Source of the DNA: an uncultured Veillonellaceae bacterium
GTDB lineage: Bacteria > Bacillota > Negativicutes > Selenomonadales > Selenomonadaceae
Reading direction: 5' to 3'
NCBI GenBank assembly: GCA_902773295.1
Contig: CACYDT010000124.1
Coordinates: 1 to 32,464 of the forward strand
Length of the DNA: 32,464 bases
The position numbers and the translations under genes are program-made. Positions within the stretch are counted from its first letter, which is position 1; every line of letters starts with the position of its first letter. The notes under the pieces were generated by a model, which saw only the letters and a program-made list of their open reading frames with translations, did not search any database and was not told where the DNA came from. Shown one piece after another: positions 1 through 32,464 of this stretch.

Positions 1-56
1 CACATGCAAAAAAAATTATTTCCCTCGAATTGCATCCCCCAAATACCGCACACTGC

Positions 57-85
57 TTTACAAAAGTCTGAAATACGGTTATGAT
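57..85 (+). promoter_or_regulatory. Sigma70-type promoter for the SIMPL/acyltransferase pair
   Basis: A -35 TTTACA at 57-62 and a -10 TATGAT at 80-85 are separated by exactly 17 bases. The predicted transcript starts near 92, which rules out an in-frame ATG at 81 and supports the start at 123. Called by eye from the consensus only. Confidence 0.6.
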
Positions 86-122
86 ACAATCAGAATATGA
101 ATTCAAAGGAAGGAGTATCGCT

Positions 123-836
123 ATGAAAGCATCGAAAACCTCATGGATCCTCTTTTTGTTCGTCCTCTTTTTGGCTTTGCCGAACATGGCATCTGCCTCA
201 GAGGCAGATGCATCTGTTCTGTCCGTCACCGGCGAGGGAAGTGCCCAAGGCGCTCCCGACCAAGCCACTCTGACCATCAGCGTCACCAACCATGCATCAG
301 ACGCCAAAGCCGCCCAAGGAGAAAATGCCGCCAGAGCCGCCGACATACAAAATGCATTGAAATCCATGGGAATTGACGGCAAGGACATCCAGACCCGCAA
401 CTATTCCTTCTATCCGACCTATCGCAAAGACAGCGGGCATGAAGACGAAATCAACGGATACCAGGCAAGCAATTCCATCCTCGTAACCGTCCATGACCTG
501 AATCTCATCGGGCAGGCAATTGATACCGCCTTGTCCCATGGTGCAAACCATATCGAAGGATTGGAGTTCTCCCTCCGGGATACGGAAAAGATGCGCAGAG
601 AAGCACTGGCCGCAGCGATCCGCAATGCGAAAAGCAAGGCCGGCATCATCGCCCGGGAACTCGGCATGCACATCGCAGGCATCAAAAACGTCTCGGAAAG
701 CACAAGCAGCGCGAGGCAACGTAACTATAATCTGGCAAAAATGGCAAACATCGGCGGTAGGGACGACAGCACTCCCATTGAGATTGGGACACTCACCCTG
801 GAGGCTTCCGTCCATATCGATTTTATCCTCAAATGA
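123..836 (+). CDS. SIMPL domain (DUF541) exported protein
   Basis: 237 residues. The start at 123 has the site AAAGGAAGGAG at 105-115; the longer in-frame start at 81 lies inside the -10 box. A signal peptide covers about residues 1-25 (basic MKASK, hydrophobic core, cleavage near ASA-SEA). The mature part matches the SIMPL/DUF541 layout: an early SVTGEG strand, an A/N/K-rich helix, then TRNYSFYPTY and a GYQASNSI segment, close to the usual family length. Family members are periplasmic or membrane-attached and mostly of undefined role; some bind signalling or outer-membrane partners. The acyltransferase gene follows after 15 bases, so the two are probably co-transcribed. The family call is firm; the function is not known. 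Confidence 0.85.
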   Translation: MKASKTSWILFLFVLFLALPNMASASEADASVLSVTGEGSAQGAPDQATLTISVTNHASDAKAAQGENAARAADIQNALKSMGIDGKDIQTRNYSFYPTYRKDSGHEDEINGYQASNSILVTVHDLNLIGQAIDTALSHGANHIEGLEFSLRDTEKMRREALAAAIRNAKSKAGIIARELGMHIAGIKNVSESTSSARQRNYNLAKMANIGGRDDSTPIEIGTLTLEASVHIDFILK

Positions 837-851
837 CAAGGAGTTTTCGGC

Positions 852-1988
852 TTGAAAAAACCACGTCTGGCTGCGATTGAATATATCCGCGGGATTTCCA
901 TGATGGGTGTCATCGGTATCCATGTCGGTTCCGACTATCTTTCAAACCCCTCTGCCAATCTCCACCTCATTGCGTTTTTCGAAGTATTCACACGTTTCAG
1001 TGTCCCTATCTTTTTCTTTATCTCTGCCTTTGGCCTTTTCTACAACCTCGACATCAACGAAACTTTCCACTACAAAGATTTCTTGAAGCGCCGCCTCCGC
1101 ACGGTGCTGGTTCCCTACCTGTTCTGGTCTTTTTTCTATCTCACGGTAAACCACATCTTCCACGCCGCCCCGTTCCCGGGCCCTTCGGAACTTGGCAGGC
1201 TCTTCTTCTTCGGCATCACCCACTATCACCTCTATTTCCTGGTCATCCTCCTGTGGTTCTATCTTCTCATGCCCGTATGGATTGCCATGATACGCCGTAT
1301 GAATCTGAGGAGCCTTGCTCTGCTGCTCCTGTTCCAGATTGCGTTCAACTATGTTTCCAGTTTCAGCCCGACCCTCTATTACTATGTCGCCGATCTCCCC
1401 GACGATTCCCTCCTCAAATCCCTCCTTGCCTATCGCCTGAATTATTGGGTGCTCCATTACATCTTCATCTTCCTTCTCGGCGGATGGCTGTCCGTGCATA
1501 TAGATCAGTTCCATGCATTCATGCAGAAATATCGTATGGGGATCTGTGTTTTTTTCTGGGCCTCCCTCCTCTCTCTGCTGGGCTACTACTACAAGCTCAT
1601 CTATTCCGGCGCGTCCCTGCTGCAAGGCATCTATAGTGCGCATCAGCTCTGCCCTGCAGGCGTTCTTTATACCATAGGTGCCTCCATCTTCTTCTTCACT
1701 CTGTTCACTTACCAGAAATATCCTTCCTTCCTCAACCCTTTGTTTTCCTTTCTGGGCCGTCATTCCTATTTTTCCTACCTGGCACATCCGCTTTTCCTGA
1801 CCTCTTACAGCCTGCTGCTGGCTCAGTCCGGCTATATCATGACGGCTCCCCTCTCACTTCTCACGTACTTTTTGGTTCTTTCTTCCGTTTTGGCGGCAGC
1901 AGTTGTCTTCCGTTGCATCGGAACATGGATCCCCATCATCAACCAGGTGACCATAGGCGTTTCTTCGCAAAAAAATAACGCCGGATAG
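852..1988 (+). CDS. Acyltransferase-3 family integral membrane protein
   Basis: 378 residues from a TTG start preceded by AAGGAG at the end of the SIMPL gene. The N-terminus has the family signature RLAAIEYIRGISMMGVIGIH, with the conserved His in the first membrane helix. About ten hydrophobic segments follow, with an R/K-rich loop (FLKRRLRTVLVPYLFW) after the second, as in OafA/WecH-like O-acetyltransferases. Such enzymes move acetyl or other acyl groups from the cytoplasmic to the outer face and onto surface glycans or lipids. The substrate cannot be told here. The gene sits far from the polysaccharide cluster, so a link is only possible. No clear terminator follows it. Confidence 0.88.
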   Translation: MKKPRLAAIEYIRGISMMGVIGIHVGSDYLSNPSANLHLIAFFEVFTRFSVPIFFFISAFGLFYNLDINETFHYKDFLKRRLRTVLVPYLFWSFFYLTVNHIFHAAPFPGPSELGRLFFFGITHYHLYFLVILLWFYLLMPVWIAMIRRMNLRSLALLLLFQIAFNYVSSFSPTLYYYVADLPDDSLLKSLLAYRLNYWVLHYIFIFLLGGWLSVHIDQFHAFMQKYRMGICVFFWASLLSLLGYYYKLIYSGASLLQGIYSAHQLCPAGVLYTIGASIFFFTLFTYQKYPSFLNPLFSFLGRHSYFSYLAHPLFLTSYSLLLAQSGYIMTAPLSLLTYFLVLSSVLAAAVVFRCIGTWIPIINQVTIGVSSQKNNAG

Positions 1989-2030
1989 AATTTTTGATGA
2001 AAATTTATACTCATGTATACTTTAAGAATT

Positions 2031-2072
2031 CCTTATATGATATATAATAGGTGTAATTCATTTCATATAAGG
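2031..2072 (+). promoter_or_regulatory. Promoter with a 10-bp dyad upstream of the LuxR-type gene
   Basis: A perfect -10 TATAAT lies at 2043-2048 with only a weak -35. It is flanked by a perfect inverted repeat: CCTTATATGA at 2031-2040 and TCATATAAGG at 2063-2072, centres 32 bases apart. The right arm contains the ribosome site (AAGGAG). A second, overlapping dyad, TTATAT-GAT-ATATAA, covers the -10. This could be an operator for autoregulation or, if transcription starts upstream, an RNA hairpin hiding the ribosome site. Confidence 0.5.
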
Positions 2073-2082
2073 AGTAAGACAC

Positions 2083-2823
2083 ATGCCCCCCAACAACGAG
2101 GAAAAAGAAATTCTTGATTTGACGCGCAAGATTCTCTATGCCTATTATGTTGAGAACGACCTGGATATCCTCTTCGATTACATGGCCTCCGACATCATAT
2201 GGGTAGGTGTAGCGAAATCTGCTTACGCAGAAGGAAAGGAAACAGTGAAAAAGCGCTTTCTCCAAGGTTATTCTTCCATGTTTCCATGCAAGCTTTTCGA
2301 TGTATTTTTACGTGCAGTTCCTATCGGCGATAACCATTGGCTCTGCATTTTCTGCAATGATGTAGAGCCGCAAAACACCAGCCTGTACACCATGCGCGAA
2401 AACCAGCACTCCTCGGTTCTTTATCGCAGGCTGCCCTCTCCACAGTTCGATGAGGAAAAACACATCGAAAAGAAATGGGAGATCGTCCATCTCAACAATT
2501 CCATCGCCTGGTCAAAACTGGCAGAAAAGGAGCTGTTCGCCCTGCAGGCCGCGCGGAAAAACCGCCGGCTCTTCCGCGGTTCCCGCAAGACGGATTCCCG
2601 GGAACGGCTTATTATCACGCTTCTCCGGCAAGGATTGTCCAACCGTGAAATTGCGGAACATATGAGCGTTGCCGAAATCACAGTCAAAAAGGCACTTTCC
2701 AAGCTCTACCGGAAATATGGCGTAACCAACCGCACGGGATTGATCATACATTTCACCAACAATAACAACTGCAATGGCAAATGCAACGGCAACGGCGATG
2801 GCAATAGCAATGGCAACAAATGA
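2083..2823 (+). CDS. LuxR-type regulator with N-terminal SnoaL-like domain
   Basis: 246 residues, ATG start 7 bases after AAGGAG. Residues about 8-140 look like a SnoaL/NTF2-like alpha+beta sensor (ILDLTRKILYAYYVENDLD, then FDYMASDIIWVGV and a late WEIVHLNNS strand). Residues about 172-224 are a LuxR/GerE helix-turn-helix (LLRQGLSNREIAEHMSVAEI, then TVKKALSKLYRKYGV). There is no receiver domain, so the N-terminal pocket is probably the input. The last 22 residues are an Asn/Gly/Lys-rich tail from simple-sequence codons. Likely a transcription factor, perhaps autoregulated through the dyad upstream. Target genes and ligand are unknown. Confidence 0.8.
   Translation: MPPNNEEKEILDLTRKILYAYYVENDLDILFDYMASDIIWVGVAKSAYAEGKETVKKRFLQGYSSMFPCKLFDVFLRAVPIGDNHWLCIFCNDVEPQNTSLYTMRENQHSSVLYRRLPSPQFDEEKHIEKKWEIVHLNNSIAWSKLAEKELFALQAARKNRRLFRGSRKTDSRERLIITLLRQGLSNREIAEHMSVAEITVKKALSKLYRKYGVTNRTGLIIHFTNNNNCNGKCNGNGDGNSNGNK
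2755..2820 (+). repeat. Low-complexity AAC/GGC/AAT codon repeat ending the LuxR-type gene
   Basis: The last 22 codons alternate AAC, AAT and GGC, with imperfect hexamers GGCAAC and GGCAAT. They encode a tail beginning TNNNNCNGKC and ending NGNK. The purine-rich hexamer reiteration looks like slippage-derived sequence added after the HTH domain. Confidence 0.8.
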
Positions 2824-2828
2824 GGATA

Positions 2829-2869
2829 CATGAGGGAAGGGAGAGGCAATGCCTCTCCCTTCCCTCATG
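2829..2869. terminator. 19-bp perfect hairpin between convergent genes
   Basis: The arms 2829-2847 and 2851-2869 are perfectly complementary (CATGAGGGAAGGGAGAGGC and its complement) around a 3-base AAT loop. It sits 5 bases after the regulator stop and directly against the stop of the opposite gene, so it probably ends or stabilises both transcripts. Neither side has a T tract, so it is not a classical intrinsic terminator. Confidence 0.5.
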
Positions 2870-3595
2870 TCATTGATTGTCCTGTGCCTCATGAGGAGGT
2901 TCCCCAGGGAAACCTCCCATGCCGTGCATGCCCTCAGGGTCTCCGGGCTGCATCATCCCGTCCGGGGCATCATGCCCCCAGCGATCCAACCGCAGCTTCC
3001 CCTCATCCACACCCAAGGAATTTGCCACATCCTTCCAGTGATTATTGATCTTCTTCATGTCCAGCACAGACTGGAGGTCTTTTCCCGATGCCTTCGAAAG
3101 AATGCCTGCCATCTCAATATCACGCGCTTGGTATCCATTCTTCAGGAGCTTCTTTGCCGTATCCAGTTCCACATTGCCATGCCCGGCAATACGCTCTGCC
3201 GTAAGGCTGTCCAGCTCGCCCTTCATTTGCTCCCCCGTGATTCCCAGGGATTCCTGGACATCCCTCCAGTGCTTGTCCTTCGTCTTCATGGACAGCACCT
3301 CCCGGAAGGATTTTCCGCTGATCTTCGCCAGCATGGCAGCATGCCCGATATTCCGGAAATCCTCCTTCTCGTTCATGGCCTTCAAAACCTCGTCCTTGCT
3401 GACATGAAAGGTATCCGCAATCTTCCCGGCCATCTCTTCCCTGTTCATTTGCGGCATCTGGCGATGACCTGCCAGTCCCCTGGATTCCATCCTGTCTTTT
3501 CCGCCATTGTCCTTCGCGGCCTGCACATAGGTCAGGCTGCCTGTCAGCAGGACGGCTCCTGCAACTACGCCTGCGATCATTTTCTTTGTCATCAT
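2870..3595 (-). CDS. Exported protein with two internal repeats, unknown function
   Basis: About 241 residues. GGAGG lies directly before an ATG at 3601, so the third or fourth Met codon (3595 or 3592) is better spaced; 3595 is used. A signal peptide is clear (MTKKMIAGVVAGAVLLTG, cleavage near VQA-AK). The mature protein has two related segments. The first runs through HAAMLAKISGKSFREVLSMK and then HWRDVQESLGI; the second through MAGILSKASGKDLQSVLDMK and then HWKDVANSLGV. The shared pattern is A-x-LAK-x-SGK-x(3-4)-VL-x-MK, then HW-(R/K)-DV and SLG. The C-terminal tail is Gly/Pro/Met/Asp-rich. I do not recognise a named family; a periplasmic or envelope helical-repeat protein is likely. Confidence 0.75.
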   Translation of the reverse strand: MMTKKMIAGVVAGAVLLTGSLTYVQAAKDNGGKDRMESRGLAGHRQMPQMNREEMAGKIADTFHVSKDEVLKAMNEKEDFRNIGHAAMLAKISGKSFREVLSMKTKDKHWRDVQESLGITGEQMKGELDSLTAERIAGHGNVELDTAKKLLKNGYQARDIEMAGILSKASGKDLQSVLDMKKINNHWKDVANSLGVDEGKLRLDRWGHDAPDGMMQPGDPEGMHGMGGFPGEPPHEAQDNQ

Positions 3596-3745
3596 CTTCA
3601 TCCTCCATCATCGCCTTTCAAAAATTTTTATGCTTCCTTTTGATGATTTTATTTTATCTTGCAGGAATTAGAGTCCCTTTAGTCGAACATTAGAATTGCG
3701 TAAGAAATGCACCCAAAGAACCAAGGAAAAGAGGTGACTCGTAGT

Positions 3746-3955
3746 ATGACAGAGCAGGATTTGGAGAAACTCGTCCAGAACAAGCTCACGGAAGCTTGCA
3801 AATCGGCAGAGCATCCCAAGAAATTCTTCATCACCGCTAACGGCCGTGGCGTCACGGACGGCGGCGACCTTTACAATGCTTTGCTCCAGGATGTCATTCA
3901 AGTTGTACAAAAGGGCATGACCGATGTCCTCAAGGAAGCGCTTCTCAAGAAATAA
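3746..3955 (+). CDS. Small conserved-looking acidic/amphipathic protein, unknown
   Basis: 69 residues from ATG 3746 with GAGGTG at 3731-3736; an in-frame GTG at 3734 with AAGGAAAAGAG upstream is an alternative. The sequence begins MTEQDLEKLVQNKLTEA, has a central HPKKFFITANGRGVTDGGD, and ends in an amphipathic helix (LYNALLQDVIQVVQKGMTDV) with a Lys-rich end. No signal peptide, membrane segment or Cys motif is seen, so it is probably cytoplasmic. A strong intrinsic terminator follows directly, which supports a real single-gene transcript. I cannot assign a function. Confidence 0.65.
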   Translation: MTEQDLEKLVQNKLTEACKSAEHPKKFFITANGRGVTDGGDLYNALLQDVIQVVQKGMTDVLKEALLKK

Positions 3956-3965
3956 TACCGAGAGC

Positions 3966-4012
3966 AAGAGACCGGCATTTCGTGGATGGTCACGAAATGC
4001 CGGTCTCTTTTC
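3966..4012 (+). terminator. Intrinsic terminator after the 69-residue gene
   Basis: Arms 3966-3984 and 3991-4009 pair perfectly over 19 bp (AAGAGACCGGCATTTCGTG and its complement) around a 6-base loop, followed by TTTT at 4008-4011. The converging gene at 4026-4313 may use the same hairpin from the other side, where the T tract is poor. Confidence 0.88.
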
Positions 4013-4025
4013 CCAGGAATCCCTA

Positions 4026-4313
4026 TCAAAATTCCTTCATTTCCCTGTCGCTTCCCTCGATGAAGCGGACAAACATGTCCGGCGCGACAATTTCATCATC
4101 CAGCTGGATAATGCACTGATGCATCCGGATAGAAACCCACCGTCCAGCATGGCTGGCATGGATCTCATCTGCCAGTTCTTCCTCGTAATGCGCCTTGAAG
4201 GTCTCTGCCGTACTCTTGCTGGAAGATACATTGAGCACCGTGGAAAAGACATTCTCCTCTCCTTCCCCGTATTCCAGCTTCAGAACCACAAACAATTTCA
4301 TATTTTTTTTCAA
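4026..4313 (-). CDS. Small unknown protein downstream of the two-component system
   Basis: 95 residues from a TTG at 4313, chosen because AGAGGTGG lies about 7 bases before it. An ATG at 4331 has no ribosome site, and an ATG at 4301 (MKLFVVLKLEYGE) lies too far from it. The protein opens with a beta strand (MKLFVVLKLEYGEGEENVFS), then an Ala/Glu helix (TAETFKAHYEEELADEIHAS), then strands WVSIRMHQCIIQLDDEIV. It has no signal peptide or membrane segment. The gene starts about 50 bases after the histidine kinase stop on the same strand, so it may be the last gene of that operon. Function unknown. Confidence 0.6.
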   Translation of the reverse strand: MKKNMKLFVVLKLEYGEGEENVFSTVLNVSSSKSTAETFKAHYEEELADEIHASHAGRWVSIRMHQCIIQLDDEIVAPDMFVRFIEGSDREMKEF

Positions 4314-4363
4314 GCAGCCCACCTCTTTCATCGAAGATTTTCAGGAATACCCCTATGATTTTT

Positions 4364-5731
4364 TTATTCAACAAATGGCGCATTTTTTCCTTCTTCTCTT
4401 TTTTCGTCTTCTGCCCACGGATTCAGCCTTGACTTCAGCCGTACTCTGAGCTGCACAATAAATTTCGTGCCTCTGCCCGGCTCGCTCTCCACAGCGATCG
4501 TGCCCTTGTGGAGATTCACGATTTCCTGTGCGATTGCCAGCCCCAGCCCATTTCCGCCCATTTCCCTGGAACGCGCCTTGTCCACACGGTAAAATCGGTC
4601 AAAGATACGTTCCTGATCTTCCTTGGAGATGCCAATCCCCGTATCCTGCACGGTAAAGCGGACAAGCCCCTTCTCTGCCATGGAAAGACCCACAGAGATC
4701 TTGCCTTGTTTCTGGGTATACTTCACGGCATTGTCCACGAGAATGAGAACCAGTTGCTTGATTTTCTGTTCATCTGCCTGGATCTCTGCCTTCTCCACCC
4801 CCAAAACCGCCGAAATCTCGATTTCCTTCTTCTCGGCCAATGGCTGCATGACGCGGACAGTCTGCTGAAGCAATGCGGCCAGATCGAACTTTGACAGCTT
4901 CACCTTCAATGCCTGGTTGTCGCTGCGCGCCACAATGAGAAGATCGCTTACAAGCTTCGTCATCTTCTTGACTTCATCCCGGACATCACCAATCACCTGC
5001 TTCAGGAAGGGAGACTTGATGGACGGGTCGTTTTCCAGGAGATCTGCAGATGCCATAACCACGGCCAGCGGCGTCCTCAATTCATGCGATGCATCCGCCG
5101 CGAACTGGCGCTGCTTCTCATAGGCTTCCCGCAAGGGAATGATTGCCCTTCCGGACATGACATGCCCTACGGCCGTAGCGATAACAAGCGCTATCACGCC
5201 GAGAAGAATCAACGCATAGGTTGCTTTCTGCATGCCATTGTACATGGCAGTGACATCCTTGCCGACATATACAGTCTGCGGAATGCCTCCCTCCTGATAT
5301 ACCCTGCAAGCCGTCATCATCACTCTTGTGAGGCGCCCCTTTTCATCCGGCTTCCCATAGACCGCCACATCGCCTTCCTCCACGCTCCAATTGGATATGG
5401 CATCCAGGATGAACGGCTCAATGCGAAAAGAGGCACGGGAAAAATTCACAAGGCGCCCATCATCATCGAAAATATAGAAAAAAAGACGATCGTTTGAGTT
5501 CTTGTAGAGATTGTTGTCATCGAAAATGATTTCGGGATGCTGGTTGAAATACGCCTGTGCCTCCGCAACATTGGAAGCCGTATCGATCAGCTCCCCGGCT
5601 TGCTCCGATGAAATCGACCACTCCATAGTCTTGTGCACGCCAAAAATCAGGACAACAAGAAATACGCACATGATGCAGGAATAGAACAGGGTCAGCTGCC
5701 TCCGCCCTTTTCCAAACATACCTACCGACAT
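4364..5731 (-). CDS. Membrane sensor histidine kinase
   Basis: 455 residues. Membrane helix 1 at about 13-33, an extracytoplasmic sensor of about 135 residues, and helix 2 at about 170-192. The kinase core has the H-box ADASHELRTPLAV (phospho-acceptor His216), N-box DNAVKYT (Asn334), G1 DTGIGIS (Asp363), F-box FDRFYRVDKARS and G2 GGNGLGLAIAQ. I see no obvious HAMP domain; a short VMSGRAIIPLREAYEKQRQF linker joins helix 2 to the H-box. It starts 2 bases after the response-regulator stop, so the pair is one operon and should work together. The stimulus is unknown. The acidic, basic-flanked C-terminal tail extends past the usual end of the ATPase domain. Confidence 0.93.
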   Translation of the reverse strand: MSVGMFGKGRRQLTLFYSCIMCVFLVVLIFGVHKTMEWSISSEQAGELIDTASNVAEAQAYFNQHPEIIFDDNNLYKNSNDRLFFYIFDDDGRLVNFSRASFRIEPFILDAISNWSVEEGDVAVYGKPDEKGRLTRVMMTACRVYQEGGIPQTVYVGKDVTAMYNGMQKATYALILLGVIALVIATAVGHVMSGRAIIPLREAYEKQRQFAADASHELRTPLAVVMASADLLENDPSIKSPFLKQVIGDVRDEVKKMTKLVSDLLIVARSDNQALKVKLSKFDLAALLQQTVRVMQPLAEKKEIEISAVLGVEKAEIQADEQKIKQLVLILVDNAVKYTQKQGKISVGLSMAEKGLVRFTVQDTGIGISKEDQERIFDRFYRVDKARSREMGGNGLGLAIAQEIVNLHKGTIAVESEPGRGTKFIVQLRVRLKSRLNPWAEDEKREEGKNAPFVE

Positions 5732-5733
5732 AG

Positions 5734-6411
5734 CTATTTTCCAGCCTCCAGTTTATATCCTACTCCACGGACTGTCTTGATCAGATTCTGCCCATCCTCC
5801 GGTTCTAATTTCTTCCTCAGGATTTTCATATAGGAATCGATATTGTTGGAACTCACATCCGATTCCAGTCCCCAGATGCGATCCAGAATGATATCCCTCG
5901 GCACGACAATGCCGATATTCTGCGCCAGCAGATCGAAAATCTGGAACTCCCTTGGGGAAAGCTGGATGACCTGGTTCTTCTTTTTGAGGACTTTTGCCGT
6001 GCGGTTCAGTGTAAAATCCCCTACCTCCACGATATCCTGCTGAATTTTTTGAGTGCTGCGCCTCCCCAATGCCCTGAGTCTTGCCAGAAGCTCCGCAAAC
6101 TCAAAAGGCTTCACCAGATAATCATCCGCCCCGGCATCGAGACCCGTCACCCGGTCTTCCACCGAGTCCCTGGCCGTCAGCATGAGCACCGCCTTCTCAT
6201 AACCGTCCCTCCTGAGCCGGGCGCAAGCATCCACACCGGTCTCTCCCGGCATCATCCAGTCCAGGATCAGGATGTCATAATCCGTGTACATGGCATACTC
6301 GTAGATGTCGCTGCCATTCGTAATCCATTCCACAGAAATCTCATTCTGCTCCAGCATGTATTGTATGAGTTTCCCCAATCGTTTATCGTCTTCTGCCAAA
6401 AGCACTCGCAT
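5734..6411 (-). CDS. OmpR/PhoB-family response regulator
   Basis: 225 residues, ATG preceded by GGGAGGG. The receiver domain (1-118) has the acidic pair Asp8/Asp9, phospho-acceptor Asp51 in LILDWMMPG, Thr79 and Lys101 in LVKPF. The C-terminal winged helix (about 130-222) contains LSPREFQIFDLLAQNIG, the recognition region SSNNIDSYMKILRKKL and the wing TVRGVGYKLE. It is a typical DNA-binding regulator activated by the kinase encoded directly downstream. A dyad around its own -10 region suggests possible autoregulation. The targets cannot be read from the window. Confidence 0.95.
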   Translation of the reverse strand: MRVLLAEDDKRLGKLIQYMLEQNEISVEWITNGSDIYEYAMYTDYDILILDWMMPGETGVDACARLRRDGYEKAVLMLTARDSVEDRVTGLDAGADDYLVKPFEFAELLARLRALGRRSTQKIQQDIVEVGDFTLNRTAKVLKKKNQVIQLSPREFQIFDLLAQNIGIVVPRDIILDRIWGLESDVSSNNIDSYMKILRKKLEPEDGQNLIKTVRGVGYKLEAGK

Positions 6412-6422
6412 GCGTAACCCTC

Positions 6423-6443
6423 CCGTTACCTATACTATAACGG
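6423..6443 (-). promoter_or_regulatory. Putative promoter and dyad before the response regulator
   Basis: On the minus strand a TATAGT -10 candidate (6434-6439) lies between the arms CCGTTA (6423-6428) and TAACGG (6438-6443), with a direct GGTAA repeat nearby. No good -35 is visible, which fits activator dependence. Weak evidence, read by eye. Confidence 0.35.
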
Positions 6444-6477
6444 CTTACCGTGAAAAAACACTGAATCCGGTTTTGAT

Positions 6478-6513
6478 AAAAAAGGCGCTGCCACAAAAAT
6501 GTGACAGCGCCTT
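6478..6513 (-). terminator. Intrinsic terminator of nifJ
   Basis: Read on the minus strand, a stem of AAGGCGCTG with CAGCGCCTT (6482-6490 and 6505-6513) extends through a mismatch to further GTG/CAC pairs, then runs into six T residues (A run at 6478-6483 on the plus strand). It separates nifJ from the response-regulator operon, which reads in the same direction. Confidence 0.88.
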
Positions 6514-6549
6514 CTGGCAGGGAAACATTCCCCGATTCAAACCGATTTT

Positions 6550-9500
6550 TTATGCCTTGCCGGCAAGCTTCTTGTAGCCCGCAATGCGGTTCTCCGCATC
6601 CTTCTGGGTCTTCTCGAAGAGCGCATCCGCAGCCTCCGGGAAGTTGCGCTTGAGGGAGGAATAACGAACCTCGCCCTGCAGGAATTCCTGGAACTTGCTG
6701 AAGTCAGGCTCCTTGGAATCCAAGGTGAAGGGGTTCTTGTCCGTGCCGCGGAGCTGCGGGTTGTAGCGATAGTTCGCCCAGTAACCGCACTCAACAGCGA
6801 GCTTGCCTTCCAACTGGCTCTTGCCCATGCCCTTGCGGATGCCATGGTTGATGCAAGGCGCGTAAGCGATGATGAGAGACGGCCCCGGATAAGCCTCTGC
6901 CTCCGTGATGGCCTTGAGGAGCTGGTTATGGTCAGCACCCATATCCACCTGTGCCACATAGACATAGCCGTAGGTCATGGCCATCATGCCGAGATCCTTC
7001 TTCTTTGTCTTCTTGCCCGTTGCAGCAAACTGCGCGATAGCGGCTGCCGGAGTAGACTTGGAAGCCTGGCCGCCCGTATTGGAGTAGACCTCTGTATCAA
7101 AGACGAACACATTGACATCCTCGCCGGAAGCAAGAACGTGATCCACGCCGCCGTAGCCGATATCATAAGCCCAGCCGTCGCCGCCGAAGATCCACTGGGA
7201 GCGCTTCACGAAGAAGTCGCGATCCTCATAGATCTTATTCAGGAGCTCGTCACTGCCCTTTTCCTTCTCAAGAAGCTCCGTGAGCTTGTCGGCGCGTTCG
7301 CGGGTTCCTGCCCCAACCGTGAGGTTCTCCTTCCAATCCTTCATGGCTGCCTGGAGATCCGCGCTGCCCTTGCCTGCCTCAATGGCTGCCGCCACATCGT
7401 CGGCGAGGCGCTCACGCACGGCCTTCGTGCCCATGAACATGCCAAGACCGTACTCAGCATTGTCCTCGAAGAGGGAGTTCGCCCAAGCAGGGCCATGGCC
7501 GAGATGGTTCTTCGTATACGGCATGGCAGGAGCGCTGCCGCCCCAGATGGAGGAGCAGCCGGTAGCGTTCGCAATGAGCATGCGATCGCCGAAGAGCTGG
7601 GTGAGGAGCTTCGCATAAGGAGTCTCGCCGCAACCGGCGCAAGCGCCGGAGAACTCGAAGAGGGGCTGCTCGAACTGGCTGCCGAGCACGGTTTCCTTCT
7701 TCATGGGATTCTTCTTCGGAGCGACCTTCTTGGGATCCACACCATAATCGAAGTATGCCTGCTTTGCCTTCTGGGCATCGTCCAATGCCACCATCTCCAA
7801 AGCCTGCTTCGGGCAGACCTGAGCGCAGTTGCCACAGCCAAGGCAGTCCAGTGTGGACACGGCAATGGTGAGGTTCATTCCCTTGGCAGCCTTGGACTCG
7901 ATGAAACTCATGCCCTCCGGAGCTGCAGCCTTCTCCTCCGCCGTCGTGAGAATCGGACGGATAGCGGCATGCGGGCAGACGAAAGAGCACTGGTTGCAGC
8001 CGATGCACTTGTCAGACTGCCAAGAAGGAACATTGATGGCCGTACCGCGCTTCTCGTAAGCAGCGCCGCCAACGGGGAAGGTACCGTCCTCCATGTCCTT
8101 GATCTTGGAAACCGGGAGCTTCTCGCCTTCCTGGCGGTTCATGACATCCTGGATCTCGCTGATGAAGGCAGGAACTTCCTTTTTCTCCTCTGCCGCATCC
8201 TGAGCATTTGCCCAATCCGCGGGAACCTCCACCTTGTGGAGCATCTCGATGCCCTTGTCAATGGCACCATTGTTCATGTCGACAATGTTCTGCCCCTTCT
8301 TGCCATAGGAAGTGACCACGGCATCCTTGAGATACTTGACTGCATCCTCCAAAGGAATGATGGCCGCCAGCTTGAAGAAGGCAGACTGCATGACCATGTT
8401 GAAGCGGCCGCCGAGACCGAGCTCCTTTGCGATTTCCACGGCATTGACCGTATAGAACTCGATATTGTTGCTTGCGATATAACGCTTCATGGAAGCGGGA
8501 AGGTGCTTCGTGAGTTCCTCGTCCGTCCATACCGTGTTCAGGAGGAACTTGCCGCCCTTCTTGAGCCCTGCCAGCAGATCATACTTATACACATAAGACT
8601 GCTGGGAGCAGGAGATGAAGTCTGCCTTGTTGATGAGATAGGGGCTCGTGATGGGCTGCTTGCCAAAACGCAGATGGCTCATAGTGATGCCGCCGGACTT
8701 CTTGGAATCATAAGCAAAGTATGCCTGCGCATACATATCCGTCTTGTCGCCGATGATCTTGATGGCGCTCTTGTTGGCACCGACCGTGCCGTCGGAACCG
8801 AGACCCCAGAACTTGCAGGCCGTGGTCCCTTCCGGAGTGAGATCCACATCCTCTGCATAGGGAGCAAGGGAGAGATTCGTCACATCGTCCTCGATACCGA
8901 TGGTGAAGCTGTCCTTCGGGGCATCCTTCTTGAGTTCCTCGAACACCGCCAAGAGCTGATCCGGAGTCGTATCCTTGCCGCCAAGGCCATAACGTCCTCC
9001 TACGATCACCGGGTTCATGTCGGAGCTGTAGAATGCAGCCTTGACATCCAGATACAGCGGCTCGCCAAGGGAGCCTGGCTCCTTCGTGCGATCGAGAACC
9101 GCCACCTTCTTGATGGTCTTCGGCAGATACTTGAAGAAGTGCTCCAGGGAGAACGGACGATAGAGATGCACGGACAGGAGGCCGACCTTCTCGCCCTTGC
9201 CATTCAGGTAATCCACCGCTTCCTGCACGGCCTGGCAGACAGAACCCATGGCGATGATGACCCTCTCGGCATCCTTTGCGCCGTAGTAATCGAAAAGATG
9301 ATGCTCGCGGCCGGTAATCTTCGCCATCTGAGCCATGGCCTCTTCCACAAGCTGCGGCAACTTTTTGTAATAATTGTTCGAAACCTCGCGGGACTGGAAA
9401 TAGATATCCGGGTTCTGTGCCGTTCCGCGGATAACGGGATGATCCGGGTTCAAGGCACGGCGACGGAACTCCTTCACAGCCTCCCAATCCAGAATCTTGC

Positions 9501-10074
9501 TGAGATCTGCATAATCTACCATCTCAATCTTCTGGATTTCGTGGGAAGTGCGGAAACCATCGAAGAAATTGATGAAGGGAACGCGACCCTTGATAGCAAC
9601 GAGATGTGCAACAGCTGCGAGATCCATGACCTCCTGCACACTGGCTTCGCAGAGCATGGCGCAACCGCACTGGCGGGCTGCCATGACATCCTGGTGATCG
9701 CCGAAAATGTTCAGGTTGTTCGTTGCCAATGCACGCGCACTGACGTGGAAAACGCCCGGCAGGAGCTCGCCCGCAACCTTGTAGAGGTTCGGGATCATCA
9801 GCAGGAAACCCTGGGATGCCGTATACGTCGTGGTCAGCGCACCTGCCTGCAGCGAACCATGCACCGCACCGGCAGCGCCAGCCTCCGACTGAAGCTCGGC
9901 AAGACGCACCTTCTGCCCGAAGAGGTTCTTCGTCCCCTTGGCTGCCATTTCATCCACATGCTCAGCCATTGGAGAAGACGGAGTAATCGGATAGATTGCC
10001 GCCACATCCGTGAATGCATAGGAGATATACGCCGCAGCAGTATTGCCATCCATCGTTTTCATCTTTTTGCTCAT
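6550..10074 (-). CDS. nifJ: Pyruvate:ferredoxin (flavodoxin) oxidoreductase
   Basis: 1174 residues, the full length of single-chain homodimeric PFORs. It oxidises pyruvate with CoA to acetyl-CoA and CO2 and reduces ferredoxin or flavodoxin, in the cytoplasm. The N-terminus carries the pyruvate/TPP domain I signature AIYPITPSSPMAEHVDE. Two ferredoxin-type 4Fe-4S motifs are at about 689 (CIGCNQCSFVCP) and 743 (CLGCGNCAQVCP). The extra cluster ligands begin at CAGCGE (about 814), and the TPP/Mg site GDGWAYDIGYGG is at about 965, followed by DTEVYSNTGGQASKSTP. No domain is missing. Its own ribosome site (GAGGGGAG) is 11 bases from the ATG, rather far, and a 22-codon leader ORF ends on the start codon. 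It has its own promoter and terminator. A flavodiiron protein is encoded divergently upstream, suiting an anaerobe protecting this oxygen-labile enzyme. Confidence 0.97.
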   Translation of the reverse strand: MSKKMKTMDGNTAAAYISYAFTDVAAIYPITPSSPMAEHVDEMAAKGTKNLFGQKVRLAELQSEAGAAGAVHGSLQAGALTTTYTASQGFLLMIPNLYKVAGELLPGVFHVSARALATNNLNIFGDHQDVMAARQCGCAMLCEASVQEVMDLAAVAHLVAIKGRVPFINFFDGFRTSHEIQKIEMVDYADLSKILDWEAVKEFRRRALNPDHPVIRGTAQNPDIYFQSREVSNNYYKKLPQLVEEAMAQMAKITGREHHLFDYYGAKDAERVIIAMGSVCQAVQEAVDYLNGKGEKVGLLSVHLYRPFSLEHFFKYLPKTIKKVAVLDRTKEPGSLGEPLYLDVKAAFYSSDMNPVIVGGRYGLGGKDTTPDQLLAVFEELKKDAPKDSFTIGIEDDVTNLSLAPYAEDVDLTPEGTTACKFWGLGSDGTVGANKSAIKIIGDKTDMYAQAYFAYDSKKSGGITMSHLRFGKQPITSPYLINKADFISCSQQSYVYKYDLLAGLKKGGKFLLNTVWTDEELTKHLPASMKRYIASNNIEFYTVNAVEIAKELGLGGRFNMVMQSAFFKLAAIIPLEDAVKYLKDAVVTSYGKKGQNIVDMNNGAIDKGIEMLHKVEVPADWANAQDAAEEKKEVPAFISEIQDVMNRQEGEKLPVSKIKDMEDGTFPVGGAAYEKRGTAINVPSWQSDKCIGCNQCSFVCPHAAIRPILTTAEEKAAAPEGMSFIESKAAKGMNLTIAVSTLDCLGCGNCAQVCPKQALEMVALDDAQKAKQAYFDYGVDPKKVAPKKNPMKKETVLGSQFEQPLFEFSGACAGCGETPYAKLLTQLFGDRMLIANATGCSSIWGGSAPAMPYTKNHLGHGPAWANSLFEDNAEYGLGMFMGTKAVRERLADDVAAAIEAGKGSADLQAAMKDWKENLTVGAGTRERADKLTELLEKEKGSDELLNKIYEDRDFFVKRSQWIFGGDGWAYDIGYGGVDHVLASGEDVNVFVFDTEVYSNTGGQASKSTPAAAIAQFAATGKKTKKKDLGMMAMTYGYVYVAQVDMGADHNQLLKAITEAEAYPGPSLIIAYAPCINHGIRKGMGKSQLEGKLAVECGYWANYRYNPQLRGTDKNPFTLDSKEPDFSKFQEFLQGEVRYSSLKRNFPEAADALFEKTQKDAENRIAGYKKLAGKA

Positions 10075-10139
10075 GTTTTGAATTGCTCCCCTCTAAAAAA
10101 CATAATACTGGCAAATCGGTATGGATGAGGAATCCACAT
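10071..10139 (-). CDS. Putative 22-residue leader ORF coupled to nifJ
   Basis: In the nifJ leader, an ATG at 10139 follows GGGAGGGGAG closely. It opens a 22-codon frame starting MWIPHPYRFA and ending EQFKT, whose TGA overlaps the nifJ ATG as ATGA (10071-10074). This is a classic translational-coupling geometry. The ribosome site of nifJ lies inside this small frame. No protein evidence can be given; the frame could be chance, but the strong ribosome site and exact overlap argue for it. Confidence 0.45.
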   Translation of the reverse strand: MWIPHPYRFASIMFFRGEQFKT

Positions 10140-10231
10140 GCTCCCCTCCCGTCAAGGTTGTGTATTCTTTCAATAAGCTGCATAAATATACAGCCCATCC
10201 TCACCCGATACCACTTTCTTGCATTGCGTAT

Positions 10232-10260
10232 ATTATACCGCAGAAAATCGCACTTGTAAA
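10232..10260 (-). promoter_or_regulatory. nifJ: Strong sigma70-type promoter of nifJ
   Basis: On the minus strand, -35 TTTACA (10255-10260) and a perfect -10 TATAAT (10232-10237) are spaced by 17 bases. The -35 is overlapped by a small dyad, CTTGT-AA-ACAAG (10253-10264). The predicted start near 10225 leaves an untranslated leader of about 150 bases before nifJ, unusually long for a metabolic gene. Confidence 0.75.
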
Positions 10261-10300
10261 CAAGAAAGATATGCTTCTCACAGAATAAATCACGCACGAT

Positions 10301-10322
10301 TTTTCACATGTTTCCGTGAAAA
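10301..10322. promoter_or_regulatory. Dyad in the nifJ upstream region
   Basis: TTTTCAC at 10301-10307 and GTGAAAA at 10316-10322 form a perfect 7-bp inverted repeat with 8 bases between, about 40 bases upstream of the nifJ -35. It resembles a regulator binding site but does not fit the CRP, FNR or Rex consensus well. The rest of the 10075-10475 stretch holds only the nifJ promoter, its leader ORF and this dyad. Confidence 0.3.
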
Positions 10323-10475
10323 TATTCACCTTCCTTGCACGACATTGCTTGCCGCAAATTCCTCTCCTGTATACAAAAGAATTTTTATAAAATCCAAGCA
10401 AAACTGATATTTCGCCCAACGACATTCTTATTTCTTCTTGTTCTTTTCTTGAAGCAACAACGAGCATGGTTTCGT

Positions 10476-10504
10476 TTGAAAAGTCTTCCTGCATTTGCTA
10501 CAAT
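10476..10504 (+). promoter_or_regulatory. Promoter of the 86-residue gene
   Basis: -35 TTGAAA (10476-10481), 17-base spacer, -10 TACAAT (10499-10504), about 20 bases before a good ribosome site (AAAAGGAG). Confidence 0.65.
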
Positions 10505-10538
10505 AAGGAAAAGCAAAAAAGAAAAGGAGCTGTTCCCG

Positions 10539-10799
10539 ATGACCATACACGGCGCAGTCATCCTGCACAACGGCGTGACATTTGCCATCATATCCGTCAA
10601 GCAATCCGTGACGCAGTACACCGCCCGTATTGTGCAGGTACGCCAGGAGCTTTCCCAATTCTTCCCGAACATGCCCATTATCCTCATGTCAATGGACAAC
10701 AGCGGCACACCGCATTTTTATGGTCGCCGCGACATCGTGGAGTTCCTGAAGAGCATACGCCTGGATCAAATCCCCTGGAAGGAATATCACCTTTATTGA
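10539..10799 (+). CDS. Small unknown protein between nifJ and the flavodiiron gene
   Basis: 86 residues from ATG 10539, with AAAAGGAG about 9 bases before it. The upstream in-frame extension to 10335 has no ribosome site and includes the promoter. The sequence begins MTIHGAVILHNGVTFAIISV, then a helix (TQYTARIVQVRQELSQFFP), then strand IILMSMDNSGTPHFYGR, then a helix IVEFLKSIRLDQI: an alpha/beta pattern without membrane segments or Cys. I do not recognise the family. It has its own promoter and sits just before a flavodiiron protein with a separate promoter. Confidence 0.7.
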   Translation: MTIHGAVILHNGVTFAIISVKQSVTQYTARIVQVRQELSQFFPNMPIILMSMDNSGTPHFYGRRDIVEFLKSIRLDQIPWKEYHLY

Positions 10800-10825
10800 T
10801 TGATACTTTTTGAATATTTATACAT

Positions 10826-10854
10826 TTGAAAAAAGAAAAAAAACATGATATATT
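10826..10854 (+). promoter_or_regulatory. Promoter of the flavodiiron gene
   Basis: -35 TTGAAA (10826-10831), a 17-base A-rich spacer and -10 TATATT (10849-10854). The transcript would start near 10860, leaving about 28 bases before the ATG at 10889. Confidence 0.65.
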
Positions 10855-10888
10855 TATGCTATCTCTATTTTCGAAAGGCGGTATGCAT

Positions 10889-12049
10889 ATGAAAGCCATT
10901 GAATTCAAGAAGGATATCTACTGGGTCGGCACCATCGACTGGTCCCTCCGCAGTTTTCACGGCTACCAGACAGGACGCGGAGCAACGTACAACGCCTACC
11001 TCATCCTGGACGACAAGATTACCCTCATCGATACGACGAAAAAGGGATTCGAGCCGGAACTTCTGGAGCGCATCTCCTCGGTCATCGATCCCGCAAAAAT
11101 CGACTATATCGTATCGAGCCATGTGGAGCCAGACCACTCCGGCGGCATCCCCTTCATGGCCCGGCACTGCCCGAACGCAGCCATCATCACGAGCCTTCCG
11201 AACGGGCTCAAGGGACTCAAAGGGCACTACGGCGATCTCAATTACCAAGGTGTCAAGGCAGGGGATTCCCTTTCCATCGGCAAGCGCACCCTGCAGTTCG
11301 TCACGACCCCCATGCTCCATTGGCCCGACAGCATGGTGACCTATTGCCCTGAGGAAAAGATCCTCTTCTCCAACGACGCTTTCGGGCAGCATTTCGCCTC
11401 CACGGGGCGTTTCGATGACGAGAATGACCTCCCCACCGTGCTCTGGGAGGCAAAGAAATATTATGCCAACATCCTCATGCTTTACGGGAAGCAGGCCCAG
11501 ACGGCTCTTTCCGCCCTCGGCGGCCTCGACATTGAAATGATTGCCACAGGGCACGGCGTCAGCTGGCGTTCCCACATCCCCGACATTCTGGCATGCTACA
11601 AAAAGTGGAGCAACTATGAAGTCGAGGACCGGGCAGTCGTTGTATTCGACAGCATGTGGCATTCCACGGAACTCATGGCAGGAGCCATCGTGGAAGCCTT
11701 CCGTGAGAAGGGAATCCCTGCCGCTTACTATGACCTCAAAGCCAATGAGCTTTCCGATATCATGACGGACATCCTCACCAGCAAGTATCTCGCCGTAGGC
11801 TCCCCCACCATCAACAACCAGATGATGCCCACGGTCGCTGCCTTCCTCTGCTATCTCAAAGGACTTGCCCCCAAGAACCACCTGGCCTTTGCTTTCGGCT
11901 CCTACGGCTGGGGCGGCCAGAGCATCGGGCTTGTAGAGGACGAGCTGAAAGCTGCCGGATGCGAGATTTGCCTTGACAAGATCCGTGTGGCAAATGTCCC
12001 CACGAAGGAAGCCCTGAAGGAAATCACGGAAAAAATCAAAGCCATGTAA
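10889..12049 (+). CDS. Class A flavodiiron protein (FprA-type O2/NO reductase)
   Basis: 386 residues. The start at 10889 is 7 bases from GAAAGGCGG; an ATG six bases earlier is too close, and longer in-frame starts lie in the promoter. Residues 1-245 are a metallo-beta-lactamase-like diiron domain with HVEPDH (His78, Glu80, Asp82, His83) and later ligands in MLHWPDSM, SNDAFGQH and ATGHGVSW. Residues 250-386 are a flavodoxin domain (VVVFDSMWHSTELMA, then AVGSPTINNQMMP and FGSYGWGG), so the cofactors are FMN plus two irons. No rubredoxin or flavin-reductase domain is fused, so electrons must come from a separate carrier. Such proteins reduce O2 to water or NO to N2O in anaerobes. It is transcribed away from nifJ, whose product needs this protection. 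Confidence 0.95.
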   Translation: MKAIEFKKDIYWVGTIDWSLRSFHGYQTGRGATYNAYLILDDKITLIDTTKKGFEPELLERISSVIDPAKIDYIVSSHVEPDHSGGIPFMARHCPNAAIITSLPNGLKGLKGHYGDLNYQGVKAGDSLSIGKRTLQFVTTPMLHWPDSMVTYCPEEKILFSNDAFGQHFASTGRFDDENDLPTVLWEAKKYYANILMLYGKQAQTALSALGGLDIEMIATGHGVSWRSHIPDILACYKKWSNYEVEDRAVVVFDSMWHSTELMAGAIVEAFREKGIPAAYYDLKANELSDIMTDILTSKYLAVGSPTINNQMMPTVAAFLCYLKGLAPKNHLAFAFGSYGWGGQSIGLVEDELKAAGCEICLDKIRVANVPTKEALKEITEKIKAM

Positions 12050-12052
12050 GAG

Positions 12053-12105
12053 AAAAAAAAGAAACCGTTGCCCCATGCAAATGCATGAGGCAACGGTTCT
12101 TTATT
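12053..12105. terminator. Bidirectional intrinsic terminator
   Basis: AACCGTTGCC (12063-12072) pairs with GGCAACGGTT (12089-12098), and the stem continues past one mismatch through CATGCA/TGCATG. The eight-A run at 12053-12060 gives a T tract on the minus strand, ending the gene at 12101-12511. The plus side has a looser TTCTTTATTTC tail for the flavodiiron gene. Confidence 0.88.
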
Positions 12106-12511
12106 TCACCAAGGTAAATCGCCGAACGATAAAATCTTCCCCATCGGGCAAGGAGCGTTCCTTTGCAGCAGCCTCCACCTGCGGCAAAGGAACAGCTTTG
12201 AGCGTAACTGTCCGGATATGATGTGATCCAAGAAGGATGTCCATCATATTGACTTTTCTCAAATAATCCTTTAGATACCCTTTTTTCCTGGCCCATTGGA
12301 TCTTCATCTTCAGAAGATTCCCGGCCTCCTTCTGTATTTCCTGAAAATTCCCCGCATCTGGCTCTTTCTCCATGACCGTAGCAAGACCGATCCGTGCAAG
12401 ATATTCACGAAGTTCTCCTCGAAAATATGCCCATTTCATGCGTTTATATAAACGCTTTAATGCTTGCTCGATCACAGCATCCAAACGCTCATCGAAACGC
12501 GCCCTCTTCAC
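12101..12511 (-). CDS. Basic protein of unknown function
   Basis: 136 residues from GTG 12511, preceded at 7 bases by AAGAAGGGAGGG. A longer GTG-initiated frame to 12592 would add a CxxC-containing N-terminus (NICPACENGL) but would start about 7 bases after the predicted transcript start with no ribosome site. The protein is Lys/Arg-rich and helical: RFDERLDAVIEQALKRLYKR, then MKIQWARKKGYLKDYLRKV, ending in a strand-like IRTVTLKAVPLP segment and FIVRRFTLVK. No signal peptide or membrane segment is visible. I do not recognise it; nucleic-acid or phosphate-polymer binding would fit the charge but is a guess. It lies just downstream of the polysaccharide cluster with its own promoter. Confidence 0.6.
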   Translation of the reverse strand: MKRARFDERLDAVIEQALKRLYKRMKWAYFRGELREYLARIGLATVMEKEPDAGNFQEIQKEAGNLLKMKIQWARKKGYLKDYLRKVNMMDILLGSHHIRTVTLKAVPLPQVEAAAKERSLPDGEDFIVRRFTLVK

Positions 12512-12605
12512 CAATGACCCTCCCTTCTTCCATTCCAAGCCATTTTCACAGGCAGGGCATATATTCCTCCAATCCCTCCCTTCAAGAAACACCTTATCAT
12601 TTTAT

Positions 12606-12614
12606 ATTATAGCA
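12606..12614 (-). promoter_or_regulatory. Extended -10 promoter of the basic-protein gene
   Basis: The minus strand reads TGCTATAAT (TGn plus a perfect -10) with a poor A/T-rich -35. Transcription would start near 12599. The leader to GTG 12511 includes a second strong ribosome site (TTGGAGGAATAT) before a 4-codon frame MPCL-stop. Confidence 0.55.
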
Positions 12615-12661
12615 AAGAAAATGCAAAAAATAAATAGGATGCCCTAAAAAACTATTTTGCC

Positions 12662-14407
12662 TCAACGATTTTCTTTCGGCATCCTCATCATCTGAGAGTA
12701 TCCATCTTTCAGGTAATCGCCAAGGAGCGCCGTCTTGAACTTCCTGGGATCCCCATCGGGAAGCTGGTCATTGGCTGTCAGCAGGATATCCAGTGCCCTT
12801 GCCGTCTTGGTAGCCGTCCTGCTCATGTGCATGATGACAATGGCTCCCTTCCGCACGGTTCCATCCTTCTTGTGGACAATGTGATCCATGATCCCCACAA
12901 GGGACTGCATGGATACTGCCCCATAGTCCTCTGTACTGCCATAGCCGTTGATGATATAGGTGTACCCGGCATCCAGTATCTCATAGCAGCCGGCACGGCT
13001 GATGGTCAATGTCGGCGGGCGCAGGAACCTCGTCAGGGCAGGGCGGCGTCCCCCGTCAATCATGATATCTCCCACCAGCTCCGCCAGGATGCGATAAGCT
13101 GACCGCACATCCTCCCGATACTCGTCGATTGGCATGCCCAGGACCGGCTTTCCCCTCTCATCCTCAAGAACCATGGCCTTGTGGGCATTGGTGTGGCTCC
13201 CGATTTCATGGCCTTCCTCGGCAATGGCACGAAGGAGGTTCGGATTCTGATGCACGTTCAAGGTGATGATGAAGAAAGTTCCCTTCGCTTGGTGCTTCCG
13301 AAGCACATAGAGCAGTTTATTGATGGAGTCATCCTGCCCCCAATCGTCAAAAGTAAGAAAGACGGTATTGTCTTTCACGGTCTTCACAAGCCCCGTCTTG
13401 TCGAACTTATATATTTCCCCTCGTGAAAAACCGAGCACGTATTCATGGGAAGCGATATCTTCAGCACCAATGTAGCGATCAAAAAACAGCCGCAAAAAGT
13501 TCTTGTTCGTCACCTGACCGGAGCCGTATTCCGGTCTCAATTCCTCCGGCAAGGAGCCTATATCCACAGCTCTCTCCTCATAGAGCTTTTCCTTGTGATC
13601 AAGAACATCCTGCAGGGAAGATATCCTATAGGCGGAATCGTTGGCAGGATTCATCTCGGGGGTGTCATCCCCGGAACGATAAGCGATGTTATCAATCTTT
13701 TCCTTCTTAATCCTCATCAGAAGTTCGGCAGCCAGCTGATCGTTCTTATAGAAATCCGTGCGCATATGGACAATCTTCCCACGATTCAAAGACGTGACGA
13801 GCCTCCCGAAGATATCCGGCATGACTTCATCCGTGGAAGCAGCCTCCTTGTGCTTTGCTTGCACCACATCGAGTCCCTGTCCTGCAAGAAAGCATCCCTT
13901 GGCTTGCACAGCCTCCAGGATCGGTTGATCGTCCTCTGACTTGGTCATCTGACGCACGATATTCGTCGTTACACCATAGTGCTCCTGAAGCAAGGATTGG
14001 ATGCGCTCAATTTGGGCACAATAGGTTGCAAAATCACCATCCTTCACCGGAACCAGGCCAATCCCCAGATCCTGTCCATAAGAACGTATCAGGGATATAT
14101 TCCCTGCATTGCGACGAAGTTCCCTCTCCGTTACAAAAAAGGTGCCTCGCATCTGATTCTCCTGCATCTTCTCCAGAATGGCCCGAAGAGGCGCTTCCTT
14201 GGAAAAACCGCCAAAAGAAAACAGGACCGCCTGCTCCGTGGATGGAACAAAGAGATGTCTCTCCGCCAGTTTTCCGCCATTCATGGAACGAAGCTGCCCA
14301 TAGTCTGAAGCAGCCAGAACGGAAGCGTCCCCTTGCCAGAGCTGAAGGGCCAACAAGCTGCCGATGAGAGCAGCCCCTGTCCGTTTCCAGTTTCCTTTCC
14401 CCATCAT
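12662..14407 (-). CDS. Exported two-domain NodB polysaccharide deacetylase (copy 1)
   Basis: 581 residues. The ATG follows AGGAG by about 6 bases. A signal-type N-terminus has a hydrophobic stretch (GAALIGSLLALQLWQ). Residues about 58-245 form a degenerate NodB-like domain (VLFSFGGFSKEAPLRAILEK, GTFFVTEREL) that lacks the Asp and His ligands. Residues about 347-570 are a complete carbohydrate esterase 4 domain: TFDDW (Asp354, Asp355), SHTNAH (His405, His409), RFLRPP (460-465) and IVIMHMS (His527). It should remove N-acetyl (or O-acetyl) groups from a periplasmic or surface glycan with a divalent metal. It follows barrel copy 1 by 45 bases. It is a close paralogue of the gene at 17038-18783, nearly collinear along its whole length. 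Confidence 0.92.
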   Translation of the reverse strand: MMGKGNWKRTGAALIGSLLALQLWQGDASVLAASDYGQLRSMNGGKLAERHLFVPSTEQAVLFSFGGFSKEAPLRAILEKMQENQMRGTFFVTERELRRNAGNISLIRSYGQDLGIGLVPVKDGDFATYCAQIERIQSLLQEHYGVTTNIVRQMTKSEDDQPILEAVQAKGCFLAGQGLDVVQAKHKEAASTDEVMPDIFGRLVTSLNRGKIVHMRTDFYKNDQLAAELLMRIKKEKIDNIAYRSGDDTPEMNPANDSAYRISSLQDVLDHKEKLYEERAVDIGSLPEELRPEYGSGQVTNKNFLRLFFDRYIGAEDIASHEYVLGFSRGEIYKFDKTGLVKTVKDNTVFLTFDDWGQDDSINKLLYVLRKHQAKGTFFIITLNVHQNPNLLRAIAEEGHEIGSHTNAHKAMVLEDERGKPVLGMPIDEYREDVRSAYRILAELVGDIMIDGGRRPALTRFLRPPTLTISRAGCYEILDAGYTYIINGYGSTEDYGAVSMQSLVGIMDHIVHKKDGTVRKGAIVIMHMSRTATKTARALDILLTANDQLPDGDPRKFKTALLGDYLKDGYSQMMRMPKENR

Positions 14408-14452
14408 CGTCTTCTCCTAACCAAAGTATCCATCTATGCCATCAGCAGGAAA

Positions 14453-16831
14453 TCATTCCTCATCCTTGTACGTCCTGAAATAACCGGTCAGAGCGCCCCA
14501 CGCAGTTTTGCTGGAAACTCCTGTCGCCAAATCCTTCAGATAATAATATTCCATCTCAAAATAAAGATCCCGATGCAATGCATAACCTACGCCAAGTCCA
14601 ATCCCACGAAATCCTCCCCGGCCGGGATAGGCATCTGCACTCATGAGATCCGCCATGCCATTCATCGTATGGCTGACATAGGTCGAACTCGGCTGACGGT
14701 AATACTTCAGCCAATAGGAACTCGATCCGGCCTGCCACATCTTTCCTTTTTCGTAAGACAAGGAAAAGATATATCCAAGCCCATTGCCGACTCTTGAATC
14801 CTGCCCATACAGGAGCATCGCGCCGAAATCAAACATGCCCAGAGGCATTCGATAATTCGCCATGTAGATGTTCCTCGCAGCTCCACGGATATTGTCGAAA
14901 TGGTAATAGCCTGCCTCGGCGGTGTACCCATTCCCCTTGTAAAAGGCAGTAACATCAAGGGCGTGGCTCCCATTGTTCAGGGATCCATACTCGACAGAAT
15001 AATGGACAGGATCCCCTCCTTCTGCGCGCACCCCCTTGAATCTGCTGTCATAGATATTTCCTTCCGCCATCTTGCTGCCAAAAACGCCAGCATGCACTGT
15101 CACAGCTCCGATATTTCCTTCCATGTAATACCTGTCCAGCCTCAATTTGTCGTTTTGCGCCCCTTTCCTTCCCGAAAGGCTGTGCTCCAGCTCTATCATG
15201 CCGCGGGCATGCCAATTGTCGTCAATGTTGAAATCCGGGTAAAGGCGAAGACGCAATCTGCTGCGTCCCCCTATGCCTTCCCTGCCGGAGGAATAGCCGG
15301 AATCAAAGCGCAACTCACCGTCCACTCCAAATCGCCTGCCGGGAACATCACGAACTGGCTGGGTAGAGTACAGTTGATCTATGGCAGCTTCATCATCCAT
15401 GTATTCCGTGCTGAAATATTCCGACAGGAACAGGGAACGAGGACCCGTTGCTTCCGACAGGATCCGTCCGGCCTCCGGAAAGTCCGTCATTCCTACATAG
15501 GATTCCCTGCCGGACATGGATTGGAACCACTGCAATTTTTGCCATGAGCGCACATATTCGTGTGCCGCATACTGGAACTCTTTTTGGTCTTTTTCCGCCG
15601 CTTCCTGCAAAGGCTTCATTGCCTCCTCATCAGCACCGGAAACAGAAGCGTTTGACAGGCTTTCCAAGCTTCGCCTTGCATTCTCCATCCTGTTCCGATA
15701 CTTCGCCAAGGCAGCTTCTGCCTGTTCTCTCGCCGCCTTTCCCTCTGCTTCTTCAGAAGCACGGCACTCCTCCACTGCAGCATCATCCAGATATCCTTCC
15801 TTGACCATCCATGCCTGCAAAGCAGCTTTGGACTGCGCCACCTCCTCCATGATTTCGAAAACAACTGAACTATCTTCCTCATCAGGCAAAGGCTTCGCCA
15901 GCATCCCTGCTTCCTGATGCGCAGGCTCCTGCCCTGCCACTGCCCGGTTCCAAGCCGCTGACACCTTTGCCTGCGCATAGTCGCGCGCAGCCAGCTGGAC
16001 AATCTCCTGGCTCGACTCTGCTTTTTTCTTGAACGATTTCACATCATATAAGTCGTTATCCCCTTGCAAGGAATGGCGCAGAAGCAGTTCCTGGTCCCGC
16101 TTTGCCTTGCCTTCCGCGCTTTTGTATTGGGACAGTGCCTGCAATTCCTTGTTCCTTGAGGATTTCGTCTCCGCTTCTCCCTTCCGTGCCTCTGCTTCCT
16201 GGCCAACTCCGAAGGCGGAAAGCTCCTGCCGGAATTCCTTTTGAAGGAGCACCACATCCGCCATGAATACGGGAAGAGATCCCAGCAGCGCCTCCTGGCG
16301 GGCACGGTCTTGCGCCAGCATGCTATAACGCCATTGCGTCCTTTCCTTTGCCTGGATATAGTCCTGCGCCGCTGCCTGGAGTTCCTTCTGCTTTGCTTCT
16401 GCCAATTCCATCGAAGGGCGCAGGATTTCCATGCGATCCGATCCTTTCACGGAATAATGCGTCAATCTCTCTGCGCTCTTCCTTGCCCAGTCCAATGCCT
16501 GCTTGTACCGCTTCAGTGCATATTCTTCCTGCTCTTTCGATACCTTCCACTGGACTTCGTCCATCATGCACACAAGGGAAATGCGCCCGTACTCATCCAC
16601 AAGGGAACCGGTTTGCGTGGCTTCTATCCGCTTCAATGCCCGGGAAACAACCGCCGCCAATTGCTCGCGTGAGAACGACCTGCACCCGGAAGCCGGAAGC
16701 TCAACAACGCCTTCTGCGCCCAAGCGCATAACAGCATCATAAGCCCACTCCGGCGCCATCGCCATTGCATGGACCGGGCAAACCTGTGCAACGCAAAAAA
16801 GGAATGCACAGGAAGCCGCAACCTGCCTCAC
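14453..16831 (-). CDS. SLH-coiled coil-beta-barrel outer-membrane protein (copy 1)
   Basis: 792 residues from GTG 16831, seven bases after AAGGAGG. A frame open to 16912 runs into the repeat element and is not a real N-terminus. The paralogue at 25987-28365 starts at the same GTG and has the same length. Signal peptide about 1-22 (cleavage near VHA). Residues about 27-70 are one degenerate SLH-like module (WAYDAVMRLGAEGVVELP, then SFSREQLAAVVSRAL), which in Negativicutes tethers outer membrane to peptidoglycan. Residues about 100-470 are Ala/Glu/Gln/Lys-rich with coiled-coil repeats. About 480-792 show alternating beta-strands of a porin (FGVDGELRFDSGYSSGREGI, later MFDFGAMLLYGQDS). It is much longer than a typical OmpM because of the coiled coil. 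Role: porin, tether or polysaccharide exit duct. Confidence 0.85.
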   Translation of the reverse strand: MRQVAASCAFLFCVAQVCPVHAMAMAPEWAYDAVMRLGAEGVVELPASGCRSFSREQLAAVVSRALKRIEATQTGSLVDEYGRISLVCMMDEVQWKVSKEQEEYALKRYKQALDWARKSAERLTHYSVKGSDRMEILRPSMELAEAKQKELQAAAQDYIQAKERTQWRYSMLAQDRARQEALLGSLPVFMADVVLLQKEFRQELSAFGVGQEAEARKGEAETKSSRNKELQALSQYKSAEGKAKRDQELLLRHSLQGDNDLYDVKSFKKKAESSQEIVQLAARDYAQAKVSAAWNRAVAGQEPAHQEAGMLAKPLPDEEDSSVVFEIMEEVAQSKAALQAWMVKEGYLDDAAVEECRASEEAEGKAAREQAEAALAKYRNRMENARRSLESLSNASVSGADEEAMKPLQEAAEKDQKEFQYAAHEYVRSWQKLQWFQSMSGRESYVGMTDFPEAGRILSEATGPRSLFLSEYFSTEYMDDEAAIDQLYSTQPVRDVPGRRFGVDGELRFDSGYSSGREGIGGRSRLRLRLYPDFNIDDNWHARGMIELEHSLSGRKGAQNDKLRLDRYYMEGNIGAVTVHAGVFGSKMAEGNIYDSRFKGVRAEGGDPVHYSVEYGSLNNGSHALDVTAFYKGNGYTAEAGYYHFDNIRGAARNIYMANYRMPLGMFDFGAMLLYGQDSRVGNGLGYIFSLSYEKGKMWQAGSSSYWLKYYRQPSSTYVSHTMNGMADLMSADAYPGRGGFRGIGLGVGYALHRDLYFEMEYYYLKDLATGVSSKTAWGALTGYFRTYKDEE

Positions 16832-16851
16832 AACAACCCCTCCTTGATTTA

Positions 16852-17011
16852 GGCGTGTTGAAAAACTCCACCAGCACACTACAGCGGCCATTTTTCCGCC
16901 TGCCTGCGTCATTGAAACCTTGACGTAGCTCTGCTACGACTGCGGCTTCCCTTCCTTGTCATACGAAAAACTATCTCGCTGTAGCGCACAGTTTCCGTTT
17001 TTCAACACGCC
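16852..17011. repeat. 160-bp MITE-like structured element
   Basis: Perfect 15-bp terminal inverted repeats: GGCGTGTTGAAAAAC at 16852-16866 and GTTTTTCAACACGCC at 16997-17011. Inside, 12 bases from each end, CTACAGCG (16879-16886) pairs with CGCTGTAG (16977-16984). At the centre CGTAGC-TCT-GCTACG forms another hairpin. The element is symmetrical, non-coding and ends about 13 bases before the ribosome site of barrel copy 1. No target-site duplication is obvious. It fills most of the 206-base gap between the two gene modules. Confidence 0.82.
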
Positions 17012-17037
17012 CTCAGCGACCTATCCTGCGGAAAATC

Positions 17038-18783
17038 CTAAGGTGCTCTGGTATCTTTCGGCATCCTCATCATTTGGGAGTATCCGTCTTTCAGGTAATC
17101 GCCAAGAAGCCCTGTCCTGAATTTCCTGGGATCCCCATCGGGAAGCCGGTCATTGGCCGTCAGCAGGATATCCAGCGCCCTTGAGGTCTTGCTTGCCATG
17201 CTGCTCATATGCATGATGACGATGGAGCCCTTTCGCACGGTTCCATCGCTCTTATGGACGATGCTGTCCAGAATCCCCACAAGGGACTGCAGGGATACTG
17301 CTCCATAGTCCTCTGTGCTGCCATAGCCGTTGATGATATAAGTATATCCCGCATCCAGTATCTCATAGCAGCCGGCACGGCTGACCGCCAAGGTCGGCGG
17401 CCGCAGGAACCTCATCAGGGAAGGACGGCGGCCCCCGTCAATCATGATATCCCCCACTGCTTCCGCCAGGATGCGGTAAGATGACCGCACATCCTCGCGA
17501 TATTCGTCGATGGGCATGCCGGGAACCTGCTTTCCGTTATCATCCCGGTAAGCCATGGGCTTGTGCAGGTTGGTATGGCTTGCGATTTCCTGGCCTTCCT
17601 CGGCAATGGCGCGAAGAAGGTTCGGATTGGTGTTCACGTTCCAGGTAATGATGAAGAAGGTTCCCTTCGCCTGATGCTTCCGAAGCACGTAAAGCAGCTT
17701 GTTGATGGACTCGTCCTGCCCCCAATCATCAAAGGTGAGGAAGATGGTGTTGTCCGTCACGGTCTTCACCACCCCTGTCTTGTCCGCCTTGGCCATTTCC
17801 AGACGCGAAAAGCCCAGCATGCGGTCATCGGAGGATACCGTCGGCGCTCCGATGTAAGCGTCATAGAACTTCTTTGAAAAATTCTTGCCCGTGACCTGGT
17901 CGGCACCGTATTCCGGCCTCATTTCCTCCGGCAGGGATTCCACGTCCACAGGTGCCTGATAGAACATCTCCTTGTGGGAAAGGACATCCTGCAGGGAGGA
18001 TATCCTGTAATCGGAATTGTTGGCGGGATTCATCTCCGGAGTATCCTCCCCCGAGCGATAGGCAATATTGTCTATCTTGTCCTTTTTGATCCGCATCAGA
18101 AGGTCGGCAGCCAGATGATCATCCGCATAAAAGTCCGTGCGCATGTAGACGATTTCCCCACGGTTCAGGGACGTGATCCATTTCCCGAAGATATCCGGCA
18201 TGATCTCGTCCGGGGAACCCGCGTCCTTGTGCTTGGACTGCACCACATTGAGTCCCTGCCCCGCAAGGAAGCATCCCATCGCCTGCACAGCCTCCAAAAG
18301 CGGTGCATCGTCCTCCCCTCCGGACATCTGGTGCACAACATTTGTCGTCACGCCATAGTGCTCCCGAATCATGGATTGGATACGCTCGATCTGGGAGCAA
18401 TATGCTGCAAAATCACCATCTTTCACCGCTACCAGGCCAATGCCCAAATCCTGCCCATAGGAATGTATCAAGTCAATATTGCCCCGATTCCTCTGAAGCT
18501 CCCTCTCTGTCACAAAAAAAGTGCCCCGCATCTTGTTCTCCCGCATCTTTTCCAGGATGGCCCGAAGGGGCGCCTCCTTGGAAAAACCGCCAAAAGAAAG
18601 GATGATGGCCTGCTCCGTTGATGCAACAAAAGGATGCATTTGAGCCAGTTTCCCCCCGTTCTCCGCACGAAGCTTCCCATAGTCCGCAGCGGCCAGCACG
18701 GAAGCCTCCCCCTGCCAGAGCTGGATAGCCAGCAAGCTGCCAAGCAGGACTGCAGCTGCCCGTCTCCACTTCCACTTTCCCAT
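17038..18783 (-). CDS. Exported two-domain NodB polysaccharide deacetylase (copy 2)
   Basis: 581 residues from the ATG at 18783, which is 8 bases from AGGGG; an ATG at 18789 is too close. Same plan as the gene at 12662-14407: a hydrophobic N-terminal segment (AAAVLLGSLLAIQLWQ), an inactive-looking NodB-like first half (IILSFGGFSKEAPLRAILEK), and a complete CE4 second half with TFDDW, SHTNLH, MRFLRPP and IVIMHMS. The HE of copy 1 (GHEIGSH) is QE here (GQEIASH), but the HTNxH metal pair is kept. It starts 18 bases after the GH18-like gene and is the last gene before the repeat element. Expected to deacetylate the polymer made by the synthase in the same operon. Confidence 0.92.
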   Translation of the reverse strand: MGKWKWRRAAAVLLGSLLAIQLWQGEASVLAAADYGKLRAENGGKLAQMHPFVASTEQAIILSFGGFSKEAPLRAILEKMRENKMRGTFFVTERELQRNRGNIDLIHSYGQDLGIGLVAVKDGDFAAYCSQIERIQSMIREHYGVTTNVVHQMSGGEDDAPLLEAVQAMGCFLAGQGLNVVQSKHKDAGSPDEIMPDIFGKWITSLNRGEIVYMRTDFYADDHLAADLLMRIKKDKIDNIAYRSGEDTPEMNPANNSDYRISSLQDVLSHKEMFYQAPVDVESLPEEMRPEYGADQVTGKNFSKKFYDAYIGAPTVSSDDRMLGFSRLEMAKADKTGVVKTVTDNTIFLTFDDWGQDESINKLLYVLRKHQAKGTFFIITWNVNTNPNLLRAIAEEGQEIASHTNLHKPMAYRDDNGKQVPGMPIDEYREDVRSSYRILAEAVGDIMIDGGRRPSLMRFLRPPTLAVSRAGCYEILDAGYTYIINGYGSTEDYGAVSLQSLVGILDSIVHKSDGTVRKGSIVIMHMSSMASKTSRALDILLTANDRLPDGDPRKFRTGLLGDYLKDGYSQMMRMPKDTRAP

Positions 18784-18801
18784 TGTCATCTTCCCCTGAC
18801 A

Positions 18802-19848
18802 TCAATCCTTGTGTTTGCATGCCTTCTCGATATCTGTATTGCCGCCGAGCCTCCAGAGTGCCACATGGCCGACACCCGCATTGGCCGCAACGGTAATCCA
18901 GGCACTGAGCGTCTCGCTGTCTGCATACCAGACCTCGGTGGTCTTCCCGTTCTCCTTATAACTGAAATGGAGGCAAGCACTCCCGGGATCGCGTTCTGCT
19001 TCTGCCTTGTGCTTCTTGCAAAGATCCACGGCTTCCTTCTCCGTCAAGAATTTTTTCTTGTCATAGGAGCTAAGCAAGAACCCTCCTTTCTCCCAGAGGC
19101 ATCCGCCTGTGGCAATCGCCACGCTCTTCTCCCCCGGCAGGCTCTCCATCTTCCGGACAATCTTCCCGATGAACTCCCCGTCGGCCTTCGGGCCGGGACC
19201 GCTATGCTTGCCGTAAAGATTGTAGAGCATCACGACATACTCCGGCCCCTCGCAGTAAGGCGCATCCATGGGGGCTGACGGCTCCAGGATGATGCGCAGC
19301 TTCAAGCCCTGCTCGGAACAGGCAGAAAAGAGAAGAGAAGTGAAGCGCACATAGTTCCGGAACACCGCCTCGTCCTTCCATTCTTTCTCATAGTCCAGCT
19401 CGACCCCCTCGCAGCCCAGTTCCTTTGCCAAGGAAACCATTTTCCCCGCCTGCGCCTCCATGGAAGCGTCATCTGCCAGCAGGCGTTTCAGGAGATCCGT
19501 ATCCTTTTCCTTGGTCTTCCCGTCAGCCGTTACACTGTCATTCACAAAGGACAGGTAGCGCACAATAGCCTCGCTCCCCTTGCTGGAAAGCTTCAGCATA
19601 TCCCGGATTTCCTTGGGAACGAGAAGCTCGTCCTTCTCGTCATAGCACACGGCAAAGCAGGAAACTGCATCCAGGCGCTTCTTTACCTTCCCGTATTCCT
19701 TCTTTCCGCTGTCCGCATCCCAGGATGCCATCCAGGCAGAAAGCTTCACCGGCGGATGCTCCCCGCTCTTTATAGGCTCTGCCATTGCGCAACCGGACAA
19801 CAATATGGTAACAAGGCCAAAGGCCATCGCTCCCAAGTATCGCTTCAT
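18802..19848 (-). CDS. GH18-like glycosidase lipoprotein
   Basis: 348 residues, ATG preceded by GAGGTG. A type II signal peptide ends in the lipobox LSGC (Cys20). The rest reads as a GH18 TIM barrel: the catalytic strand is GCEGVELDYE (145-154), where the family DxxDxDxE appears as ExxExDxE. The acid/base Glu154 and Asp152 are kept, but two Asp are replaced by Glu. The C-terminal part (WYADSETLSAWITVAANAGV, then GHVALWRLGG) matches the YaaH/SleL-type GH18 end. Likely anchored in a membrane facing the periplasm, cutting or binding an N-acetylhexosamine polymer. It starts 14 bases after the PgaB-like gene. Hydrolases of this kind often trim the chain in synthase-dependent exopolysaccharide systems. 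Activity with the altered motif is uncertain. Confidence 0.82.
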   Translation of the reverse strand: MKRYLGAMAFGLVTILLSGCAMAEPIKSGEHPPVKLSAWMASWDADSGKKEYGKVKKRLDAVSCFAVCYDEKDELLVPKEIRDMLKLSSKGSEAIVRYLSFVNDSVTADGKTKEKDTDLLKRLLADDASMEAQAGKMVSLAKELGCEGVELDYEKEWKDEAVFRNYVRFTSLLFSACSEQGLKLRIILEPSAPMDAPYCEGPEYVVMLYNLYGKHSGPGPKADGEFIGKIVRKMESLPGEKSVAIATGGCLWEKGGFLLSSYDKKKFLTEKEAVDLCKKHKAEAERDPGSACLHFSYKENGKTTEVWYADSETLSAWITVAANAGVGHVALWRLGGNTDIEKACKHKD

Positions 19849-19862
19849 ACACTTTCACCTCA

Positions 19863-21776
19863 TCACAAATTATTCAGGAACCAGCCGATCACGGCCTCCC
19901 ACACTGCGTTCGCTGTATACAGGGCTTTCGCCGTGCCTTTGAGCTCCGTGGAAAACACCACGGTCCCATCCTCGTCCCCATCTTCCCAAAAGGAACGAAG
20001 CGTCAGACCATCAAAGACAGCATCATAGACATCATCGCTCAAATTTCTCTGGCTCCACGCCTCTCCCTGCCAGGAAGCCCCCAAGTAGGTGCCTCCGCCT
20101 TCCGGTACATGCAGTTCCAGGTTCGTTGCCGCCGGCTTTCCGTCCACCTGGATGGAAAGGGCATTGCCCCGCAGACTGATGTCCAGTCGATGGTTGCTTC
20201 GTGCATGGAAGCTCTGCGGGCCCTCATAGACCTCTGCGCCTTCCTCCACTGTGGCCGCTGGTTGCTCCTGCCGCGCCTTCGCCCTCGCCAGGTATTCCAT
20301 GCCCTGCTCATCCGATGTGGCATAGCGCGAAAATGCCAGATTTTCCTGCACCTCCGCCTCTTTCCGATGTTCCTCCACCGAAAGGATATGTTCCCCGAGA
20401 ATGACGGGAATCTTCTCCCGGTACAGCTCCTGCTTGGTCCCTCCTAAGGATTCCAGGACCAGCAGCTGGTCATTGAGGAACTCCACGCAGACAGAGGAGG
20501 CAAGATCTTCCGTGGCATGCAGGAAAATCTGCTGCGCACCAAAGGCATTCCCCCGCAGGCGCACAGACAAGCTCAAATCATGCAGTCCCTCGCTCCCCTC
20601 GATCCGGGTGAGCCCTTTCCCTTCCGGCAGCGTTGTCAGGATATAGGTCTCCTCATCCAGCTCCGCGGCGCCTTCCAGAAGCAGCAACTGCTTCTGGCGC
20701 TTGACATCCCCCGGAAGGAACTGAATAGGCTGGTCGATATCATACTTGATGCGCATGAGCAGATGGTTGATGGGCCAATAGGGCTGCGGCTGCATGCGCG
20801 TGAGATCATACAGGCTGCTGTTCCTCTGGTTGAAGCAGAAGCCCTCGCGATTGAAGTTCATCGGGAACATTTCCCGGATCCACCTCTCATTGATGGCGCT
20901 CACATCGCGATTGTTGCCGAAGCGCCCGGTATTGCTGTGCATGAGCACATGCGCCCTCGGAAGGCGTCCCAGGTGTTCCTCGTACAGCTCCTTCATCCGG
21001 GTATAGTCATAGGTCAGCCGCGATTTCATATGGTTGTAGCTTTCCTTTGGAACCGTGTGCTTGTCCCGGATATAGTCCATGAGATAATGGTTGTAGTTCC
21101 TGCCGAGATAGGGCTGGACCTGCGCAAAGCGGAGCGGGTCGATCTCCCCCAGGTAGTTCCCGTAGATATCAAACACATTGATATATTCGAGGCGGCAGCC
21201 ATTGGTGCCCATTTCCCAGAAGGTAGACTCCTCCAATTCCAGAAGCTCGTTGGGCTGCAGGAACTTCAGGTCGCGCGTCAGGAGATTGTTGGCATAGGTC
21301 ATCATGGTGGCCTTGTAGTTCATCTCCTCCAGGATATCCTGGGCGAGAATTGCCGTGTCCCTCCGTCCATCTTCAAACATCAGGAACAGTGCCCTGCGTG
21401 GAAGCGGCTTCCCATGAAGATAATAATTCTCAATGTCCTGCTGGGTGATCGTGACATAGCCTTCTTCCCTCAACGCCTTCAAATGCTTTTCCAGCTGGGC
21501 ATGCCCAATGCGGGCAGAGGTATCGCCGTTGCGGTCCACGCCGAAATAGGACAGGGCGATAAAGCCCGTGACATCCGGCTCTGAGGATATCAGGGATTCA
21601 CTGTAGGGACGGTATTCCTCCTGCACGAAAAAGAGCCGGTAAAGCATCAGTGCCAAAAGAGCCACAACACCAACCTCAACCACCGTGCGCAGGAATTTCC
21701 ATCGGTCCTTGCGGCGGCTGAATGCCGCATCGCAAAGCGCCTTGGTCTTTTCGTCCTTCACTTCCCCGCGCATCAT
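19863..21776 (-). CDS. Membrane-anchored PgaB-like NodB-fold protein
   Basis: 637 residues. The ATG overlaps the synthase stop as ATGA, with AAGGAG upstream. A basic cytoplasmic start leads into one membrane helix (about 31-51), leaving a large periplasmic part. Residues about 70-200 follow the N-terminal half of PgaB/IcaB deacetylases: FIALSYFGV, LEKHLKALREEGYVTITQQD, then LFLMFEDGRRD (131-140) where TFDDG would be. The next motif reads WEMGTNGC instead of an SHxxxH pair, so the metal His ligands look lost. The middle holds a long domain I cannot name, and the C-terminal 150 residues look like a beta-rich, concanavalin-like fold (NHRLDISLRGNALSIQVDG). Probably binds or positions the nascent chain. 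A remote, still active deacetylase cannot be excluded. Confidence 0.75.
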   Translation of the reverse strand: MMRGEVKDEKTKALCDAAFSRRKDRWKFLRTVVEVGVVALLALMLYRLFFVQEEYRPYSESLISSEPDVTGFIALSYFGVDRNGDTSARIGHAQLEKHLKALREEGYVTITQQDIENYYLHGKPLPRRALFLMFEDGRRDTAILAQDILEEMNYKATMMTYANNLLTRDLKFLQPNELLELEESTFWEMGTNGCRLEYINVFDIYGNYLGEIDPLRFAQVQPYLGRNYNHYLMDYIRDKHTVPKESYNHMKSRLTYDYTRMKELYEEHLGRLPRAHVLMHSNTGRFGNNRDVSAINERWIREMFPMNFNREGFCFNQRNSSLYDLTRMQPQPYWPINHLLMRIKYDIDQPIQFLPGDVKRQKQLLLLEGAAELDEETYILTTLPEGKGLTRIEGSEGLHDLSLSVRLRGNAFGAQQIFLHATEDLASSVCVEFLNDQLLVLESLGGTKQELYREKIPVILGEHILSVEEHRKEAEVQENLAFSRYATSDEQGMEYLARAKARQEQPAATVEEGAEVYEGPQSFHARSNHRLDISLRGNALSIQVDGKPAATNLELHVPEGGGTYLGASWQGEAWSQRNLSDDVYDAVFDGLTLRSFWEDGDEDGTVVFSTELKGTAKALYTANAVWEAVIGWFLNNL

Positions 21777-23629
21777 GGCTTTTTCTCCTTCTTCTTGCGC
21801 TCCTTCTCAAGTTCGGCAAGATCCGCAGGCGTCAGGCGCGTCCCCCAGGTGGACTTCCAGAACGTGAACCATGCCACAGGCATCTGCCAGAGCAGCACCG
21901 CCTCGTAGTAGATGCAGAACCACATGCCGAAAATCCATGTCGTACTGCGGCGCAGGAAAAGCTGCGCCATGCTCATCAGAAGCATCATCATGCACATGCC
22001 CACCAGGAATGTCGTTGGGAAAATACGGTGCATCACGGGAACATAGATCAGATTGTAGAGAACGATAACCGGCGCGGCAATGGGAACCAGGAGACCCATG
22101 TAAAAACTCAGGGACATGAACGGCTCCTTTTTCCACATGAACTTGGCCGCAATCAGGGATTCCCTGAGCCAGGAACGCTTCCAGCGCATCTGCTGCTTCA
22201 GGAACATGTTGTAGGAATGGGGGACGATGGTCATGCAGACCGCAGTGTCCTGGTAGGTTGTGCGGTTATACCGCAGAATGAAGTTCGTCATACTGCGGTC
22301 ATCGCCGAACGTCGCCCTCTGCCCCAAAAATTTCTGGTTCAGCCAGGCATCGGAATAACGGAGCACCAAATCCTTGCGGTAGCAAGCCAAAGGACCGGAC
22401 AGGCAGGTAGCGGCATCGAAATACCCCTCTGCTGCCTTCATGATGCGAAAAGCGATATAATAGCGGACGGACTGCATGCGCGTCAAGGCATTGGTATATG
22501 TATTCGCCACATCCGTCCTCCCGGAAACGCCCCCCATTTCCTTGTCCTTGAAGGGCTGCACAATATGGCGCACAGCAAAGGGATCCAGAAAACTGTCGGA
22601 ATCCACAAAGACCAGGAGCTCATGTTTCGCCAGCTTCGCCCCGGCGGCCATGGCATCCCGCTTCCCCATGTTCATCGGCTGTTTCATGTAGGTGACGCGC
22701 TCCGAGACACGGTATACCGCATCCGCCGTGTCGGAGGCTTCCAGCTCTTCGATAGCCTCCTTGATTTTCTCCAGAGAATGGTCGTTGGAACAATCGTCCA
22801 CCACAATGACCTGCAGCTTGTCCACAGGATAGTCCTGGTTGACGCAGCTGTAGATCGTGCGCTTGATCCACTCCTCCTCATTGAAACAGGGAATGATGAT
22901 GGTCACCCCGGGTGTGTATTTCGGATCGATTTTCACCGGACGATAGAACATGGCGAAAAAATACCGGGACAAGAGAAACACGGCGGCAATGATGCTGTAT
23001 AGGTACAACCAGCGGTTGAATCGGAAATAAATGACGGACTCCGCCCGCATGAGCACAATGACAAGCGTAACTACCAAAAGGCAAAAAGCAGAGCCAACCA
23101 GCAGATAATTCTGCCGCTTCGATGCAGCGTACTGCGCCAGCCCCATCTCAAAAGAAAGGCCGCAGATGAAGTCCCCCTGCTTCGTCTGTGCCACGCGGAT
23201 AATCTTCGCCTCCAGACGCGAGATTTCCATTTCATAGCCCTCAGGCATGGAGCCCGGGGTAATCTCGAAAGAGAGCTTCACCCGCCGCATGGTCTTCAGA
23301 AGTTCTGCATCCGCCTCGGAATCCAGCTTTACGAGCATACCCGTCGTGGAGACATCCACGGCTCTTGCATGCATCTTTCCCTGCACGCCCCGTGACTGGA
23401 AGGAAATCATCACATCGTAGTCCACAAGATAGCGCCTGCCGAAGGCATCCTCCTGCTCGTATTCTTCGTAGACGAAGTCATCCCCTTCCTTGTTTGTTGC
23501 CTCCCCACGGCGGTCATGATTGGAACGCATGCCCGTCTTATCCGGAACATAGGACAAAAGACGGCGATCTGCCTTCACCTCATAGAGGACATCCTTGTCT
23601 TCCTTCTTCTGTTCTGCCATGGATTTCAT
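21773..23629 (-). CDS. PilZ-GT2 fusion: hyaluronan-synthase-like polysaccharide synthase
   Basis: 618 residues; the start overlaps the upstream stop (ATGA) with AAGGA 8 bases away. Residues about 60-165 are a PilZ domain with DVSTTG (92-97) and CGLSFE; the Arg motif reads RRYLVD, lacking the second Arg of RxxxR. Two membrane helices follow (about 177-193, 207-228). The GT2 domain has FNEEEW, VVDDCSND (Asp278/279), DSD (343-345), GDDR (442-445) and QQMRW (479-483). The stretch TYQDTAVCMTIVPHSYN, then FLKQQMRWKRSW, is typical of HAS/NodC/Alg8-type synthases. Three or four membrane helices end the protein, with a STWGTR motif. It should polymerise a nucleotide sugar at the inner membrane and push the chain out. 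PilZ suggests c-di-GMP control; the missing Arg makes binding uncertain. Confidence 0.9.
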   Translation of the reverse strand: MKSMAEQKKEDKDVLYEVKADRRLLSYVPDKTGMRSNHDRRGEATNKEGDDFVYEEYEQEDAFGRRYLVDYDVMISFQSRGVQGKMHARAVDVSTTGMLVKLDSEADAELLKTMRRVKLSFEITPGSMPEGYEMEISRLEAKIIRVAQTKQGDFICGLSFEMGLAQYAASKRQNYLLVGSAFCLLVVTLVIVLMRAESVIYFRFNRWLYLYSIIAAVFLLSRYFFAMFYRPVKIDPKYTPGVTIIIPCFNEEEWIKRTIYSCVNQDYPVDKLQVIVVDDCSNDHSLEKIKEAIEELEASDTADAVYRVSERVTYMKQPMNMGKRDAMAAGAKLAKHELLVFVDSDSFLDPFAVRHIVQPFKDKEMGGVSGRTDVANTYTNALTRMQSVRYYIAFRIMKAAEGYFDAATCLSGPLACYRKDLVLRYSDAWLNQKFLGQRATFGDDRSMTNFILRYNRTTYQDTAVCMTIVPHSYNMFLKQQMRWKRSWLRESLIAAKFMWKKEPFMSLSFYMGLLVPIAAPVIVLYNLIYVPVMHRIFPTTFLVGMCMMMLLMSMAQLFLRRSTTWIFGMWFCIYYEAVLLWQMPVAWFTFWKSTWGTRLTPADLAELEKERKKKEKKP

Positions 23630-24576
23630 TCACCATCCTTCTCTGGCTGTGGTTGCGGCTGCGGAATTGCGGGAATGTAATGGATTTTGCGGAAGCGCTC
23701 GAGAGGCGCAATCTCCACGCCGCGCCCCTTCAAAGCGGCAAGAAGCCAATCCACCTTGTCTGCGAGATCCACTTTTCTTGCGATTTTTTCCGGTTTCTCG
23801 TCCTTGATGGTCGGTTTCATGTCCACTGCGGGCCTGTTATCCGACTTCCCCGGAGTCACTGCCTTCGGCTCGACGAAACGCGCCACGGGCACGGCAATGA
23901 TGCTGCCAAAGGGCACCGTGGCCGCATAGGCGGCAACCTGTTCCGGGGTCTCCATAGCCTCCGACCGGAACCAGGCATTCTCCTTCACCGCATAGGGAAT
24001 CCCCGCCGCCTTCACGCTTTTCAGTATCTCATCCTCGTAGCGGATGCGGGGGGCACGGAAATACTTCGGAGTAAATTCCGAGAGCATGGCAATCACCTTC
24101 TGGGTGCGGCAGAGCTGGCTGATTTGCTCCTCCACCGGCTGCTTCTCGATGCCCGTCACTCCGACAAACGTGAAATTTCCTATTTCCTGCCCCGCCTCCT
24201 GGATTGCCTTGAGGGTTTCCGGCTGATCTGCGGCATTCTGCCCTTCCACAAAAAACACTGCCGGAACCTTGTGCCTTGCAAGCACATCCAGAAGGCGCAT
24301 GGTCAGAGGACGCTCTGGCAGGCCGTCAAAGACAATCGCGACCGCAGAAACATTGGCAGGAAGCGTCGTGACTACCTCCGCCGGCTGCAGATCCGCCTTG
24401 CCCCGCTCCTCCATCGCCTTTGCAATCTCCTCCCGTGCCTGGTAAGTGGCGCTCAAATCCGTGATATCCGCCCCCGGATGAGGAGCCTCGATCACATGGT
24501 CGCGGACGTAGATCAGCCCCCCGACGATGACGGCCAAAACCAGCAGGACGATGAGTCCCAGTTTCTTGTAGCTCAT
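23626..24576 (-). CDS. NodB-fold protein with lost catalytic residues (pseudo-deacetylase)
   Basis: 316 residues from ATG 24576 (GGGGGAGG upstream), overlapping a 20-codon mini-ORF as ATGA. One membrane helix (about 6-24) anchors it. The NodB fold is visible: AVAIVFDGLPERP (79-90) stands where TFDDGP should be, VPAVFFVEGQ, EIGNFTFVG (131-139) where GNHTxxH should be, YFRAPRIRY (172-180) and GSIIAVPV where the last His motif should be. Both metal His and one Asp are gone, so it is probably not a deacetylase but a binding or assembly subunit. The tail is proline-rich (PQPQPQP). Its stop overlaps the synthase start, so it is tightly tied to the PilZ-GT2 protein and may be its membrane partner. 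Confidence 0.82.
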   Translation of the reverse strand: MSYKKLGLIVLLVLAVIVGGLIYVRDHVIEAPHPGADITDLSATYQAREEIAKAMEERGKADLQPAEVVTTLPANVSAVAIVFDGLPERPLTMRLLDVLARHKVPAVFFVEGQNAADQPETLKAIQEAGQEIGNFTFVGVTGIEKQPVEEQISQLCRTQKVIAMLSEFTPKYFRAPRIRYEDEILKSVKAAGIPYAVKENAWFRSEAMETPEQVAAYAATVPFGSIIAVPVARFVEPKAVTPGKSDNRPAVDMKPTIKDEKPEKIARKVDLADKVDWLLAALKGRGVEIAPLERFRKIHYIPAIPQPQPQPEKDGE

Positions 24577-24635
24577 TCGCTGCCTCCCCCGCCTGTCCCA
24601 GGAACTGTGGTCTCCTGCTTGTCTGAATCTGTCAT
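24573..24635 (-). CDS. Putative 20-residue coupling mini-ORF
   Basis: In the 79-base gap between dehydrogenase and pseudo-deacetylase, an ATG at 24635 with AAGGAA about 10 bases upstream opens a 20-codon frame (starting MTDSDKQETT, ending GGGGSE). Its TGA overlaps the next ATG as ATGA, as at other junctions of this operon. It is hydrophilic, without a recognisable motif. It may be a coupler rather than a functional peptide. Confidence 0.5.
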   Translation of the reverse strand: MTDSDKQETTVPGTGGGGSE

Positions 24636-24649
24636 GTCGCACAGTTCCT
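24600..24649 (-). promoter_or_regulatory. 10-bp inverted repeat enclosing the mini-ORF start
   Basis: AGGAACTGTG (24600-24609) and CACAGTTCCT (24640-24649) are perfect complements with 30 bases between. In the minus-strand RNA the upstream arm contains the mini-ORF ribosome site and the loop its ATG, so folding would block initiation. It could also be an mRNA processing or stability element. No T tract follows. Confidence 0.5.
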
Positions 24650-24655
24650 TACAAT

Positions 24656-25990
24656 TTATAGTCTCCAATAAAAATATCCTCTTGCCTCGAATTCCTGCCG
24701 GGAATACATGGCCTTTACATCCACCAAGATTTTTTTCTTTCCCGGATTCCCGTAGAAGCGCCCGATATCCTCCGGGGAGAAGTGCCGGTATGCCTCGTGC
24801 GCCACCAGGAACACAAGGCAATCCGCATCGACGATTTGAGAAGGATCCACAAGGCGGATCCCATATTCTTTCCAAAAAGCCTCGGGATCAGCCATGGCAT
24901 CCGATGCCTGGGGATGAAGCCCATAGTCCTCCAAACGGCGGTAGATATCCACCGAGCGCGAGTTCCTCGTGTCCGGGCAGTCTTCCTTGAATGTCATGCC
25001 CAACAGGAACACCTTCGCATGGCTGGCATCTACGCCTGCCCGCAACATGGTCTTCACGGTTTCTTGCGCCACAAAATCGCTCATGCCGTCATTGACATGC
25101 CTTCCTGCTGCAATGATCTGGGAATAGTAACCGAGGGTTTCCGCCTCATAGATGAAATAATGGGGATCGACTCCGATGCAGTGCCCCCCTACCAGGCCGG
25201 GACGGAAGCCCAGGGCATTCCACTTCGTATCCATGGCCTTTGCCACCTCATCGGTATCAATGCCCATCCGATGAAACACGATGGACAGCTCATTCATGAA
25301 GGCGATATTGATATCGCGCTGTGCGTTCTCCACGAGTTTCGCCGCCTCCGCCACCCGGATGTCCGGCGCCTCATAGACATGATCGATGACCATTTGGTAG
25401 ACCGCTGCGATCTCGTGCCTCGACTCCGCATCCATCCCCGCAACGATCTTCACAATGTTCTTCAGGCGATGCTTCCGATCCCCGGGATTGATGCGTTCCG
25501 GCGAATAGCCAATCTTGAAATCCTTCCCGCAAACAAGGCCCGACACCTTTTCCAGAACGGGCTTGCAGACATCCTCCGTCACCCCCGGGTACACAGTGGA
25601 CTCATAAACGACAATGCTGCCCGCAGAAAGATACTTTGCCACGGTGCGCGTCGCAGACTGCACCGGATCAAGGTCCGGCGTCTTGTCCCTGTTGATGGGT
25701 GTCGGCACAGAAACGATAATGAAGCATGCCTCGGAAAGCCTGGCAGGATCCGAAGTGAACTCAATTGCCGCCTCCTTGAGCGCATCGTTCCCAATCTCTT
25801 CCGTGACATCCTCTCCCCTGCGATATGCCTTGAGCTTTTCCTCGTTCTGATCAAACCCTATCACAGAAAAACATGCGGCAAACGCGGCTGCCAGAGGCAG
25901 GCCTACATATCCCAGACCAACCACGGCCAGCTTCGAGGTCCCTTCCTGCAAGCGTTTCAGTATATCCATTCTCCAAGCCTCCAAATTCAT
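24656..25990 (-). CDS. Nucleotide-sugar 6-dehydrogenase (TviB/WbpO/WbpA type)
   Basis: 444 residues. The start at 25990 overlaps the barrel-protein stop as ATGA; an ATG at 25969 with GGAGG 8 bases before it is a good alternative. The Rossmann motif VVGLGYVGLP is at 24-32, IIVSVPTP at 91-98 and ESTVYPGVTED at 130-140. YSPERINPGD (162-171) and GGHCIGVDPHYF (catalytic Cys271) are typical of the UDP-HexNAc dehydrogenase branch rather than the UDP-glucose branch. It oxidises C6 of a UDP-N-acetylhexosamine twice with NAD+ to give a UDP-hexosaminuronic acid, a polymer precursor. It is the only precursor enzyme in the operon, so the polymer probably contains an acidic sugar. Which hexosamine epimer is used cannot be read from motifs by eye. 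Confidence 0.92.
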   Translation of the reverse strand: MNLEAWRMDILKRLQEGTSKLAVVGLGYVGLPLAAAFAACFSVIGFDQNEEKLKAYRRGEDVTEEIGNDALKEAAIEFTSDPARLSEACFIIVSVPTPINRDKTPDLDPVQSATRTVAKYLSAGSIVVYESTVYPGVTEDVCKPVLEKVSGLVCGKDFKIGYSPERINPGDRKHRLKNIVKIVAGMDAESRHEIAAVYQMVIDHVYEAPDIRVAEAAKLVENAQRDINIAFMNELSIVFHRMGIDTDEVAKAMDTKWNALGFRPGLVGGHCIGVDPHYFIYEAETLGYYSQIIAAGRHVNDGMSDFVAQETVKTMLRAGVDASHAKVFLLGMTFKEDCPDTRNSRSVDIYRRLEDYGLHPQASDAMADPEAFWKEYGIRLVDPSQIVDADCLVFLVAHEAYRHFSPEDIGRFYGNPGKKKILVDVKAMYSRQEFEARGYFYWRL

Positions 25991-28365
25991 TGATCATTCC
26001 TATAATTGCTGAAATAACCGGTCAACGCTCCCCATATCGTGCTGCTGGCAGCACCTGTCGCCAAATCCCTCAAATAATAGTACTCCAATCCCATATAAAG
26101 ATCCGGGCAAATCGTATAGTTCGCTCCCAGCCCTATGCCGCGAAAACCGCCCCGCCCCGGAAGGGCATCAGCGCTCATGAGATCTGCCATACCGTTCATC
26201 GTATGGCTGACATAGGTCGAACTCGGCTGGCGGTAGAGCTTCAACCAATAGGAGAGCGCTCCGGCCTGCCACATCTTATCCATCCCGTAAGCCAGGGACA
26301 AGATATAGCCGAACCCGTTTCCGGCTCTGGCATCCTGCCCATACAGAAGCATCGCGCCGAAATCAAAAACCCCCAATGGCATTCGATACTTCGCCATGTA
26401 GATATTCCTGGCCGCCCCACGGATATCGTCAAAATGATAATACCCGGCTCCGGCAGTATAGCCGGTTCCCTTGTAGGAGGCTGTGACATCAAGGGCATGG
26501 CTCCCATTGTTCACGGAACCGTATTCGGCAGTATACTGGACCGGGTCTCCCCCTGATACGCGCACGCCCTTGAACCTGCTGTCGTAAATATTCCCTTCGG
26601 CCATATTGCTGCCAAAAACACCGGCATCCACTTTCACATCCCCGATGTTCCCTTCGAGATAATACCTGTCCAGTCTCAGTCTGTCATTTTTCGCCCCTTC
26701 TTTTCCCGAAAGGGTGTGCTCCAGTTCTATCATGCCAAGGGCATGCCAGTTGTTGTCAATGTTGAAATCCGGATAGAAACGGAAACGCAGCCTGGTACGC
26801 CCTCCAATGCCTTCCCTGCCGGAAGAATACCCGGAATCCAGCCGCACCTCTCCGCCAATCCTGAATTTCCTGACAGGGATATCGCGAACCGACTGAGCAG
26901 AAAACAGTTGTTCCGCAGCAGCTTCATCATCCATGTATTCCGGACTGAAATATTCCGACAGGAACAGGGAACGGGTTCCCGTTGCCTCCGACAAGACCTG
27001 CCCCGCCTGCGGAAATCCCGCCATTGCTGCAGAAGGCTCCTTGCCGGCCACGGATTGGGACCATTGCAATTTTTGCCATGACCGCACATACTCGCGTGCC
27101 GCATACTGGAATTCCTTCTGGTCTTTTTCCGCCGCTTCCTGCAAAGGCTTCATGGCATCCTCATCAACACCGGAAACAACGGCATTTGACAGGCTTTCCA
27201 AGCTTCGCCTTGCCTGTTCCATCTTGCTCCGGTACTTGGCCAGCGCAGCTTCTGCCTGCTCTCTCGCCGCCTTTTCCTCAGCTCCCTCGGAAGCACGCCG
27301 CCCCTCCACCGCCGCATCATCCAGATATCCTTCCTTGACCATCCATGCCTGCAAAGCGGCTTTGGACCGCGCCACCTCCTCCATGATTCCGGAAACCGCC
27401 GAACCTTTTTCCTCCTTCGGCAAAACTCTCGGCGATGTCCCCGCTTCTTTCTGCACGGGATCCTGCCCCGCCGTCGCCCGGTTCCAGGCTGCTGACACCT
27501 TGGCCTGTGCATAGTCGCGTGCTGCCAGCTCAACAGCTTCCTGGCTCGACTCCGCTTTTTCCTTCAGATATTCCATGCGTTCCAGCCGGTTCTCCCCTCG
27601 CAGGGAACGGCGCAGGAGCCATTCCTGATCCCGTTTGGCCTTGCCCTCTGCCCTTTTGTATTGGGACAGTGCCTGTGATTCCTGATTTTTTGCAGATTTC
27701 GTCTTCCTCTCGTCCTTCTTCGCCTCTGCTTGCATAGCTGCCCCGGAAGCAGACAGTTCCTGCTGGAATTCCTTTTGAAGAAGCACCACATCTGTCATGA
27801 ATAGAGGAAGAGATCCCAGCAGCGCCTCCTGGCGCGCACGGTCTTGCTGCAACATGGTATAACGCCATTGCGTCCTTTCCTTTGCCTGGATATAGTCCTG
27901 CGCCGCTGTCTGGAGTTCCTCCTGCTTTGTTTCCGCCAATTCCAACGAAGGACGCAGAATCTCCATGCGCTCTGACCCTTTCACGGAATAATGCGTCAAT
28001 CTCTGTGCGCTCTTCCCTGCCCAGTCCAATGCCTGCTTGTACCGCTTCAGCGCATATTCTTCCTGCTCTTTCGATATCTTCCATTGGACTTCGTCCATCA
28101 TGCATACAAGGGAAATGCGCCCATACTCATCCACAATGGAATCGGCTTGCGTGGCTTCTATCCGCTTCAATGCCTTGGAAACAACCGCCGCCAGTTGCTC
28201 GCGCGAGAACGACCTGCACCCGGAAGAGGGCAGTTCAACGATGCCTTCTGCGCCCAAGCGCATAACGGCATCATACGCCCACTCCGGCACCATCGCCTCT
28301 GCATGGACAGGGCAAACCTGTGCAGCACAAACAAGGAATGCACAAGAAGCCGCAACCTGCCTCAC
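25987..28365 (-). CDS. SLH-coiled coil-beta-barrel outer-membrane protein (copy 2, operon head)
   Basis: 792 residues from GTG 28365, after AAGGAGG. Signal peptide about 1-22 (AASCAFLVCAAQVCPVHA). One SLH-like module at about 27-70 (WAYDAVMRLGAEGIVELP, then SFSREQLAAVVSKAL), a coiled coil at about 100-470 rich in KEEYALKRYKQAL-like heptads, and a barrel at about 480-792 (KFRIGGEVRLDSGYSSGREG). It is almost collinear with the protein at 14453-16831, with most changes in the middle of the coiled coil. It is the first gene after the TTGACA promoter, and its stop overlaps the dehydrogenase start. That makes it part of the polysaccharide operon, consistent with a dedicated outer-membrane channel or envelope tether. 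A general porin duplicated into the locus is the alternative. Confidence 0.85.
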   Translation of the reverse strand: MRQVAASCAFLVCAAQVCPVHAEAMVPEWAYDAVMRLGAEGIVELPSSGCRSFSREQLAAVVSKALKRIEATQADSIVDEYGRISLVCMMDEVQWKISKEQEEYALKRYKQALDWAGKSAQRLTHYSVKGSERMEILRPSLELAETKQEELQTAAQDYIQAKERTQWRYTMLQQDRARQEALLGSLPLFMTDVVLLQKEFQQELSASGAAMQAEAKKDERKTKSAKNQESQALSQYKRAEGKAKRDQEWLLRRSLRGENRLERMEYLKEKAESSQEAVELAARDYAQAKVSAAWNRATAGQDPVQKEAGTSPRVLPKEEKGSAVSGIMEEVARSKAALQAWMVKEGYLDDAAVEGRRASEGAEEKAAREQAEAALAKYRSKMEQARRSLESLSNAVVSGVDEDAMKPLQEAAEKDQKEFQYAAREYVRSWQKLQWSQSVAGKEPSAAMAGFPQAGQVLSEATGTRSLFLSEYFSPEYMDDEAAAEQLFSAQSVRDIPVRKFRIGGEVRLDSGYSSGREGIGGRTRLRFRFYPDFNIDNNWHALGMIELEHTLSGKEGAKNDRLRLDRYYLEGNIGDVKVDAGVFGSNMAEGNIYDSRFKGVRVSGGDPVQYTAEYGSVNNGSHALDVTASYKGTGYTAGAGYYHFDDIRGAARNIYMAKYRMPLGVFDFGAMLLYGQDARAGNGFGYILSLAYGMDKMWQAGALSYWLKLYRQPSSTYVSHTMNGMADLMSADALPGRGGFRGIGLGANYTICPDLYMGLEYYYLRDLATGAASSTIWGALTGYFSNYRNDQ

Positions 28366-28397
28366 AACAACCCCCTCCTTGCTTCAATATCCTATTT

Positions 28398-28426
28398 ATC
28401 CTAACTCTTGCAACAGAAAATGTCAA
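28398..28426 (-). promoter_or_regulatory. Sigma70-type promoter of the polysaccharide operon
   Basis: A perfect -35 TTGACA (plus-strand 28421-28426), a 17-base spacer and -10 TAGGAT (28398-28403). The start would fall near 28391, leaving only about 25 bases of leader, so there is no room for a riboswitch. It is the only convincing promoter found upstream of the train of genes down to 17038. Confidence 0.7.
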
Positions 28427-28529
28427 AATTCCTTAGTTATTTTTCTCCATAACCCCTTTGTCTTCCTGCTTCTCCTGCAAATATGCCTCCCGAAAAAATC
28501 TTCCTATGGCAAAATCCGCGAAATGGCGT

Positions 28530-28535
28530 TATAAT
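28530..28535 (+). promoter_or_regulatory. -10 box of the 78-residue gene
   Basis: A perfect TATAAT with a weak -35 (TGGCAA, 17 bases upstream). The roughly 70-base leader holds a short hairpin, GCCTGT with ACAGGC (28575-28580 and 28587-28592), and a strong ribosome site, GGGAGGAA. Confidence 0.5.
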
Positions 28536-28612
28536 GTATTCGTAGAGTTGCTTTTGATAGATTTACAGTGGATTGCCTGTCACCAAACAGGCTTTCAGAT
28601 GGGAGGAATTTT

Positions 28613-28849
28613 ATGGCTCTCACCAGAGATACAAAAGAACTTGCCATGGAGATGGCAAAACGCCTGTTGGTCGATCACATGAGCCGCAACAGAACCTGGT
28701 TCAAGTCGCCCTGGCCGGACGAGAAAGGCAGGTACTACATTTTCCAGAGCCACAAGATTGACGATGAGAAGCTCCCCACGGAGTTTCCCCATGAGAAGCT
28801 GTACTACCGCGAAATCGGAGACGGCTGGGCAATCACCGTGGGGTATTGA
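28613..28849 (+). CDS. Small unknown soluble protein
   Basis: 78 residues from ATG 28613, five to six bases after GGGAGGAAT; an in-frame ATG at 28568 has no ribosome site. It begins MALTRDTKELAMEMAKRLLV (a helix), then has an aromatic, charged middle (NRTWFKSPWPDEKGRYYIF) and ends in strands (KLYYREIGDGWAITVGY). There is no signal peptide or membrane helix. Its own promoter and a strong terminator mark it as a single-gene unit. It is not related to the polysaccharide genes, which run the other way, and I do not recognise its family. Confidence 0.7.
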   Translation: MALTRDTKELAMEMAKRLLVDHMSRNRTWFKSPWPDEKGRYYIFQSHKIDDEKLPTEFPHEKLYYREIGDGWAITVGY

Positions 28850-28896
28850 CAGATAACAGTGGGAAGGAACCGCCGTGGATGGCACCGCATCCCGGA

Positions 28897-28940
28897 AAAG
28901 AAGAAGGGCACAGCATTTTGCTGTGCCCTTCTTCTTTCCT
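28897..28940. terminator. Intrinsic terminator, probably bidirectional
   Basis: Arms 28897-28915 and 28919-28937 pair perfectly over 19 bp (AAAGAAGAAGGGCACAGCA and complement) around TTT, followed on the plus strand by TTTCCTATTTTT. The Cys-rich feo gene on the minus strand ends at 28939, right at the stem, so it likely shares it. Confidence 0.85.
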
Positions 28941-29103
28941 ATTTTTCTGTATGGCAACACGTGCAACCCTTTCCGCTGCATTCACACCCGGAACATCCGT
29001 CCGACAGGCAATCACATTGCCCGGAAATGAAATTGCGGTATATGTGGCGCAAGGCAAAGAACATAGCTGCCAACAGGACAGCCCCAATTACATAATTCGC
29101 CAT
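28939..29103 (-). CDS. FeoB-associated Cys-rich membrane protein
   Basis: 54 residues, ATG at 29103 with GGGAGGG about 7 bases before it. It has one N-terminal membrane helix (NYVIGAVLLAAMFFALRHIY) and a cytoplasmic tail with eight Cys in 21 residues (QCDCLSDGCSGCECSGKGCT, then CC). This is the layout of the short Cys-rich proteins found directly after feoB in Firmicutes (the PF12669-type FeoB-associated family). It starts 28 bases after the feoB stop, so feoA, feoB and this gene form one operon. The Cys cluster probably handles Fe2+ or a Fe-S centre for FeoB; the family's biochemistry is little studied. Confidence 0.88.
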   Translation of the reverse strand: MANYVIGAVLLAAMFFALRHIYRNFISGQCDCLSDGCSGCECSGKGCTCCHTEK

Positions 29104-29131
29104 AGGACTTCCCTCCCAGCATCATATCAAT

Positions 29132-31027
29132 TCAAAACCCCATCAGTCTCCCAATCTGGTACACCAGCAAGGACACCAGCCAGGCGACAGCAAACATGTA
29201 AACGGCAGAGAAGCCCATCCATTTCCAGCCGCCCGCCTCTTTCTTGATGGTGCCCAGCGCCGTAACGCAAGGCGTATAGAGCTGGGAGAACACCATGAAA
29301 GAAAAGGCGGAAAGAGACGTGAAGGCTGCGCCCATGCCACTATTGAGGAATGTCTGTGCCGCTTCGGCAGCCTCATCCGCATCGATTTCCCCGGCCACTC
29401 CATAGAGCACGCCAATCGTGGAAACCACAGTCTCCTTTGCCAAAATGCCGGAAATAACCGCAGCACCGGCTTCCCAGGTATCGAACCCATGGAAGGCAAA
29501 GAGCGCGCAGACAGCACCGCCCAGGCTTGCGAGGAAGCTATCGCCCATCTCCTCCACTGGGCCGGACATATTATAGTTGGACAGGAACCAGATGAAGACA
29601 CTGGCCACAAAGATAATCGTACCTGCCTTGACGAGATAGCCCTTGCCCTTTTCCCAAGTCTCAAGGAGGACGGTCTTCATCTCAGGCATGCGGTAAGGCG
29701 GCAATTCCAGAAGGAAGGTAGACCCCTTGTCCTTGAAAATCGTGGAACCGAAAACCTTCGCCATAACAACCGCCATGACCACGCCAATGATGTACATAAG
29801 GAATACCACATTTGCGGCATTCTCCGGGAAGAACATGGCTGCAAACAATGCCATAATGGGAAGTTTTGCCCCGCAGGTCAGGAAGGGCGTAACGAGAATC
29901 GATATCATGCGATCCTTCTCAGAGTCCAGGGCGCGGGCACCCATAATGGCAGGCACTCCGCAGCCAAACCCCATCATAAGCGGCATGACGCCCTTGCCCG
30001 TAAGGCCAAGGCGGCGCATGAGAGGATCGGTGATAAAGGCAACGCGAGCCATATACCCCGTGCCATCCAGGAAACTCAAGCAGAAGAACAGGATGAAAAT
30101 CAAGGGCACAAAGGTCAGCACAGCTCCCACACCGGCAATCACACCATCGACGAGCAAGGACTGGAGCCATTCCGACACGCCTGCCGCTTCCAAAAGCTCT
30201 GCCGCCCCCTCGGTAACAGGGCCGCTGATAAGATCATCCAGCGCATCCGCAATGGGCTGCCCAATCCAGGTAAAGGTAATCTGGAACACCGCATAGAGAA
30301 TCAAGAGGAAAATCACAGGCGCCAGAATCCCGTTCGCAAGATAGGAATCTATCTTCTCCGACTTGGTAGGGCCGAGATTGTTCACCGTCACAGCCTGGCT
30401 GACAATCGTATCAATCAGAGCGTAGCGGGCAGCAATCACGTCTTCCTCAATAGCCTCCTGAGGTTTGCCGCTCCTGCAGATCTCCTCTATATGGGCGATA
30501 TGCTCCCGGATCATTTCCGAAGGCTGGTACCGCTCCATGACCTCGGTGGTAAACACGTCCAGGAGCGTCCTGATACTGTCACTGCTGCGGGCCGTCGTCT
30601 CCACCACGGGCATTCCGAGAAGCTCGCTCAATTTCGTAGCGCTCACGCTCATGCCGCGGCGCTTCGCCTCGTCCTGCATGTTCAGGTCCACAAGAAGGGG
30701 AATTCCTTTCTCCATGAGCTGGATTGTCAGGAACAGGTTTCTTTCCAGGTTAGAAGAATCCACCACATCCACAACAATATCCATCTTGTTGTTCATGAGA
30801 AAATTGATGACGATTTCCTCCTCCGGGGAACGGGCATTGATGCTGTAAGTTCCCGGAAGATCCACCACTGAAATGTCACGATCCTTGTAATTCAGGTAAC
30901 CGACCTTCTTGTCCACCGTAACCCCCGGCCAGTTGCCAATCTTCTGGCGGGCGCCGGTCAGCTGGTTGAATATCGTGGACTTGCCGGTATTCGGATTGCC
31001 CGTGAGGGCAACGGCTAGCATTGACAT
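29132..31027 (-). CDS. feoB: Ferrous iron transporter FeoB
   Basis: 631 residues. It imports Fe2+ across the inner membrane. The N-terminal G domain shows G1 GNPNTGKS (10-17), G3 DLPGTYS (56-62) and G4 NMQD (116-119), followed by the GDI-type helical domain. The membrane part has two Gate regions: FILFFCLSFLDGTGYMARVA with FGCGVPAIMGARAL (the conserved Cys gate), and the second with FLTCGAKLPI and ILAKETVVSTIGVLYG. Length is typical of Firmicute FeoB, shorter than the E. coli protein. The start is 11 bases after feoA. The operon carries Fur-type sites in its promoter, so it should be induced by iron shortage. Confidence 0.97.
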   Translation of the reverse strand: MSMLAVALTGNPNTGKSTIFNQLTGARQKIGNWPGVTVDKKVGYLNYKDRDISVVDLPGTYSINARSPEEEIVINFLMNNKMDIVVDVVDSSNLERNLFLTIQLMEKGIPLLVDLNMQDEAKRRGMSVSATKLSELLGMPVVETTARSSDSIRTLLDVFTTEVMERYQPSEMIREHIAHIEEICRSGKPQEAIEEDVIAARYALIDTIVSQAVTVNNLGPTKSEKIDSYLANGILAPVIFLLILYAVFQITFTWIGQPIADALDDLISGPVTEGAAELLEAAGVSEWLQSLLVDGVIAGVGAVLTFVPLIFILFFCLSFLDGTGYMARVAFITDPLMRRLGLTGKGVMPLMMGFGCGVPAIMGARALDSEKDRMISILVTPFLTCGAKLPIMALFAAMFFPENAANVVFLMYIIGVVMAVVMAKVFGSTIFKDKGSTFLLELPPYRMPEMKTVLLETWEKGKGYLVKAGTIIFVASVFIWFLSNYNMSGPVEEMGDSFLASLGGAVCALFAFHGFDTWEAGAAVISGILAKETVVSTIGVLYGVAGEIDADEAAEAAQTFLNSGMGAAFTSLSAFSFMVFSQLYTPCVTALGTIKKEAGGWKWMGFSAVYMFAVAWLVSLLVYQIGRLMGF

Positions 31028-31038
31028 GATTGCATCTC

Positions 31039-31263
31039 CTAACTGATTTTCTGTACGGAAATCTTTGCCGCATCTTCCCGCCGAAGAGCGAGATTATAAG
31101 AACGAATCCTGATAGCCATGGGATCCCCAAAAGGTGCCGAGCGAAGCACCTCAATTCTTGTCCCCGGAATCAGCCCCATAGTCATGAGGCGCTGCTTCAG
31201 GCCGGAATCGCCGATTGATTGGATTGTAAAAGCCTCGCCGGGAACACCATCTTCCAACGTCAT
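31039..31263 (-). CDS. feoA: FeoA, SH3-like accessory protein of FeoB
   Basis: 74 residues, ATG after GGGGGTG. It has the FeoA signature: IGDSGLKQRLMTMGLIPGTR, then IEVLRSAPFGDPMAIRIRSY and LALRREDAAKI, the SH3-like fold also found at the end of DtxR-type regulators. It is a small cytoplasmic partner needed for FeoB-driven Fe2+ uptake. It is the first gene of feoA-feoB-Cys-rich protein, with a leader of about 100 bases. Confidence 0.95.
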   Translation of the reverse strand: MTLEDGVPGEAFTIQSIGDSGLKQRLMTMGLIPGTRIEVLRSAPFGDPMAIRIRSYNLALRREDAAKISVQKIS

Positions 31264-31348
31264 GAAAACACCCCCAAATGCCTTAGGAACTGTTCATAAA
31301 TCACCACTGCAGGATGATTTCATAGTCCCTTGACTGATAAAACGAAAA

Positions 31349-31363
31349 TGATAACAATAATCT
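31349..31363. promoter_or_regulatory. Second Fur-type box in the feo leader
   Basis: TGATAACAATAATCT resembles the same 7-1-7 consensus and lies just downstream of the predicted feo transcript start, 27 bases from the first box. Tandem boxes are common at Fur targets. Confidence 0.55.
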
Positions 31364-31373
31364 TTCCACTAAT

Positions 31374-31403
31374 TATGATAACGCATATCATTTTCTTTGT
31401 CAA
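31374..31403 (-). promoter_or_regulatory. feo promoter overlapped by a Fur-type box
   Basis: On the minus strand, -35 TTGACA (31398-31403), a 17-base spacer and -10 TATCAT (31375-31380). The box TGATAACGCATATCA (31376-31390) fits the 7-1-7 Fur consensus TGATAATnATTATCA with only a few mismatches and covers the -10 and spacer, a classic repression geometry. Confidence 0.75.
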
Positions 31404-31430
31404 TAACTATTTGAGAATGGTTTTTAATAC

Positions 31431-31455
31431 AAAAAAGCCGACGGAAATCGTCGGC
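31431..31455 (-). terminator. Minus-strand terminator between feoA and the TtcA gene
   Basis: GCCGACG (31437-31443) and CGTCGGC (31449-31455) form a 7-bp stem with a GAAAT loop. On the minus strand the stem runs into six T (A run at 31431-31436). No minus-strand gene lies directly before it; it would stop antisense transcripts coming from the alpha/beta hydrolase gene across the TtcA-type gene. Confidence 0.6.
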
Positions 31456-31457
31456 GG

Positions 31458-31486
31458 TTTACATCGGTCTTTTTCTGTGACATAAT
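31458..31486 (+). promoter_or_regulatory. Promoter of the TtcA-family gene
   Basis: -35 TTTACA (31458-31463), 17-base spacer, -10 CATAAT (31481-31486), with a ribosome site (TGGGGGAAAG) before ATG 31520. Confidence 0.6.
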
Positions 31487-31519
31487 AGAGCCCAAAACAA
31501 CTTTGGGGGAAAGAACATC

Positions 31520-32305
31520 ATGAAAATCAATCTGCCACAACTTTATTTCAGCAAGCTCATGCGCGCCATTGTGGAGTTCGAGATGATCGAGAACGGCGAC
31601 CATATCCTCCTTGGCATTTCCGGAGGGAAGGACAGCATCTTCCTGGCCTATGCCATGGCCATCCTGCGGGAGCGGCTCAAGAAGGAGTTCCGCCTCTCCG
31701 CCCTCAACATCAATCCCATGTTCCGCCCAGAGTTCGATGTGAGTCCCATCGCCGGATTCTGCGCTTCCCTAGGCATCCCGTTCGCAACCCGGGAAGTGGA
31801 TATCGCCGGAGCCATCCGTGGACAGGCCGGGAAAAAAGCATGTTTCACCTGCTCCTACTTCCGTCGTGGCGCCATCAACCGCTATGCCAAGGAGCACGGC
31901 ATGAACAAGATTGCCTATGCCCACCATCATGACGATGCCGTGGAGACGTTTTTCATGAGCCTCCTCTATTCCGGCCAGCTCACCACATTTTCCCCTGTTA
32001 CCTACCTCGACCGCATGGATCTCACCGTCATACGTCCCCTAGTCTATTTCCGGGAGGATGAGCTCCGCGAGGCTCGGAAATACCACGGCTGCACTCCCAT
32101 CCCCTCCCCCTGCCCGCTGGACGGAAAGACCATGCGCCAAAAGACCAAGGAACTCATTGCGGAACTGGGCAGGGACAATCCCCTCATCTATGACCACCTG
32201 GCATCCGCCATGCGAAAGAGCTCTCTGGGAGAGCTCTGGCCTGCAGCCAAAAATCGCAACGAAATGAGGGAAACCTACTACCGCTACATGAATCATTGTG
32301 ATTAA
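31520..32305 (+). CDS. TtcA-family PP-loop tRNA thiolation protein
   Basis: 261 residues. The ATP-pyrophosphatase loop SGGKDS is at about 34-39 (ILLGISGGKDSIFLA). A CxxC follows in ACFTCSYFRRGAINRYA, then AHHHDDAVETFFMSLLY, and a third Cys in PIPSPCPLDGKTMRQ. This set (PP-loop, CxxC, late Cys, HHxDD) is that of TtcA, which uses a 4Fe-4S cluster to make 2-thiocytidine at position 32 of some tRNAs. It is somewhat shorter than E. coli TtcA, with no ferredoxin domain. Related TtcA-like proteins of other specificity exist, so the tRNA position is inferred. It has its own promoter and stands alone between the feo operon and an opposite hydrolase gene. Confidence 0.9.
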   Translation: MKINLPQLYFSKLMRAIVEFEMIENGDHILLGISGGKDSIFLAYAMAILRERLKKEFRLSALNINPMFRPEFDVSPIAGFCASLGIPFATREVDIAGAIRGQAGKKACFTCSYFRRGAINRYAKEHGMNKIAYAHHHDDAVETFFMSLLYSGQLTTFSPVTYLDRMDLTVIRPLVYFREDELREARKYHGCTPIPSPCPLDGKTMRQKTKELIAELGRDNPLIYDHLASAMRKSSLGELWPAAKNRNEMRETYYRYMNHCD

Positions 32306-32310
32306 GGCTC

Positions 32311-32464
32311 TCAATTCAGATGCCGTCTGACAAAATCACGGATCTCTTTGAAGGAATCCACACTGTCCTGCAATTCTGGCAGCAGCAGGGCAAAATCATG
32401 GGACATGGCGGGATATACTGTCAAGGTTATATCCACTCCTGCCTCAGCAGCCTTTCTGGCCAGG
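32311..32464 (-). CDS. Alpha/beta hydrolase, C-terminal fragment (runs off the window)
   Basis: The last 50 codons of a minus-strand gene, cut by the window edge. The residues read LARKAAEAGVDITLTVYP, then AMSHDFALLLPEL, DSFKEIRDFVRRHLN. The AGV-x-TLTVYP strand followed by a His in SHDF is the end of an alpha/beta-hydrolase-3 (esterase/lipase) domain, with that His as the catalytic one. Nucleophile and acid lie outside the window. Its stop is 5 bases from the stop of the TtcA-family gene, so the two converge without a visible terminator between them. Confidence 0.75.
   Translation of the reverse strand, partial: LARKAAEAGVDITLTVYPAMSHDFALLLPELQDSVDSFKEIRDFVRRHLN

Follow-up and report, generated by a model that had tools for sequence, protein, structure and literature searches.

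Several described systems resemble the locus reported here, none of them in all its parts. The PNAG systems (PgaABCD / IcaADBC) have in common with it a GT2 synthase, a protein of the PgaB fold, deacetylation and, in Sporomusa, a version with TPR repeats plus a barrel; here, however, the synthase is nearer to NodC and hyaluronan synthase (HAS) and carries a PilZ domain, the site of the PgaB-like protein is altered, CE4 and GH18 are separate proteins, and the barrel is of the OmpM type. The cellulose (Bcs) and alginate (Alg) systems share the PilZ-controlled GT2 enzyme, the periplasmic modification, the outer-membrane barrel and, in one clade, the TPRs. The PilZ domain is C-terminal in BcsA and resides on the separate Alg44 in alginate (PMC8461298). 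In contrast, it is N-terminal on the present synthase, which is moreover accompanied by a NodB/CE4/GH18 set and an OmpM-type barrel. BcsC and PgaA are both exporters built of TPRs and a barrel. The same layout is found in the known exporter NfrA of E. coli, and the Nfr system (NfrA/NfrB) resembles the present one in its c-di-GMP-binding GT2 enzyme and its TPR/outer-membrane pore protein, but it relies on MshEN instead of PilZ, has neither deacetylase nor GH18 in the operon and uses UDP-ManNAc as substrate (PMC8669469). Hyaluronan synthase, NodC and chitin synthase belong to the same GT2 family with its GDDR and QxxRW motifs; the fused PilZ domain, the NodB/CE4/GH18 partners and a HexNAc-type dehydrogenase set the present system apart.

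For the barrel, the closest described proteins are the OmpM stalked porins of Negativicutes, which likewise have a 16-stranded barrel, an SLH-like start and a helical stalk. OmpM1 serves as nutrient porin and tether and has an eyelet of ~3.7 Å (PMC10628300), and no published OmpM was shown to export a polymer in the open-licence full texts searched. The protein described here differs from these porins in its link to a polysaccharide operon, its conserved loops L3 and early L7, and its variable stalk, with TPRs in Sporomusa. We propose, with a probability of about 0.72, that the locus encodes a c-di-GMP-controlled, synthase-dependent exopolysaccharide system whose polymer leaves diderm cells via an OmpM-derived barrel.

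Results

Gene organization of the operon

The window, i.e. the whole analysed stretch of 32,464 nucleotides from an uncultured Veillonellaceae bacterium, carries every operon gene on the minus strand, to which all coordinates below refer. ORF and profile searches bore out the parts listed in an earlier note made from the letters alone: barrel, nucleotide-sugar dehydrogenase, NodB, PilZ-GT2, PgaB-like, GH18-like and CE4 proteins. The ATGA overlaps it had seen at several junctions were found at three, between barrel and dehydrogenase, NodB and GT2, and GT2 and PgaB-like genes. The single promoter it had placed ahead of the operon corresponds to a TTGACA-17-TAGGAT match at 28398..28426 that agrees with the consensus in 10 of 12 positions, but promoter-like matches are no commoner than in shuffled sequences (13 observed versus 11.0, sd 3.5). 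A mini-ORF reported between dehydrogenase and NodB is not conserved among relatives, in several of which the two genes are separated by ~10–20 nt and NodB has 311–318 aa; this suggests that NodB of the window starts at ATG 24576.

The operon does not end at 17038 as had been thought, since a second barrel gene and a second CE4 gene follow and extend it to 12662. Barrel 2 (14453..16912, with the homologous start at GTG 16831) is a paralogue of barrel 1 with 79% amino acid and 83% DNA identity, and CE4b (12662..14407) one of CE4a with 80% DNA identity and an intact site. The sequences upstream of the two barrel genes are unrelated. Neither second copy is present in the 10.5 kb beyond CE4 of a locus of the same genus (L053), so that the duplication looks local. 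As the operon begins with the barrel gene and ends with CE4, a duplication of all of it, followed by loss of the genes in between, would account for the pair.

Conservation of the cassette

The cassette consists of a multi-NodB/CE4 protein, the PilZ-GT2 synthase, the PgaB-like and GH18-like proteins and usually a sugar dehydrogenase. Counting related genomes as separate and including several incomplete ones, the synthase was detected in 74 of the 380 Negativicutes genomes, with 56–90% identity. In the best 80 loci of a named genome collection it occurs at 57–74% identity, among them those of the monoderms Clostridium, Butyrivibrio, Anaerocolumna, Pseudoramibacter and Paenibacillus. Among 291 genomes sampled from the class of Clostridium drakei there was a single case besides C. 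drakei itself, so Negativicutes carry the cassette far more often. The order [barrel], dehydrogenase, NodB/CE4, PilZ-GT2, PgaB-like, GH18 recurs across 120 neighbourhoods (some genomes being represented twice) of both diderms and monoderms and is thus not peculiar to one strain. The edges of the cassette are sharp; clustering of all neighbouring genes gave no family beyond these six in more than 12 of the 120 loci.

The locus had been described as built for a diderm. This does not hold for its enzymatic core, which occurs in the same order, without the barrel, in monoderm Clostridium, Butyrivibrio, Anaerocolumna and Paenibacillus and therefore leaves the barrel as the only diderm part. All 74 synthase-positive Negativicutes possess a barrel-family member scoring above 200 bits (70 of them above 300 bits), versus one match above 300 bits, in genome G140, among 306 synthase-negative Negativicutes genomes, as counted from the match lists. 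Among 51 monoderm-lineage loci, some of them on contigs whose upstream part is too short for a judgement, no credible barrel match was obtained; the single weak one (E 0.0015) falls within a synthase. With BamA as an independent outer-membrane marker, run for 50 loci, the barrel is present in 16/16 assessable BamA-positive genomes and in 1/33 BamA-negative ones, a 75%-complete MAG of Dialister (L100), itself a member of the Negativicutes. The barrel gene is thus the diderm-only addition to a shared core. In the synthase tree the groups with and without barrel are split on one branch (support 99), which implies a single gain or loss behind the correlation rather than many events, and this limits how far the correlation alone proves the function of the barrel.

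Some MAG names in the collection seem to be mistaken: L113 and L122 bear the label Acholeplasmataceae yet are BamA-positive. L113 is the sole BamA-positive genome in which no barrel is visible, and its contig stops inside the CE4 gene.

Predicted structure of the barrel protein

Barrel 1 (25987..28365, 792 aa) starts with a signal peptide and a weakly SLH-like segment, continues with three alpha-hairpin repeats and ends, according to an AF2 model built on 28 homologues, in a predicted 16-stranded barrel of the OmpM type (residues 501–786). The first structural match is OmpM1 of Veillonella parvula (TM 0.81 with Foldseek; Z 27.9 and rmsd 2.4 over 281 residues with VIA-align), followed by further porins at Z ~20–22. 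The pTM of 0.43 makes the placement of the stalk unreliable. Porins top the fold matches in both programs; AlgE, PgaA and BcsC are absent among the best 50 listed, which does not constitute evidence of a difference from them. Neither Pfam nor NCBIfam assigns the protein to a named family. Loop L3 (SNMAEGNIYDS, 26578..26610) is the most conserved of the family, with 3.55 bits per column versus 1.41–2.19 for the other extracellular loops, and the first half of L7 (SSTYVSHTMNG, 26191..26223) contains the invariant residues T717, H721, M723 and G725. The most conserved loop residues of the barrel therefore sit in the equivalents of OmpM1 loops 3 and 7, which fold inward and form the pore constriction (PMC10628300).

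The N-terminal part had been read as an SLH domain followed by a coiled coil. Pfam detects no SLH domain at E 0.1; the first ~75 residues bear only a weak likeness (E 2e-4 and 5e-4) to the SLH segment with which OmpM-type porins of the same genome begin. The supposed coiled coil is formed instead by the three alpha-hairpin repeats of ~100 aa each (scores 115–144 versus a shuffled maximum of 55–69). The stalk is variable: the protein of the window has three such repeats, L082 and L045 have next to no stalk, and four Sporomusa proteins (1084–1134 aa), the last ~280 residues of which form the same barrel, carry TPRs at the N-terminus. The statement that a TPR protein is lacking is accordingly correct for the window but not for the Sporomusa version; this PgaA-type layout is found only in the Sporomusa relatives, and the barrel itself is nearest to OmpM1.

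Alternatively, the barrel might work as a tether like OmpM or as an adhesion platform, anchoring the envelope or keeping the polymer close to the cell surface, with the polymer itself leaving the cell by another route. Such a role would be in line with the known tethering and porin functions of OmpM (PMC10628300), with the SLH-like start of many family members and with the narrow eyelet of OmpM1. However, the SLH-like stalk is not conserved, being replaced by TPRs in Sporomusa and near-absent in L082 and L045, whereas the barrel and its constriction loops are; moreover, no other gene for an outer-membrane channel recurs in the cassette. We regard the tether as unlikely and the barrel, as originally suggested, as a good candidate for the exit channel.

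Synthase and its probable control by c-di-GMP

The synthase (21773..23629, 618 aa) matches PilZ and GT2 profiles and is a processive-type GT2 enzyme in which the motifs DD, DSD and GDDR as well as Q, R and W of QxxRW are invariant in 97/97 sequences. Among the families tested, NodC (169 bits against its profile) and hyaluronan synthase (8smm, E 1e-36) are nearest; the PgaC/IcaA profile gives a lower score of 102 bits with a cut-off of 422. A GT2-PgaB fusion considered in L132 was discarded, the extra part being a NodB1-like domain.

In the PilZ domain (23144..23434; Pfam stretch 66–162) the DxSxxG motif is kept, with S and G in 97/97 and D in 93/97 sequences. The canonical RxxxR directly before the first PilZ strand is not kept in the alignment; ~25 residues further upstream, N-terminal of the domain, lies a motif R[ST]NxDRR whose arginines are invariant (apart from a gap in one sequence) and which from the alignment appears to stand in for it. 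We expect the domain to bind c-di-GMP. Profile matches in the genome comprise 24 GGDEF and 2 PilZ domains.

Besides the PilZ domain, a c-di-GMP-I riboswitch points to c-di-GMP control in relatives, although none is present in the window. It is located 39–218 nt upstream of the first operon gene in 17 relatives, 16 diderms and one monoderm (Anaerocolumna, L115). In 16 of the 17 it exceeds the gathering score of Rfam RF01051 (59–82 bits versus 35), and that of L082 was detected solely with a model built in this analysis. An intrinsic terminator uses the 3' strand of the aptamer as its 5' arm in 17/17 cases, an arrangement which predicts an ON switch, i.e. c-di-GMP would turn the operon on. The sole other riboswitch match in 2.2 Mb of loci lies just past GH18 in L044 (6968–7043).

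Putative chain-modifying proteins

The dehydrogenase (24656..25990) is assigned by profile matches to the UDP-HexNAc 6-dehydrogenase (TviB-like) type, with 417 bits for the TviB model (cut-off 592) and 375 bits, over the cut-off, for TIGR03026; it is the sole full-length one found in its genome. As the gene is absent from many monoderm and a few diderm loci, a uronic sugar may not be universal.

The NodB protein (23626..24576; GTG ORF to 24642) has a TM anchor and matches PF01522 with 1.1e-21. It was rightly called dead, having lost its metal ligands (FDG.., and NFTFV for the His pair) and containing no FDDx..HxxxH site. CE4a (17038..18789) combines a degenerate N-terminal NodB domain with an intact C-terminal CE4 domain (FDDW, SHTNLH), and the D-H-H metal site is present once in each of CE4a and CE4b as FDDW..HxxxH. 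In Sporomusaceae and monoderms a single protein of ~800–1175 aa unites the degenerate NodB domains with one CE4 domain; NodB of the window corresponds to residues 1–300 and CE4a to residues 355–872 of the 887-aa multi-NodB protein of Sporomusa. In each of the 69 such fused proteins a single site (FDDW..HxxxH) is intact, and it is the last domain that carries it. The persistence of degenerate NodB domains beside one working site suggests that they bind or guide the chain. The GH18-like lipoprotein (18802..19848) has the lipobox LSGC and matches PF00704 with E 2.4e-6, just under the curated cut-off. In its DxxDxDxE motif the catalytic Glu and the third Asp are conserved in 87/87 sequences, and the second Asp is mostly Glu.

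The cluster might also make or modify a cell-wall or peptidoglycan-associated glycan that is kept in the envelope instead of being secreted, a view to which the presence of the core in monoderms and the matches of the CE4 proteins to PdaA/PdaB and peptidoglycan deacetylase models, albeit below their cut-offs, would conform. The processive NodC/HAS-like synthase, the c-di-GMP control in relatives and the dedicated outer-membrane barrel of diderms all point to an exported polymer and make an envelope glycan improbable.

In an AF2 model with pLDDT 87, the PgaB-like protein (19863..21776) combines a TM helix and a NodB fold with a jelly roll that resembles CBM66 (TM 0.75). The NodB fold is close to the N-domain of PgaB (TM 0.76; profile match E 1.2e-8), but the D-H-H deacetylase site is missing: FEDG replaces FDDG in 96/96 sequences, and the His pair has given way to a strongly conserved segment, mostly GTNGYR. 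More than 60 columns are invariant among 29 diverse members. The invariance of the altered site is more easily reconciled with an active site put to a new use than with decay, and our guess is that the protein might perform a non-deacetylase step on the chain. That the cluster is a diverged PNAG (Pga/Ica) system, as this fold and the PgaC score might indicate, is very improbable in view of the higher NodC and hyaluronan synthase scores, the uniformly altered PgaB site, the separate CE4 and GH18 proteins, the dehydrogenase in most diderm loci and the lack of a further conserved gene as possible PgaD.

Discussion

For the c-di-GMP-controlled exopolysaccharide system proposed above, we envisage the following scenario. 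In many relatives, binding of c-di-GMP to the riboswitch would allow transcription of the operon, and in all systems the N-terminal PilZ domain on the synthase would likely exert a second, allosteric control. The dehydrogenase would provide a UDP-uronic acid, probably UDP-HexNAcA. The hyaluronan-synthase/NodC-like GT2 enzyme would then polymerise a hexosamine-containing chain and push it across the inner membrane, outside of which the anchored, catalytically degenerate NodB domains may bind or guide it, the PgaB-like protein may handle it with its repurposed site and lectin-like domain, and one active CE4 would deacetylate it. The GH18-like lipoprotein might trim or release chains. Finally, and only in diderms, the polymer would exit via the dedicated OmpM-derived 16-stranded barrel on its variable periplasmic stalk. 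An acidic, partly deacetylated, hexosamine-containing polymer would be plausible.

A more far-reaching version is possible, although we hold it only tentatively: a stalked porin of the OmpM type would have become a channel dedicated to polysaccharide export, its constriction loops adapted to the polymer and its periplasmic stalk exchangeable (SLH/hairpin or TPR), and would have joined a synthase cassette that otherwise operates in one-membrane bacteria; the PgaB-like partner would perform a new, non-deacetylase reaction on the chain.

The earlier suggestion of a distinct synthase-dependent system agrees with the conserved gene order and with the literature, as the open-licence full texts searched contained no characterised locus or description matching the cluster. 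The same texts yielded no study of polysaccharide passage across the outer membrane in diderm Firmicutes. Because this synthase cassette occurs both in cells that have an outer membrane and in cells that lack one, its envelope-specific part can be identified by comparison, and this part is a member of the Negativicutes' own porin family. c-di-GMP signalling has been described as unstudied in Selenomonas (PMC13339959); the system presented here would link this signal to a defined output in Negativicutes.

In the window, the operon is preceded on the same strand by feoB (29132-31027), and a strong terminator-like hairpin (28897-28937) lies between the two. A second outer-membrane barrel gene and a second CE4 deacetylase gene, paralogues of the first and last genes of the operon, are arranged in tandem at 12662-16912; this tandem copy was not seen in the synthase-containing locus of the same genus (L053), as far as its contig reaches. 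The layout in Pectinatus frisingensis (L142, 7629-16105), with a short barrel piece early in the cluster and a separate barrel late in it, preceding CE4, is a further rearrangement of the barrel-CE4 pair.

At a contig end in a Lachnospiraceae locus (L132, 2838-6271), the synthase reading frame continues in frame into a NodB1-like domain, and possibly represents a synthase-NodB fusion. Locus L044 carries a second c-di-GMP-I riboswitch (6968-7043) immediately 3' of the GH18 gene.

One near-complete Negativicutes genome (G140), in which no synthase was detected, has a barrel of the operon family scoring 467 bits (contig C34, 899-2263), possibly a relic or the result of an assembly break. Because OmpM-like porins unlinked to the operon in genomes of family f2, including Acidaminococcus, reach 160-270 bits with the barrel profile, sequence similarity suggests that the operon barrel was derived from such porins.
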